DNA of 64,000 bases from a virus (IMGVR_UViG_3300032073_005220:62001-126000), one strand, 5' to 3'; shown: positions 1 through 64,000, numbered from the stretch's first letter. The notes: generated by a model not told the origin, from the sequence alone. Numbers and translations are program-made.

Positions 1-20
1 TTTTATGGAGCAAGGCTAAC

Positions 21-464
21 ATGAATTATAAAGAAATCTTTAACAATATACAAAATCAAATATCCGAAAACAAGGAAGAGGAAAATACTAAAGATACCAA
101 ACTGGAACAATACAAAAAAGATTTTTTAGATATGAATGTAGGTTCTCTTAATGCCATAATGAATCATGCTAAGTCTATTCTAGAGTCACTTGATGATGAG
201 TCCATAAAAGAAAACTTGACAGAAAGCTGGTTACAGGGTAAAATTGCAGTAACAGAAGATTACATGCGAACAATTCATGATTTTGTAAAGTATGCGTCTT
301 CAAATGACGATGATACTAAAGCGACCAATCGACCTGGATTATGGGAAAACATTAGAAGAAAGAAACAAAGGGAAGGAGACAATTATAAACCAGCCAAACC
401 CGGCGATCCAGACAGACCAACGCCAGAGCAACTGAAAAGAGCTCAAAAGAAAAAGAAAAAATAA
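21..464 (+). CDS. Phage protein with C-terminal PGLW...PGDPDRP tail motif, unknown function
   Basis: 147 aa, hydrophilic, with a helical N-terminal two thirds and a basic C-terminus ending in a lysine run. The C-terminal segment (about residues 104-140) has the order PGLWENI, a basic stretch, PAKPGDPDRP, then PTPEQL. I recall similar GLW-x-NI plus PA-x-PGD tails on phage structural proteins, but the function of the tail is unknown. The ATG has GGAG 13 nt upstream and AAGG nearer. It is the first complete gene in the window and precedes the sigma-factor gene in the same direction by 37 nt. I cannot assign a specific role; a head or neck component is only a guess. Confidence 0.75.
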   Translation: MNYKEIFNNIQNQISENKEEENTKDTKLEQYKKDFLDMNVGSLNAIMNHAKSILESLDDESIKENLTESWLQGKIAVTEDYMRTIHDFVKYASSNDDDTKATNRPGLWENIRRKKQREGDNYKPAKPGDPDRPTPEQLKRAQKKKKK

Positions 465-501
465 CTTATAACTATATTTAATTTAAAAAGGATTTAAAAG
501 G

Positions 502-1092
502 ATGGATAAACAATTTGACTCTTTGGACACTTATATACAACTAGCGAAGAAAACCATTTCTAAGTTTGCTCCCAAATTTTATAATGGACTAGCTGCTGAA
601 ATGCTTTCTAATGAAGATGCTATTTCTGATATAGCTACGGCTATTATGTCTGCTGATTGGAAATTTGATTCAAATAGAGTAGGTCCAACAGGTTTGAAAA
701 AAACTCAATACTCGTATAGAAATCAGTGCGTTATATGGGCTATGAAAACTTATGTTACCCATAAGTATAAACAAAAAACTCATTCAAGTTTAGATTATGA
801 CATAGGAGATAAAGACACCTTGTCTAAAACTATTCCAGACCATAAAAGTTCCGACCCTTTCGATATTATTATGGAAAAAGAAGAAAAACAAAATCTTAAA
901 CAAAACCTAGAAGATATATTAGAATCTGATATCTTAAATGATAAACAAAGAAATCAAATCAAAATGTATTACTACGAAGGCAATACTTTGTCTCAAATAG
1001 GGAAAAAGTTTGGAGTCTCCAGAGAAGCGGTACGTCAAAACATTAAACGTGGGCTACAAAATATTAGAAAACTAGAAAAATGCTATTGTTAA
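502..1092 (+). CDS. Sigma-70 family RNA polymerase sigma factor (phage type)
   Basis: 196 aa. The C-terminal 50 residues form a clear sigma region 4 helix-turn-helix: an acidic helix (LNDKQRNQIKMYYYEG), then TLSQIGKKFGVSREAVRQN and a basic recognition helix. Around residues 70-90, YRNQCVIWAMKTYV resembles a degenerate region 2.3/2.4 that would contact the -10 element. Regions 1 and 3 are not recognisable, so the length fits small phage or ECF-like factors. Compact sigmas such as T4 gp55 redirect host RNA polymerase to late promoters; assigning that role here is inference. The start has an AAAGGAT upstream. The next gene overlaps its 3' end by 13 nt, which suggests coupled translation. Confidence 0.88.
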   Translation: MDKQFDSLDTYIQLAKKTISKFAPKFYNGLAAEMLSNEDAISDIATAIMSADWKFDSNRVGPTGLKKTQYSYRNQCVIWAMKTYVTHKYKQKTHSSLDYDIGDKDTLSKTIPDHKSSDPFDIIMEKEEKQNLKQNLEDILESDILNDKQRNQIKMYYYEGNTLSQIGKKFGVSREAVRQNIKRGLQNIRKLEKCYC

Positions 1093-1496
1093 AAAATATA
1101 TATAATTATTTAGTTAATATTGTGTTCGGACAAACTATATCTCATCAAAAGAACTCAAATGGAGTCTCTTTTTATATAGACTCTAAAAACAATATAATGA
1201 TGAATGTAGACATATCTGATCCAGACACTTTGTCTTTAGAAGAAATAAATAATGACGCAGAAAAAACCGCTCAAGTAATTACTTCTATTATTAATGGAGA
1301 CATGAATACTCAAATATTAAAATTTATTAAGAAATCTGCTAAGACAACAGAGACTAGCCCTAACAGTAATCTCTTTTTCCAAAATGTTTTATCTTATCAC
1401 GAAATGCAACAAAAAGAAAAGCTTGATAATATCAAGAGTGCTCTTTATGATAAAGTGGTAATTAGACCGTCGGAAGCTTTTAATAGATATGTTTAA
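1080..1496 (+). CDS. Hypothetical protein, translationally coupled to the sigma factor
   Basis: 138 aa. The ATG lies inside the last codons of the sigma gene (13-nt overlap), and the gene overlaps the following one by 8 nt. The N-terminal 17 residues are hydrophobic (LLLKNIYNYLVNIVFG) and could be a weak membrane or packing helix. The rest is polar and acidic with no motif I recognise. The tight overlaps suggest it is made together with the sigma factor; an anti-sigma or sigma-appropriator role is possible but unsupported by sequence. Confidence 0.7.
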   Translation: MLLLKNIYNYLVNIVFGQTISHQKNSNGVSFYIDSKNNIMMNVDISDPDTLSLEEINNDAEKTAQVITSIINGDMNTQILKFIKKSAKTTETSPNSNLFFQNVLSYHEMQQKEKLDNIKSALYDKVVIRPSEAFNRYV

Positions 1497-1935
1497 TACT
1501 GAAGACATAGATGACAGAGAAAATATTATTGTGTGGGAGAAATGGATAGATCCTTATTTGCAGACTATACAAGATTCTGTGCCCACGGGAGACGAAGACG
1601 ATGAAGATTTAGAAGAAGAGTATTTAGAAGATGAAGAAGAGTTAGAAGAATACGGCGCTGTAGACAAACTAGGTAAGTTTAGAGCCATCGCAACACCTAT
1701 GGGTATTATCCCTATTAATGAATCTACTGCAAGCGGTAAGATATTTAACTTTTGGGTTGGTCATACAAATTTTGATATAACTAATGCCTTAGCCTTAATA
1801 ATAGAGGAAACACCAGGGGTAGAAACTCTGGACGTTTTTACAAGATATAGGTTTCGGATTGGTATAGGCAAAGCTTTTCATGATTCTAAAGTAATGAGAG
1901 ACATTAATTCAAGAGTATATAATTATTTAATATGA
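1489..1935 (+). CDS. Hypothetical acidic protein
   Basis: 148 aa, with an extremely acidic stretch at about residues 35-56 (runs of D and E with leucines). It then has a more ordinary globular C-terminal half containing ATPMGIIPINE and a predicted alpha/beta segment ending RVYNYLI. It overlaps both neighbours (8 nt upstream, 4 nt downstream), so it belongs to the sigma-ClpP-DeoC-like operon. The acidic linker could mimic nucleic acid or bind a basic partner. No family recognised. Confidence 0.72.
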   Translation: MFNTEDIDDRENIIVWEKWIDPYLQTIQDSVPTGDEDDEDLEEEYLEDEEELEEYGAVDKLGKFRAIATPMGIIPINESTASGKIFNFWVGHTNFDITNALALIIEETPGVETLDVFTRYRFRIGIGKAFHDSKVMRDINSRVYNYLI

Positions 1936-2597
1936 CACAAATCAACAACGAGTCAGACCTATACAACATTCACAACTTATGCATAGATGCAAAAAGTAGA
2001 GAGCTATATTTACATTCCAGTTTTGATTCCGAAGAAGAATCAGGAGTAGAATTTAGATCTGCTATAATGTTCGAAAAAAACGTAAGGTACTTAAATCAGA
2101 TTTCTCATGATCCCATTTTAGTACACATGCACTTACCGGGAGGAGATTGGCAAGATTGTATGGGCATAGTCGATACCATAACCACCTCTCATTCAAAAAT
2201 ATTTATACTGGCTTATGGTAAAGTAGAATCTGCTAGTAGTATATTATTTCAAGCTGCTCATCTTAGAGTATTAATGCCAAATACACACATGTTGATTCAT
2301 TACGGATCTTTAAGTATCGAGGACGAACACCGTGCCGCTAAAAGTAGTTTTGAGTGGAGTGAAAAAGAATCTCTTAAAATGATTAACATGTTTAGTGAAA
2401 GATGTATTGGTAGCCCAATTGCGAAAGAAAGAAATTGGAAAAAACATATCATTAAAAAACATATCATGTCACAACTAGATAATAAAAGCGATTGGATATT
2501 AAATGCGGATGAATCTGTGTATTATGGTTTTGCTGACGGTGTATTAGGAGATAGAAAGTTTACTACAATAGATAAATTAAAAAGCAGAAAAAGATAA
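1932..2597 (+). CDS. ClpP-like serine protease (possible prohead/maturation protease)
   Basis: 221 aa with the ClpP/crotonase-like fold signature. HMHLPGGDW (residues 65-73) matches the ClpP substrate-binding loop. The nucleophile elbow is GKVESASS, with Ser102 the best aligned nucleophile. MPNTHMLIHYGS provides the catalytic His123. The third residue is probably the Asp of KSDWILNADE, in the place where ClpP has RD-x-FMSA. The triad therefore looks intact. In phages such proteins often mature the prohead or scaffold, whereas true ClpP works with ClpX/ClpA; no AAA+ partner is visible here. ATGA overlap with the upstream gene. Phage morphogenesis is my inference from family and context. Confidence 0.85.
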   Translation: MTQINNESDLYNIHNLCIDAKSRELYLHSSFDSEEESGVEFRSAIMFEKNVRYLNQISHDPILVHMHLPGGDWQDCMGIVDTITTSHSKIFILAYGKVESASSILFQAAHLRVLMPNTHMLIHYGSLSIEDEHRAAKSSFEWSEKESLKMINMFSERCIGSPIAKERNWKKHIIKKHIMSQLDNKSDWILNADESVYYGFADGVLGDRKFTTIDKLKSRKR

Positions 2598-2598
2598 T

Positions 2599-3243
2599 AT
2601 GTACATAGAGTATTGTCTATATGATAGAACACTCAGCGAAAAAGATATATCCAAAGAAATAGAAAAAGCCCTAGACATGGGTGTGAAAAATTTCTGTTTA
2701 CTTCCCTATTCTTTAGCCTCTTTAAAAAATAGTGGACTATTGAAAGAAATCAATGTCTCTGTACCGCTTGATTATCCTTTTGGAATTATGGATATTGATG
2801 CAAGAAAAGCGGTTCTTTCTAATTTATTAAATAAATACAAGATACAAGCCTTAGATGTTATTGCTCCCTCCAAGATACTTTGCAACAACAAATACTCTAA
2901 ATTTAGAGAAGATGTTGATAATGTAAACTCGGTGTCTGAAAATTACGGCCTAGACATTAGATATATATTAGAATATAGAATATTCAACTATGGAGTTCTT
3001 GCTCGATGTTGTCAAATTCTTACTGATAAAGGAATAGAAACCATTATTCCTTCTACGGGCAATATGATAGATGATATTCATGACAATATTATTGCTTGTA
3101 AATACCTAGAAAGCAAATCCAAAATTAAAACTATTTGCAGCGGCAATGTCTATCACAATAAACACCTGTCTTTATTAAAAACTAATAATATAGATAAAAT
3201 TAGAGCATTCAATATTAATACGGTCAATATGTTACAAAACTGA
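2599..3243 (+). CDS. DeoC-fold (deoxyribose-phosphate aldolase-like) protein lacking catalytic lysines
   Basis: 214 aa, with the segment order of a DeoC TIM barrel: CLLP near residue 33 (CIYP in DeoC), a PLDYPFG strand, ALDVIAPSKIL keeping the conserved Asp, IRYILEYR, then TIIPSTGN and TICSGNV. In E. coli DeoC the last two segments are FIKTSTG and FKPAGGV, carrying the Schiff-base Lys167 and the proton-relay Lys201. Here both positions align by eye with isoleucine, so aldolase activity is unlikely. It starts 1 nt after the ClpP-like stop. A binding, regulatory or structural role for a dead barrel is inferred. Fold assignment moderate; loss of both lysines likely if the alignment holds. Confidence 0.6.
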   Translation: MYIEYCLYDRTLSEKDISKEIEKALDMGVKNFCLLPYSLASLKNSGLLKEINVSVPLDYPFGIMDIDARKAVLSNLLNKYKIQALDVIAPSKILCNNKYSKFREDVDNVNSVSENYGLDIRYILEYRIFNYGVLARCCQILTDKGIETIIPSTGNMIDDIHDNIIACKYLESKSKIKTICSGNVYHNKHLSLLKTNNIDKIRAFNINTVNMLQN

Positions 3244-3247
3244 TATT

Positions 3248-3276
3248 TTGAATTTTATTTATCTATTAATTATGGT
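3248..3276 (+). promoter_or_regulatory. Candidate sigma70-like promoter upstream of 3331
   Basis: TTGAAT (3248-3253), a 17-nt spacer, then TATGGT (3271-3276), in the 87-bp gap before the structural gene. Each hexamer matches 4 of 6 consensus positions. The spacing is optimal, and there is a terminator just downstream of the gene. A+T-rich DNA makes chance matches common. Confidence 0.4.
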
Positions 3277-3330
3277 GTAATTTACTTATAAGCAATAGGC
3301 CTATTTGCACAAATAAACCGGAGATATAAA

Positions 3331-3918
3331 ATGAACTTAGCAGACAACATGAAACAGAACAGTGGTTCAGCAGTAACTTCTACTAGCACAGTAAATAATG
3401 CTGGCACATTTTTAGCTTTTGATAGCACAAACACCAAAATGGATGCAGTTAGCCCAGCATACGCAAACTATCTTGGGGGTTCAGTTCCAGCTGATACTAG
3501 CAATCCAAATACAGACCAAGCTTTATCTGATGGTAATTTTGCCCATAATAACCAAAATCCAATAGCCAAAGGTTTAACTACAGTTCTTGGTGGCGGAGCA
3601 GTAGATAGTCGATTACTATCTGGAGCTATGCTGACTTACAACGATACCGATTCCATACATGCTGTTGAAAATATCACAAGCACTAGAACTGCTACAGCTA
3701 TCAGAGCTGGTCAGTTCTTTATTGCTGGTAGAGATAATGACAGATATAATTTTCATCCAGATCCTACTACAGCTACAGATGCTTTTGGCAATGACAATGC
3801 TGCTAGAGTATCTAGAGCAACTCCTGGTAATTTAGTATACAAACTGGGCGGACCTTCAAGCGGTTCAAACCCTGTTGTAGACAGTTATTACTCGACTGCT
3901 GACGAAAAGACTGGCTGA
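3331..3918 (+). CDS. Probable abundant structural (decoration or capsid-associated) protein
   Basis: 195 aa, rich in Ala, Thr, Ser, Asn and Gly, without lysine-rich or enzymatic motifs and without cysteine. This composition is typical of virion surface or tail proteins. It has a very good Shine-Dalgarno (CCGGAGAT, 9 nt before ATG), its own 87-bp leader with a candidate promoter, and a strong intrinsic terminator directly behind it. That monocistronic arrangement fits a highly expressed virion component. The small protein at 4359 has a similar composition. No family recognised, so the specific role is inference. Confidence 0.72.
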   Translation: MNLADNMKQNSGSAVTSTSTVNNAGTFLAFDSTNTKMDAVSPAYANYLGGSVPADTSNPNTDQALSDGNFAHNNQNPIAKGLTTVLGGGAVDSRLLSGAMLTYNDTDSIHAVENITSTRTATAIRAGQFFIAGRDNDRYNFHPDPTTATDAFGNDNAARVSRATPGNLVYKLGGPSSGSNPVVDSYYSTADEKTG

Positions 3919-3945
3919 TATTTAAAGTTAATAATTTAATTATCT

Positions 3946-3981
3946 AGGACGGTGTATACTTTTATATGCCGTCCTTTTTTA
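3946..3981 (+). terminator. Strong rho-independent terminator
   Basis: GGACGGTGTATA (3947-3958), a 4-nt loop, then TATATGCCGTCC (3963-3974) followed by six T. All 12 positions pair in RNA, two of them as U.G or G.U wobbles. On the opposite strand these become A/C mismatches, so the element is stronger for plus-strand transcripts. It ends the transcript of the structural gene at 3331. Confidence 0.92.
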
Positions 3982-3996
3982 TTGGAGATACATAAT

Positions 3997-4323
3997 ATGG
4001 CAGATCCTAATACTTTAGGTCATTTTTTTGAAAACTTTACTACTCACATGGCTAGTGTCGTAATCGCACTTATTGGTTTCTGGACTACTTTTGTTCGAAA
4101 TCTAGTTAGCAGAAAAGAAGTAGAAGAAATGATAAATCATCAAAGTCAATATATGAAAGATAGAGAATTTATTATGGCTAGGTTAGAGGATCATAAAGCA
4201 GATAGCGCTACATTATTTAGAGCCCTTAATAAAAACACAGAGGTAATGAGTGAACTTAAAGTTCAAATAGCAATGCTGAGTAAAACTCTAGAAGCATTGG
4301 AAAACAGAATCGAAAGAACATAA
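3997..4323 (+). CDS. Small membrane protein with C-terminal coiled coil
   Basis: 108 aa from the ATG at 3997. That start is chosen because TTGGAGAT lies just upstream; an earlier in-frame ATG falls inside the terminator stem. Residues about 15-35 (MASVVIALIGFWTTFVRNLV) form one transmembrane helix. The rest is a charged helical region ending with a heptad-like segment (LKVQIAMLSKTLEALENRIE). A single TM plus coiled coil is seen in spanin-like or membrane-anchored phage proteins, but no family is recognised. It opens the run of small membrane proteins before the papain-like peptidase. Confidence 0.72.
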   Translation: MADPNTLGHFFENFTTHMASVVIALIGFWTTFVRNLVSRKEVEEMINHQSQYMKDREFIMARLEDHKADSATLFRALNKNTEVMSELKVQIAMLSKTLEALENRIERT

Positions 4324-4358
4324 CTTATATAAATTTCTCATAACATGGAGACAGACCA

Positions 4359-4562
4359 ATGCCTACTTCAGACGTTGCTTTTTCAAGCGATAGTGTTAAT
4401 CCTTCAGGAATGCCTAAAAACGGCAGTATAATTTTACATGCTGGAATTAGAACTGGTTTTTATGATGTGAATGATGCACATGCTGTATCTGGCACTACAG
4501 ACGACCAACTAGAAGTTAAATATTCTGGAAGATTTGACGACTATAAATATTATTTACAATAG
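4359..4562 (+). CDS. Small hypothetical protein, structural-like composition
   Basis: 67 aa, Ser/Asp/Gly-rich and lacking cysteine; the N-terminus resembles flexible virion-protein arms (MPTSDVAFSSDSVNPSG). TGGAGACAG upstream provides a ribosome site. It lies between two membrane-protein genes but has no membrane segment itself. The composition recalls the protein at 3331, so it may be a minor virion or decoration protein; that is a guess. Confidence 0.6.
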   Translation: MPTSDVAFSSDSVNPSGMPKNGSIILHAGIRTGFYDVNDAHAVSGTTDDQLEVKYSGRFDDYKYYLQ

Positions 4563-4580
4563 TTTTAAGGTTAAACAATT

Positions 4581-5060
4581 ATGAAAAAATCATATCAAAC
4601 TAGTGAATTTTGGTTTACTATTGTTAGTTTTATCATAAGCGGTTTATTTATAGTAGGAGTAATTACAGAACCAGATACTAAAGACGACCTAATTAGTGTT
4701 GGCACCCATGTCGTTGAGAGTATTATTTTACTCGGCGGTCAGTTCATGGTATTTTCTAGATACTTAAACAAAAGGAAAATAGAAAAAGTAGAGTTTGAAA
4801 AGACCAAGCAAAAAGAACAAGATAATTTACGCAAAGAACTAGAGGATTATGTCGGAGTAGGGAAACAACACGAAATTGTGAATATAAACACAGCAGATTT
4901 AGGAGAATTAATACAGCTTCCCCATATAGGCCCACAACTTGCTCAAAAAATTATTGACTTCAGGAAGGATGGTAGGTTTAACAATATTAATGAATTGATT
5001 GAAATAAAAGGTATTGGAGATAGTGTTTTTTCCGATATTAGCAAATATGTCACGGTATGA
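4581..5060 (+). CDS. Holin-like membrane protein fused to a ComEA-type helix-hairpin-helix
   Basis: 159 aa. Residues 10-32 and about 42-62 are two hydrophobic segments, with an N-terminus (KKSYQTSEFWFTIVSFI) like small phage holins. A charged helix (about 63-95) then leads to a C-terminal HhH domain: VNINTADLGELIQLPHIGPQLAQKI, then FNNINELIEIKGIGDSV. Its two G-x-G hairpins (HIGP, GIGD) are those of ComEA/UvrC-type non-specific DNA-binding domains. The predicted protein would hold DNA at the membrane, or be a holin with an added domain. I know of no named family with this architecture. Confidence 0.78.
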   Translation: MKKSYQTSEFWFTIVSFIISGLFIVGVITEPDTKDDLISVGTHVVESIILLGGQFMVFSRYLNKRKIEKVEFEKTKQKEQDNLRKELEDYVGVGKQHEIVNINTADLGELIQLPHIGPQLAQKIIDFRKDGRFNNINELIEIKGIGDSVFSDISKYVTV

Positions 5061-5070
5061 GGGTTAAAAT

Positions 5071-5499
5071 ATGAATAGTAAAGAATTAATAGCTAAAGAA
5101 TTTGATGTTTTGATTGACAATGTAAAAACTAGCCTAGATAATGTAAAAAGATTTGCTGTCGGTGAAGCGTGGAAAATCCTTCAGGTAGCCACAGCAAGTC
5201 TAATTCAAACCATTGAAAAATTCGGATCGGATCTAGAAGGTCCAGAAAAAAAGACCATAGCTATGGAATTATTATCTGGTTTTTATGATAAAATATTTTC
5301 AGCTGTTGATATTCCTGTTGTGCCTAATATTTTAGAGCCTATTATACATAAGAGTGTCAAGGCATTTTTAATGGTTTTGGTAAGCGCAACAATTGATGCG
5401 TTAGTCACAACATTTAGAGAGACAGGTATTTTTCTAAAGAAAAAACTAGATGAAAATCCTTATAGTAAAGAAGTTGTAAAAGTTTCCTATGTTCCATGA
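5071..5499 (+). CDS. Hypothetical helical, possibly membrane-associated protein
   Basis: 142 aa, predicted almost wholly helical. A hydrophobic stretch at about residues 95-118 (SVKAFLMVLVSATIDALVTTF) could be a membrane helix or an amphipathic pore-forming helix. GAGGGT upstream of the ATG serves as a ribosome site. It lies between the HhH membrane protein and another TM-anchored protein, so a role in a membrane cassette (lysis or envelope modification) is plausible but unproven. Confidence 0.68.
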   Translation: MNSKELIAKEFDVLIDNVKTSLDNVKRFAVGEAWKILQVATASLIQTIEKFGSDLEGPEKKTIAMELLSGFYDKIFSAVDIPVVPNILEPIIHKSVKAFLMVLVSATIDALVTTFRETGIFLKKKLDENPYSKEVVKVSYVP

Positions 5500-5511
5500 A
5501 AGGGATAGATT

Positions 5512-5895
5512 ATGAATTTTAGCCAAAGTTTTGAGGAATTTAGTAGCAGTTTAGGCCCGATGGATTTGGCTTTATATGCTGGGGTAGGCATAGTTTTATG
5601 GGTCTTATTTAAAGACAAACTAAGTCCTGTTCAGAAAATTATAATAGATTTAGTAAATAAAGCAAAGTCTTCTTTAGGACAAGATGGGAAACCCGCAGTA
5701 TCTGTTCCATTGCCAGATAGTATGAAAAATGCTCCTGTGAAGACTCAAAATGTATTTTTTGATTTAGTTGTGTCTTGGAAGCAAACAAGAGACCTAGCAG
5801 AACTCAGCGGTTGTAAGAAAGCAGTTGAAGTAGCTGATCAAATGTTTCCTTACTTAAGTCCAACAATATGTTCGGAGGATAAAGATGCAGAATAA
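5512..5895 (+). CDS. Single-TM hypothetical protein
   Basis: 127 aa. Residues 17-33 (LALYAGVGIVLWVLFKD) make one transmembrane helix near the N-terminus. The remainder is soluble with two cysteines (GCKKAVE and TICSED). An AAAGGGA lies before the start. The 3' end overlaps the next gene by 11 nt. Part of the membrane-protein/peptidase cassette; no family recognised. Confidence 0.7.
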   Translation: MNFSQSFEEFSSSLGPMDLALYAGVGIVLWVLFKDKLSPVQKIIIDLVNKAKSSLGQDGKPAVSVPLPDSMKNAPVKTQNVFFDLVVSWKQTRDLAELSGCKKAVEVADQMFPYLSPTICSEDKDAE

Positions 5896-6391
5896 ATTAT
5901 TATTATTTGTAGGAGTCGTATTAGTATTATTTGGCGTATTTAAGCCCGATTTATCTAATTTGTCTTTGCCTGTAGGTGGTAATACTGTATGCGTAACATC
6001 TAATCATGTTACAGATGCTCCTGCCGATGAAGTATTATTAAATAAAGCTAGAGCTATTACTGAAGTATTACTTGCTTCTGATGATTCTACCAGAAAAAGC
6101 GATTGTATAAAACTATCTTCTTTATACTGTGATATTGCAACACTAATAGAATTAGACGAAACAGACTTAGTAATTGCCGATACATCAACAATCAGAGAAG
6201 TAAATAGTATTGCTGGTAAGATGTTAAGATTAGATATAAAAGATAAATATCCTAATCTTGCTGAGTTAGCTAAAGATCTCGTTGTGACCAATATAGGTGA
6301 CGACGATGTGATTTTAGATGAAGAACTTAGACTTAAAGCTGTAGAGGCTTTTCGAGCATTAAGCTGGGCATTTTGGGAGGGTAGTAAATAA
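5885..6391 (+). CDS. Membrane-anchored or secreted hypothetical protein
   Basis: 168 aa with an N-terminal hydrophobic segment (NKLLLFVGVVLVLFGVF) that could be an uncleaved anchor or a signal peptide. The body is helical and acidic with three cysteines, two of them close together (DCIKLSSLYC), which could form a disulfide outside the cytoplasm. It overlaps the upstream gene by 11 nt, and its stop overlaps the ATG of the papain-like peptidase by 1 nt, so the two are probably coupled. A chaperone or inhibitor role for the peptidase is conceivable from this coupling only. Confidence 0.7.
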   Translation: MQNKLLLFVGVVLVLFGVFKPDLSNLSLPVGGNTVCVTSNHVTDAPADEVLLNKARAITEVLLASDDSTRKSDCIKLSSLYCDIATLIELDETDLVIADTSTIREVNSIAGKMLRLDIKDKYPNLAELAKDLVVTNIGDDDVILDEELRLKAVEAFRALSWAFWEGSK

Positions 6392-7317
6392 TGCCAAGAA
6401 TGACCCCAAAAAACTTATATGATGCTTATAGACAAGGATATAACGGATGTCTGTGGGAAGAACACGTTTTCGCAGAACTAATAGATAGCTCAAGATATGG
6501 TTATTTTAAAGACGGGGCTAAAAAAATTAAAGATAGCGGAAAAGGCAAACTGTCAACTCCTTTTATGTCTGTATTAAAATTTGATAAAAATGCATATATA
6601 GAGAGACAAACTACAGGAGATTGTGTGTCTCACGCAACTCGAAACGCATGTGACATAACGAGAGCAGTAGAAATCGACATTAAGGGAGACAAAGAAAGTT
6701 GGATTGCCAGAGGTGCTACTGAAGCTATATATGGATGCAGAGGTCATGGTGGCCAAGGAATGAGCTGTAGTCGTGCAGCTACTTTTGTTACTCAATCCGG
6801 AGGAATATTAGTTAGAAAAAATTATCCTGGTGTTGCTAACTTTTCTAAATACAATGGCTCTATGGGCGCTAAATGGGGCTCCAGAGGTTTACCAGATAAA
6901 GTTATAGACAAAGCAGATGATCATCAAGTAAAAACAGCTTCCCTAATAAGAACTGTTGAAGAAGCTAGAGATGCTTTGGCTAATGGGTATGGATTAAGTG
7001 TTTGTAGTAATTATGGATTTTCCAGCAAAAGAGATAGCAAGGGATTCGCTAGAAAAAGTGGGTCCTGGAATCACGCAATGTCCTGGACGGCCTGTGACGA
7101 TACTGGTAAAGAACCTGCTTTTCTTATACAAAACAGCTGGGGCAAATTTAATAGCGGAGGGCATCCAGAATGGGGTCCAATTCCTGATGGTTCTTTTTTA
7201 ATACATGCTGATGTTGCAGAAGGGATGCTTCGACAAAATGGGGCTTATGCCTTTAGTGATTTTAATGGATTTCCTCCACAGAAACTTCCTGATTATGGCT
7301 TCGGAGATTATTTATGA
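6391..7317 (+). CDS. Papain-like (C1-type) cysteine peptidase
   Basis: 308 aa. The papain catalytic order is present: Gln73 (oxyanion) and Cys78 in RQTTGDCVSHA, His228 in GSWNHAMSW, and Asn248 in FLIQNSWG. These are the Q-x5-C, H and NSW hallmarks of clan CA peptidases. There is no signal peptide or pro-domain of classic type; the first 60 residues precede the core. It sits at the end of a run of membrane proteins and overlaps the next small ORF by ATGA. Possible jobs are virion-protein maturation, wall-peptide cleavage during lysis, or an effector. Peptidase assignment is strong; substrate unknown. Confidence 0.88.
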   Translation: MPRMTPKNLYDAYRQGYNGCLWEEHVFAELIDSSRYGYFKDGAKKIKDSGKGKLSTPFMSVLKFDKNAYIERQTTGDCVSHATRNACDITRAVEIDIKGDKESWIARGATEAIYGCRGHGGQGMSCSRAATFVTQSGGILVRKNYPGVANFSKYNGSMGAKWGSRGLPDKVIDKADDHQVKTASLIRTVEEARDALANGYGLSVCSNYGFSSKRDSKGFARKSGSWNHAMSWTACDDTGKEPAFLIQNSWGKFNSGGHPEWGPIPDGSFLIHADVAEGMLRQNGAYAFSDFNGFPPQKLPDYGFGDYL

Positions 7318-7475
7318 GACTATTAGATAAGATTGCACTTAACAGTTTAATTAAAACCATTACTAGTTTTATACTAGCTATATTAAAAATGTTTGCCCCA
7401 AGTAAATCTGACAATATAACTCCTAGAGAGAGAAAACGTCCTGTACTTGACTTTCTTAAAAGATGGATGAAATAA
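7314..7475 (+). CDS. Small basic amphipathic/membrane peptide (53 aa)
   Basis: 53 aa, coupled to the peptidase gene by an ATGA overlap. The N-terminal half is a hydrophobic to amphipathic helix with basic flanks (LIKTITSFILAILKMFA). The C-terminal half is strongly basic (PRERKRP...FLKRWMK). No family recognised. The shape, a small cationic single-helix peptide after a peptidase in a membrane cassette, is compatible with a membrane-active lysis or anchoring peptide. The overlap and codon continuity support a real gene. Confidence 0.55.
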   Translation: MRLLDKIALNSLIKTITSFILAILKMFAPSKSDNITPRERKRPVLDFLKRWMK

Positions 7476-7479
7476 AATT

Positions 7480-7728
7480 ATGAGCAAAATCTTACTTAGT
7501 GCAATTATTAGCTTGCCTTTAATATTCGGTCAGTTTTTCTTTACCAATGTAGTCAACCCACGTTCTTACAGCACAACAGCTATCGTTGCTTTGGTTGGTG
7601 CCAAAATAGCTGCACAAAAAGATGTTGTGAAAAAATACAAAAGAAAAGATTGTCCTGTCTGTAAGGGTAAAGGCTGGTATATCAGTGGTGACGGTATAGC
7701 TAAAATAAGCTGTCAATACTGTGAGTAG
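7480..7728 (+). CDS. Membrane-anchored DnaJ-like CxxCxGxG zinc-knuckle protein
   Basis: 82 aa. Residues 1-24 form a hydrophobic segment (ILLSAIISLPLIFGQFFF) like a signal anchor. The C-terminal 25 residues contain CPVCKGKGWY, then CQYC four residues from the end, resembling one DnaJ zinc-finger repeat with two Cys pairs. Such knuckles bind zinc and unfolded peptide in DnaJ; here the domain stands alone. Last gene of the membrane cassette, 4 nt after the preceding small ORF. Confidence 0.7.
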   Translation: MSKILLSAIISLPLIFGQFFFTNVVNPRSYSTTAIVALVGAKIAAQKDVVKKYKRKDCPVCKGKGWYISGDGIAKISCQYCE

Positions 7729-7762
7729 TACGGTGTATTTACATTCTGTAAAGCCGTATAAT
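7729..7762 (+). promoter_or_regulatory. Stem-loop overlapping a TATAAT box before the fibre block
   Basis: TACGGT (7729-7734), a 3-nt bulge, TTTACA (7738-7743), loop TTC, TGTAAA (7747-7752), GCCGTA (7753-7758). No T-tract follows, so it is not a normal terminator. A perfect TATAAT (7757-7762) overlaps the right arm, and AAAGGA precedes the ATG at 7784. It may be a promoter with a structured upstream region or an mRNA-processing stem. Confidence 0.4.
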
Positions 7763-7783
7763 TCATAAAGGACGATCTCTATA

Positions 7784-8863
7784 ATGTCAGATATACAAAA
7801 AATAGACACTAGTAAGTCTATAGATCATGGTGGACTTACCGTTAGGCATCCATTCGGTGAAGGAGAAGGTCGTGACGCTAAGATATCTAGTCAGGACATC
7901 AAGACTCAAGCAGATAATTTATTAAATAAGTTTAAACCATTAAGAAGGTTTGAAGCAAAGACATTCTCATCCTTGTACTCTATGATGAATGATGGAACTC
8001 TAGGAATATATCAGTCTGACCTACCCTATCCTGGATTATCTAATTTTACATTAAAAACAACAATTGATCTAGGCATTCCTGCATTCTCTCTTAATGCCCA
8101 ACATTATATCTTTAATTATGGAAACTATCAGTACGTTATGTGTCCTGATAGTAATATTAAATATTTAGATTCAGCTTTTAATATAGCTGAAATTGATATT
8201 AATAATAGATTTGACTCTATTTTTGTCAAAGATACCAATACCATATTTTCTGTAATAGATAGAACTGTTTATGAAATTGACTTATCAAATAACACCAGTT
8301 CTGTATATGGAACTCTAGATAGTTCTATAATATATCCAATGTCTTATATTTTATATGACTCGATAAACAATAAATTTGTTGTAATAGATGGAGAAGAAAC
8401 CTCTGACAATATATATGTATTAGATAGTTCTCTAAATATCATTTTTACTATAAATATGACGTCAAGTTATACCGGGAAAATACCTACATGTATATTTGAT
8501 AATAAAAACGGTACTATTTTAATTATTTTACAAAATACAAATTTAGAATCAGAATTGTTAAACCTACAATTAGACTTATCTGATAATAGCATCTCAGAAA
8601 TAAATGCATCAAATATAATTTATAAAAAATATTACTTAGATATATTTAATAAGTATAGTGTGCAAAACGATGGTACGAATTCTGTTATATATGATAACTC
8701 CAACACTTTAGTTTCTTTTCCTGTTAATAAATATCAACATATTCTAAATATCAATCCAGTTACTGATACAATAATTGTGAAGCAGTATGACGGCAAAAAA
8801 TGTGTTTATGCATTAAGCACTATTACCTCTTCTAAACCTCAAAAAATATTAGAATTAGATTAA
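7784..8863 (+). CDS. Predicted beta-propeller-like fibre protein
   Basis: 359 aa. After an N-terminal helical region (residues 1-60) the protein is a long series of beta strands with repeated patterns such as NKFVVIDG, NIYVLDSS, GTILIILQN and DTIIVKQYDGK. These look like blades of a WD/NHL/YVTN-type propeller, with roughly 40-residue periodicity by eye. It starts the fibre operon behind the stem-loop/TATAAT region. Its TAA overlaps the next ATG (TAATG), and no Shine-Dalgarno lies near that next start. Probably a virion or host-contact component; the propeller is a structural inference. Confidence 0.75.
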   Translation: MSDIQKIDTSKSIDHGGLTVRHPFGEGEGRDAKISSQDIKTQADNLLNKFKPLRRFEAKTFSSLYSMMNDGTLGIYQSDLPYPGLSNFTLKTTIDLGIPAFSLNAQHYIFNYGNYQYVMCPDSNIKYLDSAFNIAEIDINNRFDSIFVKDTNTIFSVIDRTVYEIDLSNNTSSVYGTLDSSIIYPMSYILYDSINNKFVVIDGEETSDNIYVLDSSLNIIFTINMTSSYTGKIPTCIFDNKNGTILIILQNTNLESELLNLQLDLSDNSISEINASNIIYKKYYLDIFNKYSVQNDGTNSVIYDNSNTLVSFPVNKYQHILNINPVTDTIIVKQYDGKKCVYALSTITSSKPQKILELD

Positions 8864-9456
8864 TGAGTAATTTAGTAATAGCACAATCTGGAGTTCAACA
8901 GACACCCACACCCACTCCGAATCGTTCTGCAACACCAACTCCAACACCAAGTGTTACATCTACCCCTATAGTGGTCACCGTTACTCCAACTGCTACATCT
9001 ACAGTAACGCCTACTCCTACTCTTACCAAAACACCAACCCCTACCCCAACAACATCTCCTAGACCAATATCTATATTACATCACCCTCAATCTAAAACAA
9101 TAGACATAGAAGAAAGACAAAATTGGTTTTTTAGAACAACCACAGACAGTGATTCTACTCATTACTATTCTTGGCAATACTCCGACAATGGGGGTTCTGA
9201 TTGGAATTTTATTACTGTAAGCGGAACCGCTAACACTTCTAAAGAATCTAATCCAACGTCTTACTTATTCTTAAATAATCTCACGCCCGCTCAACATAAC
9301 AATCAATACAGATGTCAGATTACTAACGGAGTATTTACTACTGAAACAAATGCGGCCACACTTACAATATTAACAGATATCAATATCACGACACAACCAG
9401 TAAACGCTACTATCTCAAGCAGTGGCACAGCAACATTTTCCATAGGTGCAGAATAA
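8863..9456 (+). CDS. Pro/Thr-rich linker plus Ig-like module; first piece of split adhesin
   Basis: 197 aa. Residues 14-67 are a low-complexity Pro/Thr/Ser linker of TPTPT units, likely extended. A complete Ig-like module follows (about 70-170) with YYSWQYSDNGG and YRCQITNG. The last 22 residues (from ITTQPVNATIS to FSIGAE) are the first strands of another Ig-like module whose remaining strands begin the next ORF (NYQWQQSKDNG). Stop and next start overlap as TAATG. Coupled translation of two interacting chains is one reading; see the findings. Confidence 0.82.
   Translation: MSNLVIAQSGVQQTPTPTPNRSATPTPTPSVTSTPIVVTVTPTATSTVTPTPTLTKTPTPTPTTSPRPISILHHPQSKTIDIEERQNWFFRTTTDSDSTHYYSWQYSDNGGSDWNFITVSGTANTSKESNPTSYLFLNNLTPAQHNNQYRCQITNGVFTTETNAATLTILTDINITTQPVNATISSSGTATFSIGAE
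8896..9064 (+). repeat. Pro/Thr-codon low-complexity repeat tract
   Basis: Imperfect repeats of ACACCAACNCC-type codons for TPTPT units, interrupted by short Val/Ser segments. The third codon positions vary, so the repeat is conserved at protein level rather than being a fresh DNA slippage tract. It encodes a flexible stalk between the start of the protein and its Ig-like module. Confidence 0.8.
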
Positions 9457-12400
9457 TGTCTATCAATTATCAATGGCAACAATCTAAAGACAACGGAACA
9501 AGCTATGGAAATATCTCAGCTACTGGATCAACTTTACAAATAAACCATATCAAACCCAACCAACACAATTATCTTTATAGGTGTCGAGTTAACAGAGATG
9601 GCAGCAGTAAGTATAGGTACAGCGATCCTGCCAAACTTACAGTTTTATCAGAGATATCTCTTGGTAAATTACCTAGCAATGTTTCTATTGATGACGGAAA
9701 TCTTTCTTTAAGCCCAACTGTTACTGTTAATAGCAGCGCTACAACATCTTTTCAGTGGCAATATTCTGATGATGAAGCTATCAATTATTACGACTTACCA
9801 TCGGCTACAGGATCTGGACTGTCTTTAACTAGTTTATCTAGTGCAAACAATAACTGGCTATATAGACTGCAGGCTAAAAGTTATTATTACTCAGGCATAG
9901 TTAATACGGTTAAATCAAACAATACTCTAGTTCATATCGAAAATGATTTACCTAAACTACAAATATGGAGACAACCTCAGCACTATTATGGAACAGGACA
10001 ACCCGAATTTGAAGTTTTAGTTGCTAGCACAGGATTAAACAGCAACAATATTCCAAATACTTTTTACGATAATTCTGCAACAGATATTACATACGCATGG
10101 GAATATTCTTTTGATGGTCAAAATTGGAGACCAGCAACATATCAATCTAGTGGACAAAATAAAATATACGCGTCAAACAATATAGCTGGTGTTCAATATC
10201 GAGTGAATGTCTCTAAAAGTGGCCACTCGGTAGAGTCAGCATCTGCTTCAATCATACAAGAATTCTGCTTTCCTCCATACTCAAATAATTTTGATGATGA
10301 ATCTAAAATATATAGCATGAATCATTTTGACATCAGAAGCTCTAACGGAAAGACAACTTTAGGACTATTTAGTAATTGTCCTCAAATTCTAGAAACTGCA
10401 GAACGCAGAGCCAATATTAAGATGTTGAGCCTAGAATCTGAAGGAAATAAGTATGATCTAGTTTTTAATATGATTAGAAGTACAGATAGTCTCACAGTAA
10501 AGCCTTACAACTTAGCAATAGAGGATATATCTCTATTTAAAAACAACACAATAATTAAGAAGGCTAGTGTGAATCCAGATTCAATAGAGGATGTAAAAAC
10601 ACCATTCGATCTAAATTATTCATCATATAATAGCACTATAACAATATCACGCCCTGATATTTCTGCTGGTGCTGCTGGCAGGCCATACGGAGACGGGTAT
10701 TGCATAAATCTTGCTAATCCCTTGCACGGTGATAACTTAAATAATATAAATTATAAAAACTTTATTAGCAATTGTATAGCTAAGTCTAGTAGTATACGAT
10801 ATGGGGCTATTAAGGTAGGAGTTACAACTACAGGCAACTCCTCCGTAGATACTGATTTAATATCTAAACTTCCAACTGAATTAAAAATTAAAAATGGAAA
10901 TGACACAATTGTTAACTTAAGGATTAGTTATGAAATAATAGGTAGCGCAAGCGCTATATCAAAAGATACATTAGCAAATATAAATGTAGTAATATTAAAT
11001 CAAGGATACAATTGGTCTTCTAGAAGCTTTACTCAATCAGAACAGGAAGCTTTAAAATATCATGTAAATGACGGAGGAGGATTAATTACATCCGAATGGG
11101 TCTTATGGAATAGTGCTTACGGAAGATTTGACTACCTGAAAGAAGTGTTTGCTGCAGAACCTAGTCGTGACTACCAACTTGAAAATCAAGTGAGATATTA
11201 TAAATATAATTCTAATTTAATTATAAATAACGAGGTTTCAGACGATTTTAAATTCGCCCCTACCAACGTTGCTGGAGGAACAGAAACTACATTTACTAGT
11301 TTCAAAACAGGATCTCAATTATTCTATATCAAAGAACCAAAACCGATTTCTATTATTAATTTAAAACAAGCAAAATTCAATTTGCTAGATTTATTCTATT
11401 TCACAGCACAAGAGGCAGAAAATACAACCAACTCAACTCTTGATGGACTTAATAAGTTTTTTACAGGATCTTTTCATTGGGAAGGCAAAGTATCAAAAAA
11501 TATAAAAATTGGAGGAGCTTTATATTGGATATATAAATCTTTGATTGAATACCACAGAAAAGCTGACGAGGGAGTAGATAAACCCAATTCTGCTTGGTCC
11601 TTAGGCAGAGGTCTTATAGGAGATAAAACCGATGGTATAAATCACATACTTAGCGAGAATGGGTTAAATATATCTGATTTTACATTCAGTAATCTGGAAA
11701 CAATTAAGGAGTCTCCCGAAGAAGAATTAACAGCCAACGACAATTTTTGGAAAGATATGTCTAAATTGTTAAGTTCTTTAAAGCCGTCTAATAGTAATTA
11801 CAGGCATAACAGAGAAGTAGTAACAAACAAATGTAATATAGTACAACAACCAAATTTTAAGTACAAGCCCAACCCTTTGCCGTCAGGAAACATACTAATA
11901 GATTGTTTCGTAACAAATCCTTCAGAACTTCCTATTTCGTATTGTCTGCAAAAAAACAGTGGAAACAATTTTGTTGATATACAACAAGATAGTTTTGTAA
12001 ATAATAGAATAATATTTTCGGGGCTTCAGTCATCTGATCTTGATACTGGAATAAATCATAGGATATTATTCAAAACTTCATATGAATATCCTGAAGGAAC
12101 AGGAACACCTTCAGATTCTTTCCAATTTGTTAGCAGGAAAACAGGTAGACCCAGAAAAGATATTACCGAAGGACTTCAAGACTATTCTCAGAGCACGATA
12201 ACCGATGGTAATGGAGTTTTTGTAAAATTCATCGAATCTAGTGGAGCTAACATACATGATGGTATTTCTTCATCTTCTTTTGGAAATTCAGGAAATATTA
12301 TTAGTTGGCAATATTCTTATGATAATGTTAATTTTTACAATACAACATCTGGCGTTAATGTATCAGGAAGCAGTAGTATTCTAACTTTAGGAAGTGGCAA

Positions 12401-12806
12401 TCACAATAAAAATATTAGATATTCTTTCCATCCTTTAACAAACTTGAAGCATACTGACAGTGTAGGTCAAAATACTCCCATTATTAAATCCATAGCATAT
12501 AGTTCATCAAATAGCTACGACCCTCAAGGAGCCGTGACTTTTAGTTCTAATATAGATAACTATTATACTTCTGGAGGACAGCAGTATTGCAGTATGTCTG
12601 TCTACTTAAATAATACAGGAATTAATACAAATATTAATCCTTCAGATATTACATGGGAACAATACAATTACTCAACGAACTCTTATGATGGCCTGCCCAG
12701 CCTTTCTGGTAATAGGCTCTTTGCTGTCAGCGGAATTAAAGTGTCTTTGATAGACACCTACAAATTTAGAGCCATAATCAACAACAGGATATTTTATCTA
12801 TCATGA
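9456..12806 (+). CDS. Giant Ig-like fibre/adhesin, second piece; contains a GATase/ThuA-like segment
   Basis: 1116 aa. It starts in the middle of an Ig-like module (NYQWQQSKDNG, YLYRCRVN). More modules follow with the same W-x-YS-x-D signature (FQWQYSDDEA; YAWEYSFDGQNW; near the end SWQYSYDNVNF and TWEQYNYSTNSY). The middle is different: about residues 460-600 hold NVVILNQGYNW, LKYHVNDGGGLITSEW and YGRFDYLKEVF, resembling ThuA/class I amidotransferase-like domains. The last module lacks its final strand, which opens the next ORF (TALLINVTQQP). Ends by ATGA overlap. Likely a virion fibre or baseplate adhesin; the enzyme-like middle has no visible catalytic triad. Confidence 0.82.
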   Translation: MSINYQWQQSKDNGTSYGNISATGSTLQINHIKPNQHNYLYRCRVNRDGSSKYRYSDPAKLTVLSEISLGKLPSNVSIDDGNLSLSPTVTVNSSATTSFQWQYSDDEAINYYDLPSATGSGLSLTSLSSANNNWLYRLQAKSYYYSGIVNTVKSNNTLVHIENDLPKLQIWRQPQHYYGTGQPEFEVLVASTGLNSNNIPNTFYDNSATDITYAWEYSFDGQNWRPATYQSSGQNKIYASNNIAGVQYRVNVSKSGHSVESASASIIQEFCFPPYSNNFDDESKIYSMNHFDIRSSNGKTTLGLFSNCPQILETAERRANIKMLSLESEGNKYDLVFNMIRSTDSLTVKPYNLAIEDISLFKNNTIIKKASVNPDSIEDVKTPFDLNYSSYNSTITISRPDISAGAAGRPYGDGYCINLANPLHGDNLNNINYKNFISNCIAKSSSIRYGAIKVGVTTTGNSSVDTDLISKLPTELKIKNGNDTIVNLRISYEIIGSASAISKDTLANINVVILNQGYNWSSRSFTQSEQEALKYHVNDGGGLITSEWVLWNSAYGRFDYLKEVFAAEPSRDYQLENQVRYYKYNSNLIINNEVSDDFKFAPTNVAGGTETTFTSFKTGSQLFYIKEPKPISIINLKQAKFNLLDLFYFTAQEAENTTNSTLDGLNKFFTGSFHWEGKVSKNIKIGGALYWIYKSLIEYHRKADEGVDKPNSAWSLGRGLIGDKTDGINHILSENGLNISDFTFSNLETIKESPEEELTANDNFWKDMSKLLSSLKPSNSNYRHNREVVTNKCNIVQQPNFKYKPNPLPSGNILIDCFVTNPSELPISYCLQKNSGNNFVDIQQDSFVNNRIIFSGLQSSDLDTGINHRILFKTSYEYPEGTGTPSDSFQFVSRKTGRPRKDITEGLQDYSQSTITDGNGVFVKFIESSGANIHDGISSSSFGNSGNIISWQYSYDNVNFYNTTSGVNVSGSSSILTLGSGNHNKNIRYSFHPLTNLKHTDSVGQNTPIIKSIAYSSSNSYDPQGAVTFSSNIDNYYTSGGQQYCSMSVYLNNTGINTNINPSDITWEQYNYSTNSYDGLPSLSGNRLFAVSGIKVSLIDTYKFRAIINNRIFYLS

Positions 12807-15800
12807 CTGCTTTACTTATCAATGTAACTCAACAGCCTGCTCTTTTAAGTTCTTTAGAAAATGTAAAACTGAATACAGATATATATTACGATAATAATAG
12901 ACAAAAAGATTTTTTACAAGAAAATAATACTCTTATTTATGAGTGGTTGTACTCTGTTGATGATGGTAAAACTTTCAGAACACTCAATGAAAATTCTGCT
13001 AATCTTACTATAGATTTAGATACTATTAATATAAATTTTATATACAAACTAAAAATATCTATTGATAGGCCTTCATCAGAGATAGCATCAAATACAGATA
13101 GTTCTACGGGTTTTATTACAAATAAAAGTAATAAATTTTTATTATCTAATCAGGAAAGCGACAATTCTGAAGTTTGGTACAGCAATAATATTAAAATTAA
13201 TCACAGTATAGATATAGCAGATATAATTGTAGATTTTGCTTTGAACGACATTATCGAACAATTAGAAGATCAGATTGATTTTGGTTTAACTTCAGATGCA
13301 ATAGATATCCAAGAAAATGAGTCGTCACAAATTTCTATTATTCCAGATGACGAAACAGCCACGATTGTTGAAGTAGATACAGATGAAACTAGCAGCACAT
13401 TATGGTTTCCGGGTCTAATGGATTGCTATACTCCGGCCACAATGACTAGTTGCGGCATCACCATAAATTATTGTATTTATGAACAGAAAAGTATATTGGT
13501 TGATGGTTTGGGTAATTGTGGCAGCATAAATGACTGTCCAGGAAATGGCTGCGTTCTAGACGGAGGTCCTGTAATTACAGCCAACGGACCTGTCGGCAAT
13601 TGGCTAAATGTTAAGCTGGGAGATTCATATACAGCATGCTGGAAAAATTTTGAGGGTGCCATAGACCCCCAGCAGTGGGACGGACAGAGAAGTAAATCAG
13701 TAGACTCATGCGGCGAACCGATAATAGGTGATTCTCAATATGACTCTTTGGTGCTTTGCGATGACCCTGGTAAGGCATATGCTAGTGCGTATTTCTGCGC
13801 AAATCCGCCTGGTGAAGGCAATATGTCGTGTCCCGGACAAATAGTTAGTAATCGGTGTGACCCAGGTGGAGCAATGAATGACATGCCGTGCTTAGGAACA
13901 TTTCAACGATTGGCTGTTCCCAGTAACAAGTATCGCTGCCACCAAAATAAATACTATTACCCGTCTACCTGCAGGTGTAACGGCAAGATCCTTAGCTCTA
14001 TAGATACAAATCTCGCCACATGTCAAGCAGACCAAGACCAATGCAAAACGGTTGATCCTCCAAATTTATCATATTATTGTAGGGAATTAGGCGTTACTGT
14101 TCCTGTTTTGAGAGAAGTAGATGATGATGGAAATTACACCGGAGTATTGTATGTAAACTTCGGACCAGTTGCCGCACCTCCCGGAACCACAGAAAGTGGT
14201 AGGCTTGGCTGGGCTTTTCCCAAAGTATACACAGCACACTTACAAGGTTCAGCAAAAGGGGCGAATTACTCGCTATCTAAAAGCATTACCTTAACTGTTA
14301 AAAGTAATTCAGGGAAAACATCGAGCGAATGTTCTATTAAGACACTAACAGCTGCTAGCGATCCCTGGGGAGGTTGTATTGAAGCGGGTAATTGTTATGA
14401 ACATGATGACATACCTAAAACACTGCGTTGTTTTGCTAGTGATAAGTATTACAAAATTCAAGGATTAGGAAATAAAACCTTTAGCTGCTGGACAGAATGT
14501 AACAAATTTACCCCAGCAACGGCAACGGTGCCTGCGTTTAGAATTTATCCTGTAACCACCAGACCTGAAAGTTTGTATGGGTTATTATCATTAGCAGAAG
14601 CAGAAGCTAAACTAGAAAAAGATAATAAAGGTAAGGCTTATGCTGTAAGAAGGGACACTCTAAGACCAGGTTTTGGGTCAACATGCGTAGAAAGTTGTAA
14701 AAACTCTAAGGGATTTCCTAGTAAAAACTCCACAAGATTCTCCACTAATGGAGGTATAGTACAAGGATCTCTTGGGTTGGTTAATCCGTGCGTGAAATGT
14801 GGTTGCAAAGAAGATAAAGATTGTGGTGGATGCGGCGTATGTATGGATGGAGAGTGCATAGAATATCCTAATGACAATCCTAATTCGGCAGCGGTCCATC
14901 CTTGTGAAGCAGCAGCGAAAGGTGGAGGTACAGTATCATGTTGTGTTGGTTACGATGCTTTAGGAAAGAAAATAGTTAGCTGTGCTAAGTCGAAATATTG
15001 CGAAACTTGTCAAGATCCGCAAGTTGATGATCAAAGTATTCCAACAGGTGCTATTGTCGGTACTGTTGCTAGAGTAAGTTTTGACTCAAATGATCCTGCA
15101 AAAGATTGTTGTAATGGAGTAGTTTATGACCCTAGATGCCAAATTTGTGATGTTTCTACAGTTAGGCCTAAATGTAGACCTCCTGAAGAATGTAGATTAA
15201 CAGGAGACACTACTACTTGGGTTGATGAGGATGGATTTGAACAACAGTCTGACAATTATCATTGTATAATTCCTCCGTGCCCTCCTTGTCAAATAGAAGC
15301 TGATGATTATGACACAACAGGAAATTGCATAAGTTATAACGACACTCCAGAGGCTAAACAAAATTGTGAAGAATGTGAACCAATAGATAATCCCGATTAT
15401 CCTGGCGATAGCGATGAGCCTCTAATTCCAAATTTTTATTCTACACTAGACGAAGGACAGACATGCTGCCAAACAGGAGCAACTACCTTTGTTCCGTGCT
15501 CAAACTGTTGTGCTGATTCAGAAACAGGCTACAATACCTGTTGTCCTGGTGCAGACGACACTTGCTGCGACGGAGCTTGTTACGCAACAGTTGCCGGCAG
15601 AACTATCTGTTGTAACGGAAAAGAAGCCGCTTTTGGGGATGCTTGTAATCTTTGTAGCTTTGACGAATTCGGACAACAGGAAAGTAAATGCGATACTTAT
15701 TATAGTTGTTGCAGTAAAACTGTATCTGGAGTAGAATTTTTTACAGGGTGCTACAGCAATACCTACTGTGACTGTGAAACATGTAGCGGCGGAGAAGTAG

Positions 15801-15877
15801 TAACGGTTGAATCAGACGATCCAGATGATTGCTGTTACGCTGGTGCAGCTCCTCAGTCTATTTTCTATGAACCATAA
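12803..15877 (+). CDS. Cysteine-rich giant fibre/adhesin, third piece
   Basis: 1024 aa. The first 110 residues complete the preceding Ig-like module and add another (YEWLYSVDDGKTF). After a Ser/Asp-rich linker, residues about 205-1015 contain roughly 75 cysteines in motifs such as CVKCGCKEDKDCGGCGVC, CCPGADDTCCDGAC and YCDCETC. The spacing suggests many small disulfide-knotted modules, similar in style to EGF- or keratin-associated repeats, and unusual for a phage protein. Extracellular disulfides are more likely than zinc because there are few histidines. Coupled to the previous piece by ATGA. Confidence 0.82.
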   Translation: MTALLINVTQQPALLSSLENVKLNTDIYYDNNRQKDFLQENNTLIYEWLYSVDDGKTFRTLNENSANLTIDLDTININFIYKLKISIDRPSSEIASNTDSSTGFITNKSNKFLLSNQESDNSEVWYSNNIKINHSIDIADIIVDFALNDIIEQLEDQIDFGLTSDAIDIQENESSQISIIPDDETATIVEVDTDETSSTLWFPGLMDCYTPATMTSCGITINYCIYEQKSILVDGLGNCGSINDCPGNGCVLDGGPVITANGPVGNWLNVKLGDSYTACWKNFEGAIDPQQWDGQRSKSVDSCGEPIIGDSQYDSLVLCDDPGKAYASAYFCANPPGEGNMSCPGQIVSNRCDPGGAMNDMPCLGTFQRLAVPSNKYRCHQNKYYYPSTCRCNGKILSSIDTNLATCQADQDQCKTVDPPNLSYYCRELGVTVPVLREVDDDGNYTGVLYVNFGPVAAPPGTTESGRLGWAFPKVYTAHLQGSAKGANYSLSKSITLTVKSNSGKTSSECSIKTLTAASDPWGGCIEAGNCYEHDDIPKTLRCFASDKYYKIQGLGNKTFSCWTECNKFTPATATVPAFRIYPVTTRPESLYGLLSLAEAEAKLEKDNKGKAYAVRRDTLRPGFGSTCVESCKNSKGFPSKNSTRFSTNGGIVQGSLGLVNPCVKCGCKEDKDCGGCGVCMDGECIEYPNDNPNSAAVHPCEAAAKGGGTVSCCVGYDALGKKIVSCAKSKYCETCQDPQVDDQSIPTGAIVGTVARVSFDSNDPAKDCCNGVVYDPRCQICDVSTVRPKCRPPEECRLTGDTTTWVDEDGFEQQSDNYHCIIPPCPPCQIEADDYDTTGNCISYNDTPEAKQNCEECEPIDNPDYPGDSDEPLIPNFYSTLDEGQTCCQTGATTFVPCSNCCADSETGYNTCCPGADDTCCDGACYATVAGRTICCNGKEAAFGDACNLCSFDEFGQQESKCDTYYSCCSKTVSGVEFFTGCYSNTYCDCETCSGGEVVTVESDDPDDCCYAGAAPQSIFYEP

Positions 15878-15898
15878 TAAATCCGGAGATAATTAAAA

Positions 15899-16366
15899 AT
15901 GAGTAGTATTAGAATTAAAAATTTACCTGCTTCTACTGGAGTATTAACTACAGATAACGTAATTGTTAGCTCTAATGACTTAAGCTATAAACTTCCGATA
16001 TCTGATATGAAAAAAGAATTTAATAAACAAAGTTCTACCTCCTTGACTTCTAGTACTGAAACAAATTACGATACTTCTACTAGTGATATTGGGACTATAT
16101 TAAACGTAAATAAAAGCATAGTTTCTACCATAAAAATTACTACAGCAACATCAAATGGAGCAAATATTGGGGATTCTATTGATGTTATTAACACTAGTTC
16201 TTTACAAGATGTTAGAATATTAGCTCAATCTGGGGTATATATAAGAAGCATGGGTAATCATTTAGATTTAACCAGGCAATATAGCGTAGGTAAAATTACT
16301 AAATTTTCCAGTAATGAATGGATGCTTACTGGAGACTTTTTCACTTCTCCTAGTGGTACATTCTAA
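15899..16366 (+). CDS. Tail-fibre-like protein with IKNLPAS N-terminus
   Basis: 155 aa. The N-terminus (SIRIKNLPASTGVLTTDNVIVSSN) matches the short attachment motif at the start of many phage fibre and tail-collar proteins, where I-x-x-LP is followed by a D-x-hydrophobic-V strand. The rest is beta-rich and Ser/Thr-rich with no cysteine, ending in a C-terminal WMLTGDF strand. CCGGAGATAA lies upstream. Its stop overlaps the next ATG. Probably a short fibre or fibre-base adaptor for the large adhesin. Confidence 0.68.
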   Translation: MSSIRIKNLPASTGVLTTDNVIVSSNDLSYKLPISDMKKEFNKQSSTSLTSSTETNYDTSTSDIGTILNVNKSIVSTIKITTATSNGANIGDSIDVINTSSLQDVRILAQSGVYIRSMGNHLDLTRQYSVGKITKFSSNEWMLTGDFFTSPSGTF

Positions 16367-16758
16367 TGAAAAATAACAAACAATTGGAAAGCCTATCTAA
16401 CAAGATAGCAAATGATTCAGGATTAACAGGCTGTGAAGAATATGGTAGTATTCTGTTAACTATTATGATAATTGGAATAATTTTAAATTCAATTAGAGTA
16501 ATTCAAGAGTGCAATAGTAGCAAATTAAACAAAATGTCTGATGAAGAAAAACATTCTTTTCTAAAAGATCAGATTAAAACTTTATCTAGTAAACGTGGAT
16601 GGTTTACTAAAATGCGTATTCGCAAAGTTATGAGAAGAGAACTAAAAAAAGAAACATACAAACAGTATGGTGCAAATATCGTAGATAGTATTTTAAATAG
16701 TGGAGAAAATATCACGGATGATGAACTTTCATCAATTCTGGAGGCTTTAAATGTTTAG
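16366..16758 (+). CDS. Single-TM basic hypothetical protein
   Basis: 130 aa with one transmembrane segment at about residues 27-44 (SILLTIMIIGIILNSIRV). A strongly basic region follows (KRGWFTKMRIRKVMRRELKK) and then an acidic tail. No family recognised. Overlaps the fibre gene by 1 nt and the GlsB-like gene by 8 nt. It may be a lysis-related or envelope protein. Confidence 0.68.
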   Translation: MKNNKQLESLSNKIANDSGLTGCEEYGSILLTIMIIGIILNSIRVIQECNSSKLNKMSDEEKHSFLKDQIKTLSSKRGWFTKMRIRKVMRRELKKETYKQYGANIVDSILNSGENITDDELSSILEALNV

Positions 16759-17002
16759 TATAATTATATGGTGTGTATATGGTATATTCGTCGGAGCTAT
16801 TGCTAAAAGCATTGTTCCTGGAGAAGAAAATTTTGGCTTTTTTAAGACAATAGCATTAGGAGTAGCTGGCTCATACATGGGCGGCGCTGTATTATATCTA
16901 CTGGGGCAGTATAATGCACTAGAGCCTTCGGGCATATTCATGGGAATAGCTGGTGCTGTTTTAGCTTTAGTATTATATAATAAATTAGTAAATGACAAAT
17001 AA
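16751..17002 (+). CDS. GlsB/YeaQ/YmgE (transglycosylase-associated) family membrane protein
   Basis: 83 aa, three hydrophobic segments. It has the family hallmarks GIFVGAIAKSIVPGEE near the N-terminus, then a GVAGSYMGGAVL turn and a glycine-rich GIAGAVLAL helix. The family is a small stress-associated inner-membrane protein group in bacteria with no proven biochemical function. Presence in a phage between fibre and glycan genes is unusual. Overlaps by 8 and 11 nt make it a real member of the operon. Confidence 0.85.
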   Translation: MFSIIIWCVYGIFVGAIAKSIVPGEENFGFFKTIALGVAGSYMGGAVLYLLGQYNALEPSGIFMGIAGAVLALVLYNKLVNDK

Positions 17003-17945
17003 AGTTCCAGTATTAATATGGTTATATCACATTGATTTGTGGCCTGAAATACTGTCTTTATTATTACCTATCCAAGACCTAATAGAAGTGCATATAGGTC
17101 TTTACAAACACAACTCCGATAATTTTATAGTAGAAGATAGTGTTTCAACTATTTTTGATGATCACTATATTACATATCATGAAAATGCAGGCGGAGACGT
17201 TCTGCCTTTTCTTGACCAGTTAAATAATTTAAACCCTTCTAAATTTACGCATGATGTATTTTTAAAAATACACACTAAGAAAAGTTTATTTGCTGGTAAA
17301 ATTAATTGGAGAATAATTCTTCTACACAGCCTTATGGGTAGTCGGTCTTCATTTGTCAGTAACATAAACAGACTTTCTCATCATAAGTGCGGAGCCCTTA
17401 CTTGCTCTAATTTAATTATGAATGATATGGAGCATACTAATAGCGACATAATAAAAGATATATCAGAAAACATTTTGTCTATTCCTTACGACAAAGTCAA
17501 AAACAAAAAATTCTGTGGAGGTAATATGTTTTTTGGTAAAATATCTACATTTCAATCTTTTTTTAATAAAGATACTATAGAACTCATTAAACCAAAACTA
17601 GAAAAAGAAAAAGGTAAAATTAGCGACAACAAGCATGGGACATATGCTCATAGTTTAGAGAGACTTTTCGGATATATAGTTTCTTATAATAATCAGAAGA
17701 TTATACCTGCAACTTTGAAGTCTAGTAAAATATTAAACCCCCTTGCCAAAAACAACAAACTGCATATAATACTATTGTATGATGAAATTTCTTGTTACGT
17801 TCATGAAGATATTAATGTGTGTGGGAAGATCCTATCTAGCCGTAAGGACTATATTGAGATAGAATGGTTTCATTTAGATAGTCCAATAACTAAAAAATAT
17901 AAATACATTTCCAGCAATACCCTAGTGCCAGATGCAAAAACATAA
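16992..17945 (+). CDS. RgpF-like rhamnan/polysaccharide synthesis glycosyltransferase
   Basis: 317 aa. The RgpF-family order is visible: YHIDLWPEI at the N-terminus, an NAGGDVLPFL motif (NRGRDV-x-PFL in RgpF), VFLKIHTKKS, WR-x-x-LLHSLMGS, and later FCGGNMFFGK (the F-x-G-TMFW strand). RgpF proteins elongate rhamnose-containing cell-wall polysaccharides in streptococci. Here the enzyme may build a glycan on the virion or alter the host surface. The C-terminal 60 residues add a small beta-rich domain. Overlaps the GlsB-like gene by 11 nt and the fucose-synthase gene by 14 nt. Confidence 0.8.
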   Translation: MTNKVPVLIWLYHIDLWPEILSLLLPIQDLIEVHIGLYKHNSDNFIVEDSVSTIFDDHYITYHENAGGDVLPFLDQLNNLNPSKFTHDVFLKIHTKKSLFAGKINWRIILLHSLMGSRSSFVSNINRLSHHKCGALTCSNLIMNDMEHTNSDIIKDISENILSIPYDKVKNKKFCGGNMFFGKISTFQSFFNKDTIELIKPKLEKEKGKISDNKHGTYAHSLERLFGYIVSYNNQKIIPATLKSSKILNPLAKNNKLHIILLYDEISCYVHEDINVCGKILSSRKDYIEIEWFHLDSPITKKYKYISSNTLVPDAKT

Positions 17946-18855
17946 GATATTACTTACAGGCGGTTCTGGTTTTTTAGGTCGACATGTGTATGATCGTTTA
18001 TTAGGTAAAAATTATTCAAATATATATATACCTAGAAAAGTAGATTATGATCTTAGAAATAGTTCTAAATGTAAAGATTTATTTAATAACTTTAAACCAG
18101 ATATTGCCGTCCATTTAGCAGCTACATGTGGCGGTATAGGGGCTAACAGTCGTTCTCCCGGCACGTATTTTTATGACAATCTTTCGATGGGGTTAAATAT
18201 AATAGAGCAAGCTAGGCTCCATAATATACGTAAAGTTGTCCTTATTGGGACTGTTTGTGCATATCCTAAATTTTGCAATATTCCATTTCAAGAAAAAGAT
18301 ATTTGGAGTGGATATCCCGAAGAAACCAATGCTCCATATGGAATTGCCAAAAAAACACTTTTTGTAATGCTGGATGCTTATCGACGAGAGTACGGTTTGA
18401 ATAGCACTATCTTAATTCCTTCCAACTTGTATGGTCCCTATGATAATTTTGAAGATCATTCTAGTCATGTAATACCAGCATTAATAAAGAAAATTGATTA
18501 CGCAAATAAAACAGGGCAAAAAACTGTTACTATATGGGGAGACGGAACTCCTAGCAGGGAGTTTTTATATGTAGATCAAGCTGCTCAAGCTATTGTAAAA
18601 AGTATTGATATTAATACAGGATCATCTCCTATTAATATAGGGTCTGGCGAAGAAATTAGAATTAAAGATCTTGTTGATAAACTAATAGAAAAAATGAATT
18701 TTACAGGATCTATAGTATGGGATAAAGCCAAACCCAATGGTCAACCAAGAAGGTGTGTTAGTACCAAAAAAGCTATGTCTTACTTAGGGTGGCAGAATAC
18801 AATAGATATAGATACTGGATTAGATATGACTTTGGAGTGGTATAATAATGCGTAA
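17932..18855 (+). CDS. fcl: GDP-L-fucose synthase-like epimerase/reductase
   Basis: 307 aa, close to the family length. Rossmann GGSGFLG at residues 10-16, the catalytic Tyr and Lys in PYGIAKK, NLYGPYDNF and SHVIPAL with the conserved His, and VCAYPK holding the conserved Cys. The usual catalytic Ser of E. coli Fcl (SSC-x-YP) is replaced by Thr in TVCAYP, which keeps the hydroxyl. The enzyme makes GDP-L-fucose from GDP-4-keto-6-deoxymannose using NADPH. No GDP-mannose dehydratase is in the window, so the substrate would come from the host or from elsewhere in the phage genome. Overlaps flanking glycan genes. Confidence 0.9.
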   Translation: MQKHKILLTGGSGFLGRHVYDRLLGKNYSNIYIPRKVDYDLRNSSKCKDLFNNFKPDIAVHLAATCGGIGANSRSPGTYFYDNLSMGLNIIEQARLHNIRKVVLIGTVCAYPKFCNIPFQEKDIWSGYPEETNAPYGIAKKTLFVMLDAYRREYGLNSTILIPSNLYGPYDNFEDHSSHVIPALIKKIDYANKTGQKTVTIWGDGTPSREFLYVDQAAQAIVKSIDINTGSSPINIGSGEEIRIKDLVDKLIEKMNFTGSIVWDKAKPNGQPRRCVSTKKAMSYLGWQNTIDIDTGLDMTLEWYNNA

Positions 18856-21454
18856 TAAAATACCAGAAGATTTTGATTGGGAGTTTTATCTGGATTCTCA
18901 CCCAGATCTCATCAAAGCAGGTATTAATACAGAAAAATTGGCTCAATATCACTATGTTACTTATGGACATAAAGAAAACAGAATTTATAAAAAATCTCAA
19001 AATGAAATCTTAGGACACTTTGATAGGCATCAGGAGTCTGAAAATTCCAATATCGTGCTCTTCGTGCAGTGGTACGACGATCCTATTACACTAGAAAATA
19101 GAACTAAATGCTTACAACGGAACATTGAAAATCAACACATAGATTTTATAAACATATTCTATGAGCCAAACTCGCAATATTCTTTGTCTCGTGCAGCAAT
19201 AAATAATCCCAAAGTTGCTCTCATTGAGCTTGACGAAAGAATGAACTATGGTTTATGGATGGAATTTGCAGACAGAAATTATGCAAACAGCATTAAACTT
19301 TTATCTAATTCTGATATTTATTTTGACAACACCTTACAATTAGTTAAACAAGCTTCTTTCAGCGACAATAGAATACTAGCAATTACAAGGAAAGACGAGG
19401 ATTTAAACGGCAATATAGTTATTAGTAAAGAACGGTTTTCGAATGATGCAATAGACATTAATCCTCTCTATTCTCACGACTGCTGGATATATAAAGACAA
19501 AATCAAATCCATACAATACAATAACATTAAACTTAGTATAGGATATGAAAACTGCGACAGGATATTTAAACAGTATTGTCAAGAAAACAATATTGAGTTT
19601 ATTAATTTATTCCCCAATGTTAACGGAATTCATTTAGATCATAGATCTGAAAAAATAAGACCCGCTTACGATCTCAGCAAAGCACAAAAAATCGTTGAGG
19701 CAAACATAAAACTGCCAGAAATACTAGATAATCATGAAGATAATATAAAAAAAAAATTAATTCTATACACAACATACTATAAATCTAACAATACACAAAG
19801 ACAGCATGAGCTCGACATTGCATTAACAAAAAATATAAACAGCTCTTACTTTGCGAAAGTTTATATATTTCTAGACACAGGCGTAGAACTACCCAAATCT
19901 ATTCGAAATAAAAATTATGAAATTATTCATAGTAATGATAAACAATCTTATTTTGATTGGATATCTCACTCACAAAAGTATTTAAATGACACAGACATTT
20001 CGGTGTGGGGCCACACAGATATTGTGTTTAATGATACAATAAATATCTTATCTGATTATTTTACAGGAAAACCTACATTAGTTTGCTTAAGTAGATACGA
20101 GCAAAATCAACTATGTTCTGAACCCCATTGGTCTCAAGACACTTGGGCTTTTCAAGTTAAAGACATTAGAAATATCAAGTTTATTAATGACACAAAAATT
20201 AGGATGGGACATGCTAGATGCGACAACAAAATAGCCTTTGTTTTTGCTGTAAATGGTTGGGTTATGAAAAATCCTTGTTTTGATATTGTAACAGAACATA
20301 TTCATTATAGTCAACATAGATCCTATAAAATTAATGACGACGAAGTAGTGGGAGGTATGTGTTATATACATCCTTCTCGTGATCACAGCGTTTCTAAAAT
20401 AGATTATGCCATAGTCAATAAAAATCATAACCAAACATATAATGAGCATATTGCTATTTGGTCCTTAGAGATGTTAGACAAAACAAATAGTGTGGATATT
20501 GTTAAAAACTTTAAAACAATAGGGAGTATGTATAATAAAAATCATTTAATGGGAGGTTGGTCTACCGTTAATAATTTATTAGACAAATATCAAGAATCTA
20601 AAACTGCTAAGATTAACTTAGTAACATTTACTTGGGAGACTTTTTTATCAGGGCAATATGATGTGTTCGAACAACCTTGGATAGGAATAGATCATCTAGT
20701 AAATTTTGTACCGCAATATTATCGTAAAATTTCAAAAAATATATTACCTGAAAGTAATTTTTTTAATCGTATTCTACATAAAAGTAATGTATTAGAAAAT
20801 TGCAAAGGTATAATCTATACTTCAGATAGTACAAGATTGAATGGCCTTAATTGTAAATACACAAAACATATACCTAAATGCACCATTCATCATCCTGTTA
20901 TATTAGACCCAGAATCTAGACAATTCAATTTAGACGCGTATTTCAATAATAAAAATAAAAAACTTATTAATTTAGGTTGGTTCAATAGAAACTTTGGTTT
21001 TTTTGAAAGACTTAACATTCTTGACTTTGAAAAACTTTTTGTTTTTGGAGGCTTGTCTGGGTATAAAGGTTATGTTTTTACAGAAGACATGTATTATCAC
21101 GGTATTGATATGATTAGTACAGAAGTATCTGCTAGACTTTCTGATGAAGAGCTGAACAACCTTTTAAGCGAGAATTTGATATTCGTTAATTTATATGACT
21201 CTTCAGCTAATAATGCTATCATTAATTCTATTCAAAGAAATTGTCCAATAGTCATTAACAGGCTCGATGCTTGTGTAGAATATTTAGGCTCTGATTATCC
21301 ATTATATTACGACTACCCAGATGAAATACAAGACTTGTTGTCAGAAAGCTCTATAGCTTCTGCTCATGAATATTTAAAACAATTAGATGTTAATAGTTTT
21401 AGTATAGAAGCTTTTATAAGTAAAGTTAATAATTTCGTTGGAAAGGTATATTGA
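18848..21454 (+). CDS. 868-aa multidomain glycosyltransferase with internal duplication
   Basis: Four parts. Residues 6-50 are a small domain (DWEFYLDSHPDL, HYVTYGHKENR) often found attached to glycosyltransferases. Two related domains follow: about 55-290 (NSDIYFDNT, SHDCWIY, HLDHRS) and about 300-530 (HTDIVFNDT, SQDTWAF, HYSQHRS), whose matching motifs show a tandem duplication. The last 300 residues look like a GT-B C-terminal half (GWFNRNFGFFERL, VNLYDSSANNAII, ACVEYLGSDYPLYY), a type seen in marine viral genomes. Donor and acceptor unknown. ATG overlaps the fucose-synthase stop by 8 nt. Confidence 0.8.
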   Translation: MRNKIPEDFDWEFYLDSHPDLIKAGINTEKLAQYHYVTYGHKENRIYKKSQNEILGHFDRHQESENSNIVLFVQWYDDPITLENRTKCLQRNIENQHIDFINIFYEPNSQYSLSRAAINNPKVALIELDERMNYGLWMEFADRNYANSIKLLSNSDIYFDNTLQLVKQASFSDNRILAITRKDEDLNGNIVISKERFSNDAIDINPLYSHDCWIYKDKIKSIQYNNIKLSIGYENCDRIFKQYCQENNIEFINLFPNVNGIHLDHRSEKIRPAYDLSKAQKIVEANIKLPEILDNHEDNIKKKLILYTTYYKSNNTQRQHELDIALTKNINSSYFAKVYIFLDTGVELPKSIRNKNYEIIHSNDKQSYFDWISHSQKYLNDTDISVWGHTDIVFNDTINILSDYFTGKPTLVCLSRYEQNQLCSEPHWSQDTWAFQVKDIRNIKFINDTKIRMGHARCDNKIAFVFAVNGWVMKNPCFDIVTEHIHYSQHRSYKINDDEVVGGMCYIHPSRDHSVSKIDYAIVNKNHNQTYNEHIAIWSLEMLDKTNSVDIVKNFKTIGSMYNKNHLMGGWSTVNNLLDKYQESKTAKINLVTFTWETFLSGQYDVFEQPWIGIDHLVNFVPQYYRKISKNILPESNFFNRILHKSNVLENCKGIIYTSDSTRLNGLNCKYTKHIPKCTIHHPVILDPESRQFNLDAYFNNKNKKLINLGWFNRNFGFFERLNILDFEKLFVFGGLSGYKGYVFTEDMYYHGIDMISTEVSARLSDEELNNLLSENLIFVNLYDSSANNAIINSIQRNCPIVINRLDACVEYLGSDYPLYYDYPDEIQDLLSESSIASAHEYLKQLDVNSFSIEAFISKVNNFVGKVY

Positions 21455-21455
21455 T

Positions 21456-23090
21456 ATGCTACCAACAAAGATATTATTGTTTAGTAATCCCAGACATGGC
21501 ACAACTTTTTTAATTGACAATATTAATAAGAATGAAAATATTAGGATGTGTTATGAGCTTTTGACTTTAGGAGAGGGTGTTGATAAGCACTATCATGAAT
21601 GCTTTACTAAAATTGTAGATAAACAAGCTTTAGATTTAGCAGACTGTGAGACGTATAACCAAGAAAGAAAACAAGATGAGACAAATTACTTTCAACATAT
21701 CTCTGAAAAGTTTAATGGTATTCAAAATATTAAAACTATAGGATATAAAATTTTTGCACAACAAATGGATGCTCCTTCAACGCAAAATAAAGTAATGTTA
21801 GAAAATGTCCTTGATCAATTTGACAAAGTTATATTTCTTGATAGAGATATGGTTTCTTATGCTTTTTCTTGGCTCAATGCAGGGAAATATGGATGGAGCG
21901 TGCTTAAGAGATCCTCGAAAGATACAAATTTAGTAGCTAGTACAAGAGACACGCAGGACATCGTCAGGCAAACTACGCATAAACATAAGCTTTTTGCAAT
22001 AGCTCATAAATACTTAGAAAAAAATAATATACCTTATTTAGATTTAAACTACAACGATTTAGATAAAGCTCCTGAATTATTGTCTAATTTTTTAAATACA
22101 GAAATACTATTTAAGAATAGTTTTAGACCCAATAAATATGACTATAAAACATTTTTAACTAATAATCCAGAATTAAGCAAAGCGGTCGATGATCAAAACA
22201 TTCTAATTGATTTAGAAAATACAACTGCTCCCCCAATGCCTGATTTTAAAAGACAAGACAATAAATTGGAGGCTATTAATGTTTTACATACGGGGAGCGA
22301 AGAAAGTTCTGAAGTAAATCATTTCGTAAATCAGATAATTAAATCTTTCGAATCCTGCGACTCAGACGCTAAGCTTGCTAAGAATATAGATCTAAATATA
22401 GCCACATCTTCTAATTCTATATTGAATTTTAGCACAGAACATATTGATATGCTCAAGGGCTTTTTCAGGAATGTCAATGTTTCAACCATACAAATTCCAC
22501 AAAATAAAGATTTTTATTTTAATGAAATGCCTGACAATTTAGATGATATTAGTTTAGAATATGGATTAAAGTCTGGTCCTAACTATGTGTTTTTTCGTTG
22601 CATGGATTTAATGAAAAACTATAATACTTGTTTGTTTTTAGAAATAGACACATACTTAAAAAATAATTGGCTTTCAGCAATAGCTAAGTATGTAAATAGT
22701 TGTGGCAATTTTTGGATTAGCGGACCTGCATATAGCGGTAATGCTGGAATAGTTGATCCTGATTTTTTGCTTAGTCATCATATTAACGGAGGAACATGTA
22801 TATACAATACAGGAAATCATAATTTTCAAGCCTTCATACAATGGTGCGAAAAACTATTTCCTATATTAACAAAAAATAGTCCAAAATTGCCTTATGATTA
22901 TTTAATACCTGTGCTCTATTTAATATATGTAAATTGCCACCATAAGGAAAGTTGGAGAATTGTTCAACTAGCTAAGCAAAATTATATCTACAATAACTTA
23001 ATATGCAATTTAAGCTTACCGGAAGATGTTAGTGAAACAAAAAATCCTATTCCGGGTTATATCATACATGAAAAATTAAAACTTGACTAA
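21456..23090 (+). CDS. Sulfotransferase-like domain fused to a glycosyltransferase-like domain
   Basis: 544 aa from the ATG at 21456, chosen because GGAAAGG lies 9 nt upstream; a TTG 18 nt earlier is less likely. Residues 5-17 (ILLFSNPRHGTT) match the PAPS-binding P-loop region of sulfotransferases (PRSGTT), and DKVIFLDRDMVSYAFSW follows where the 3'-phosphate-binding RD-P segment lies. The C-terminal half (about 255-540) has INVLHTGSEESSE, FLEIDTYLKNNWL and SGPAYSGNAG, like GT-A enzymes with an E-x-D motif. It may sulfate and extend the same glycan. Last gene of the first glycan cassette. Confidence 0.68.
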   Translation: MLPTKILLFSNPRHGTTFLIDNINKNENIRMCYELLTLGEGVDKHYHECFTKIVDKQALDLADCETYNQERKQDETNYFQHISEKFNGIQNIKTIGYKIFAQQMDAPSTQNKVMLENVLDQFDKVIFLDRDMVSYAFSWLNAGKYGWSVLKRSSKDTNLVASTRDTQDIVRQTTHKHKLFAIAHKYLEKNNIPYLDLNYNDLDKAPELLSNFLNTEILFKNSFRPNKYDYKTFLTNNPELSKAVDDQNILIDLENTTAPPMPDFKRQDNKLEAINVLHTGSEESSEVNHFVNQIIKSFESCDSDAKLAKNIDLNIATSSNSILNFSTEHIDMLKGFFRNVNVSTIQIPQNKDFYFNEMPDNLDDISLEYGLKSGPNYVFFRCMDLMKNYNTCLFLEIDTYLKNNWLSAIAKYVNSCGNFWISGPAYSGNAGIVDPDFLLSHHINGGTCIYNTGNHNFQAFIQWCEKLFPILTKNSPKLPYDYLIPVLYLIYVNCHHKESWRIVQLAKQNYIYNNLICNLSLPEDVSETKNPIPGYIIHEKLKLD

Positions 23091-23117
23091 CTACTCACCA
23101 TCAGATATCATAATAGT

Positions 23118-23579
23118 ATGAGACCTAACTGGATAGATTATTTTTTAGGATTAGCAAAAGTTGTTTCTCAACGTAGTCACGACATACATACACAACATGG
23201 TTGTATTATTACAGATAGAGATAATCTTATTTTAGGTACTGGCTATAATGGTTTTCCTAGAAATATCGACGATACAATACTTCCAACATCTCGTCCAGAA
23301 AAATATGCTTGGATGATTCATGCTGAACGAAACGCACTTTCTAGTTGTACCCACAAACCTACTAACGGCATCGCTTATGTCACCGGACAATGTTGTAATG
23401 ATTGCATCATGTCTTTATGGCAAGCTGGTGTTTCTAAGGTCGTTATGGCTAACAGCCACGGAACTAAATTATTTGATGAACAAGCACAAAAAAGATTTGA
23501 TCTATTTGTGGAATTAACAGGAATAGAAATTGTAAGACATACACCAAATTTTTCGTGGATTAAAAAAATAGATTTTTAA
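23118..23579 (+). CDS. dCMP deaminase-like zinc enzyme
   Basis: 153 aa. HAE (68-70) with catalytic Glu70, and the second zinc site C-C-N-D-C with Cys93 and Cys96 as ligands. The usual proline of the PC-x-x-C motif is a cysteine (Cys92). Also TQHGCIITD and GTGYNGFPRN, as in deoxycytidylate deaminases of phages. It converts dCMP to dUMP for thymidylate synthesis, but thymidylate synthase is not in this window. First gene of the nucleotide/replication region. No clear ribosome site precedes the ATG. Confidence 0.9.
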   Translation: MRPNWIDYFLGLAKVVSQRSHDIHTQHGCIITDRDNLILGTGYNGFPRNIDDTILPTSRPEKYAWMIHAERNALSSCTHKPTNGIAYVTGQCCNDCIMSLWQAGVSKVVMANSHGTKLFDEQAQKRFDLFVELTGIEIVRHTPNFSWIKKIDF

Positions 23580-23732
23580 AATCAAAATCAGGAGTAAAAG
23601 TTTGTGGTGTATTATAAAAATAACAACGTAATAAAATGGCCTTGCATACTCTAACCAATGATTTATCATAAATTATGAACGAATCAATTCTTTCCATACA
23701 GGCCAATTCTTTTTAATTTTATAGGAGCTAGG
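23580..23732 (+). promoter_or_regulatory. 153-bp leader before nrdJ with palindrome and repeats
   Basis: The longest gene-free gap on the plus strand. It contains TCATAA-A-TTATGA (23666-23678), a 13-nt near-perfect palindrome. A direct repeat of CAATTCTTT lies at about 23685 and 23704. TGGCCT (23637-23642) and AGGCCA (23700-23705) can close a 57-nt loop. GGTGTATTATAAAA (from about 23606) is promoter-like. AGGAGCTAGG is the ribosome site for nrdJ. I see no cobalamin-riboswitch core or NrdR-box pair. Probably an operator/leader controlling the reductase. Confidence 0.45.
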
Positions 23733-25931
23733 ATGTCGGCATTAAATGAACTTCAAAATTATACCTTTGTTAGTAAATACGCCCGTTGGATCGAATCAGA
23801 GAACAGAAGAGAAACTTGGAAAGAAGCAGTAGATCGAGTCAGGAATATGATGCACACATATTATTCTGATAAAAATATCTCAGAAGAGATAGATTGGGCT
23901 TATGACATTATGTTTAAGAAAAAGGTACTGGGTAGCCAAAGAGCTTTACAGTTCGGAGGAGAACCCATATTAAAGCGTCACGCCAAAATATATAACTGTA
24001 CCAGCTCTTATTGCGATAGGTTAAGATTCTTCCAGGAATGTTTCTGGTTACTTCTATGTGGTAGTGGTACTGGCTTTAGTGTACAAAAACATCATGTGTC
24101 TAAACTTCCAACTTTGTCTCATCAAAAAAAAGACAAAAGAAAAGGTGTAAAGTATAAAATAGAAGACAGCATAGAAGGTTGGTCTGATGCTTTAGGTATT
24201 TTACTAAGTTCTTACTTCACAAAACCTGCTGAAGAAAAATTTAAAAAATATAAAGATCAATATATAGTTTTTGATTATAGTAATATTAGAGAGAAAGGTT
24301 CTAAGTTATCTTCCGGGGTTGGCAAAGCTCCTGGTTTTGAGCCTTTACAAAATGGTTTGGAAAAAATTAGAGAATTATTGGAGAGTTGCATTGAAAACAA
24401 ACAAAAAAAATTACGACCGATCGATGCTTATGATATTATTATGCACAGCAGCGATGCTGTACTATCTGGTGGTGTTCGTAGAAGTGCGTCATTAGCACTA
24501 TTCAGCGCAGATGATGAAGACATGGCCAAAGCCAAAACAGGCAATTGGTACGTGGATAATCCTCAAAGAGCAAGAAGTAATAATTCTGCTTTACTTATCA
24601 AAGACGATACTAGCTACGAACAGTTTGCAGAACTTATGGAATCTGTTAAGGAATTTGGAGAGCCGGGTTTTATTTGGAGTGATTCCAAAGAAATGACTTT
24701 CAATCCTTGCGTTGAAGTAGGAATGTGGCCTGTTGATGAAAAAACAGGTAAATCAGGATGGCAAGGCTGTAATCTTTCTACTATCAATTGTTCTTCCGTT
24801 ATAGACGAAGCAGATTTTTATGAAAGATGTAAAGCTGCTGCAATCATTGGAACACTACAAGCTGGGTTCACAGACTTAGAATATCTAGGAAAAACAACAA
24901 ACGCTATTTTTGAACGAGAAGCTTTATTAGGTGTTTCTCTAACTGGAATTATGGAAAAACACGAATTGGTATTAACAGAAAAAGTTCTAAAAAAAGGAGC
25001 TAAGATTGCTGTTGATACCAACAAGGAGTTCGCTCAGAAAATCTGCATTAATCAAGCTGCCAGAGTCACATGCCTAAAACCTGAAGGCACTTCAAGCTCT
25101 ATGCTGGGAACGTCGTCAGGTATTCACCCTCATCATGCAAAAAGATATATTAGACATGTACAAGCTAATATCCTAGAACCTCCATATCAATATTTTAAAA
25201 GCTATAATCCCTTAGCTTGTGAAAAATCATCATGGTCTGCAAATGATACAGACGAAGTAGTAAAATTCCCTATAGAAGTACCTGATGGGTCAAAACTAAA
25301 AAACCAACTACCTGCGGTAGAAATGTTGGGTGTTGTTAAAGACGCTCAGAAGAATTGGGTTCATTCTGGTAAAAACAGATCTTTATGTACTCAAGACTTT
25401 TTAAGTCATAATGTCAGCAATACAGTGACAGTACAACCGGATGAATGGGAGGCTGTTACTAAATTCATTTATAACAATAGAAAGTTTTTTGCTGGAATTA
25501 GTTTAATCCCACAGAGTGGAGACAAGGATTATCCTCAAGCTCCTTTTACCACAGTATATACCAGTAGAGAAATCGTTAAAGAATATGGCGATGCTGGGTT
25601 ATGGTGTTCAGGTTTGATTGAGTTAGGCTTAAATGCTTTTGACAACAATTTATGGGCAGCGTGTGACTATATCACATTAAATCAATCAACAGATAAAGAC
25701 ACCGAAGACAAAAAATTATTTGCGATTAAGATGCATAGATTTGCTAAAAAATATTTCGATGGAGATTTTAAGAGACTAACGTATTGTATGAAAGACGTAT
25801 ATAATTGGAAAATTTATACTGATTTATATGAGAGTTTTAGTAAGGTGGATTATACACAACTATTAGAAACAGAGGATAATACCGTAGGAATAGAGGAAAT
25901 CAGTTGTGCAGGTGGTGCATGTCTTATTTGA
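23733..25931 (+). CDS. nrdJ: Class II adenosylcobalamin-dependent ribonucleoside-triphosphate reductase
   Basis: 732 aa, matching the monomeric Lactobacillus-type RTPR in length. Redox Cys89 (IYNCTSS) pairs with Cys346 (QGCNLST). Thiyl-radical site NPCVE gives Asn324, Cys326 and Glu328. The C-terminal shuttle pair is SCAGGACLI (Cys725, Cys730). GSGTGFSVQ, GVRRSASLALFS and CLKPEGTSS are further family blocks. It makes dNTPs from rNTPs using AdoCbl, so it needs host cobalamin but no small subunit and no oxygen. It has a strong AGGAG site and its own leader. No split, intron or intein is visible. Confidence 0.95.
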   Translation: MSALNELQNYTFVSKYARWIESENRRETWKEAVDRVRNMMHTYYSDKNISEEIDWAYDIMFKKKVLGSQRALQFGGEPILKRHAKIYNCTSSYCDRLRFFQECFWLLLCGSGTGFSVQKHHVSKLPTLSHQKKDKRKGVKYKIEDSIEGWSDALGILLSSYFTKPAEEKFKKYKDQYIVFDYSNIREKGSKLSSGVGKAPGFEPLQNGLEKIRELLESCIENKQKKLRPIDAYDIIMHSSDAVLSGGVRRSASLALFSADDEDMAKAKTGNWYVDNPQRARSNNSALLIKDDTSYEQFAELMESVKEFGEPGFIWSDSKEMTFNPCVEVGMWPVDEKTGKSGWQGCNLSTINCSSVIDEADFYERCKAAAIIGTLQAGFTDLEYLGKTTNAIFEREALLGVSLTGIMEKHELVLTEKVLKKGAKIAVDTNKEFAQKICINQAARVTCLKPEGTSSSMLGTSSGIHPHHAKRYIRHVQANILEPPYQYFKSYNPLACEKSSWSANDTDEVVKFPIEVPDGSKLKNQLPAVEMLGVVKDAQKNWVHSGKNRSLCTQDFLSHNVSNTVTVQPDEWEAVTKFIYNNRKFFAGISLIPQSGDKDYPQAPFTTVYTSREIVKEYGDAGLWCSGLIELGLNAFDNNLWAACDYITLNQSTDKDTEDKKLFAIKMHRFAKKYFDGDFKRLTYCMKDVYNWKIYTDLYESFSKVDYTQLLETEDNTVGIEEISCAGGACLI

Positions 25932-25955
25932 TTTCATTCCTAGAAGGGTACAACT

Positions 25956-26687
25956 TTGAGAAAAAAACAAAAGAATGGAACTCGTAAAGGGTCCATAAAG
26001 CTAGATAGCAATAAAATTAATCCAGAAGAAATTGTTGTAGGATTTAAAAACAGATTAAAACCTAGAACGATTAATCAAAAAAACTATATCAGAACTGTAG
26101 CAGAAAATACTATTACTTTCTGTCAAGGTGTTCCGGGTAGTGGTAAAACACATATAGCTATAGGTATGGCCCTAGAATATCTCATAGATGACAAGGTTGA
26201 AAAAATTGTAATTACAAGACCTGTTGTAGAAGCTGGAGAAAGACTAGGGTTTTTACCTGGATCAGCAGAGGATAAGTTACATCCGTATCTTTTGCCTCTG
26301 TTCGATGAAATTAATTACTTTTTACAAATGCAACATTATGCCAAACTCAAAGTAGGTAAAAGAATAGAAGTAGTTCCTTTAGGGCTAATGAGAGGTAGAA
26401 GTTTCCATAATGCTTTTATAGTTGCTGATGAGTGCCAGAATGCCTCATACGATCAACTAAAAATGTTATTAACTAGAATAGGTATGGACAGCAAGATGAT
26501 CTTAACAGGAGATGTCGCGCAATCAGATTTACAATTCGACAGACAGGGAGGCTTTCTGAGATTAATGCAGGTATTAGAAGGGGTGAATGGATTAGGTATA
26601 GCTGAATTAGAATCTACCGATATTGTAAGAAATGAAATAATATCTCGCGTTATATCTCGACTAGATGAGTATGAGAATAGACCATAA
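25956..26687 (+). CDS. phoH: PhoH-like ATPase (TTG start)
   Basis: 243 aa. Walker A GVPGSGKT (58-65), Walker B FIVADECQNAS, ITRPVVEAGERLGFLPG and LTGDVAQSDL are the PhoH blocks. No ATG occurs in frame before the Walker A region, and GAAGGG sits 7 nt before the TTG at 25956, so the TTG is very probably the start. PhoH proteins are RNA/DNA-binding P-loop ATPases related to superfamily 1 helicases and are common in marine and other phages; their role is unsettled. The 3' end overlaps the HNH gene by 23 nt. Confidence 0.93.
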   Translation: MRKKQKNGTRKGSIKLDSNKINPEEIVVGFKNRLKPRTINQKNYIRTVAENTITFCQGVPGSGKTHIAIGMALEYLIDDKVEKIVITRPVVEAGERLGFLPGSAEDKLHPYLLPLFDEINYFLQMQHYAKLKVGKRIEVVPLGLMRGRSFHNAFIVADECQNASYDQLKMLLTRIGMDSKMILTGDVAQSDLQFDRQGGFLRLMQVLEGVNGLGIAELESTDIVRNEIISRVISRLDEYENRP

Positions 26688-27240
26688 ACCTTGCTTAGTG
26701 TTAAATGCTGATTACAGTCCTGTAGCCATTGTGGATTGGCAGAGAGCTATTGTTTGGGCGTATAGGCTCAAAAATAGACCTGAAGGTATCTCTATGGATA
26801 TTGTAGAGTATTATAAAACAGATTTTATAAAAAGCAGTAATGACAAGGTTATATTACCAGCTGTAATAAAAATAAAAAACTATTTAAAATTACATAAACA
26901 TTCTGTTAATTTTTCTAGAAAAAATTTATTTATTAGAGACAACTATACCTGCCAATACTGCAATCGTCAATATTCTCAACAAGAATTAACCTATGATCAT
27001 GTTATACCAAAATCTCAATGGATTTCTAAGAATACCTCTCCTACCACTTGGACAAATATAGTCACAGCATGTGCTAAATGCAATCTAAGGAAAAGCAATA
27101 AAACTCCACAACAAGCAAAAATGAAGCTACAAAATAAACCAATTAGACCATTTAGTACCCACAAGTACTTGCATGTTACATCTAAGCTTTCTATTATGAA
27201 AGATAAGATACCAGAAGAGTGGAAAATTTATACAGGATAA
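26665..27240 (+). CDS. HNH nuclease-family protein
   Basis: 191 aa. The N-terminal part has LNADYSPVAIVDWQRAIVWA, as in chromosomal and phage HNH proteins. The HNH core is DNYTCQYCNRQYSQQ, then LTYDHVIPKSQW and TACAKCNLRKSNKTP, with two C-x-x-C zinc pairs and the HxP histidine. Overlaps phoH; a second in-frame ATG at 26671 is an alternative start. Not obviously a homing enzyme because no intron or intein neighbours it. It may process or degrade DNA during replication or packaging. Confidence 0.88.
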   Translation: MSMRIDHKPCLVLNADYSPVAIVDWQRAIVWAYRLKNRPEGISMDIVEYYKTDFIKSSNDKVILPAVIKIKNYLKLHKHSVNFSRKNLFIRDNYTCQYCNRQYSQQELTYDHVIPKSQWISKNTSPTTWTNIVTACAKCNLRKSNKTPQQAKMKLQNKPIRPFSTHKYLHVTSKLSIMKDKIPEEWKIYTG

Positions 27241-27245
27241 CCCAA

Positions 27246-27668
27246 ATGAGAATTGATCCAAGCGAGTTTGTCTCTGATAACTCTAAGAATGAACAAAAAA
27301 CAGAACGCTTATATTGTGCCTTAGGTTCCGAAGATTTTGTAGATAAAGACGGCTTTCCTAGGCTTGAACTAGAAACAGAAAGCCTATGCGCTAAGGCGCT
27401 ACCCGATAAACCTACCAAGCATTTCGGAGATAAAAGAGGTAATGATTATAGGTATTACATAAGGATGGATGCAGATCAAGAACTTTTTAATCCAATACAG
27501 ATATTATCTACAGTTAAAGATAAAAAGAACAATCACTTTATAAATTCTACATGCAAAAGCACAAAAGACTTTAAAGAAGTATCTCCTTCTATATTTGATA
27601 AATATACCAAGTATTTAAAATCAAAAGATTTAAGATGGCTAAAAGAAGCTCAAAGAGAATTAGTATAA
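27246..27668 (+). CDS. Hypothetical protein, paralogue of the 28361 gene
   Basis: 140 aa from the ATG at 27246; a GTG 27 nt upstream would overlap the HNH gene and has no better site. The C-terminal half (YYIRMDADQELFNP, FINSTCKSTKDF, YTKYLKSKDLRWLKEAQREL) matches the protein at 28361 (MVRIDPSHKLLNP, FVDNTCKGSKTN, YLSFLKTKNLAWLVNAEREN). The N-terminal half is unrelated. Function unknown; location beside replication genes. Confidence 0.75.
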   Translation: MRIDPSEFVSDNSKNEQKTERLYCALGSEDFVDKDGFPRLELETESLCAKALPDKPTKHFGDKRGNDYRYYIRMDADQELFNPIQILSTVKDKKNNHFINSTCKSTKDFKEVSPSIFDKYTKYLKSKDLRWLKEAQRELV

Positions 27669-28012
27669 TGCCAGAATATACCTTTATTTGCGATGATTGT
27701 GGGGAAATATTTAGCATAGTCTCTTCTATTGCTGAATATACAGACAAACAATTATGCACTTTATGTCAATCAAACAACACAAATAGATATTACCAACAAG
27801 ATTTAGCGAACATGAGAGGTTCTGTTATTAAGGCAGACTCTGAACTTAAAACTATTGGGGATTTAGCCAATAGAAATAGAGACAAGATGAGCGAGGACCA
27901 TAAACAAGCTTTGTTCAAAAAACATAATGCTTATAGAGAAAACGCCCCAGAAATGCCTCTACCAAAAGATATGAAAAGAATAAAGAAAACCAAGGGTATA
28001 AAATGGACATAG
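27668..28012 (+). CDS. FmdB-like zinc-ribbon protein
   Basis: 114 aa from ATG 27668, which overlaps the preceding TAA by 1 nt (TAATG). The first residues MPEYTFICDDCGEIFSI and a later LCTLC give the two C-x-x-C knuckles of FmdB/CxxC-CxxC-SSSS regulators. The C-terminal half is basic and helical (MPLPKDMKRIKKTKGIKW). FmdB proteins are small putative regulators; in phages the domain often appears with replication or late-transcription genes. The exact role is unknown. Confidence 0.78.
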   Translation: MPEYTFICDDCGEIFSIVSSIAEYTDKQLCTLCQSNNTNRYYQQDLANMRGSVIKADSELKTIGDLANRNRDKMSEDHKQALFKKHNAYRENAPEMPLPKDMKRIKKTKGIKWT

Positions 28013-28368
28013 ATAACAAGACGAATGCCGAATCTATTATGAAGTCATTAAAAGAGGCAGATATACCTCAAGATATAATAGACTCAATAGGTACAGCATA
28101 TGCTCAAAATGGTTTCTCGGATCTAGTAGATACTTCTGCCGATAAATTAATAGATTGTCCTAGAGAAATAGTGTTTAAGGTAGAAGGTACTGTACTAAAC
28201 CAAAGTGACGAAGGAGAAATTGTGGGATCAGAATTTATTTTTGATCAATCCTATCATATTCCTGTCCCCTCCGGCATAAATTATAAAGATTCTATGAATG
28301 CATTTTTAAATCATTTTACATCTAGTCTAGAACAAACAGCAAAAGAGCTTTGGAGAAATAATGTCTGA
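28003..28368 (+). CDS. Hypothetical protein
   Basis: 121 aa, acidic, with predicted helices at the N-terminus (a LKEADIPQDIIDSIG segment resembling a UBA-like three-helix turn) and a beta-rich middle (EIVFKVEGTVLNQSDEGEIVGSEFIF). No family recognised. Overlaps the FmdB-like gene by 10 nt and the next gene by 8 nt, so it is part of a compact cluster of small replication-region genes. Confidence 0.68.
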   Translation: MDIDNKTNAESIMKSLKEADIPQDIIDSIGTAYAQNGFSDLVDTSADKLIDCPREIVFKVEGTVLNQSDEGEIVGSEFIFDQSYHIPVPSGINYKDSMNAFLNHFTSSLEQTAKELWRNNV

Positions 28369-28708
28369 CACAATCTATTATACTAACTTGAATTCAGGTT
28401 CGGAAGACGATCAAGGAAACTTTGTATTGAAAGAAGATGGACCAGAGGCATATGCTAAAACGGTGAGGACACAAAATGTTGTCAAACACATGGTTCGTAT
28501 TGATCCTTCTCATAAACTACTTAATCCTTTTGACTACGACAATCAAGCAGAATTTAGCGGACATAAAAACTTTGTAGACAATACCTGTAAAGGATCAAAA
28601 ACAAACAGATATACTAGAGTAAATGGAAAATGTTTTAATTACTATCTATCGTTTTTAAAGACTAAAAATTTAGCGTGGTTAGTCAATGCTGAAAGGGAAA
28701 ACAACTAA
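28361..28708 (+). CDS. Hypothetical protein, paralogue of the 27246 gene
   Basis: 115 aa. From residue 42 onward it aligns with the C-terminal half of the 27246 product: RIDPSHKLLNP, FVDNTCKGSKTN, YLSFLKTKNLAWLVNAEREN. The shared NTCK/STCK motif and the LxWLxxAxRE ending suggest a small DNA- or protein-binding domain. Two copies within 1.1 kb indicate a local duplication with divergence. Overlaps neighbours by 8 nt and 1 nt. Confidence 0.75.
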   Translation: MSDTIYYTNLNSGSEDDQGNFVLKEDGPEAYAKTVRTQNVVKHMVRIDPSHKLLNPFDYDNQAEFSGHKNFVDNTCKGSKTNRYTRVNGKCFNYYLSFLKTKNLAWLVNAERENN

Positions 28709-29067
28709 TGAATAATAATTTAATTAAAAGATATGCCATTCTATGGTTAGAGTCTCAAGGTAATGATATAGACAAAATTTCAGAAGATTTAGATATACCA
28801 AAGTCTAGCGTAAAAAGAATAGTTAAACTTTATGCTGATCAAAGTAAGAAAGAAACTACAGAACCGTCAAAAACAGCAGAAACTGTACAAGATAAAAGAA
28901 AAACAGCAAAAGACTTTATGATAAACGAAACAGCAGGCAAGGGCTCATCTGGTGTTACGATAATGACCAAAACAGCTTCCGAAATAAGCGATGCGTCTAA
29001 AAAGAATAATACAAATAATCAATCAAAACTTTCTAATTGCATATATAAATTAGACGAAAACAAATAG
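28708..29067 (+). CDS. Helix-turn-helix protein with disordered tail
   Basis: 119 aa. Residues 1-40 form a helix-turn-helix (AILWLESQGNDIDKISEDLDIPKSSVKRIVKLY) like the recognition region of small phage regulators or sigma region 4. The rest is Lys/Thr/Ser-rich and probably disordered, with a short VTIMTKTASEIS segment. It may regulate the replication genes or tether another protein to DNA. Start overlaps the previous stop by 1 nt. Confidence 0.7.
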   Translation: MNNNLIKRYAILWLESQGNDIDKISEDLDIPKSSVKRIVKLYADQSKKETTEPSKTAETVQDKRKTAKDFMINETAGKGSSGVTIMTKTASEISDASKKNNTNNQSKLSNCIYKLDENK

Positions 29068-29071
29068 TATA

Positions 29072-29488
29072 ATGGAATACATCTCTAAATACTCTAACGA
29101 TAAAAGAGTATCTGCTGCTCAGTATATCACAGAGATTATATGTGAGCACAAAGCAAAGAAAGAAAAAAAGGATTTGCATTTTAGGTTCTGGCAAACCAGT
29201 AAATACTGGGGAAAATATTATAGAAGTCAAATATCTACGGCTAATAAATTACTTAAAACTTATAGTTCAAAAGCAATTATAGATGCATTAAATGACAGTA
29301 AAGCTGTAAGAATTTTTTCGTTGAGAGCCCCTCACCTAAACGCTATTATAGAACATCATCAAAACTTAATTAATAACACAGAGACTAAGCCTCATGAAAG
29401 TATAGAAAGAGTTGACCACACCAAGTTAGAAACAAGACAAGAGTATAAATCTAATAAGAAAAATATAATAGATATTTTAGACGACTAA
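29072..29488 (+). CDS. Hypothetical basic protein (conserved-looking FWQTSKYWGKYYRSQI motif)
   Basis: 138 aa, basic, predicted helical. Aromatic-rich HFRFWQTSKYWGKYYRSQISTANKLLKTY (about residues 37-66, read as two adjoining parts) suggests a nucleic-acid or protein interface. It lies directly before recA and after the HTH gene. Its position could fit a replication accessory factor such as a loader or recombination mediator, but I recognise no family. Confidence 0.66.
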   Translation: MEYISKYSNDKRVSAAQYITEIICEHKAKKEKKDLHFRFWQTSKYWGKYYRSQISTANKLLKTYSSKAIIDALNDSKAVRIFSLRAPHLNAIIEHHQNLINNTETKPHESIERVDHTKLETRQEYKSNKKNIIDILDD

Positions 29489-29498
29489 GGAATAGAAA

Positions 29499-30518
29499 AT
29501 GGCCAAATTAAAAGAAGAAGTAACGAAAGCTTTTGGAAAAAATATAATTTTATCAGCTAATTCGATTATAGACAAACCATCAACGGTAGTTCCTATCGGA
29601 CCCTCATTAGACATCATTTTAAATGGTGGTGTTCCTGAAGGTAGTTTTATTGTATTAACAGGACAGCCCAAATGTGGGAAAACTACAACGTCTTTATCCT
29701 TTGCTGCTACTGCCCTTAAACCTGAATATCAAGGAGACTTACCTTCTCCTAGAAAAGCGTACTACCTAAACATTGAGGGTAGATTGAAAAAACGAGATTT
29801 AGAAGGAATACCAGAATTAGACTTAGATAGATTTGATGTAATAGGTTCTCAGCAAGGTAAGATTTTACACGCAGAAGAATACTTACAAATTGCAGAGAAA
29901 ATAATCAATCAAGAACCAGGTAGTATATTAATCATTGACTCTTATTCAGCTTTATGCACAGAAGCTGAAATTACATCAGATATGAATAAGATGCAAAGAG
30001 CAGATGGAGCTAAACTCTTAGCTAAGTTTTGCAGAAAAGTCGCCAACGTTATTCCTGTAAACAAAAATTTAGTAATTGGTATTACGCACCTTATGGGAAA
30101 TCCAACAGGTTATGGCGCAGAGTTTAAAGAAAAGAGTGGTCAAGCTGTAGCATATCAAACGGATATTAAGCTTAGAGCTAAAACTTTCTCACCTTGGCTA
30201 TTAAATAAAGACACCAACTCTCAAATAGGACAAGAGGTAACATGGCAAGTCGTCACCTCTGCACTAGGTCCTCCAGGAGGATCTATTACTAGTTATTTGA
30301 GATATGGACAGGGTATAGATAAAGAAATGGAAGTAGTTAATCTAGCTATAGATTTAGGTCTTATCCAAAAGGCTGGAGCATGGTATACTCTTAGTTTTGT
30401 AGAGGAAAAAGAAAAACCCAAGGCTCAAGGGGTAGAAAAAGTTAGACAGTATATAGTAAATAATCCTGGATGTTATGAGAAGCTCTATGCTTTAATTAAA
30501 GAGACTATGGGTATTTAG
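29499..30518 (+). CDS. recA: RecA/UvsX-type recombinase
   Basis: 339 aa. Walker A GQPKCGKT (55-62), Walker B ILIIDSYSALCTEAE, GITHLMGNPTG as the L1-proximal strand, and the recombinase core order of bacterial/phage RecA. A helical N-terminal segment (1-30) precedes the core. The C-terminal region is short (KPKAQGVEKVRQYI and onward), unlike the longer E. coli C-terminus. It would form filaments on ssDNA for repair and recombination-dependent replication. GGAATAG precedes the ATG. It lies directly upstream of a Vsr-like nuclease. Confidence 0.92.
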   Translation: MAKLKEEVTKAFGKNIILSANSIIDKPSTVVPIGPSLDIILNGGVPEGSFIVLTGQPKCGKTTTSLSFAATALKPEYQGDLPSPRKAYYLNIEGRLKKRDLEGIPELDLDRFDVIGSQQGKILHAEEYLQIAEKIINQEPGSILIIDSYSALCTEAEITSDMNKMQRADGAKLLAKFCRKVANVIPVNKNLVIGITHLMGNPTGYGAEFKEKSGQAVAYQTDIKLRAKTFSPWLLNKDTNSQIGQEVTWQVVTSALGPPGGSITSYLRYGQGIDKEMEVVNLAIDLGLIQKAGAWYTLSFVEEKEKPKAQGVEKVRQYIVNNPGCYEKLYALIKETMGI

Positions 30519-30520
30519 TA

Positions 30521-30925
30521 ATGATAGTTATAGACTTGGAAGGAAATTCTACAAATTGGTTATTGACAGGCAACACTTCTCATGCTAGAATGCTTAATAA
30601 GTCAAAACTACATCTAAGAGCACGAAGTCTACTTAAAGAAGTTCATCCAACACTACAGATATTAGAAGAGATACCAATTCATGTTAGAAAAAAAGAGCTT
30701 TTATATTTAGATTTTTATATACCTTTGGTAAAAACCTGTATAGAAGTTCATGGAGAACAGCATTACAAATTTATTGGACACTATCATGGAAATAGATTTA
30801 ATTTTATTAAAGCTAAACAAAGAGATATGTCGAAAAAAGAATGGTGCGAGTTAAATAACATTACGCACCTAGAATTAAAGTTTGATCAAACAGATGAACA
30901 ATGGAAAGCAATAATAGAGAACTAA
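30521..30925 (+). CDS. Vsr-like endonuclease (PD-(D/E)xK family)
   Basis: 134 aa. Core LYLDFYIPLVKTCIEVHGEQHY holds the Vsr/homing-type acidic strand (D, then E-V-x-G-x-x-H). HLELKFDQTDEQW follows as the last strand and helix. A basic helical segment (KLHLRARSLLKEVHP) lies before it. Vsr enzymes nick at T:G mismatches; small phage relatives may be mismatch nucleases or freestanding homing enzymes. Separated from recA by 2 nt. It shares its core with the larger protein at 47590. Confidence 0.8.
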   Translation: MIVIDLEGNSTNWLLTGNTSHARMLNKSKLHLRARSLLKEVHPTLQILEEIPIHVRKKELLYLDFYIPLVKTCIEVHGEQHYKFIGHYHGNRFNFIKAKQRDMSKKEWCELNNITHLELKFDQTDEQWKAIIEN

Positions 30926-30926
30926 A

Positions 30927-31412
30927 ATGAATACAAAAGAGAAAGTCAAAGAATGGGACGAAGTTTTAGACTCCTATGAAAATAGTATTGGCTTCCCTAA
31001 ATATAATGAGTGTCTTATCAACGAGAAAGAACTTAACGAATACTTCTCTATGGACAGAAATGTTATTGAAAAATTATCTCCAGAAGACACAGCTCAAATT
31101 TCATATAGACTATCTCAGTTCGCTTTTCATGTACAAAGAACTTTAAACAGAGAAATAGCTAGACATAATTGGGCCGAGGAGACTATCAAAGAAACTATAG
31201 CTGATGAATTAAACAGCTATAAAGGTTATGGTTATGTAGAAAAATATTACCAAGCAGTTAAGCACAATGAAGCTGCTCAATCCTTAAGCAAGATTAAAAA
31301 ATACGCTAAACAGAGAATGGATAGATTGTCATATACTGCTAACTCCATAAAAAATCTTTCGGACATACTTATGGCTATTAATAGGAATAAGAATAAAAAT
31401 GGACATCAATAA
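30927..31412 (+). CDS. Hypothetical replication-region helical protein
   Basis: 161 aa, nearly all helical (WDEVLDSYENSIGFPKYNE, YRLSQFAFHVQRTLNREIARHNWAEE, YVEKYYQAVKHNEAAQ). The position between recA/vsr and dnaB, the size and the helical build are compatible with a recombination mediator like T4 UvsY or with a helicase loader, but no signature motif is present. It overlaps the following gene by 14 nt. Confidence 0.65.
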   Translation: MNTKEKVKEWDEVLDSYENSIGFPKYNECLINEKELNEYFSMDRNVIEKLSPEDTAQISYRLSQFAFHVQRTLNREIARHNWAEETIKETIADELNSYKGYGYVEKYYQAVKHNEAAQSLSKIKKYAKQRMDRLSYTANSIKNLSDILMAINRNKNKNGHQ

Positions 31413-31821
31413 ATTAAAACAAGATCCTGAAAAAATCCAACAGCTTATAGACTTGTTGGGCTCATTGCTGCCTGAAACGGAACTAGAACCTCAAGCAGTA
31501 AAGAAAAAGACTACAAAGAAAAAAGCGACAAAGAAAAAGACTTCAACCACAAAAAAGCCTAGAAACACTAGGAAAAAACCAGAAGAGCAAGAGTCTACTA
31601 ATAAATTTTTAGACATGCCCGAAATGAATATGCATAAAGAAGACGGGAAAATAGATAAACAACTTCAACAGTTCCCACCCACGCCTAGATCAAGACCTTC
31701 TGTCCAAAACGTTTCTGTTAGATGCAGGATTTGTGGCAAAGAAGAGACCATAAGCCAAGGTTTGCTTTTTGAGGGAGCAAACAGATATAAATGTAATAAA
31801 TGTTCTACACAGTCAGGCTAA
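31399..31821 (+). CDS. Lysine-rich linker protein with C-terminal zinc ribbon
   Basis: 140 aa. Residues 34-58 are histone-H1-like repeats of K, T and A (KKKTTKKKATKKK type). A Pro/Arg-rich linker follows and then a C-terminal zinc knuckle (VRCRICGKEE ... YKCNKC). A basic tail plus zinc ribbon immediately before dnaB suggests a DNA-bound accessory factor. The gene ends 1 nt before the dnaB ATG. Confidence 0.7.
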   Translation: MDINKLKQDPEKIQQLIDLLGSLLPETELEPQAVKKKTTKKKATKKKTSTTKKPRNTRKKPEEQESTNKFLDMPEMNMHKEDGKIDKQLQQFPPTPRSRPSVQNVSVRCRICGKEETISQGLLFEGANRYKCNKCSTQSG

Positions 31822-31822
31822 A

Positions 31823-33286
31823 ATGATATTATCAAACCCTTCCGCTGAACGTGCTATATTAGCAGCCATAATCAAATATGGTTCAGATATATTTTATGAT
31901 GTTTCTGACATACTAACAGATAAGTGTTTTACTATAGATAGCAACTGCAATATTTTCCAGTGCATTAAAAAGTCTATAGAGAACAATAATCAAAGTCATA
32001 TTGACTTAGCTTCTATATATAGCAGTGCTCAGGAATTAGGAATGTCGAAAGTGTTTTCTACGAAAGAAGAGAACCAGCACCTTAAAGCTGTCATAGACTT
32101 TCCTGTAGAAAAAGACAACGCTAGGAAATTCGCTACGCAGATTAGAAAACTAGAAGTAGCTAGAGCCTTAAGAGAAAACCTACAATCTGCACAAAATGAT
32201 TTGCTAGAAGTAACAGGTACTGAAAATGTGTCATCTATTTTATCCATAGCAGAAGATAAAGTATTAAATTTTTCAGAAAGTTTGACAGATACAGAGAATC
32301 ATCCAGCTCCTATGAGCGATGATATAGATGAGTATATCCAGCATCTTATAGATAATAAAACAGAACAAGTGGGTATTCCTACGGGTTTTCCTGTCTATGA
32401 TTCTGCTATTGGAGGAGGACTTAGAAAAGGCACAGTAAATGTCATAGCAGCTAGACCTAAAACTGGTAAAACGCTTTTGTCTGATAACATGGGATTTTTT
32501 ATAGCAAGTAAAATGGGTATCCCTGTATTAAATTTAGATACAGAAATGAACAAAGAAGATCATATCAACCGTATACTAGCTATGATCACAGAAGTGTCTA
32601 TAGACAAGATAGAAACCGGTAAATTTGTAGATTCGGCTAGTCATAAAACTAAAATAGAAAAGGGCATACAGAAGATTAAAGACTCTAAGTTGTATTATAA
32701 ATCTATTGCAGGTAAAGGTTTTGATGAACAGATCTCTTTGATGAGAAGATGGATAATGACGGAAGTGGGCATGAATACTGATGGAACGGCTAAAGATTGC
32801 GTAATATTTTATGATTACTTAAAATTGATGGATACACAAGGCATGTCTCAAGATATGAAAGAGTATCAAGTCTTAGGGTTTATGATGACAGCGTTGCATA
32901 ATTTTGCCGTAAAATATAAAATACCTATTGTGTCATTTATACAATTAAATAGAGATGGAATCACAAAAGAAACTACTGATGCCGCAAGCGGCTCAGACAG
33001 AATCGTGTGGCTTTGTAGTAATTTCAGTATATTCAAAAGAAAAACAGATGAAGAAATAGCAGAAGATGGCCCCGATCATGGTAATAGAAAATTAGTTCCT
33101 ATTATCAGCAGGCACGGAGGAGGCTTAGATGATAATGACTATATTAATTGTCATATGAAAGGTTGGTGCGCTAAAATTACAGAAGGTAAAACTAGACTTG
33201 AGGTAGTTAATAACACAGGAGACGATAAGGATGGCTTTGTTATTGGAGAAGACGGTGAAGAAGCAGAAACATTCCCATTTAATTAG
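31823..33286 (+). CDS. dnaB: DnaB-family replicative helicase
   Basis: 487 aa from the ATG at 31823, whose product begins MILSNPSAERAILAAI like DnaB N-domains. An earlier in-frame ATG at 31769 would overlap the upstream gene and add an unrelated peptide. N-terminal helical domain (1-110); RecA-like C-domain with Walker A ARPKTGKT (about 210-217), NLDTEMNKED, VIFYDYLKLMD as Walker B, and SFIQLNRDG as the sensor strand. It unwinds DNA at forks as a hexamer. Overlaps the primase gene by up to 56 nt. Confidence 0.93.
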   Translation: MILSNPSAERAILAAIIKYGSDIFYDVSDILTDKCFTIDSNCNIFQCIKKSIENNNQSHIDLASIYSSAQELGMSKVFSTKEENQHLKAVIDFPVEKDNARKFATQIRKLEVARALRENLQSAQNDLLEVTGTENVSSILSIAEDKVLNFSESLTDTENHPAPMSDDIDEYIQHLIDNKTEQVGIPTGFPVYDSAIGGGLRKGTVNVIAARPKTGKTLLSDNMGFFIASKMGIPVLNLDTEMNKEDHINRILAMITEVSIDKIETGKFVDSASHKTKIEKGIQKIKDSKLYYKSIAGKGFDEQISLMRRWIMTEVGMNTDGTAKDCVIFYDYLKLMDTQGMSQDMKEYQVLGFMMTALHNFAVKYKIPIVSFIQLNRDGITKETTDAASGSDRIVWLCSNFSIFKRKTDEEIAEDGPDHGNRKLVPIISRHGGGLDDNDYINCHMKGWCAKITEGKTRLEVVNNTGDDKDGFVIGEDGEEAETFPFN

Positions 33287-34400
33287 TCAAGATAAACTAA
33301 AAGTAATCTGTGACGGATTGTGCGACAATATTGAAGAATTATTAGAAAAATTTGATATTGAATATTCTTGTAATGGAAAGCTTTTAAGTATGGCTTGCCC
33401 TATACACGGAGGGGACAATACGACAGCTTTAAATATATATCCTCAAGGAGATTCTTACAGAGGAAACTGGAAGTGCAGGACACATGGCTGCGAAGAAGTA
33501 TTCAAGGGCTCTGTTATAGGATTCATTAGAGGTATTTTATCTAGAAACAAACACGCTTGGGAACAATCTGGAGATAAAATGGTTTCTTTCCAAGAGACGT
33601 TAACTTTTTGTTTAGCTTTTCTAAATCAAGAGTTAGACAAAATATCTATTGACCATACCCATAGAGACAAAAGTAAGTTTGTTGCAGCTATTAAGAATAC
33701 CAGCAATCAATCAGAAAAAGTTTCTAGCGGAGTTCCAAGAAGCGTTGTCAGAAAACACTTAGACCTAACCCACCCCTATTATATAGACAGGGGGTTTTCT
33801 AAAGAAATTTTAGATAGATACGACGTAGGATACTGTAGCGTGTCTGGCAAAGAAATGTTTGGTCGTATTGTAGTTCCTGTCTATGACCATGACTATCAAC
33901 ATATGATAGGATGTACAGGTAGAACAGTTTTTCCTGTTTGTACAAAATGCAAACATTATCACGAAGCAGAATCAAAATGCCCTAACGAGAACGTGATGTT
34001 TCTTTACAGTAAATGGAGGCATAGCAAAGGACTTAAAACTCAAAATTATTTATATAATATATGGTTTGCAAAACAACATATCAAAAAAAGTTATACTGCC
34101 ATTATAGTTGAAAGTCCGGGCAACGTGTGGAGACTAGAAGAGGCTAATATACATAATAGCGTAGCCATATTTGGTTCTTCAATGAGCGATAGACAGAAAA
34201 TGATACTTGATGCTTCGGGAGCCATGAATATAATAACGATTATGGATAATGACGAAGCAGGACAAAAGGCTGCGGAAAAAATTAAAAACAAATGTTGCAA
34301 AACCTATAATGTTAAAAACATAAACATAAAAGCGTCAGATATCGCAGACATGTCTATACAAGAAATTGATGAAGAAGTGAAACCTTTACTTAATATGTGA
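33231..34400 (+). CDS. dnaG: DnaG-type primase
   Basis: 389 aa if the ATG at 33231 is used. A GTG at 33255 with GGAG 6 nt upstream is an equally plausible start. A CHC2-like zinc finger: CPIHGG ... WKCRTHGC (about residues 55-86). Then a TOPRIM core: IIVESPGNVWRLEEA with the catalytic Glu, AIFGSSMS, and IITIMDNDEAGQKAAEKI with D-x-D. A second C-x-x-C-like cluster (FPVCTKCKHYHEAESKC) is an extra zinc site in the middle. It would prime lagging-strand synthesis with the adjacent DnaB. Confidence 0.9.
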   Translation: MALLLEKTVKKQKHSHLISQDKLKVICDGLCDNIEELLEKFDIEYSCNGKLLSMACPIHGGDNTTALNIYPQGDSYRGNWKCRTHGCEEVFKGSVIGFIRGILSRNKHAWEQSGDKMVSFQETLTFCLAFLNQELDKISIDHTHRDKSKFVAAIKNTSNQSEKVSSGVPRSVVRKHLDLTHPYYIDRGFSKEILDRYDVGYCSVSGKEMFGRIVVPVYDHDYQHMIGCTGRTVFPVCTKCKHYHEAESKCPNENVMFLYSKWRHSKGLKTQNYLYNIWFAKQHIKKSYTAIIVESPGNVWRLEEANIHNSVAIFGSSMSDRQKMILDASGAMNIITIMDNDEAGQKAAEKIKNKCCKTYNVKNINIKASDIADMSIQEIDEEVKPLLNM

Positions 34401-34407
34401 GTTTATA

Positions 34408-35133
34408 ATGAGTACAATAATAGCGCTTTCAGGAAGAAAGCAATCTGGTAAAACTACAATTGGTAATTTCTTTATTAGCTTATTTTTGTCTAATATGGGA
34501 ATTTCTAAAGAGATTAAAATAGAAGATAATGGAGACATTACGCTTTCTGATTTGTATGGCAATGAACTGTATAATAAAATAACACCAAGATATGAATTAG
34601 AAAAAGATTTCGTAATAAGCAATCTATACAAAGATCTAGATCAACATATAAAAATATATAATTTTGCCGATACATTAAAACAAAATGTTTGCATGGATGT
34701 TCTAGGTATGTCTTATCAGCAGTGTTATGGTTCTGATGAAGAAAAAAACAGCATGACCGGACTGTACTGGGAAAATCAAGAACTGTCCGCTAGAGAAGTC
34801 ATGCAGTTTATTGGTACCGACATCTTCAGGAAAGTTAAAAAAACTGTATGGATAGATAGCACAATGTCTCAAATAACTAAAGAAAAGCCGAAAATGGCAA
34901 TTATTACTGACTGTAGATTCCCAGACGAGGTTGACGCCGTTAAAAATGCAGGAGGTTATGTAATTAGACTGACTAGAGATTTACATAATTCATCACATAT
35001 TAGTGAGACTGCTTTGGACGAAGATAACTATGATTGGAATAATTTTGATTATGTGTTAGATAATCAGAATTTAACGATATATGAACAATCTTTACAAATA
35101 CAGGAATGGTTAGACACATTACCAGCTACATAA
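34408..35133 (+). CDS. Deoxynucleoside monophosphate kinase-like P-loop enzyme
   Basis: 241 aa. Walker A GRKQSGKT (9-16) at the N-terminus; YNFADTLKQNVC and REVMQFIGTDIFRKV form the substrate/lid region; IITDCRFPDEVDAVKNAGGYVIRLTR is the core-strand motif seen in T4 gp1-like dNMP kinases. It phosphorylates dNMPs to dNDPs, which fits next to the reductase and deaminase functions. A downstream TAATATG joins it to the RecB/Cas4-like nuclease. Confidence 0.85.
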   Translation: MSTIIALSGRKQSGKTTIGNFFISLFLSNMGISKEIKIEDNGDITLSDLYGNELYNKITPRYELEKDFVISNLYKDLDQHIKIYNFADTLKQNVCMDVLGMSYQQCYGSDEEKNSMTGLYWENQELSAREVMQFIGTDIFRKVKKTVWIDSTMSQITKEKPKMAIITDCRFPDEVDAVKNAGGYVIRLTRDLHNSSHISETALDEDNYDWNNFDYVLDNQNLTIYEQSLQIQEWLDTLPAT

Positions 35134-35134
35134 T

Positions 35135-36178
35135 ATGATTATAACTTATTTTCGTTCTTCCAGCTATAACACGCACAACATGTGCCCTCAGCAATATTAT
35201 TTTGAATATGTTCTTGGGTGGAGAGGTAGTTCTGGACTAAAAGCTGACAAAGGTACTATTGTACACAAAGTATTGGAAATACTAGCTGTTATAAAACAAG
35301 GTTTACAAAACGATAAAAAAGAAATTATAGACGATATACTAGGGAATATTAGTACTACAGGATATGATTTAGAAGAAATTATTAAACAAGTGTATGATTA
35401 TTATTCTTCTCATAATAGTCACCATAACTGGAAACCCAGAGATAGTAAAGACTGTAGAGAATGGGTCTATAAAGCTTTGGAATTTAACGAGGGAATGTTT
35501 GATCCTAGAAATAGAGACATCTTAGAACCAGAGCAGCATTTTGATTTTGAAATAGATAAGACATGGGCAGACTATGATTATGACACTTCAGAAGGTAAAT
35601 TATCTGGTAAACTGGCACTAAAAGGAACAATAGATTTAATTACTTTAGTCAATAAAGACACCATAGAAATAATTGATTGGAAAACAGGAAAAAGGCGAGA
35701 TTGGGCTACGGGAAAAGAAAAGACTCAAGAAAAACTGGAGGTAGATCCTCAATTAAGGATATATTACTATGCTATTAAAAATTTATATCCCAATATTAGA
35801 TATGTCATTTTCTCTATATATTTTATAAATGACGGAGGTCCTTTTTCTGTATGTTTTGACGATTCTGATATGGAAGCAACAGAACACTTATTAAGACAAA
35901 AATTTGAACATATCAAACACACAAGAAAACCATTCTTGAAAAAAAGCTGGATGTGTAATAAGCTGTGCCATTTTGGAAAAACAACTTTTGAAGATACTCA
36001 TATAGAACCTATGGAAGAATACAGAGATAATCAAAGAACAACACCGGGTTATGTGATGACTAAATGCGAACAAGTTAAACACGATTTAGACTTGTATGGT
36101 ATCGACGCTGTCACTAATATATATAAACACCCTAATCACAAATTTGGAAAGTATCAAGCTCCCGGATCAACAGAATGA
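35135..36178 (+). CDS. RecB/Cas4-type PD-(D/E)xK exonuclease, possible Fe-S cluster
   Basis: 347 aa. DLITLVNKDTIEIIDWKTGK supplies the D ... D-x-K nuclease motif (GTIDLI, then IIDWKTGK). DPQLRIYYYAIK follows as the conserved Q-hydrophobic-Y helix. Cysteine 17 (NMCPQQYYFEYV) together with C-terminal CNKLC and TKCEQ gives the one-plus-three arrangement of AddB/Cas4 Fe-S nucleases. Probable role: DNA end processing during recombination or degradation of host DNA. TAATATG spacing and a 4-nt overlap with polymerase III alpha. Confidence 0.85.
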   Translation: MIITYFRSSSYNTHNMCPQQYYFEYVLGWRGSSGLKADKGTIVHKVLEILAVIKQGLQNDKKEIIDDILGNISTTGYDLEEIIKQVYDYYSSHNSHHNWKPRDSKDCREWVYKALEFNEGMFDPRNRDILEPEQHFDFEIDKTWADYDYDTSEGKLSGKLALKGTIDLITLVNKDTIEIIDWKTGKRRDWATGKEKTQEKLEVDPQLRIYYYAIKNLYPNIRYVIFSIYFINDGGPFSVCFDDSDMEATEHLLRQKFEHIKHTRKPFLKKSWMCNKLCHFGKTTFEDTHIEPMEEYRDNQRTTPGYVMTKCEQVKHDLDLYGIDAVTNIYKHPNHKFGKYQAPGSTE

Positions 36179-38055
36179 ATCAGTATATACCCTTGCATGT
36201 GCATTCGCACTATTCTTTATTGGACGGATTATCTAAGCCTGCGCAGATAGCTGATAGGTGTTTAGAAATAGGCGTCAAATCTTGCGCTATCACAGATCAT
36301 GGTACAATATCTGGTTGTGTGCAGTTTTATGAAACCATGAAGAAAAAAAATATTAAGCCAATACTAGGTTGTGAAATCTATGTTTGTTCTCAAGATTCCG
36401 AAATTAAAAAACCAGAAAATGCTAAATTAAGTCATTTCCTACTTTTGGCTAAAAACAAGGCAGGCTGGGATTCTCTTATAAAACTAGTTTCTTACAGCAA
36501 TATGGAATCTAGATACTACCATAAACCCAGAGTTTCCCTGAATGATCTGCAACAATTTATAGATGGTAACACTATAGGTTTTTGTGGACATCTTGGTTCT
36601 ACCTTGGCTAATCTTATACAAAACAACAAAGATAATTCTGCAATTACAGAAGGTTGTGAATTTGTGTCTAGGATGCAAAGCATGTTTGGTAGAGATAATT
36701 TCTTTTTAGAAGCTCAACTTATGGACAGGGAAAACAATCCAGAGCAACAAGAGATGACAGATATAGTTAGAAATATATCTAATAAAACTAAATGTAAAAT
36801 CATCTGCACTCCAGATGCTCATTATTGCAGGCAAGAGGATTCTATAGACCAGAGAATACTATTGTGCAACAATTTAAAAACTACACTAATAGATGTAAAC
36901 AAAAAGTGTTTAAATAATGAAAAAGTTCCTATGGGTGTGTTTTTCACTTCGGATAATTATCACATTCTCTCTCAAGAAGAAATTTCTAACCTACATACAG
37001 AAGAAGAAATTGAAAACACGAATTTAATTGACAGTATGTGCGAAGAATATGATATTCTAAGCGCTCCTGTATTACCTCCGTATGATTGTCCAAACAATGC
37101 TGATCCAGCTGAATATTTAAGAGAATTATGCAGACAAGGGTGGAAGCAGAAAATAGCTAATGATGTGGACAAAGAAAAACATCAAATTTATGTAGACAGA
37201 ATAAAAAGAGAGCTAGACGTATTGCAAGGCGCTAATTTGTCTAGCTACTTCCTAACCGTTGTGGATATAGTGAATTATGTTAAAAGTCAAGGATGGCTAC
37301 CCGGTCCCGGACGAGGTTCAGCGGCCGGGTGTTTGGTTTCATATCTTATAGGTATTACCTCTATAGATCCTATTAAGTACAATCTTATTTTTGAAAGATT
37401 TTACAACTCTGGCAGAAATACTGAAGATAGGGTGTCTATGCCAGATATTGATGTTGATGTTCCTATTAATAAAAGAGAAGATGTTATATCTTATATAAAG
37501 AATAAGTATGGAGAAGATAAAGTTTCTCAAATGATTACATATAACACTATGAAAGGTAGAGGTGCTTTAAAAGAAGTATTAAGAGTCTATGGAAATATTA
37601 ATTTTGAAGAAATGAATAATATCACCAAGAACATACCTGATGAGGCTAAAATCGCAGATGAACTACAAGAAATGAAAGAGAATACAGGAGAATCGTCTAT
37701 TATTAGATGGGCATTAGAAAATAATGTTGACAGACTAAAGGAATGGTGCTATATTAATGATAGTGGAGAATTGGCTGGGCCACTCTCTAAAAGATTTGAA
37801 CAGGCCATTCGTTTGGAAGGCACGAAGTCTAATCAATCTAAACATGCTGCTGGTGTAGTTATTAGTAGCACTCCTTTAAGGGATATTTGTCCGATGGTTT
37901 TAGATACCAAAAATAAACAACAGATAGCCGGAATGGAGATGCAAGATTTAGAGGCCCTTGGCATGATTAAATTTGATATTTTAGGTATTGCTATGTTAGA
38001 TAAAATCATGTCTATATCAGCACAACTATCACAAGGAGACACCCATGATAACTAA
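36175..38055 (+). CDS. dnaE: DNA polymerase III alpha, N-terminal part (PHP and palm)
   Basis: 626 aa. PHP domain: HVHSHYS (His8, His10), TDHG (Asp41, His42), GCEIYV (Glu67), SHFLLLAKN and TPDAHY, so the metal site looks complete and proofreading is possible. Palm: GRGSAAGCLVSYL, MPDIDVDVP (423-428) and IKFDILG (Asp601) supply the three catalytic aspartates. It stops 25 residues after Asp601, just before the fingers. The fingers and OB parts are in a separate gene at 38925. ATG overlaps the preceding nuclease gene by 4 nt. Confidence 0.93.
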   Translation: MNQYIPLHVHSHYSLLDGLSKPAQIADRCLEIGVKSCAITDHGTISGCVQFYETMKKKNIKPILGCEIYVCSQDSEIKKPENAKLSHFLLLAKNKAGWDSLIKLVSYSNMESRYYHKPRVSLNDLQQFIDGNTIGFCGHLGSTLANLIQNNKDNSAITEGCEFVSRMQSMFGRDNFFLEAQLMDRENNPEQQEMTDIVRNISNKTKCKIICTPDAHYCRQEDSIDQRILLCNNLKTTLIDVNKKCLNNEKVPMGVFFTSDNYHILSQEEISNLHTEEEIENTNLIDSMCEEYDILSAPVLPPYDCPNNADPAEYLRELCRQGWKQKIANDVDKEKHQIYVDRIKRELDVLQGANLSSYFLTVVDIVNYVKSQGWLPGPGRGSAAGCLVSYLIGITSIDPIKYNLIFERFYNSGRNTEDRVSMPDIDVDVPINKREDVISYIKNKYGEDKVSQMITYNTMKGRGALKEVLRVYGNINFEEMNNITKNIPDEAKIADELQEMKENTGESSIIRWALENNVDRLKEWCYINDSGELAGPLSKRFEQAIRLEGTKSNQSKHAAGVVISSTPLRDICPMVLDTKNKQQIAGMEMQDLEALGMIKFDILGIAMLDKIMSISAQLSQGDTHDN

Positions 38056-38227
38056 AAAATTTGCAGATTTATCGATAAATGCAAAATTTGTACATAATAA
38101 TCTTGAGTATCAAAAGTTACAACCAATCAAAATATCTTGTTGCAAGTCCGTCAACGCTTGTGTAGCATCTCAACCTGCTAATAAAGTATTTATCAACCCC
38201 AACCAGGAAGTTAAAGTAAATGTCTAA
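38045..38227 (+). CDS. 60-aa ORF between polymerase halves
   Basis: 60 aa beginning inside the last codons of the N-terminal polymerase gene (11-nt overlap) and overlapping the exonuclease gene by 8 nt. The middle has two cysteines in tandem and a third (ISCCKSVNACV). No family recognised. Packed overlaps on both sides support a real coding gene; it might be a small clamp- or polymerase-binding subunit, which is speculation. Confidence 0.55.
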   Translation: MITKKFADLSINAKFVHNNLEYQKLQPIKISCCKSVNACVASQPANKVFINPNQEVKVNV

Positions 38228-38918
38228 TTTTCATAAAATTTGTGTATTTGATTTAGAAACAGACGGAACAGATCCCAACTCCTGCAGCCCTGTTCAAATT
38301 GCTGCTCTTATGGTAGATCCGTTAAAGTTAGAAATTATACCCGATTCTAAATTTAATATAAATTTAAAACCAGAAAAATTAGAAGATAACCCAGACTATT
38401 CTTATGAAGATAGCGATGTATTGGATTTTCATGCTAAAGTTAAAGGAATAACTAGCGCACAAGTATTAGACGAATGGAAAAACTATCATTCACAGAAGCA
38501 GGGATGGACTTCTTTTGTTAGCTATCTAGACATGTATCATTTAGGTAACAGAAAAAAGAAATCTCAATTCACCGCACCTATTGCTGCTGGTTATAACATA
38601 TTTAGATTTGATTTAAAGATTGTTGATAGGCTTAGTAGAAAATACGGTAATACAAATAAAGAAAAAAATAGCGACTTGTTTTTTCCTAGAGACACACTTG
38701 ACTTAATCAACAATGTTTTTTGTTGGTTTGAAGGAAATGACGAATTAAAAAATTACACCCTAGATCATCTCAGAGATTACTTTGGTATGGCAAAGGAAGG
38801 CGCTCATGACGCATTGAAGGATGTAGAGGACACTGCTGAATTGACTATTAGGTTTCTAAGACTTCATAGAAAACTTTCAGCAAAAATTAAATTTAAGGAT
38901 TCTTTTGTAGCACATTAA
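38220..38918 (+). CDS. DEDDh 3'-5' exonuclease (DnaQ-like proofreader)
   Basis: 232 aa. Exo I FDLETDGTD (D-x-E), Exo II AGYNIFRFDLKI (with Asp), Exo III GAHDALKDVEDTAEL (His then Asp) make a complete DEDDh set. It resembles the epsilon subunit and T-type exonucleases, with a 40-residue insertion before Exo II. Its position between the two polymerase halves makes it the likely proofreader of this PolIII. AGGAAG lies 13 nt before its ATG. Confidence 0.92.
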   Translation: MSNFHKICVFDLETDGTDPNSCSPVQIAALMVDPLKLEIIPDSKFNINLKPEKLEDNPDYSYEDSDVLDFHAKVKGITSAQVLDEWKNYHSQKQGWTSFVSYLDMYHLGNRKKKSQFTAPIAAGYNIFRFDLKIVDRLSRKYGNTNKEKNSDLFFPRDTLDLINNVFCWFEGNDELKNYTLDHLRDYFGMAKEGAHDALKDVEDTAELTIRFLRLHRKLSAKIKFKDSFVAH

Positions 38919-38924
38919 TATCTT

Positions 38925-40541
38925 ATGAAAAATAAATATTTGACTTTTTCTTGCGGGTGTAAGTTTCCGCTTGGAGATAATAACTCTGTATCTTTTGATA
39001 CAGATGTGACTTCTCTGAATAAGGAATGTTCTAAAACGTGGGACTTAATCTCAGATGGTAATACCAAGGGCTGCTTTCAGTTAGAGTCTAGGCTTGGTCA
39101 GTCTATGTCCAAGAAATTGAAACCTTCTAATATAGAGCAATTGTCTGGACTTATTAGTATTTTAAGACCTGGGTGTTTAGAAGCCTATAGAGAAGGCAAG
39201 AGCGTATCTAATCACTATATAGACAAAAAAAATAATTTAGAAGATATTGATTATTTTCATCCAAGTTTAGAAGATATATTACAGCCTACGTACGGAGAAA
39301 TGATATATCAAGAACAGGCTATGAGAATTACACAGAAAATAGCTGGGTTTGACCTAAAAGAAGCAGATATGCTCAGAAAAGCTATTGGTAAGAAAAAACC
39401 AGAAGAGATGGCCAAAGTAAAGAAAAGATTTATATCTGGGTGTAAACAGCAAAATATTGTTACGATAGAAGAAGCAGAAGAAATATTCGGCTGGATCGAA
39501 AAAAGTCAAAGATACTCATTCAACAAGAGTCACGCCATATCTTATGCAATAAACGCTTATCTTTCTGCATATGCTAAAGCCCATTTCCCCAAAATGTTTT
39601 TTGCCTCATATTTAAAGTTCGCTAAAGATAAAATCGATCCGCAACAAGAGATTAAAGAACTTATCAGAAACGCTAGTGAAATGGACGTTTCTGTTAGCAC
39701 TCCAGATTTAAGAAACCTAAACCGTTTATTCGTTGTTGGATCAGAATATATATATTTTGGACTAACAGACATTAAGGGGGTTGGCAATTCTGTGTTTAAT
39801 AAAATTATACAAATAACAGGTGACACAGATTTTGATATTAATAAAGAATCTTGGTGTTATCTCTTGTTTGGTCTCTTATTAAAAATAAACTCTACTGCCG
39901 TGAAAGCCCTAATTAGTTCAGGAGCTTTAGATTACCTTAAAATAAATAGAACTGAAATGCTCTTTGAATACGATGTGGCATCTTCTTTAACAAAAAAAGA
40001 AGCATCGATTTGTGAGGAAGCTTCTGTAGAAGAAAATAAGCTAAAAAATATTTTAGAAAATCTTTTAGATGCACCTCGTATCAACAAAAACAGAAAAATC
40101 AAAATAAATGATGCGATCAACATGCTTAAAAAACCTCCGTATTCTTTACAAGATAGGATAGAGTGGTTGTCAGACAGCGAAAGTTCATTATTGGGCGCCG
40201 CTATATCTTGCTGTAAGTTAGATTCTTATGATATAAGTATGACTAATACAGACTGCAAGACATTTAAAAAGACACACATTAAAAATAATATTATTATTGC
40301 TGGAGAAATAAGTGGAGTTAATATAGTCAAGACTAAAAAAGGTAAAAATCCTGGTCAAGAAATGGCTTTTGTCACAATAGAAGATAGTACGGGGTTGTTG
40401 GATTCTGTTATCATGTTTCCAGAAGCTTGGACCCAATATAAACACCATATTTTTAATAGTAATGTTCTGGTTTTTGTAGGCAATAAAACGAAACAATCGG
40501 ACGGTTTCATAGTAGAAAAATGTTTTGACGCGCACACTTGA
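38925..40541 (+). CDS. dnaE: DNA polymerase III alpha, C-terminal part (fingers, HhH, OB)
   Basis: 538 aa. Begins with a 25-residue segment containing FSCGCKFPL and a later Cys, then enters PolIII at TWDLISDGNTKGCFQLESRLGQSM, which is the start of the fingers. SILRPGCLEAYREG, YGEMIYQEQAMRI, DMLRKAIGKKKPEEM and SFNKSHAISYA are standard blocks. GLTDIKGVGNSV is the helix-hairpin-helix, and IIIAGEISGVNIVKTKKGK with SVIMFPEAW is the OB domain. No catalytic aspartates, so it must pair with the 36175 product. Good PolIII similarity throughout. Confidence 0.93.
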   Translation: MKNKYLTFSCGCKFPLGDNNSVSFDTDVTSLNKECSKTWDLISDGNTKGCFQLESRLGQSMSKKLKPSNIEQLSGLISILRPGCLEAYREGKSVSNHYIDKKNNLEDIDYFHPSLEDILQPTYGEMIYQEQAMRITQKIAGFDLKEADMLRKAIGKKKPEEMAKVKKRFISGCKQQNIVTIEEAEEIFGWIEKSQRYSFNKSHAISYAINAYLSAYAKAHFPKMFFASYLKFAKDKIDPQQEIKELIRNASEMDVSVSTPDLRNLNRLFVVGSEYIYFGLTDIKGVGNSVFNKIIQITGDTDFDINKESWCYLLFGLLLKINSTAVKALISSGALDYLKINRTEMLFEYDVASSLTKKEASICEEASVEENKLKNILENLLDAPRINKNRKIKINDAINMLKKPPYSLQDRIEWLSDSESSLLGAAISCCKLDSYDISMTNTDCKTFKKTHIKNNIIIAGEISGVNIVKTKKGKNPGQEMAFVTIEDSTGLLDSVIMFPEAWTQYKHHIFNSNVLVFVGNKTKQSDGFIVEKCFDAHT

Positions 40542-40565
40542 CTTATTCGATAATTAGGCTATAAT
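40538..40565 (+). promoter_or_regulatory. Consensus-like sigma70 promoter for ssb
   Basis: TTGACT (40538-40543; 5 of 6 to TTGACA), a 16-nt spacer, then TATAAT (40560-40565, perfect). The -35 overlaps the polymerase stop codon, and the ssb ATG is 50 nt downstream with AGGAG in the leader. The most convincing promoter in the window; it would give SSB independent, high-level transcription by host RNA polymerase. Confidence 0.85.
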
Positions 40566-40615
40566 ACACTATTGTTGTGTTACATTTTTAAATTTTTAGG
40601 AGTTAAATTAAAGTT

Positions 40616-41005
40616 ATGAATATTACTATTTTAAGAGGAAACCTTGCTAGAGATCCAGAGTACAGAACCGTTAATACAAATGGCAAGCAGACAGGAGTAG
40701 TCAATTTTACTGTCGCTGTTTCTAGAGAATACACAAAAGCAAATGGAGAAAGAGATAAGATCGCTTCCTTTATTAATTGTGAAGCTTGGGATACTGGAGC
40801 TGAAATTATTAGCAATTCTTTTAAGAAGGGCGACTTGGTTCTTGTAGAAGGATCTCTAAGGAATGATAGCTGGGAGAAGGACGGCGTTAAGCATAGCACT
40901 CTTAAGGTGAGAGTAAATAACTTTTCTAAGATTACTAAACTTAGCAGACAACAGAAGAAAGAAAAGGTCTCTTCTGGGCAGGAAAACGAACCCGTTAGCT
41001 TCTAA
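40616..41005 (+). CDS. ssb: Single-stranded DNA-binding protein
   Basis: 129 aa, bacterial-type OB-fold SSB. MNITILRGNLARDPEYR, GVVNFTVAVSREYTKANGE, FINCEAWDTGAEIISNSFKKGDLVLVEGSLRNDSW and LKVRVNNF follow the family sequence. The tail is short and ends in ENEPVSF in place of the DDDIPF type, so host-type SSB-tip interactions may differ. It has its own promoter and is followed by a strong terminator, forming a single-gene unit. Confidence 0.95.
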   Translation: MNITILRGNLARDPEYRTVNTNGKQTGVVNFTVAVSREYTKANGERDKIASFINCEAWDTGAEIISNSFKKGDLVLVEGSLRNDSWEKDGVKHSTLKVRVNNFSKITKLSRQQKKEKVSSGQENEPVSF

Positions 41006-41024
41006 ATAAAGAATGCTTTTAAAA

Positions 41025-41090
41025 ATGGTGTCTGTATTGCTAATCTAAGACTCACTCCTTTAGTTATAGCAATGCAGGCGCCATATTTTT
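41025..41090 (+). terminator. Strong terminator after ssb with U.G wobbles
   Basis: ATGGTGTCTGTATTGCTA (41025-41042) pairs with TAGCAATGCAGGCGCCAT (41067-41084) over 18 positions, three of them U.G wobbles, with a 24-nt loop and ATTTTTAT after it. Opposite-strand pairing would contain A/C mismatches at those three positions, so the element is stronger for plus-strand transcripts. It closes the ssb unit before the glycosyltransferase chain. Confidence 0.9.
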
Positions 41091-41110
41091 ATATTGAAAG
41101 TAATTAATAT

Positions 41111-42784
41111 ATGACACGAAAACCTAAAATATTAATGGCTACAGAAGCTAGTTTTCTTAGTACTGGCTTTGCCAATTATACTAGAGAACTACTAACAAGA
41201 CTTCACGCTACCAATAAATATGAGATAGCTGAATTTTCTGCATACGGTCATGTGAACGACCCTAAAGACGTTGGCATATCATGGAAATACTACGCCAATG
41301 CTGTTAGACCCAACGATAAAAGACATCAAGAGTATATGTCTAGCGCAGATAATCAATTTGGAAGATGGCGATTCGATCAAGTAGTGCTGGACTTTAAGCC
41401 AGATGCCGTTATAGATATTAGAGACTATTGGATGAGTCATTATGAGCAATTCTCTTCATTTAGAGATTTTTTTCATTGGATATTAATGCCAACCGTTGAC
41501 TCTGCTCCGCAACAGCAAACTTGGTTAGATACTTACGAATCTGCTAATGCAATATTCACATACTCTGATTTCGGAGCAAAAACTCTAAAGGAACAAACAA
41601 ACGACAATATCAATTATATTGACACTGTTTCTCCAGGCATAGACCTAAATACTTTTTTTCCTGAAACGGAAGAAAATAGAAAATTACTAAAACAACAAAT
41701 GGGGATACCTGTAGATGCGATCATAATTGGATCAGTAATGCGTAATCAAAAGAGAAAACTAATACCGGAACTTGTTAAATCTTTTAGGATAACATTAGAC
41801 TATTACAGGGAAAATAATCCAGAAATTGCAGACAAAATGTATCTGTACTTACATACCAGTTTTCCCGATGCTGGTTGGGATTTGCCAGAAATTCTTAAAG
41901 ACGAGCAAGTTCTTAATAAAACAATAATTACATATAATTGCGAGCAATGCAACAATATATCTCCTAGTAATTTTGTAGGACCAAGAGCAATCTGTCCGTT
42001 CTGTCATAGCAAAACTAGAATCATACCTTCTGTGGCTCAAGGTGTGAGCGTAGAAACATTACGTCGCATATATTCTGTCATGGACATATATGTTCAATAT
42101 GCTATATGTGAAGGTTTCGGCATGCCTCAAGTAGAAGCGGCTGCTTGTGGTGTTCCCATCGCTACTGTTAATTATAGCGCTATGGAAGACGTTGTAGAGA
42201 AACTAGAAGCATATCCTATATCTATAGGTTCGTATTTTAAAGAACTAGAGACAAAAGCTATTAGGGTATATCCTGACAACCAAAGTTTAAAAAATATTTT
42301 AATAGAATTTCTAAACAAGACAGAAAAAGAAAAACAAGATATTAGAGCAAGAACAAGAGCATTAACAGAAAAGCATTATAATTGGGAAAACATAGCTAAA
42401 AAATGGCAGAATTATTTAGACACTATTCCGTCTAGTGAAGCAAAATGGCAGGAACCTCCTAATTTTCTTGTTCCTATAGATCCAAATATCTGTAACGAAA
42501 ATCCACAGAATATAAACCATATGGCATTAATGACCAGCATATGTATAAATAATTTAAAAAATATAAAATTGATATCTAGCAAGAGAATATTAAATATTTT
42601 ACAAAATTTAGAATACGGTTATGTGCAGCAGGGACCTAATGTTAGATCCTATGGATTAAAACAAGCTGTAGAAGAACTCAATGTATATATACAAAATATT
42701 AACAACTCAGAAAAAGCCAGAACCTCTAACTATAAATCAGAAGAAGATTATATAAAATACTCTAAAATAAAGGCTTCTACATGA
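41111..42784 (+). CDS. GT4-type glycosyltransferase with internal zinc knuckle
   Basis: 557 aa, GT-B fold. SVMRNQKRKLIPELVKSF marks the donor domain, and CEGFGMPQVEAAACGVPIATVNY is the E-x7-E nucleotide-sugar motif of family 4 (near residue 333). An inserted zinc-ribbon-like segment at about 276-300 (CEQCNNI ... ICPFCHS) is unusual for the family. N-terminal FANYTRELLTRL is the acceptor-side helix. The C-terminal 100 residues are extra, helical. First gene of the second glycan chain. Overlaps the next gene by 4 nt. Confidence 0.87.
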   Translation: MTRKPKILMATEASFLSTGFANYTRELLTRLHATNKYEIAEFSAYGHVNDPKDVGISWKYYANAVRPNDKRHQEYMSSADNQFGRWRFDQVVLDFKPDAVIDIRDYWMSHYEQFSSFRDFFHWILMPTVDSAPQQQTWLDTYESANAIFTYSDFGAKTLKEQTNDNINYIDTVSPGIDLNTFFPETEENRKLLKQQMGIPVDAIIIGSVMRNQKRKLIPELVKSFRITLDYYRENNPEIADKMYLYLHTSFPDAGWDLPEILKDEQVLNKTIITYNCEQCNNISPSNFVGPRAICPFCHSKTRIIPSVAQGVSVETLRRIYSVMDIYVQYAICEGFGMPQVEAAACGVPIATVNYSAMEDVVEKLEAYPISIGSYFKELETKAIRVYPDNQSLKNILIEFLNKTEKEKQDIRARTRALTEKHYNWENIAKKWQNYLDTIPSSEAKWQEPPNFLVPIDPNICNENPQNINHMALMTSICINNLKNIKLISSKRILNILQNLEYGYVQQGPNVRSYGLKQAVEELNVYIQNINNSEKARTSNYKSEEDYIKYSKIKAST

Positions 42785-43758
42785 ATATTTTAGTGTTTAG
42801 TCCTTACAGGCATATGAACAATCTAGGAATATATTCTGCTTTTTTATTAAAAAATTGCTTTGCTGAACACCAAAATGTAACTTACAGACACATAAATGTT
42901 AATAATGCACCAACAGACTATAATAAAAAATTGGAGTCTGAAGCTCTTGACAAATATGATGTAGTTATCCAACATTGTCCTTATGATTATATTAACTATA
43001 TTCCAGGCATAAAAAACATATGGATTCCGATCATAGATAATTTGTGTCATATACAAGATCCTTATATCGAAGATCTTGTGAAAAATATGGATCTTATATG
43101 TATAGAAAATCCATTCACAGAAATGGTTATAGCTAAATCCATTAAAGACTCGACAAAAATTAGACTGTTTGACTTTAAGCTAGACAGTAATGATATAAAA
43201 GAATGCAATAATATAGATTTTGGCATGCTTAACTCATCACATAAATATTACAGTGTTTTAGATTATAATTTAGATGAATTAGTTTTATTTAATCTTATTA
43301 AAAACTTCATAGCAGTCTATAGGAATAACACAGACTTCTCTTTAATAATTTTACTTGCTTGTTCACCAGAACAATATGATAACGTGACTAAAGCAATAGA
43401 ACAACTATCTAAAAATCTCTCTATAACAGGAAACTTGTCAAATATAAAAATATATGCAACAGCAAACATATCACTTCCAGATACGCTGCCTCTGCACAAA
43501 AGTTGTGACACATATCTTAATATTGAGAACAATACAGAAAGCATACATAAGCGATTCGCTGAGTTATACGGCTCTTCCGTGTCGGAAAAAATTGATTCAG
43601 ACTACTCTGAGGCTTATGGCTATATGAATAATTCTTGCTTCGGATACAAGAACAAAGTATATTCTTTAGTATCTGACAGTTTTGATAACATATATAAAGT
43701 ATCAAACAAATCACCAGATCGCCAAAAAACCTTAATGGAGATTTTAAGTGAAAAATAA
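42781..43758 (+). CDS. Glycosyltransferase-like protein (GT-B remnant), coupled chain gene 2
   Basis: 325 aa. MNILVFSPYRHMNNLGIYSAFLLKNCF resembles a GT-B N-terminal strand and helix; the middle (IWIPIIDNLCHIQDPYI, DLICIENPFTEMVI) and FSLIILLACSPEQYDNV fit a Rossmann-like second domain. No E-x7-E donor motif is visible, so catalytic activity is uncertain. ATGA overlap with the GT4 gene. Belongs to the tightly coupled set ending at 47618. Confidence 0.65.
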   Translation: MNILVFSPYRHMNNLGIYSAFLLKNCFAEHQNVTYRHINVNNAPTDYNKKLESEALDKYDVVIQHCPYDYINYIPGIKNIWIPIIDNLCHIQDPYIEDLVKNMDLICIENPFTEMVIAKSIKDSTKIRLFDFKLDSNDIKECNNIDFGMLNSSHKYYSVLDYNLDELVLFNLIKNFIAVYRNNTDFSLIILLACSPEQYDNVTKAIEQLSKNLSITGNLSNIKIYATANISLPDTLPLHKSCDTYLNIENNTESIHKRFAELYGSSVSEKIDSDYSEAYGYMNNSCFGYKNKVYSLVSDSFDNIYKVSNKSPDRQKTLMEILSEK

Positions 43759-44548
43759 TATTAATAATATATATAGTATTATATCTAAAAATATCAATAT
43801 CAGCTATGCTGAAAATCCACTAAATAGCTCTGTTATAATTAATCAGATCTCAGAAATATATAATACGCTACCACTACATCATAGCTTGCAATATGGTATA
43901 AGGTCTAGTTATTGTTTGTTTTTTGATCCTATCAATCAAGAACAAGATATTTTATTGGCTAAGTCAAATAATATACAGCCAATATTGTTATTAAATCATA
44001 TTCCTCAGCAATTAGCCAAGAAAGAGGATTTTTATCTATTTAATGAATCTCATAAAGACACGTATAAAATTACAATGTTTCCCAGTTTGTTGAATATCTT
44101 TCAAACAGACGTTGTTTTGATAGATAGACCTCAGATATCTTCTGAGAATATAGAGAAACTAAAAAACAAAAGTAAGTATGACGCACTGATTTTATGCTCA
44201 AACCAATCTTTGGGACAATCTATAAATCAGGCAATAAGGTCGTTTAATCCTAATTATCAGATAAATTATATGGAGTCATACTCAAATATTAAGCATTTGG
44301 AAAATTTATATCAACAAGTATCGGAGTATAGCCTAATAGTAACAATAAATGACGAGCTACTTGCGCAGGTAGCGATGGATCTTAACATAAGAGCTATTAG
44401 TAATTTGGATATAGAAGGTGTTGAAAAATGTAATAGTACGAAAGATGTATCTGAATTATTAAACAACCCAACATCAAATAAGGTTGTAGAATTTAAAAAA
44501 TATGATTTTGAAAATAGTTTTAAAACATATATAAACAACTTAACTTAA
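43748..44548 (+). CDS. Glycosyltransferase-like protein (GTG start), coupled chain gene 3
   Basis: 266 aa. GTG start with GGAG 7 nt upstream, inside the end of the previous gene (11-nt overlap). Segments YDALILCSNQSLGQSINQAIRSFNP, EYSLIVTINDELLAQVAMDLNIRAIS resemble the C-terminal Rossmann half of GT9-like or related GT-B enzymes (S-x-D/N-hydrophobic followed by a small-residue helix). No clear catalytic residue. Function unknown but likely in the same pathway as its neighbours. Confidence 0.62.
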   Translation: MKNNINNIYSIISKNINISYAENPLNSSVIINQISEIYNTLPLHHSLQYGIRSSYCLFFDPINQEQDILLAKSNNIQPILLLNHIPQQLAKKEDFYLFNESHKDTYKITMFPSLLNIFQTDVVLIDRPQISSENIEKLKNKSKYDALILCSNQSLGQSINQAIRSFNPNYQINYMESYSNIKHLENLYQQVSEYSLIVTINDELLAQVAMDLNIRAISNLDIEGVEKCNSTKDVSELLNNPTSNKVVEFKKYDFENSFKTYINNLT

Positions 44549-44560
44549 CAGGATCAGTTT

Positions 44561-44983
44561 ATGAGTAAGAATATATTTATACTAAATAGCCCAAATGATG
44601 TCAATCCTTTTAAGGATCAAGTTACTTTTGATCCTGTGTCCATCTCGAACTTAGATCAATTAACAAATAATTATTGTAATATAATATGTGTTACATGTAT
44701 TGAGGATGTAGATTTAGAAAATAGAGATAAAATATTTCAAAGTATAATTACAAAACTTAGGCCTAGCGGAGAGGCTATAATTATTATAAACGACAAAAAA
44801 AACTTATGTAGACTATACCTGGACAATGTCATAGACGACGATATGTTTGTAGGCCAAATTGCTCAGTCTAGATATGCTATCAACGAAAAAAACATACTTG
44901 ATAGTCTTCAAGATCATTTCAATGTGATAAACATCAATAAAAACAATGGGAAAATAGTATTACATTTGGGCAAAAAACAATGA
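44561..44983 (+). CDS. Possible degenerate methyltransferase-like protein, coupled chain gene 4
   Basis: 140 aa. NIICVTCIEDVDLENRDKIFQSIITKLRPSGEAIIIIND resembles the strand-4 to strand-5 part of class I SAM methyltransferases, where L-x-P-G-G precedes a hydrophobic strand. The SAM-binding glycine loop is absent, so it is a partial fold or unrelated. AGGA lies before the ATG; its stop overlaps the next gene by 4 nt. Confidence 0.58.
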   Translation: MSKNIFILNSPNDVNPFKDQVTFDPVSISNLDQLTNNYCNIICVTCIEDVDLENRDKIFQSIITKLRPSGEAIIIINDKKNLCRLYLDNVIDDDMFVGQIAQSRYAINEKNILDSLQDHFNVININKNNGKIVLHLGKKQ

Positions 44984-45771
44984 AAACTAAATGCAAAGAA
45001 TGTTTGTATCTATCAGAAGATAAACAGTGCGAACACGATATCCATTCTCTGATATCTAATAAAATAGATTATGATCAACAAGCATATCCTGAGATTAATG
45101 AATATAGGTGTTTGTATGCTTTTCCTAAAAATTTCAGTACTCATCAAGAGCTGAAAGATTCAACATTAGACCAATTAGAAGAATTTAGACTGTCTAAAAT
45201 ACCGAAAATAAAAACAAGTATAATAGTAGATGGTTTCAAGCAGTCTTATGAAGAGATATATAAAACTATAGAGTCTTTAATGCCTATTCTAAATAACGAT
45301 AATCAGAATATTGTGTCTACAGACTTATGCGTACTACTTTGTAGTGAACAAAAAGACAAATTAAAATTTGTGGAATATTTAGAAAATAATATCAAAATTA
45401 AATGGAAATGTTCTTCAATGAAGCTTTGTTTGAATCTTTCTCATAAATTCCTATTCTCATTACAGCATATCGATCAAAAGTCAAAAATGATATTATATGT
45501 TAAAGCGGGTCACGACCCGATAAAAACTCAGCGTGTTATAGATGAGACTGTAAACGTATCTATAATTGAGCAAAGACCCTACGTATTTTTGCATAACGAT
45601 AGTCTTGATTTAGTAGACCAATTTGATTGCTTCTCTTGCAATCTAATCAATTTTAATACGTTAAAAAGACACAATACGTCAGATACGGATACTCAAGCAG
45701 ATAAAAACCTAATTTATGAATGGGTTTCCAGAGAAAATAAACCAGAATTAATAATTAATGTCAATAAATAA
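44980..45771 (+). CDS. Hypothetical glycan-chain protein with N-terminal Cys cluster, chain gene 5
   Basis: 263 aa. N-terminal KCKECLYLSEDKQCEHD and a later YRCLY give four cysteines that could bind zinc or an iron-sulfur cluster, as in small cysteine-knuckle N-domains. The rest (KTSIIVDGFKQSYEEIYKTIESL, LCVLLCSEQKDK) resembles a GT-A-like Rossmann strand order with a conserved LVDQFDCFSCNLINF. No donor motif seen. Overlaps neighbours by 4 and 14 nt. Confidence 0.6.
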   Translation: MKTKCKECLYLSEDKQCEHDIHSLISNKIDYDQQAYPEINEYRCLYAFPKNFSTHQELKDSTLDQLEEFRLSKIPKIKTSIIVDGFKQSYEEIYKTIESLMPILNNDNQNIVSTDLCVLLCSEQKDKLKFVEYLENNIKIKWKCSSMKLCLNLSHKFLFSLQHIDQKSKMILYVKAGHDPIKTQRVIDETVNVSIIEQRPYVFLHNDSLDLVDQFDCFSCNLINFNTLKRHNTSDTDTQADKNLIYEWVSRENKPELIINVNK

Positions 45772-46462
45772 ACTTACAGCTATTGTATTATACACAGATC
45801 TAATTAAAGGAGCTAAAACCAAGCAATGCAAGTCTATATGTAGCATAAATAAAAAAACAACAGTAATACAAGAACAAATTGCCTCTCTTAAGAAAATAAA
45901 CAGAAGAATAGAAATTATTATTTTGGCAGGCAAAGGCCATAAAGACATACATAAGGTTTTAGAAGAAACTAAAAATACTAACAAGGTAAAGCTAGTCTGC
46001 GTAGATGAGTATCTTCATGTTAATCAAGGCCAAGTATTCTTGAACGCAATAAATAAATTAAATGTCGAAAATAATGTGTTGCTTATATTAGGAGAAATAT
46101 TATTTAAGAATATATGTTGTAAAAAGCTTTCTAATAATACTACTTGGCTCATAGACAAAAAGAGAGATGACTTTAATATAAACTGTAGAACTTCAGAAAA
46201 TGACTCTGCGCAATATTTCTTTTATGACTTGCCAAACGAAAAGCAGTGGTCAGAAATTATTTTCCTTCATCATGACACTATAAAACAAATTAAACAATCC
46301 ACAGAAGTCAGCAACAAGATAAAACAAATATTTATGTTTGAACTACTAAATAAACTAATAGATAATTCTATAAAAATAGATACGCAGAAGATAAGATATA
46401 GAGACATTATTAAAGTTAGAGCTAGTAAAAATATACACAAAGCAAAGGCCTTTATTAGATGA
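45758..46462 (+). CDS. Nucleotidyltransferase/GT-A-like protein, chain gene 6
   Basis: 234 aa. LTAIVLYTDLIKGAKTKQCKSICSIN resembles sugar-nucleotide transferase N-termini (strand, loop with K, then S-I-x-x-K), and RIEIIILAGKGHKDI and NNVLLILGEILF fit the following strands of a nucleotide-diphospho-sugar fold. The acidic metal site is not clear. It may activate or transfer a sugar. Overlaps neighbours by 14 and 4 nt. Confidence 0.58.
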   Translation: MSINKLTAIVLYTDLIKGAKTKQCKSICSINKKTTVIQEQIASLKKINRRIEIIILAGKGHKDIHKVLEETKNTNKVKLVCVDEYLHVNQGQVFLNAINKLNVENNVLLILGEILFKNICCKKLSNNTTWLIDKKRDDFNINCRTSENDSAQYFFYDLPNEKQWSEIIFLHHDTIKQIKQSTEVSNKIKQIFMFELLNKLIDNSIKIDTQKIRYRDIIKVRASKNIHKAKAFIR

Positions 46463-47160
46463 CAACACTAATACAATATCATACAGATAAATTTATCAAA
46501 TCTCTAGCAGGAAATCTAGAAAATAGTATATTATCTAATATAGACGGAGTATTGTATTCGCTATATTTCCAATATAATTTTGACAATGTTTGTTTTGTTG
46601 TTGATGGTAAAATTTCAACAGAAGTAAACAACTTTATTATTGAGTTTCAAGAAGCCAAAAATATTATTTTGTATTATGCAAACAATACTGAAGACTACAG
46701 TGAGACATTCAAATATGTTAAACATATTACCAGAAACGGACTATCTTTAAAAGGAAAGCATTTAGAATTACCCGAAATCATAGTAGACACCAACATATTC
46801 ACTAAAACAAACGAAGAAACAAGAAAAGATAAGTATTGCGTATTCTTAAATTATGCTAAAAGCTTACCGGACGATCTGTCTTGCTTGCTATATCCTAATA
46901 CAAATATACCGATTAATATGTTTGATTCTCCATATATTCCACATACGCAAAATTTAGGTATTGTTGCTTCCGAATTAGAAAAGTCTAAAATATTAAATAG
47001 ATATAAATATTTTATAGACATAGATCAACAATATGTTTACGAGGCTTATCTTTGCGGATGCACCTTAGTTAGTATAGACTGTAATAAGAATATAAGTAAT
47101 GTTTCGGTAGACAAAAATAAAATCGTATCTCTTAGCAATATAATCAAGGACATATTATGA
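46459..47160 (+). CDS. Glycosyltransferase-like protein, chain gene 7
   Basis: 233 aa. The C-terminal half (YKYFIDIDQQYVYEAYLCGCTLVSIDCNKNISNV) resembles the donor-side motif of GT-B enzymes, where Y-E-A-hydrophobic-C-G-C parallels the conserved E-A-x-x-C-G. The N-terminal half has no clear motif. ATGA overlaps at both ends. A partial or single-domain glycosyltransferase acting with its neighbours is a possible reading. Confidence 0.62.
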   Translation: MTTLIQYHTDKFIKSLAGNLENSILSNIDGVLYSLYFQYNFDNVCFVVDGKISTEVNNFIIEFQEAKNIILYYANNTEDYSETFKYVKHITRNGLSLKGKHLELPEIIVDTNIFTKTNEETRKDKYCVFLNYAKSLPDDLSCLLYPNTNIPINMFDSPYIPHTQNLGIVASELEKSKILNRYKYFIDIDQQYVYEAYLCGCTLVSIDCNKNISNVSVDKNKIVSLSNIIKDIL

Positions 47161-47618
47161 TAGATAATGTAGGCTTCTTTCTTCCTAAGCTAGACGGAGA
47201 AAAACACACAGCTATTGTAGAACATATATCTACTTATATCTCTAACAATAAAAATAAACAAGTCGTTATATTCTGCAGTAATTCTAACATTATTTTTCCT
47301 TGGAATGTACCTGTTTTACACATTAATGAAGCAAAATATTTTGATGGATCTATAGTTGTATTCGATATACTTTCTGCTTTAATAATTAAAGATTTCAAAA
47401 CACATAACAATAAATACTTTTGGTTAGGCAGCGCGATACCTTGGTCTTCACAACCTTCTGAGAACTATAGAACATTTGAAGACATTTTTGATAATACGGA
47501 CATGAAACTAATAGTAACAGATAATACAATACAAGATATATATGAAATATGTTTTAATAAACCAGAATACGTATCCCAAGAGTTTAACCATGAAAACTTA
47601 CAAAGAATTATCAGATAA
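47157..47618 (+). CDS. Glycosyltransferase-like single-domain protein, chain gene 8
   Basis: 153 aa. VGFFLPKLDGEKHTAIVEHISTYI, QVVIFCSNSNI, SIVVFDILSALIIKDF and MKLIVTDNTIQDIYEI make one Rossmann-like half, similar to the N-terminal half of a GT-B enzyme. The C-terminal donor half is missing, although the preceding gene contains one. It overlaps the nuclease gene at 47590 by 29 nt. Confidence 0.6.
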   Translation: MIDNVGFFLPKLDGEKHTAIVEHISTYISNNKNKQVVIFCSNSNIIFPWNVPVLHINEAKYFDGSIVVFDILSALIIKDFKTHNNKYFWLGSAIPWSSQPSENYRTFEDIFDNTDMKLIVTDNTIQDIYEICFNKPEYVSQEFNHENLQRIIR

Positions 47619-48378
47619 AGAAAAAAAGACCATCATACAAAAATTGTATGAAAAAGAAAATAAAAGCTTTGCAGACATAGCAAAAGAATACGATACATAT
47701 GCTAATAAGATTAGAAGAGATGCTATAAAATATAAAATTAATATTAAGAATAAAAGCGAAGCTCAAAAATTAGTATTATCTACAGGAAAAACCAAACACC
47801 CTACTAAAGGCAAGCAGAGAACAGAAGAAGAGAAAAACAATATAGGTATGGGTGTTTATAAAGCTTGGCAAAATATGGACGAAGAAATTCTAGAAAAAAG
47901 AAAACAAAAAAGTGCTGAAAATTGGCAAAAAATAGACAGACATAAAAAAGAAAATATGATGAACCAAGCTAATAAAGCTGTTAGACTAGCAAGTAAAACA
48001 GGATCAAAATTAGAAAAATTTTTCCTACAAGGCTTAATAGATGCTGGTTATAGAGTAGAATTTCACAAACAACAAGTTTTAGGAAATACCAAGCTTGAAA
48101 TTGACCTGTTTCTGCCTACTATAAACATAGCGGTAGAAGTTGACGGACCCTCCCATTTCAAAGAGATATGGGGTTCTGACAATTTAAAGAAAAATCAAAC
48201 ATATGATAGAAAGAAAACAGGACTAATATTGGGCAGAGGTTGGTATTTAGTCAGAGTAAAACAAGATAAAGATTTCTCTAAGTCTTATGCTAATATTTTA
48301 CTTAGCAAACTACTGCAACAAATATCAACTATAGAATCTAATGGAAGTAATATTAAAGAATTTTTTATAGAGGAATAA
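47590..48378 (+). CDS. Homing-type endonuclease: HTH, NUMOD3-like and Vsr-like nuclease
   Basis: 262 aa from ATG 47590; an earlier in-frame ATG at 47542 lies deeper inside the previous gene. N-terminal helix-turn-helix (SFADIAKEYDTYANKIRRDAIKY), then a NUMOD3-like HPTKGKQRTEEEKNNI segment, then the C-terminal nuclease core LEIDLFLPTINIAVEVDGPSHF with downstream WYLVRVKQDKDF. This Vsr-like nuclease fused to NUMOD is a known freestanding homing-endonuclease architecture in phages. The core matches the smaller protein at 30521. No intron or intein is visible nearby. Confidence 0.85.
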   Translation: MKTYKELSDKEKKTIIQKLYEKENKSFADIAKEYDTYANKIRRDAIKYKINIKNKSEAQKLVLSTGKTKHPTKGKQRTEEEKNNIGMGVYKAWQNMDEEILEKRKQKSAENWQKIDRHKKENMMNQANKAVRLASKTGSKLEKFFLQGLIDAGYRVEFHKQQVLGNTKLEIDLFLPTINIAVEVDGPSHFKEIWGSDNLKKNQTYDRKKTGLILGRGWYLVRVKQDKDFSKSYANILLSKLLQQISTIESNGSNIKEFFIEE

Positions 48379-48379
48379 A

Positions 48380-49108
48380 ATGGCTAAAAAGCAAACTAAA
48401 GTACAAAAAACAGAAACTCCAGAAGCACAGGAACCACAAGAGATTTCCAAGCCTGATATTAATTCATTAGAATGGAACGATTATGTTCTAGGTCTATTAT
48501 CAGAAGAAGAAAAAATTGCTGGCAACCCTACGACGGATGGATTGAGAAGAGTATTCGAAATAGCTTTAGATTGTGTGATTATAGACTCAACTTCAGAAGT
48601 TGTGCAATCTCCAAGTCCAGACAACGAAAAAAGAGCAACAGTAGTGCATTCTCTAAGCTATTTTTTAAATGATGAGTCATTGCCAGTAGAAATTAAAGCA
48701 AGGGCTGTCAACGGAGCTGCTGACGTCTACTGGGGTAATTGTGATAAGGTTTATAGAAATCATCCTGTTGCAGTGGCTGAAACCAGAGCTGAAGGCCGAG
48801 CTCTTAGAAGGGGTCTTAAGTTAAGAAAGGTTATAGCAGCAGAAGAAGTGGCCAATGAAATTGAGGATGATCCGGATGGTATTAGTGTCTCAAAAATAAC
48901 AAATAATCAAATTAATTTCATTGACGTTTTGTCTAAAAGGCTTAATATAAATGTAAATAACATGTTGACGATTAAAAATATTACAGAATCTATATATAAT
49001 GTATCTCATACAGATGCTGTGACTTTAATTAGAGACTTGTCTAAATATCAGCAAAAAGTATCAGATATACCAGAGAATATCATCGGATACGATTCCTCGT
49101 GGAAATAA
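48380..49108 (+). CDS. Possible single-strand annealing (Rad52-like) protein
   Basis: 242 aa. NPTTDGLRRVFEIALDCVIIDSTSEVV, NEKRATVVHSLSYF and VAVAETRAEGRALRRGLKLRKVIAAEEVANE are reminiscent of the conserved core of Rad52-fold annealing proteins (an AxTRAxGRAL helix). The C-terminal 70 residues form a separate helical domain (ISKITNNQINFIDVLSKRL) and the N-terminus is a disordered K/E/Q-rich tail. Family identity is not certain. It lies beside a nuclease gene and a zinc-ribbon protein, which would suit recombination. Confidence 0.6.
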   Translation: MAKKQTKVQKTETPEAQEPQEISKPDINSLEWNDYVLGLLSEEEKIAGNPTTDGLRRVFEIALDCVIIDSTSEVVQSPSPDNEKRATVVHSLSYFLNDESLPVEIKARAVNGAADVYWGNCDKVYRNHPVAVAETRAEGRALRRGLKLRKVIAAEEVANEIEDDPDGISVSKITNNQINFIDVLSKRLNINVNNMLTIKNITESIYNVSHTDAVTLIRDLSKYQQKVSDIPENIIGYDSSWK

Positions 49109-49120
49109 AGGTAAAATATT

Positions 49121-49441
49121 ATGAAAGCCAAATATAAAGTAGGCGATAAACTTGAGTTTGAATTAGATGGTGCTGGCCAGAAAGAACTTTTTAAAGAAAT
49201 CGCTAGTATTCAAGAAATTTTTGGAGAAACTAAATGCGGAATATGTGGATCCGAAAATATTAAGTTTGTAGTAAGAGTTGTAGACGATAATGAATATTAT
49301 GAATTGCGTTGCATGGATTGTGGAGCAATCCTCTCGTATGGTCAACACAAAAAAGGCGGAACACTCTTCCCGAAAAGAAAAGATGCTGATGGTAAATGGA
49401 TGAAGAATAATGGTTGGTATAAATATGATCCAAAAGCTTAA
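49121..49441 (+). CDS. Zinc-ribbon protein (LRCMDCGA, GQHKKGGTLFPKRK type)
   Basis: 106 aa. CGICGSENIKFVVRVVDDNEYYELRCMDCGAILSYGQHK forms a zinc ribbon with two C-x-x-C pairs around two strands, followed by a GTLFPKRK-x-x-DGKW segment. I have the impression of similar short proteins in phages beside ssDNA-binding genes, so a single-strand-binding or recombination accessory role is possible. Last plus-strand gene, 20 bp from the convergent minus-strand block. Confidence 0.78.
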   Translation: MKAKYKVGDKLEFELDGAGQKELFKEIASIQEIFGETKCGICGSENIKFVVRVVDDNEYYELRCMDCGAILSYGQHKKGGTLFPKRKDADGKWMKNNGWYKYDPKA

Positions 49442-49461
49442 AATATAACCACCAATACCTA
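49442..49461. other. 20-bp convergent junction
   Basis: The plus-strand zinc-ribbon gene and the minus-strand giant gene end 20 bp apart. I see no hairpin with a T-tract in the gap or in the immediate ends of either gene. Transcripts from both sides might overlap here unless termination occurs inside coding sequence. Confidence 0.8.
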
Positions 49462-52400
49462 TTATCCGCCAACGCCTATAGTTAATTGAGTTTCTCCTAT
49501 AATACCATCATAAAACACTATTCCAGCCGCACTTGTTGCCATTAGCTTAATGGCGTCGTTGTGACAAGAGAACTGATAAGGATCACAAGAGGGGTGTTGT
49601 GGTCCAGGTGTCTGTGATAAGCCTCCAGGAGGGACGTATTGTGGACCATCCTCTTCGTCTATTTCTGGTTCAGGAGTATACTCTCCTGCGCACTGACAAA
49701 CTAGTTGTAAAGTCATAAAAACTCCGCATGTTCCTTCGGTATCGGTTGAAACACCAGCTATATCGTCAGCAGTAACAGTATACGAAAAAGTGGCTCTATC
49801 ACATAATTCCTCAACACTTGGACCAGGAACACCGGGATACCCTACTGCATTATTTAAATTCATACCATAATAAGCTATTCTTCCATTTATTACTAAATTA
49901 TATACAGCTCTATTGCAACAGTGACCTTCAGGTATTCCTGCTGAAAAATCTAGTACAGCACCTAATAGAGTGCCTATATTCACACTGTCAGTAGCAACTT
50001 TATAGTCATAAGGTATCCATTCCCAAGCTTCTTGAGATGTTAATGCTATTTTATTGGTTTGTTCAACTCCGTCAGTACTGCCAAAAAATCCCCTAAAAGC
50101 CATTTCATTCATCATCTTAAAAAAAGGAGTAGTAGCAGTATATTGATTGTTTTGATCTACGCACCTCCAGCAATAAAACTCGTTAGCTATAGTACCAAAT
50201 TGAGTACTTATGGGCTTAACGCTTCTAGATAATCCTCCGTCTCTAGTAGGAATGTATATTTTTCCTCTCTGATCATGATATCTTAATTTTCTAGGCGGCA
50301 TTACCCTGAATTTCATATACACGGGCTTATTGAAATCTATCACTTCTTTAAGTTGATAATCTGCATATGTGCTTCCTAAAGCAGCAGGTCTTTCATAGGT
50401 GTCCTGCCAAGCAATTAATGCTCCATTCGTATTATCTCCAAAATTTAGTAGCATTTTATTTACGTCGACACTGCTTGTGTTTGTTGATCCAAAACTATAT
50501 TCTACCATATTGCTAAAATCTAAGCTAGGATCAACTTCTTTCCAAGCGTCTTTAACTTCTTGTTGTTTTTTATCTGTGTAGTCTATTCTATAATTTCCTC
50601 CGTTTAAGTCAGTAACTTCTATAACACCATCCTCTCCTTGAGGAACAGGATAAGTACTGCTATTGCTGTCAGGAGTAATATGACTTTGAGTGGTAATTTG
50701 GTTTCCATTAATAGTACTTCCGATATCAAGCAATTGATATTCAGTATATGTGGGTATTTTAACACTCATTTCATTACTAACAAAACAACCATTTTCTGGA
50801 TCTACATGTATCCAGTAATGACTAGTATCGTTATAAGATATAGAACTATCATTAGTTCCATTCATATTAAATGAACCCCTAGTATGAGGAGTCCTCTGTC
50901 CTCCCGTATATGCTATATTCAGAGCATGATAGATATCGTTTGCTTCATTTTCTTTACTGCGTATTCTGTGTTTAAGATAAGTTTTATGACAGTCTTCTGG
51001 AGTGTAATATCCAGATGTTTGACATTCTATGGGGTCGTTTGGTAAAGTGTTAAAGTAATTCCTTAATCCTATTAAATTACTCGACACCTTAGCCTGATCA
51101 AAAGTTGTTATGGCGTTTTCTTGGCGGCCTGTAATATCTTCATAATGACCTGTCATACTAGCATATTCTTGTGGATAAAATGATACGATCTTATTGTTGT
51201 AATTGAGGTCTTTGTCAATCATTAAAACCCCAGTATCTGATAGGTTAAAACTTCCTGAATCTTCAGCCTCTTCAAAAATTTCATTGTTAATATCTCTAAT
51301 TTTATTTGTTGCAATTTCAATAAAATCTTCTTCATATAATTCTTGTATAGCAAAATAAATAGGCTTATACGCATCATCTAGTGTTTTTGAAGAAATTGTG
51401 TCTACCCCTTGTGCAGAATCCAATAAATCTAATTCTTGAGATAAGCCGTGACCACTATATATTCCCAAGTCCTTAATACTGTATCTATATGCTCTCATTT
51501 TATCACCCGTCGAATCGTCGGACGAAAAAGTTAAACGAGAAGTTTTCTCTTCTAACATATAGTCTCCATCTATAGGATTACCCTCTTCATCCTCATTTAC
51601 TGCTATAGTTCCGAGCTCATCGACGTAAGGAGCTTTATGTGTTACAGAAAAATTGAAATACTTATATTGATCATTATTTTTATTATTAGCTTGATCATGT
51701 ATATCAAAAGATTTATTAGTTTTTTGCTCTGTGTCTAATGTTCCGTGTCTAATAGTGTCTGTACCGTATCCAATATTTCCCTCTGGTGTGGCGGTATTGG
51801 TGAAGTTGTGTGAATCTGTATTTAATCCCTGTTTGTGTTCTTCCATAGGCCATTTATAAACAAAATGTGAGTCTTCCACCCAGTTATTGCTTTTTTGGCT
51901 AAGATCTTGTTCAGATGTCTGGAATCTAGGATTAAAAACTAAAATCCTATTACTTGCAGAAGCAGAATAGCCTACGTAACCATCTCCTTTAACAGCTTCT
52001 CCAAATCCTAGTATTGTCTTATAACCAGAATTTGTACTAATTAAATTTGAAGATGTAATTGTATTAGCGATATTTCCAGCAAGCAAAACTGTTTTTCCTA
52101 CATCAAAATGATAATATGCTCGATAGCCGTCAATAATTATATGATGACCACCATACCAATTAGTGCTTGAGGATACATTAAGCTTATGATTTTGCAGAAA
52201 TATATAGTTATTATCAGGAAAACTAATCCAACTACCCTTCTGTACTAACCAATAACCATTATTTTCTAAAATAGGCTGGTTGTTTAATTGAACTATATCT
52301 CCAGCAAAAAGATTTATTTTCTTTTCATGAGTACTTCCATCAATAGTACTTTGGTAACTGTAGTTATGGTCTAATTTTTCTCCAATTAAATCTAAGTAAT

Positions 52401-55400
52401 CATTTGACATATCTTCGTTTAATACATATTTACAGTTTATCAAATCTAGCGATCTATAATTTTCTAATACAGAATAACTAAATCGACCAAGACCTCCGAA
52501 CGGACTTTTTTTATGAATCAAAACATATGCAAGTTGTTGACGATAGGATTGGGTAGTATTTTGATATTTAAAAATAGGAACCTCTGTAGCATACCAATAA
52601 GATTTATTATTACTTAAACATACAACAACTCTATCTGGTTTGCCAAAACCCGAATTTCTATAGACAGGAGTAAAGTATGCTCTATTCAAATTTTCTATTC
52701 TTGCTGCAATTCTATTTTGAATAAAGTAATTTACAATAGGATCATTTACTCCTCCATTAGATAAACTATTAGCTAAAGTAATTAATCCTCCCATAGCGCC
52801 AAGTCCAATACCTCCGAAAAAACTACCTATAAATAATAAATAACCAATAAGATTAGGAAACCCGACGGCAGTGGGCAAAGTGTCCCCAAGTAAATCATTT
52901 AATGCGTCGTAATAAGAGCAATTAGAAACGCCTTCTATATATGGATACGGCGCATTCACGTTCACATTAGGAATAATGGTTTTTCTATTTGCATTAAATA
53001 TATAATTAAAAGGACCAATACTATTCTGCACAGATGAGCTCTTGTCATAAGCTATTTTACCTAGAGTGTCTTTTCTGTGATATCCCGGAACATCATCTCT
53101 ATGTAAAATTAATTCCCAATTACATAAGCTATTGTTTATCGTATTTGATGTTGTTCTTTTATTTAGACTTTTCAAATTTGAAAGCGTATCATTAGATAAT
53201 AAATTATCCATAATTGTTGTTCTATAATCAAAAGGATTAATCACATAAACCGCAAGTTTGGCTGTAATACCTCCCATTTTTTCTTGGCTAAATTTATCTA
53301 AATGGGTAAAAAATCCTCCTATAGAACTGTTTTTTATAGCATTAACCATATGAACATCGCTTGCAGATTGGGTTTCTGCGCCTGGAAGATCAGCGAACGC
53401 TGTTGGCGATAATTTTTCTTCATTCTGATGGTCTGATAAATTGAGGTGTGTGCGTTGTGTACCTAAACTGTTAAATGTCTCTCTGGTACTAGCTACGATA
53501 TTCTTATTATAAAAATCAGAAAATCTCAAAACGTAATTAGGATTATAATTTTTTATATGTTCCTGATTAATTAAACATACCTGTCCCGTAGCATGCAAAA
53601 TTCTTAAAGCATCATAATAGTCTTTTAGATTATCATTATAGTCACTAGGCGGAGTATAGGACATGGTGTCTATCTGATTTTCATATTTAGTTCCATACTG
53701 ATCATACATTTCTAATACAAAACTTAGATTTTGAGGATTTTGATAATTTAAATAATTTAGATTTACTTCTACATGTTTAATGTCAGCATTTAAAGAATCT
53801 TGTTCGTACAGGTCGTAACTTTCTTGCAGTTCTCCTGTAACATAATCTTCATCATATCCATTAGGAGTACTCTCTCCTATACGATACATAGAATGATCTC
53901 CGTGTTTCGGTCCTCCAAAAGATTTGTATCCGTAAGAATCTCCTTTGCGCCTATTGTCTCCTCCTTGAAAAGGCTGATTGGGGTCTACAAATTTATTTGG
54001 GTTTATATAAATACTGCTTCTGTGAGGTTTAGATAATCCGTTTTCGACATGAGGTCGAAGATCATAAAAACCCCTACCTTCAAATAAATGGGTAGAATAT
54101 TTTTCTGTTCTATCTTCTAAGGCATATGATATGTTGTCTATAAAATTAGGATCATCGGGATATACAAAACCCACCTCAGGATCAAAAAGACCTTTTTGTA
54201 GAGCGATTTCATTGCCTGTAATAGCGATATTTTCTCTATAACAAAAAACACCTGTAGGCCTAAACATGTCGTTTCTTCTATCTAAAGCAGTCAGACCCTT
54301 GTGATTCGCAATTCTGCTTGATCCTAAAATTTGGCTTAATTGTCTTTCATCGAATCCTCCATACGATCTAACTGGAGCTCCTGTATATATCTCGTCTGTA
54401 GGCCATCCAAATTCTGTAAACACATTTGAAGAAAAATCCTTACTTTTCCAAGTTTGTAAATTTCCATTAACCCTATTAGGACCTCTATAAAAAGCAATAC
54501 CTTGCGGAGCTACGTCTCTTTTTGCATAAATTCTATCACTATAACTAGAAGCACAATAAGGATTACACTCATCTCTTAAGTAAGATATGTTTAAAGAATA
54601 TATCGAAATGGTAGTGTTTCCTGGTTTGTAAGTTAAATCTAGATAAGTATTGGTAGCAGCTATTGGCTGAATACCATCGAAAGCTTTACCTCCTGTATCG
54701 TCCGTAATAAACAATCTAATATCTTCAGCTTTTAAACATTCTGAATGGCCGCCTTCTACTATATTATTATCATTAGTATTAATATAATTAGGAGTATCTA
54801 CTAACCATATTAGTCCAGCTTTATCAAAAGCAATAGTATTGGCAAATCCGCAATTAATTTTACGAAAATAAATAGGTTTTGAAGTAATGTCTGATGATAG
54901 ATCGGGGAGTAAATAACTGTTTGATTCTGTAGTTATTATGGTTCTGTCAACTTGAGAAAATGGCCCTACACTTCTTATTAGCTCAATCTCCCAAGTTCCA
55001 GCTTGTGTTATGCCCAAAAATACGTCTGGTATAATCGCGGTGTTGAAAGTTTTACCAGTTCGGAAAGGTGTTCCTCTGACACCTCCTGCATTAATATTTG
55101 GTACTGATACGCTATCTTCATAACCGAATCTTAATCCTCCTGGTCCTTTTCTTACTCTCCAACTATATTGAGCGTCAGCATAATTAGTTTCAAGGGAGCT
55201 ACTATCAGGCAAAGCGTCCTCAATTTCTAATCGCTCGCCCGATGAAATCTCACCAAAACCAAAAGAAGTAGCTATACTCCCCACATGACCTCTACCTAAA
55301 TACAAAGTATTATCTGACATTGCAGGCAACTCATAGTCGGCATAATATACAATCTTATTACTTGATTTATCTGAAGTAAACTCAGGATCATCAGGTGGAG

Positions 55401-56919
55401 CCTTTTGAAAAGTGCTTATGTCGGCTTGACTTTGAGTTTCATTAAAATCTGTCTGATAGCTCATATATTGGTATTCGTCATGACCTAAATATATGCCGTA
55501 ATTATTATACAAAGTTGTTGACTCAGAAACAGAAGATTCATCATAGTATGTGGTGGCGATATTAGCGAAACTAAGATGTGGGCCATTTGTACCGTCTCTA
55601 AATGTTGATCTCCTATCTTGAGGTTCTTCTGGATCTACATAACGCAAAATAGTATTCTCTCCAGGACCCAAAGTTAATTCAGGAGTATACTTACTTATTA
55701 TCTTATAAAATAATTGTTCTTTGCTGGAAACATAATCATTTAAAGATATTCTATCCACTTTATCATACATACTATCGCTAGCAATATTGATAATATTATA
55801 GATACATTTAAATACTTCTAGTTTTTCTTGTTCTGGGTCTCCGCCTTGCAAACTATTTAGAAAATTTAAAACAGTAGTTTTAATACGACTATCACTAAGA
55901 CTACTAATAGTAACTCTATCTATTTGAGGTCCAGTGCTCATAAAATTACACAAAAGATTAAAAGCTCTGGTTTTATTTTCTGACATAGTATACCCTCTAG
56001 CATAAGGGTAAAGAGCATTAAATATCTCTCTATAGATACCATGTAATGCTGGAGACACATAAGAGTAACTATATAAACTAGAAGCTTGTGCTCTAGCCGC
56101 ATCTACTGCATTGTCATGAAAAGCAAAACTTTCTCCATTAGGTATGTAAATAGCATCTACTCGATTAGAAAAAGTACTGCCACCTACTATTCTAACAACT
56201 TGATAGCTTGTATCTCCGTTTAAACTATAATTATACAGTTCCTCCTCATCTGTAAAACTAAATTCTGGAGGATTATCTACATTCAAACTTGAATTTAGAA
56301 CAGATCTGTCTACAGATAATTTTTTAGCAGTTCTGTCATCTGTTTTTTGATAGTATCTATCCTCTTCATACTGTTCTTCTTGTACTAAGAATATCGTGCC
56401 AACTGGCATGAATCTAAATTTCATATTTAAATCAGCGGTTGAATTTCTACGATACCAGCATAAAACACCATATAAAGGCGAAAAATTGTTATATTTATTA
56501 GTTAATCTCCAATCGCTTGACATAAATCTGTTTACCTCAGATCCTCCATCGGCGTCCAATGTTTTCCAGTAATTAAATTTGCCAACAAAACTTATAAAAT
56601 CATTTATACCTAAAGAATCTTCTTTGAAATCTATTTTTTCGAGTACTGTTTTTTTACCTTGATCACTTTGGGATGTTGTAATAAAAGCAGGATACCAAGC
56701 GTTGTCTAAGGTGTCTGCATCCTGTTCTTCTGCTGTGCTAATACTACTTCCTATAATATCATTTAGTCTATCTATTTTTAAATTAACATCATAAGTATCT
56801 CCATTAGCTTCATATGTAATACTTCCATTATTGGTAATAGAAAAATAATATTGTCGCAAATCATTAAATAATGAGCTATTGTACATGCTACAATCAGGAT
56901 ATTGGCTGTGTGTATACAT
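49462..56919 (-). CDS. Giant virion protein (2,485 aa), tail/host-contact
   Basis: 2485 aa on the minus strand. Mostly beta-rich, Asn/Tyr/Ser-rich, with no enzymatic motif. The segment MKFR[FV]MP occurs twice: near residue 170 (MKFRFMPVG) and near 2200 (MKFRVMPPR), each beside a CWYR or CWRCVDQ segment, so the two ends may share a domain. A small hydrophobic stretch near residue 1370 (IGYLLFIGSFFGGIGLGAMGG) could be a membrane-interacting region. The C-terminus is Cys- and Pro-rich (CQCAGEYTPEPE, CDPYQFSCHN). It follows the other giant gene by 8 nt with AAGGA upstream. Probable tail or baseplate component. Confidence 0.82.
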   Translation of the reverse strand: MYTHSQYPDCSMYNSSLFNDLRQYYFSITNNGSITYEANGDTYDVNLKIDRLNDIIGSSISTAEEQDADTLDNAWYPAFITTSQSDQGKKTVLEKIDFKEDSLGINDFISFVGKFNYWKTLDADGGSEVNRFMSSDWRLTNKYNNFSPLYGVLCWYRRNSTADLNMKFRFMPVGTIFLVQEEQYEEDRYYQKTDDRTAKKLSVDRSVLNSSLNVDNPPEFSFTDEEELYNYSLNGDTSYQVVRIVGGSTFSNRVDAIYIPNGESFAFHDNAVDAARAQASSLYSYSYVSPALHGIYREIFNALYPYARGYTMSENKTRAFNLLCNFMSTGPQIDRVTISSLSDSRIKTTVLNFLNSLQGGDPEQEKLEVFKCIYNIINIASDSMYDKVDRISLNDYVSSKEQLFYKIISKYTPELTLGPGENTILRYVDPEEPQDRRSTFRDGTNGPHLSFANIATTYYDESSVSESTTLYNNYGIYLGHDEYQYMSYQTDFNETQSQADISTFQKAPPDDPEFTSDKSSNKIVYYADYELPAMSDNTLYLGRGHVGSIATSFGFGEISSGERLEIEDALPDSSSLETNYADAQYSWRVRKGPGGLRFGYEDSVSVPNINAGGVRGTPFRTGKTFNTAIIPDVFLGITQAGTWEIELIRSVGPFSQVDRTIITTESNSYLLPDLSSDITSKPIYFRKINCGFANTIAFDKAGLIWLVDTPNYINTNDNNIVEGGHSECLKAEDIRLFITDDTGGKAFDGIQPIAATNTYLDLTYKPGNTTISIYSLNISYLRDECNPYCASSYSDRIYAKRDVAPQGIAFYRGPNRVNGNLQTWKSKDFSSNVFTEFGWPTDEIYTGAPVRSYGGFDERQLSQILGSSRIANHKGLTALDRRNDMFRPTGVFCYRENIAITGNEIALQKGLFDPEVGFVYPDDPNFIDNISYALEDRTEKYSTHLFEGRGFYDLRPHVENGLSKPHRSSIYINPNKFVDPNQPFQGGDNRRKGDSYGYKSFGGPKHGDHSMYRIGESTPNGYDEDYVTGELQESYDLYEQDSLNADIKHVEVNLNYLNYQNPQNLSFVLEMYDQYGTKYENQIDTMSYTPPSDYNDNLKDYYDALRILHATGQVCLINQEHIKNYNPNYVLRFSDFYNKNIVASTRETFNSLGTQRTHLNLSDHQNEEKLSPTAFADLPGAETQSASDVHMVNAIKNSSIGGFFTHLDKFSQEKMGGITAKLAVYVINPFDYRTTIMDNLLSNDTLSNLKSLNKRTTSNTINNSLCNWELILHRDDVPGYHRKDTLGKIAYDKSSSVQNSIGPFNYIFNANRKTIIPNVNVNAPYPYIEGVSNCSYYDALNDLLGDTLPTAVGFPNLIGYLLFIGSFFGGIGLGAMGGLITLANSLSNGGVNDPIVNYFIQNRIAARIENLNRAYFTPVYRNSGFGKPDRVVVCLSNNKSYWYATEVPIFKYQNTTQSYRQQLAYVLIHKKSPFGGLGRFSYSVLENYRSLDLINCKYVLNEDMSNDYLDLIGEKLDHNYSYQSTIDGSTHEKKINLFAGDIVQLNNQPILENNGYWLVQKGSWISFPDNNYIFLQNHKLNVSSSTNWYGGHHIIIDGYRAYYHFDVGKTVLLAGNIANTITSSNLISTNSGYKTILGFGEAVKGDGYVGYSASASNRILVFNPRFQTSEQDLSQKSNNWVEDSHFVYKWPMEEHKQGLNTDSHNFTNTATPEGNIGYGTDTIRHGTLDTEQKTNKSFDIHDQANNKNNDQYKYFNFSVTHKAPYVDELGTIAVNEDEEGNPIDGDYMLEEKTSRLTFSSDDSTGDKMRAYRYSIKDLGIYSGHGLSQELDLLDSAQGVDTISSKTLDDAYKPIYFAIQELYEEDFIEIATNKIRDINNEIFEEAEDSGSFNLSDTGVLMIDKDLNYNNKIVSFYPQEYASMTGHYEDITGRQENAITTFDQAKVSSNLIGLRNYFNTLPNDPIECQTSGYYTPEDCHKTYLKHRIRSKENEANDIYHALNIAYTGGQRTPHTRGSFNMNGTNDSSISYNDTSHYWIHVDPENGCFVSNEMSVKIPTYTEYQLLDIGSTINGNQITTQSHITPDSNSSTYPVPQGEDGVIEVTDLNGGNYRIDYTDKKQQEVKDAWKEVDPSLDFSNMVEYSFGSTNTSSVDVNKMLLNFGDNTNGALIAWQDTYERPAALGSTYADYQLKEVIDFNKPVYMKFRVMPPRKLRYHDQRGKIYIPTRDGGLSRSVKPISTQFGTIANEFYCWRCVDQNNQYTATTPFFKMMNEMAFRGFFGSTDGVEQTNKIALTSQEAWEWIPYDYKVATDSVNIGTLLGAVLDFSAGIPEGHCCNRAVYNLVINGRIAYYGMNLNNAVGYPGVPGPSVEELCDRATFSYTVTADDIAGVSTDTEGTCGVFMTLQLVCQCAGEYTPEPEIDEEDGPQYVPPGGLSQTPGPQHPSCDPYQFSCHNDAIKLMATSAAGIVFYDGIIGETQLTIGVGG

Positions 56920-56927
56920 ATAAAATT

Positions 56928-59900
56928 TTAGTCCTTAGTAGAAATTAAAGTCCATGTTCCTTCTGAGTAAGTAAACATACCTACGCCATTTATAGTAGAT
57001 AAAGTTAATGGGTTTTTAAATGTAACTACCATACTAGGTGCTCCATCTCCCTTTTTCTTACCTTGTACATAACTCATTGTAATAGTTGCCGTATTAGTGC
57101 CTGGAGTTGTTGTTCCGTAAACTATAAATTGCTGCTTACTAATTGGTTCATAGTATCCTGTGTCTGTATCATATCTACAAAATAGCCTAGCTCCTCTTGG
57201 AGCAGTATATCCCGATCTGTCTCTTACATAAACTAATTTTCTTTGATTGTCAGCTAATGCCTGAGTAGAATAAGATGCGTCATCAAAAAATCCGCGAGCA
57301 GGAAAGGTCTCATCTAAATCGGGATCTTTTACCATATCTTCTTCTAGGGTTATATAAACATCCTTATAGACTTTAGGGCTGGTCATCCCCCAAACTTTTC
57401 TATTTTCGTCCCATCTTAAATCTACTGGGCCTACTGGCCACATATCTGGACGTTCAGCCCAATTGAGATAGAACTGTTTTAATTTAATTTTCTTTGTCCA
57501 GCCATTGGTGCCATATGATTGTGTCTTACTAATAATAGAACCGTCATACCCCTCGTCTGGTTCATAGCCTCCTTCCTCGCTTAAATCATCATTATAGAAG
57601 ACTGAATATACATCTGTACTTAACCCTATATCACCACCACCACCCCTGGACCAATCTGTATCATTTTGTAGTGTTAAGTTTGCTAGCTTTACTGTTTCCG
57701 ACTTATCATTCCCAGATTCTGCAAGAAATGCTGAACCTACAGCTAAAGAACTATAGGTCACTGCCGGTCCTAGTGTTCTTGTTCTCTTGAATCTTTTAGG
57801 CCTGCCAAATTCATCAATATCAATAGGTTCATCACAAGCATTCGGTACTGGATATCCTTCTGTGTCATAGCCCCATCCGTGTATCATCATAGGTCCTCTC
57901 AAGCCTACAAATCTCATATTGTGTTCTGGGCTTATGCCTGTTACGGGGTAGTCTGTATCAGAAAACCTATCGATAAATCTACTATCTAAATAATCATAAT
58001 CATAGTTTTTTACAGGTGTTGATTTACTAACACTACCAGGCTGTGATAAATGCGTCTGACTGCGAAATCCTGCTCCAACAATCTCTTTGTATATTGAACC
58101 CCTGCCTATTATAGAAATACTATTTCTTCCTTTATCTACAAAAGTTCTATTTTTTTCAGCTATTTGTAGTTCTTGATGAGCTCCATCAGGATGTTCTCCT
58201 ACATAATTTTGTGCATTAGCGTTTCTAAATTCGTGTTGTGGCATTACTATAGGCTGTAATGTAGTAATATTGATTGGTATATTTAAAGATAATCCCAGTC
58301 TTGCGGTGTTATCTCTAATTTGAGACTGATAAACTAAAGCATTATATTTTTTTAATTCTTCTAAAGAATTTCCTGTGGTGGTAATAAAAGGAGGGTACAA
58401 CTCTCCTTGTGCGGTGGTCGTTACGGTAGAACTATAAGCAGCTGCGTGTAACTTTTCATAAGGCTTCACACAACTATCACAATAGTATTCTACGATACCT
58501 GTTGCCAAAGTTGTGTTGGAAGACGGATATTTCTTGTATGTACGCTTAACTTTCTTAGTACCTGCGCAAATTGGACATGATTCTCGATCATACTTAGAAA
58601 TACTGTATGTACTTTTTGTATTAGTTGGATAAAAAGATATAGGAGAAAATATACCATCTAAACTCATAACAGAAGAATTAGACCACTCGTCCCGTAAGGA
58701 ATCTCCCAGTTCGCTGTCTGTATATATTTTAGTATCAGTATTAACTCTGTGTTCTAAATACAAATAAGGAAGCTGAGAATCATTTGATTGGTCAGAAAAT
58801 CCTCCTACTATATGCCCGCTACCTCCAGGATCATCCGAATGTTGATATCTAACTTCGGCTTTTTCTTGATCATTACCCAACAAAAGTCCTGGAGCAGAAA
58901 AACTCGAAAGCATCGCTTTTTCATCTAGTCCGCTAAACTTAGGCAAGAACTTATGTGCTGTACACACTATAGTTGTTACTGGACTTGTACCATAAGTCAT
59001 ACTGTTTTCAGGAATATTTCCTGCGTCTATTTGTCCTCTTCTTATCGCCTGTCTGTCCGTAAAGCGATTATTTACTATAGATCTTTTAAGATTGCCGATT
59101 TCTTTTTTTCTCAACATATTCTGTTGAGCCATTTTTTTAAATCTTTCTATATCTTGTCTATCAAATAATGATAACTTTCTAGTATATGTCCTAAAAGAGT
59201 ATTTGGTAGTAATTCCATTTTGACCCATACTCGTCATAATATTTGTCAATATAGGAGCTTGAGTATAGGAATCATGACGTATTCTATTGCCGTCTTCATT
59301 TACAATGGACACATCAGCAACAGCATATGGAATAGTTCCTTCTAGATAACTAGGATTCTCTAAACTCATATATTCATCTAGTTTGGTTAAAATAGGAGGA
59401 GCAAAGGATTTGTTGCTCTTAATCTCTGTAAAAACAAAATATTCTTTTTGGTTTACATTCTTAATATATCCATTTGTAGCATTTCTGCCAAATGAACCTC
59501 CTAAATTAAATATAGGACTACCCGCAATGTCTATACTTCCAACTTCTATGTTAGTTTGATAGTTTGCGTTTGCTCCAACATACTTTGTTGCATTCTCATC
59601 TAGTCCTCTCATTCCTCCGAAATTCCACGGGGCAAAATCTGAAACTACTTCAAACTTAGTGTCTCCAATCCAGTTATCTATTAATTTATGTTTTTGATCA
59701 TCTGAAGGTAACTCTAAAACGAGCTCCTCACAGCTACTATAATTTACATTACTGTTGCCGATATAAGTCTCGATTCCTGTAGCAAATACTTCGCTAGTAG
59801 GAGATAATGCTGGGTAGTTGGTCCAAGGGCCGTAAGAATAAATATTTGATTTAATCGGAATTCCAGCAAATAAAGGGTGTGCGCACTTTGGTGATATTTT

Positions 59901-62900
59901 TGTATTTTGTGCGGTAGGATTACCCCCCATAGAATTACTCTTTTGAAGACTGCCGAATGTAGAAATGAAAGGCTGAAAAAACCCTTTAAGTATCTTAATT
60001 CTATCGGGGTGACGACCACCAGCTCTAGTATATATAGCAAGGTCCTCCATGCCTATAGTTGCAGAAACCGTATTAGCAGGATCTGTTTGATATTGTTCAC
60101 TACTATTATTAAGTCTCAAAATATTAGTTTCTACCATCATTCTAGGATCTAGCATTTTTTCTGGATCTAAAAAGCTAAACTTAGGAGACACGTTGCAGTT
60201 TATATAAAGTTTTCTCTTTATTGCTCCGTGATTTTGCCCAAAAGCATCTAGTCCTGTAATTTTAGGAGGAGAAATGAAAGGATTTTGCGAGGCAATAGTA
60301 TTTTCCAAAGAGTTAGTGGCCATACAATCTACTATGACAAAACTACCAGCATTACTAGCCAAATCGCTTAGTAATAAGTTCTCAAAATAAAATTTATGTT
60401 TTTCAAGACCATCTCCTCTTTTAAGAGCTTGAGCATCATCCCAAGCACTATAACTAAAATAAGGATGCAAATCATCCACATCCGAATTCAGAAGCACATT
60501 TTGGGCATTAAGCTTGGAAGATTTAGCTAAAGCAAATCTTTGATAATCAAAAGAATATGTAGCATTATATCCCAATATAGGATTAATTTGACCTTTATCG
60601 TTAGACAGAGAAGCCCAATTTTCATCTCCGCATACAATATTATCGTCGATTTGATTTCCATACTCTTCCCAAGCTCCGTCTCCATCAGAGCAAGGCTCAT
60701 AACTATGTCTAATTTCTCCTCCGCCTTTAAATACATTAATGGTTCCCTGATCGTTTGATAAACTAAAAGAATACGGCTCCATCTCTGTTCTGCTTTGTAA
60801 ATATGGAGCTGTGACCATATATCGTTTACCATAGTATTCTTGACCAACAGATTTAATAAAAGCAGCTACAAGATCCAAATCTTTTCTAGCTTCTCCAGGA
60901 AAAGTAGCCATAGAAGTTGAACCCGTGTTCTCGGTGAGATCAGCATTTCCCTCTGGACCACAAGTATTTTCATTCGTGAACGACCATTTCCAATCATTTT
61001 CTTTTAGAGCCATCTCAGTCGCCCTGATATCACTGTGTCCTTCGTTAATAAAGTGTGCTTTAGATCTGGCAACGTAAGCACTATGCAGCATTATGTATAT
61101 GTCTGTTTTATATATTTTGCCCAAATTGTACGCTGCAAAACTATCGTTCCCGGCCATAGCTGACCTAATTTCTGATTCAGTAACCATAAACCATTCTGCT
61201 GTATAGCTTGGAGTAGCAGTTTCTTCTTCTGGTGATGCCTCGGTAGCTTCTGGTGGTGCGCCAGGATCAAAACCCTTCGTGTGAAATGACACACTAGAGT
61301 TTAGTATATTTACATTAGAAGCACGATTTAATTTATAGCTCGTATATCTACCCTGTAATCCAATTCTTGTAGCAGGCAACTCATCTTTATGAAACAGTAC
61401 ACATATTTGACCTGTCCAAAAATCATACCAAACCGGTCTAATTCTTCTAAAATCTGTGTTTGCGTTTTGAGCATCTATTTTATATCTATTTTCTAAAAGA
61501 TAACCAAAAAAAGGACAGATAGTATCTCTATATAAAGGGAAAAATCTTCTTGCTGTAATTTTAGACTGCTCTGTGATATTTGAACCTTCTGCGATATCTA
61601 GTGTTGTTACTGAAGTACCAGCACAAGGATCTAGTGCATATCTAACGTCGACCCCATGAGAAATAAATTTAGATTGACCATAATTACCACTTCTAATTTG
61701 TGTAGTATTAGGGTTTACTTCACTGTCTTCAAAAGCGGCATCTCTGTCGTTAAAAGCTAGTCCTAATTCAGCTTTAACTGCTTCGTCATTTTTTAAGCTA
61801 GTATTTCTATTATCTAATGCTGGATTTCTATTTGAGAAGAAAGCAGGAAATCTAATCTTTCCATAACCAAAAGTTTTAGTAAAATCAACAGAGATTCTCG
61901 TTCCAGTATTTGTGTCGCAATCCACCGAAGATAACTCTGGAACCCTAATTTTACCTAAAGTGTAATAGTCAACAAAACAACCACCAGCCTCTCCATCTTC
62001 AACATTATCTCCAGGGCTGTAAATATAAATGCTTTGTGTATATGCAAGTCTGGTATTTTTCGTCTGATATAGTCTTTGCTGATTAGGTCCAATAACTAGA
62101 GACCTACTGGAGGCGTCATTTTTTTCTTTACCGTAAGACAAAGATCCCACAGGAAAATTATCGCAAACTAATTTACTAACAGTACTTTGAATACCATTAA
62201 CTAAAGGAGCAAATCTCCTACTTACAGCAACCACCTTAATAACCCAGCCATCATTAGTATTAATCATGCTAGTAGTCCAATCCAATCCGTGGTCTTCGCA
62301 AATTTGATCAATCAGTTCGCTGATACTCATAGAATCAGCTTTAATTCTTTTATCACTTCCCATAATAGCGTAATGCAGATCTGACAGATCTAGTCTAAAC
62401 TGGCACCTATTATTACCTGTCCAGTTTCCCGGTGTAGGAGCAATTAGTCCCCATTTGTTTGTAGTTACAAAATCTCCTGTAATAGGATCATGAGCAGTAG
62501 GAGCTATAATTCTACCAAAAGGAGAAAAAGCATTTTTAGGACTAAAGTCATTATTTTCCGTAGAAGCTCTCAAGGTAAGATCGTCTGCACCAGCAAGTAC
62601 TCGTAGCCCCATTACTATATCTGTAACTAAAAAACCTTCTTCTTGTTTGTATGAAGAGCCTCCAAAATAATCAACACCAAAAGATTCTAAAAAACCATAA
62701 ACGTTAAATACATTTGGCATATTGCCGTAAGAATTATCTGTATTATTATATTTTAATTTATTGCCAACATAGTTAGTAGGAGCAGACCAATCAAAACTAT
62801 CCAGACTGCCAGCTATAGATCCTCCATAATTATCTAAAATTACAGTACAAGTATTTAAAATACTTTGAGGACTATTAACAACAACAGTATATATATCTCC

Positions 62901-63635
62901 GCTATTAGATTTGTTCTTTTTCCAAGATTGTACAAATCCACCAAAACTAAAATCTCCCATCTTAAAAAAAACTGGAGAATTAGTAATATTATATCCTCTA
63001 TTATTATAGAAATCTAAAAAGTCCGTCGACGGTATACCGTCAGGGTTCTCTTCACTTGGGGGAACGCTATATAGTCTATTAGTATTTGGAGGTACTACAG
63101 ATCCATCAAATTTAATATTATTTGCATCTCCTAAAAAACCAGGATCTTTTTTGGTCCACCAATACTGATCTACCTGTAATGTTCCGCTATCGTAAGGCCG
63201 ACGGAATTCATTTCCCTCAATATCCCTCCCTGCTGTAGCAGCAGGAAAATTAGTCTGATAATACACTTTGGCTTTAACTCTAGCTGTAGGATCACGCACA
63301 CTGCAGGGCTGATTATCTTTATTTATATAAATGTCTTCTTCTAGTCCTTGATAATAAGCATTAGCGGATATTCCCTTCCCAGGAGTACTACTAGAAGGAT
63401 GTTGATCATCACCACAGCCTACCGCAGTGTCTTCAGGCGATGTGTCTATTAGTGGAGCAGCATTATCGTTAACTAGATTTACAGTTAAAGTACTAGGTTG
63501 AGTGCCCCATCCTAGATTACAATTGTAGTCCATGACGCTAGCACCCAAAAAAATAGTTTGAGCAATAATCTTGCCATGCATTCTGTATTCTGTTTTACTT
63601 AAGCAATAATTTGGTCCATTAGCGTCATAGCTCAT
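56928..63635 (-). CDS. Giant virion protein (2,235 aa) with hub-like segments and zinc ribbon
   Basis: 2235 aa. Near residue 230, FSFGGFVQSWKKNKSNSGDIYTVVV and NSPQSILNT resemble tail hub proteins, in which a GG-x-V strand is followed by a sp-x-x-iL turn. ISELIDQICEDHGLDW (about 437-450) is also hub-like. At about residues 1687-1725 a zinc ribbon is present (CPICAGTKKV ... YYCDSC). The rest is beta-rich with many short repeats of charged loops. Its start overlaps the upstream gene's stop (ATGA) and it ends 8 nt before the 2,485-aa gene. Role in tail-tip or baseplate assembly is likely; hub assignment is by eye. Confidence 0.8.
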   Translation of the reverse strand: MSYDANGPNYCLSKTEYRMHGKIIAQTIFLGASVMDYNCNLGWGTQPSTLTVNLVNDNAAPLIDTSPEDTAVGCGDDQHPSSSTPGKGISANAYYQGLEEDIYINKDNQPCSVRDPTARVKAKVYYQTNFPAATAGRDIEGNEFRRPYDSGTLQVDQYWWTKKDPGFLGDANNIKFDGSVVPPNTNRLYSVPPSEENPDGIPSTDFLDFYNNRGYNITNSPVFFKMGDFSFGGFVQSWKKNKSNSGDIYTVVVNSPQSILNTCTVILDNYGGSIAGSLDSFDWSAPTNYVGNKLKYNNTDNSYGNMPNVFNVYGFLESFGVDYFGGSSYKQEEGFLVTDIVMGLRVLAGADDLTLRASTENNDFSPKNAFSPFGRIIAPTAHDPITGDFVTTNKWGLIAPTPGNWTGNNRCQFRLDLSDLHYAIMGSDKRIKADSMSISELIDQICEDHGLDWTTSMINTNDGWVIKVVAVSRRFAPLVNGIQSTVSKLVCDNFPVGSLSYGKEKNDASSRSLVIGPNQQRLYQTKNTRLAYTQSIYIYSPGDNVEDGEAGGCFVDYYTLGKIRVPELSSVDCDTNTGTRISVDFTKTFGYGKIRFPAFFSNRNPALDNRNTSLKNDEAVKAELGLAFNDRDAAFEDSEVNPNTTQIRSGNYGQSKFISHGVDVRYALDPCAGTSVTTLDIAEGSNITEQSKITARRFFPLYRDTICPFFGYLLENRYKIDAQNANTDFRRIRPVWYDFWTGQICVLFHKDELPATRIGLQGRYTSYKLNRASNVNILNSSVSFHTKGFDPGAPPEATEASPEEETATPSYTAEWFMVTESEIRSAMAGNDSFAAYNLGKIYKTDIYIMLHSAYVARSKAHFINEGHSDIRATEMALKENDWKWSFTNENTCGPEGNADLTENTGSTSMATFPGEARKDLDLVAAFIKSVGQEYYGKRYMVTAPYLQSRTEMEPYSFSLSNDQGTINVFKGGGEIRHSYEPCSDGDGAWEEYGNQIDDNIVCGDENWASLSNDKGQINPILGYNATYSFDYQRFALAKSSKLNAQNVLLNSDVDDLHPYFSYSAWDDAQALKRGDGLEKHKFYFENLLLSDLASNAGSFVIVDCMATNSLENTIASQNPFISPPKITGLDAFGQNHGAIKRKLYINCNVSPKFSFLDPEKMLDPRMMVETNILRLNNSSEQYQTDPANTVSATIGMEDLAIYTRAGGRHPDRIKILKGFFQPFISTFGSLQKSNSMGGNPTAQNTKISPKCAHPLFAGIPIKSNIYSYGPWTNYPALSPTSEVFATGIETYIGNSNVNYSSCEELVLELPSDDQKHKLIDNWIGDTKFEVVSDFAPWNFGGMRGLDENATKYVGANANYQTNIEVGSIDIAGSPIFNLGGSFGRNATNGYIKNVNQKEYFVFTEIKSNKSFAPPILTKLDEYMSLENPSYLEGTIPYAVADVSIVNEDGNRIRHDSYTQAPILTNIMTSMGQNGITTKYSFRTYTRKLSLFDRQDIERFKKMAQQNMLRKKEIGNLKRSIVNNRFTDRQAIRRGQIDAGNIPENSMTYGTSPVTTIVCTAHKFLPKFSGLDEKAMLSSFSAPGLLLGNDQEKAEVRYQHSDDPGGSGHIVGGFSDQSNDSQLPYLYLEHRVNTDTKIYTDSELGDSLRDEWSNSSVMSLDGIFSPISFYPTNTKSTYSISKYDRESCPICAGTKKVKRTYKKYPSSNTTLATGIVEYYCDSCVKPYEKLHAAAYSSTVTTTAQGELYPPFITTTGNSLEELKKYNALVYQSQIRDNTARLGLSLNIPINITTLQPIVMPQHEFRNANAQNYVGEHPDGAHQELQIAEKNRTFVDKGRNSISIIGRGSIYKEIVGAGFRSQTHLSQPGSVSKSTPVKNYDYDYLDSRFIDRFSDTDYPVTGISPEHNMRFVGLRGPMMIHGWGYDTEGYPVPNACDEPIDIDEFGRPKRFKRTRTLGPAVTYSSLAVGSAFLAESGNDKSETVKLANLTLQNDTDWSRGGGGDIGLSTDVYSVFYNDDLSEEGGYEPDEGYDGSIISKTQSYGTNGWTKKIKLKQFYLNWAERPDMWPVGPVDLRWDENRKVWGMTSPKVYKDVYITLEEDMVKDPDLDETFPARGFFDDASYSTQALADNQRKLVYVRDRSGYTAPRGARLFCRYDTDTGYYEPISKQQFIVYGTTTPGTNTATITMSYVQGKKKGDGAPSMVVTFKNPLTLSTINGVGMFTYSEGTWTLISTKD

Positions 63636-64000
63636 ATATCATCCCAGTTATTTTCTGTAGTGCATTGTTGGTAAGCCCATGAAATTGAACGACTATATCT
63701 ACCTTCTGAAGGATTCCAACTTTCATCATCTCGCCTAACGAACACCTGTCCTCTGCTTAAAGCGGCTCTAGAACCCCCAGGAAATACACTGTTATCTCTA
63801 GCCCCAAAAGGTCTTAAGCCTGATACCATTGCAGACACAAGATTATAAATACTACCACTTTTATATAAAGGGCAGGCTGTTTGCGTCATAAAAAAGCCAT
63901 TGAATCCAGTAGGCGGCATTACAGTCAAATCAATATTTACATCTCTTGTAGTAGTAGTTTTAGCTCCTAAGTTTTGTAATACGGGACCTAGCTGCCTACC
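63632..64000 (-). CDS. Tail-region protein, partial (C-terminal 122 aa)
   Basis: The reading frame on the minus strand is open to the window edge at 64000, so the real start lies beyond it; 123 codons including the stop are visible. The internal ATG and TTG codons near 63919 and 63928 are probably not starts, because LQNLGAKTTTTRDVNIDLTV reads on without interruption upstream. Visible C-terminal part has TGFNGFFMTQTACPL, GLRPFGARDN and FVRRDDESWNPSEGRY, without recognisable domain. Its stop overlaps the ATG of the 2,235-aa gene (ATGA). Confidence 0.75.
   Translation of the reverse strand, partial: GRQLGPVLQNLGAKTTTTRDVNIDLTVMPPTGFNGFFMTQTACPLYKSGSIYNLVSAMVSGLRPFGARDNSVFPGGSRAALSRGQVFVRRDDESWNPSEGRYSRSISWAYQQCTTENNWDDI

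What the first reader, a model, noticed from the sequence alone, without database searches (positions are those of the whole stretch)
8863..12900. Ig-like domains cut at two ORF junctions: candidate donor-strand-like split adhesin
The 8863 product ends with the first strands of an Ig-like module (ITTQPVNATIS ... FSIGAE), and the 9456 product starts with its continuation (NYQWQQSKDNG). The 9456 product ends without the last strand of its final module, and the 12803 product starts with it (TALLINVTQQP). Both cuts fall exactly at overlapping stop/start signals (TAATG, ATGA), and no Shine-Dalgarno lies close to the later starts. The C-terminal strands of one chain could complete the truncated module of the next, non-covalently, as in donor-strand pili. 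Frameshift fusion or assembly errors are alternatives. I know of no described phage fibre built this way.
Basis: partly seen in the sequence, partly recalled or inferred. Interest (0 to 1): 0.85.

Follow-up and report, generated by a model that had tools for sequence, protein, structure and literature searches.

The report
Phage adhesin: one Ig domain, two chains
A family of large uncultured tailed phages makes a surface fibre in which one immunoglobulin-like domain is always encoded half on one protein and half on the next, so two chains probably have to snap together to complete it.

Summary
The first junction is real and conserved. ORF1 (8863-9456) ends with strands A-B of an Ig-like module and ORF2 (9456-12806) starts with strands C-G. 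An Ig profile matches each half and reads gaplessly across the cut. The same cut occurs in six IMG/VR phages. Three are close relatives of the window. Two (L373, L372) are distant homologues (ORF2 about 24%/21% identical overall), yet their ORF2 starts at the same strand. In L373 ORF1 runs 18 residues past strand B, and in L372 it runs 481 residues further and ends 31 nt before ORF2. That excludes assembly error and makes frameshifting very unlikely. Uncut Ig proteins are the rule elsewhere: no genuine case among 560 bacterial modules, and only these phages in a phage sample with 304 modules.

The second junction does not hold up as described. The start of ORF3 is strand A of ORF3's own module; ORF2's last module merely lacks half of its G strand.

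The claim that no Shine-Dalgarno is present is wrong: both starts have median-strength sites.

Best explanation: separate, coupled chains that rebuild one Ig module non-covalently, giving a fibre joint and possibly a branch point. Pairing of the halves is inferred, not shown.

The parts
7784..8863 (+). ORF0, 359 aa, no family match; separate gene here, first gene of the variable cargo
   Evidence: conserved in L003-L005
8863..9456 (+). ORF1, 197 aa: Thr/Pro-rich linker, one intact Ig-like module, then strands A-B of a second module
9061..9378 (+). Intact Ig-like module 1 of ORF1
9373..9453 (+). Left half (strands A, A', B) of the split Ig module, ORF1 residues 171-197
   Evidence: HMM positions 2-24, E 2.4e-7 alone; dN/dS 0.16-0.20
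9444..9448 (+). AGGTG, Shine-Dalgarno-like site for ORF2, identical in L003, L004, L005
9454..9458 (+). TAATG stop/start overlap, junction 1 (BC loop)
9456..12806 (+). ORF2, 1116 aa: half Ig module, further Ig-like modules, conserved mid-domain, last Ig module without the lower half of strand G
9456..9647 (+). Right half (strands C-G) of the split Ig module, ORF2 residues 1-64
   Evidence: HMM positions 31-94, E 1e-17
11379..11822 (+). Conserved ORF2 mid-domain (IGGxxYWxxKSxIE...DGI...DF), shared with L373 and L372; shows that the ORF2s are homologous beyond Ig repeats
12786..12789 (+). AGGA, Shine-Dalgarno-like site for ORF3
12803..12806 (+). ATGA start/stop overlap, junction 2 (near a module boundary)
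12803..15877 (+). ORF3, 1024 aa: one complete Ig-like module then a long cysteine-rich region
12803..13150 (+). ORF3 N-terminal Ig-like module including its own A strand (TALLINVTQQP)
15899..16366 (+). 155-aa protein with weak matches to C-terminal parts of PHROG virion/tail families
   Evidence: phrog_21510, phrog_8780

Best explanation
ORF1, ORF2 and ORF3 are separate, translationally coupled chains of a phage surface adhesin. ORF1 carries strands A-B of an Ig-like module at (or near) its C-terminus and ORF2 begins at strand C of the same module. The two chains are made next to each other by the same ribosomes (stop/start overlap plus an ordinary ribosome-binding site) and most likely rebuild the Ig module non-covalently, so that this two-chain domain is the joint holding ORF1 to ORF2. 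In relatives ORF1 runs on from strand B into a Thr/Pro linker, and in one case a beta-propeller-like domain, so the joint can also act as a branch point. SHOWN: the cut, its conservation in six phages, purifying selection on both halves, absence of any conserved recoding signal. INFERRED: pairing of the halves, location on the virion, adhesion function. Junction 2 is a normal module boundary except that ORF2's last module lacks the lower half of strand G.
For: Both halves match one Ig profile and join gaplessly in all six phages; 0 of 200 shuffles as good in each. Same cut in L003/L004 (ORF2 about 57%) and L005. Same cut in L373 and L372, whose ORF2s are homologous by a shared mid-domain (L003-L373 E 8e-12) and align from residue 1 to residue 1 (window 1-264/274 to L373 1-282, E 3.6e-11, and to L372 1-291, E 9e-5). 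In L372 the gap is 31 nt with stops and in L373 it is TAA-CAA-ATG in frame. Orphan A-B strands have dN/dS 0.16-0.20 and are better conserved than the intact module 1 between the window and L005 (dN 0.125 versus 0.408). Starts have median Shine-Dalgarno strength. Such cuts are otherwise absent: 560 bacterial modules, 304 phage modules.
Against: No direct evidence that the halves bind each other; a complex could not be modelled with these tools and the full-length ORF2 model failed (pLDDT 29). Only five homologous loci beyond the window, two of them (L003, L004) closely related, and L005 holds just 39 codons of ORF2. Nothing shows that the proteins are on the virion. Junction 2 does not repeat the pattern.
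Confidence: 0.66

Rival explanations
1. The two half modules stay as separate chain ends that do not pair with each other: each is disordered, or completed by a second copy of itself (homotypic swap), and the conserved cut reflects only common descent from one old gene fission.
For: Gene fission with common descent explains one shared cut site; no binding evidence exists. Open chain ends followed by 18 or 481 further residues could be free tails.
Against: Both halves keep core Ig residues under purifying selection across a large divergence, and the two genes are adjacent and co-oriented in every case. A useless C-terminal A-B tail should decay.
Confidence: 0.24
2. Programmed -1 frameshifting (or stop readthrough) makes one continuous chain, as for other phage Ig-like extensions.
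For: Ig-like extensions of phage proteins are known to be made this way (PMC5009743, citing Fraser 2006). In the window family the ORFs are in -1 relation, and in L373 they are in the same frame.
Against: No codon before the stop can re-pair fully in the -1 frame in any of four phages (GAA to AGA, GCA to TGC). No downstream structure (z 0.1 to 2.0). The frame relation differs between relatives (2, 0, 1) and L372 has a 31-nt gap with stops after 481 further residues. Median Shine-Dalgarno sites are present.
Confidence: 0.06
3. Assembly or sequencing indels split a single gene.
For: The data are metagenomic.
Against: The same two cuts at the same place in two further contigs at about 57% identity, junction 1 in a third, and the same strand-level cut in two remote homologues.
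Confidence: 0.01
4. At junction 2 the first strand of ORF3 completes the G strand of ORF2's last module, as the first reader proposed (donor-strand style).
For: ORF2's last module ends before the lower half of strand G in all full-length relatives (RIFYLS, RIFYT, QIITEAT, STITVEE), and ORF3 starts within a few residues.
Against: Joining does not raise the Ig score. The strand is the A strand of ORF3's own module by alignment and by model. A joined chain would be several residues shorter than the tandem junctions that join two clear Ig modules (25-29 versus 31 or more).
Confidence: 0.12

Closest known systems
Donor-strand complementation in chaperone-usher pili
   Same: An incomplete Ig-like fold in one subunit is completed by a beta strand of a neighbouring subunit, non-covalently
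   Different: Here two N-terminal strands (A and B) are missing, the donor is the upstream chain at or near its C-terminus, no polymer of repeated subunits is evident, and it concerns one joint in an adhesin (pilus topology from general knowledge; pairing here not shown)
Phage genes in pieces (Aeh1 nrdA, T4 gene 60/39, Aeromonas phage 25 gene 43; PMC2988022)
   Same: A contiguous protein is encoded as two chains that must reassemble; conserved halves
   Different: Known cases are enzymes split with a homing endonuclease or an untranslated spacer between the halves; here the gap is -1, 3 or 31 nt, the protein is a structural adhesin and the cut is inside one small domain
Phage Ig-like domains added by programmed frameshifting (Fraser 2006, via PMC5009743)
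   Same: Ig-like modules on phage proteins, overlapping reading frames at the Ig-encoding region
   Different: There a whole Ig domain is an optional extension of a fused chain; here no slippery site, no stimulator, and the cut is inside the Ig domain
Cyanophage Ig-repeat proteins (P-HM1 PHM1_104, P-HM2 PHM2_106, S-BM3 SBM3_00202)
   Same: Tandem modules of the same Ig type, about 24-31% identity
   Different: One uncut ORF of 1.8 to 2.6 thousand residues beside neck or tail genes; no ORF2 mid-domain

Membership tests
Donor-strand complemented (chaperone-usher type) assembly | Acceptor Ig-like fold lacks one strand (G) | tested here: not met
   ORF2's first module lacks A and B; its last module lacks only the lower half of G
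Donor-strand complemented (chaperone-usher type) assembly | Donor strand is an N-terminal extension of the next subunit | tested here: not met
   At junction 1 the donor is the C-terminal part of the upstream chain; at junction 2 the N-terminal strand belongs to ORF3's own module
Donor-strand complemented (chaperone-usher type) assembly | Inter-chain strand pairing | not testable with these tools
   No complex prediction available; sequence joins gaplessly
Programmed frameshift Ig extension | Slippery site allowing re-pairing in the shifted frame | tested here: not met
   No full -1 re-pairing at junction 1 in four phages; +1 was not scored separately
Programmed frameshift Ig extension | Downstream structure or other stimulator | tested here: not met
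   Fold z-scores 0.1 to 2.0 downstream of the junctions
Programmed frameshift Ig extension | Constant frame relation between the two ORFs | tested here: not met
   Relations 2, 0 and 1 in the window family, L373 and L372
Phage genes in pieces | Both halves conserved, adjacent and together a complete protein | tested here: met
Phage genes in pieces | Intact orthologous gene exists in relatives | tested here: inconclusive
   Uncut Ig proteins exist (L026, L028, cyanophages) but no uncut protein with the ORF2 mid-domain was found
Phage genes in pieces | Mobile element or spacer between the halves | tested here: not met
   Gap -1, 3 or 31 nt
Phage surface Ig-like adhesins | Tandem Ig-like modules of phage type | tested here: met
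Phage surface Ig-like adhesins | Present on the virion and binding a surface | not testable with these tools
   No virion data; weak PHROG tail/head matches of neighbours only

The most novel reading that the evidence does not exclude
The split Ig module is a dedicated two-chain joint and branch point. Strands A-B of the ORF1 chain lock into strands C-G at the start of the ORF2 chain, ORF1 leaves the joint through the opened BC loop as a side arm (0, 18 or 481 residues, in one case a propeller-like head), and the main stalk continues in ORF2. Phages of this clade could thus exchange or add receptor-binding arms by swapping ORF1 alone.
Probability: 0.35. Interest if true: 0.85.

Novelty: new variant of a known kind. 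Interest (0 to 1): 0.72.

Why it matters
A naturally split Ig domain, kept at one loop through large sequence divergence, would be a new way for a virus to join and possibly branch the chains of a surface fibre without a covalent link. It would make receptor-binding arms exchangeable as separate genes and could give a new pair of complementary protein fragments for coupling proteins. It also warns that gene callers and domain annotation cut such domains unseen.

Tried and rejected
Assembly error or indel (rejected). Programmed frameshift or readthrough (rejected). Shared slippery site at junction 2 (only L003/L004 could slip at TTT, the window cannot; codons). Donor strand at junction 2 (not supported). 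AlphaFold2 of full ORF2: useless, pLDDT 29. L281 and L304 looked like cut modules but are alternative-start artefacts; L235, L261, L263, L264, L290 and L336 lie at contig ends. More homologues by the ORF2 mid-domain: none in 48 further records nor in phage isolates. Reverse transcriptase (diversity-generating element) near the FGE-type domains: none in five records. No paper describing a two-chain Ig domain in a phage was found, but the library lacks most subscription journals.

Full report
WHAT WAS CLAIMED.

CHECK OF THE OBSERVATION. The ORFs are where stated: ORF1 8863-9456 (197 aa), ORF2 9456-12806 (1116 aa), ORF3 12803-15877 (1024 aa), with TAATG and ATGA overlaps. Such overlaps are common elsewhere in this window, so they are not remarkable in themselves. 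Both later starts have Shine-Dalgarno-like sites of median strength for this genome: -3.7 and -4.1 kcal/mol against a median of -3.9 for 52 starts. The window is part of a 157,014-base IMG/VR virus record.

JUNCTION 1 IS A REAL MID-DOMAIN CUT. With an Ig profile built only from uncut modules, ORF1's last 27 residues match positions 2-24 on their own (E 2.4e-7, for a search space of one sequence). ORF2's first 63 residues match positions 31-94 (E 1e-17). The joined sequence reads as one module without a gap (67.6 bits against 50.3 for the right half), and none of 200 shuffles of the left half does as well. The cut lies in the loop between strands B and C.

JUNCTION 2 IS DIFFERENT. Adding the start of ORF3 to the last ORF2 module does not raise its score. 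The strand TALLINVTQQP is the A strand of ORF3's own first module: it aligns with the A strands of other modules with the proline (P12) invariant. In an AlphaFold2 model of that module (mean pLDDT 75.6, 14-sequence alignment) residues 3-11 form its first strand; the nearest solved folds are mostly Ig/fibronectin-like sandwiches, though no match is below E 0.001. What remains true is that ORF2's last module ends before the lower half of its G strand in all full-length relatives (RIFYLS, RIFYT, QIITEAT, STITVEE). A joined chain would be several residues shorter than the tandem junctions that join two clear Ig modules. Completion of that module by ORF3 is possible but unsupported.

CONSERVATION. 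Two contigs, L003 and L004, with ORF2 about 57% identical, have both cuts at the same place; L005 has the first cut. A sample of phage loci with Ig modules then led to L285/L373, a 199,884-base contig. A profile search of 50 records of the same phage clade added L372, in a 180,460-base contig. In both, ORF2 starts at strand C (MSLAYQWQ and MALTYKWQ) and ORF1 carries strands A-B after an intact module. Their ORF2s are homologues of the window's ORF2 beyond the Ig repeats: they share a mid-domain (L003-L373 E 8e-12) and align from residue 1 to residue 1, although overall identity in the alignment is only about 21-24%. After strand B, ORF1 has 0 more residues in the window family, 18 Thr/Pro-rich residues in L373, and 481 residues (Thr/Pro linker plus a BNR/sortilin-like propeller region) in L372. 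The frame relation and gap also differ: overlap of 1 nt, gap of 3 nt in frame, gap of 31 nt in another frame. The one constant is the strand boundary.

SELECTION. The orphan A-B strands have dN/dS 0.16-0.20. Between the window and L005 they are better conserved than the intact module before them (dN 0.125 against 0.408). The values rest on few codons and partly saturated synonymous sites, so they show purifying selection rather than a precise rate.

BASELINE. Apart from these phages, no ORF start truly cuts an Ig module in a sample of phage loci holding 304 modules, or in 78 bacterial loci holding 560 modules. Isolate cyanophages P-HM1, P-HM2 and S-BM3 have uncut Ig proteins, as have clade members L026 and L028.

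NOT A FRAMESHIFT. Programmed frameshifting is the known route by which phages attach Ig domains (PMC5009743). Here no codon before the stop can re-pair fully in the -1 frame in any of four phages, no structure lies downstream, and in L372 the two ORFs are separated by 31 nt with stops.

CONTEXT. ORF0 to the 155-aa gene sit between conserved genes (a papain-like protein at 6391, an 82-aa protein at 7480 and two small genes at 16366 and 16751). In most of about 80 relatives, as read from the match positions, little or nothing lies there. The operon is thus variable cargo. In L372 and L373 it lies elsewhere in the genome. ORF1 of L372 holds RCC1, laminin-G, FGE-type and propeller domains, a set that from general knowledge suits a receptor-binding protein; adhesion is therefore inferred.

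MECHANISM. Separate chains are made side by side by coupled translation. Strands A-B of ORF1 most likely dock onto strands C-G at the start of ORF2 and complete the module, forming a non-covalent joint. Where ORF1 continues past strand B, its chain leaves through the opened BC loop, and the joint can serve as a branch. The cut, its conservation and the absence of recoding signals are shown; pairing, virion location and function are inferred. I give 0.66 to the two-chain domain and 0.35 to the branch-point reading.

RELATION TO KNOWN SYSTEMS. It works like strand complementation in pili but is not a member of that group: the missing strands and the direction of donation differ. It resembles phage genes in pieces, of which the Aeh1 ribonucleotide reductase is a working example (PMC2988022), but without an invading element and inside one small structural domain. 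It is not a frameshifted Ig extension.

LIMITS. Six loci in all, two of them closely related and one holding only 39 codons of ORF2. The ORF2 model failed. No complex prediction was possible.

Noticed in passing
window 36175-40541: DNA polymerase III alpha is split into two ORFs (36175-38055 with PHP and polymerase NTPase domains; 38925-40541 with fingers, HHH and OB) with a 232-aa exonuclease-like ORF (38220-38918, judged by eye) between them and no intein sequence seen by eye.
   Followed up: partly
L218:1815-2774 (record position about 20815-21774, outside the window): The phage record carries a DUF1559 protein with an N-terminal methylation (pseudopilin) motif. From general knowledge this family is typical of Planctomycetota and may point to the host.
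   Followed up: no
window 6391-7728 and 16366-17002: A papain-like protein, an 82-aa CxxC protein and two small proteins form a conserved frame in about 80 IMG/VR contigs up to 230 kb; what lies between them is variable cargo. The papain-like protein has no match in isolate phages.
   Followed up: partly
L074:7784-9826 and L033:1930-3870: The papain-like gene matches in two pieces about 1 kb apart in two relatives, as if interrupted by an insertion (intron, intein or homing element).
   Followed up: no
window 49462-63635 (- strand): Two giant adjacent ORFs of 2485 and 2235 aa; the first has no PHROG match.
   Followed up: no
L373 ORF3 (L373:4158-6626, - strand) and L372 ORF1 (L372:7707-14261, - strand): FGE-type domains (the fold of many diversified phage receptor-binding proteins) without any reverse transcriptase found in the same records.
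   Followed up: partly
L373:6629-10633 (- strand), ORF2 C-terminus: A laminin-G domain appears to sit inside the last Ig-like module between its C strand and later strands.
   Followed up: no
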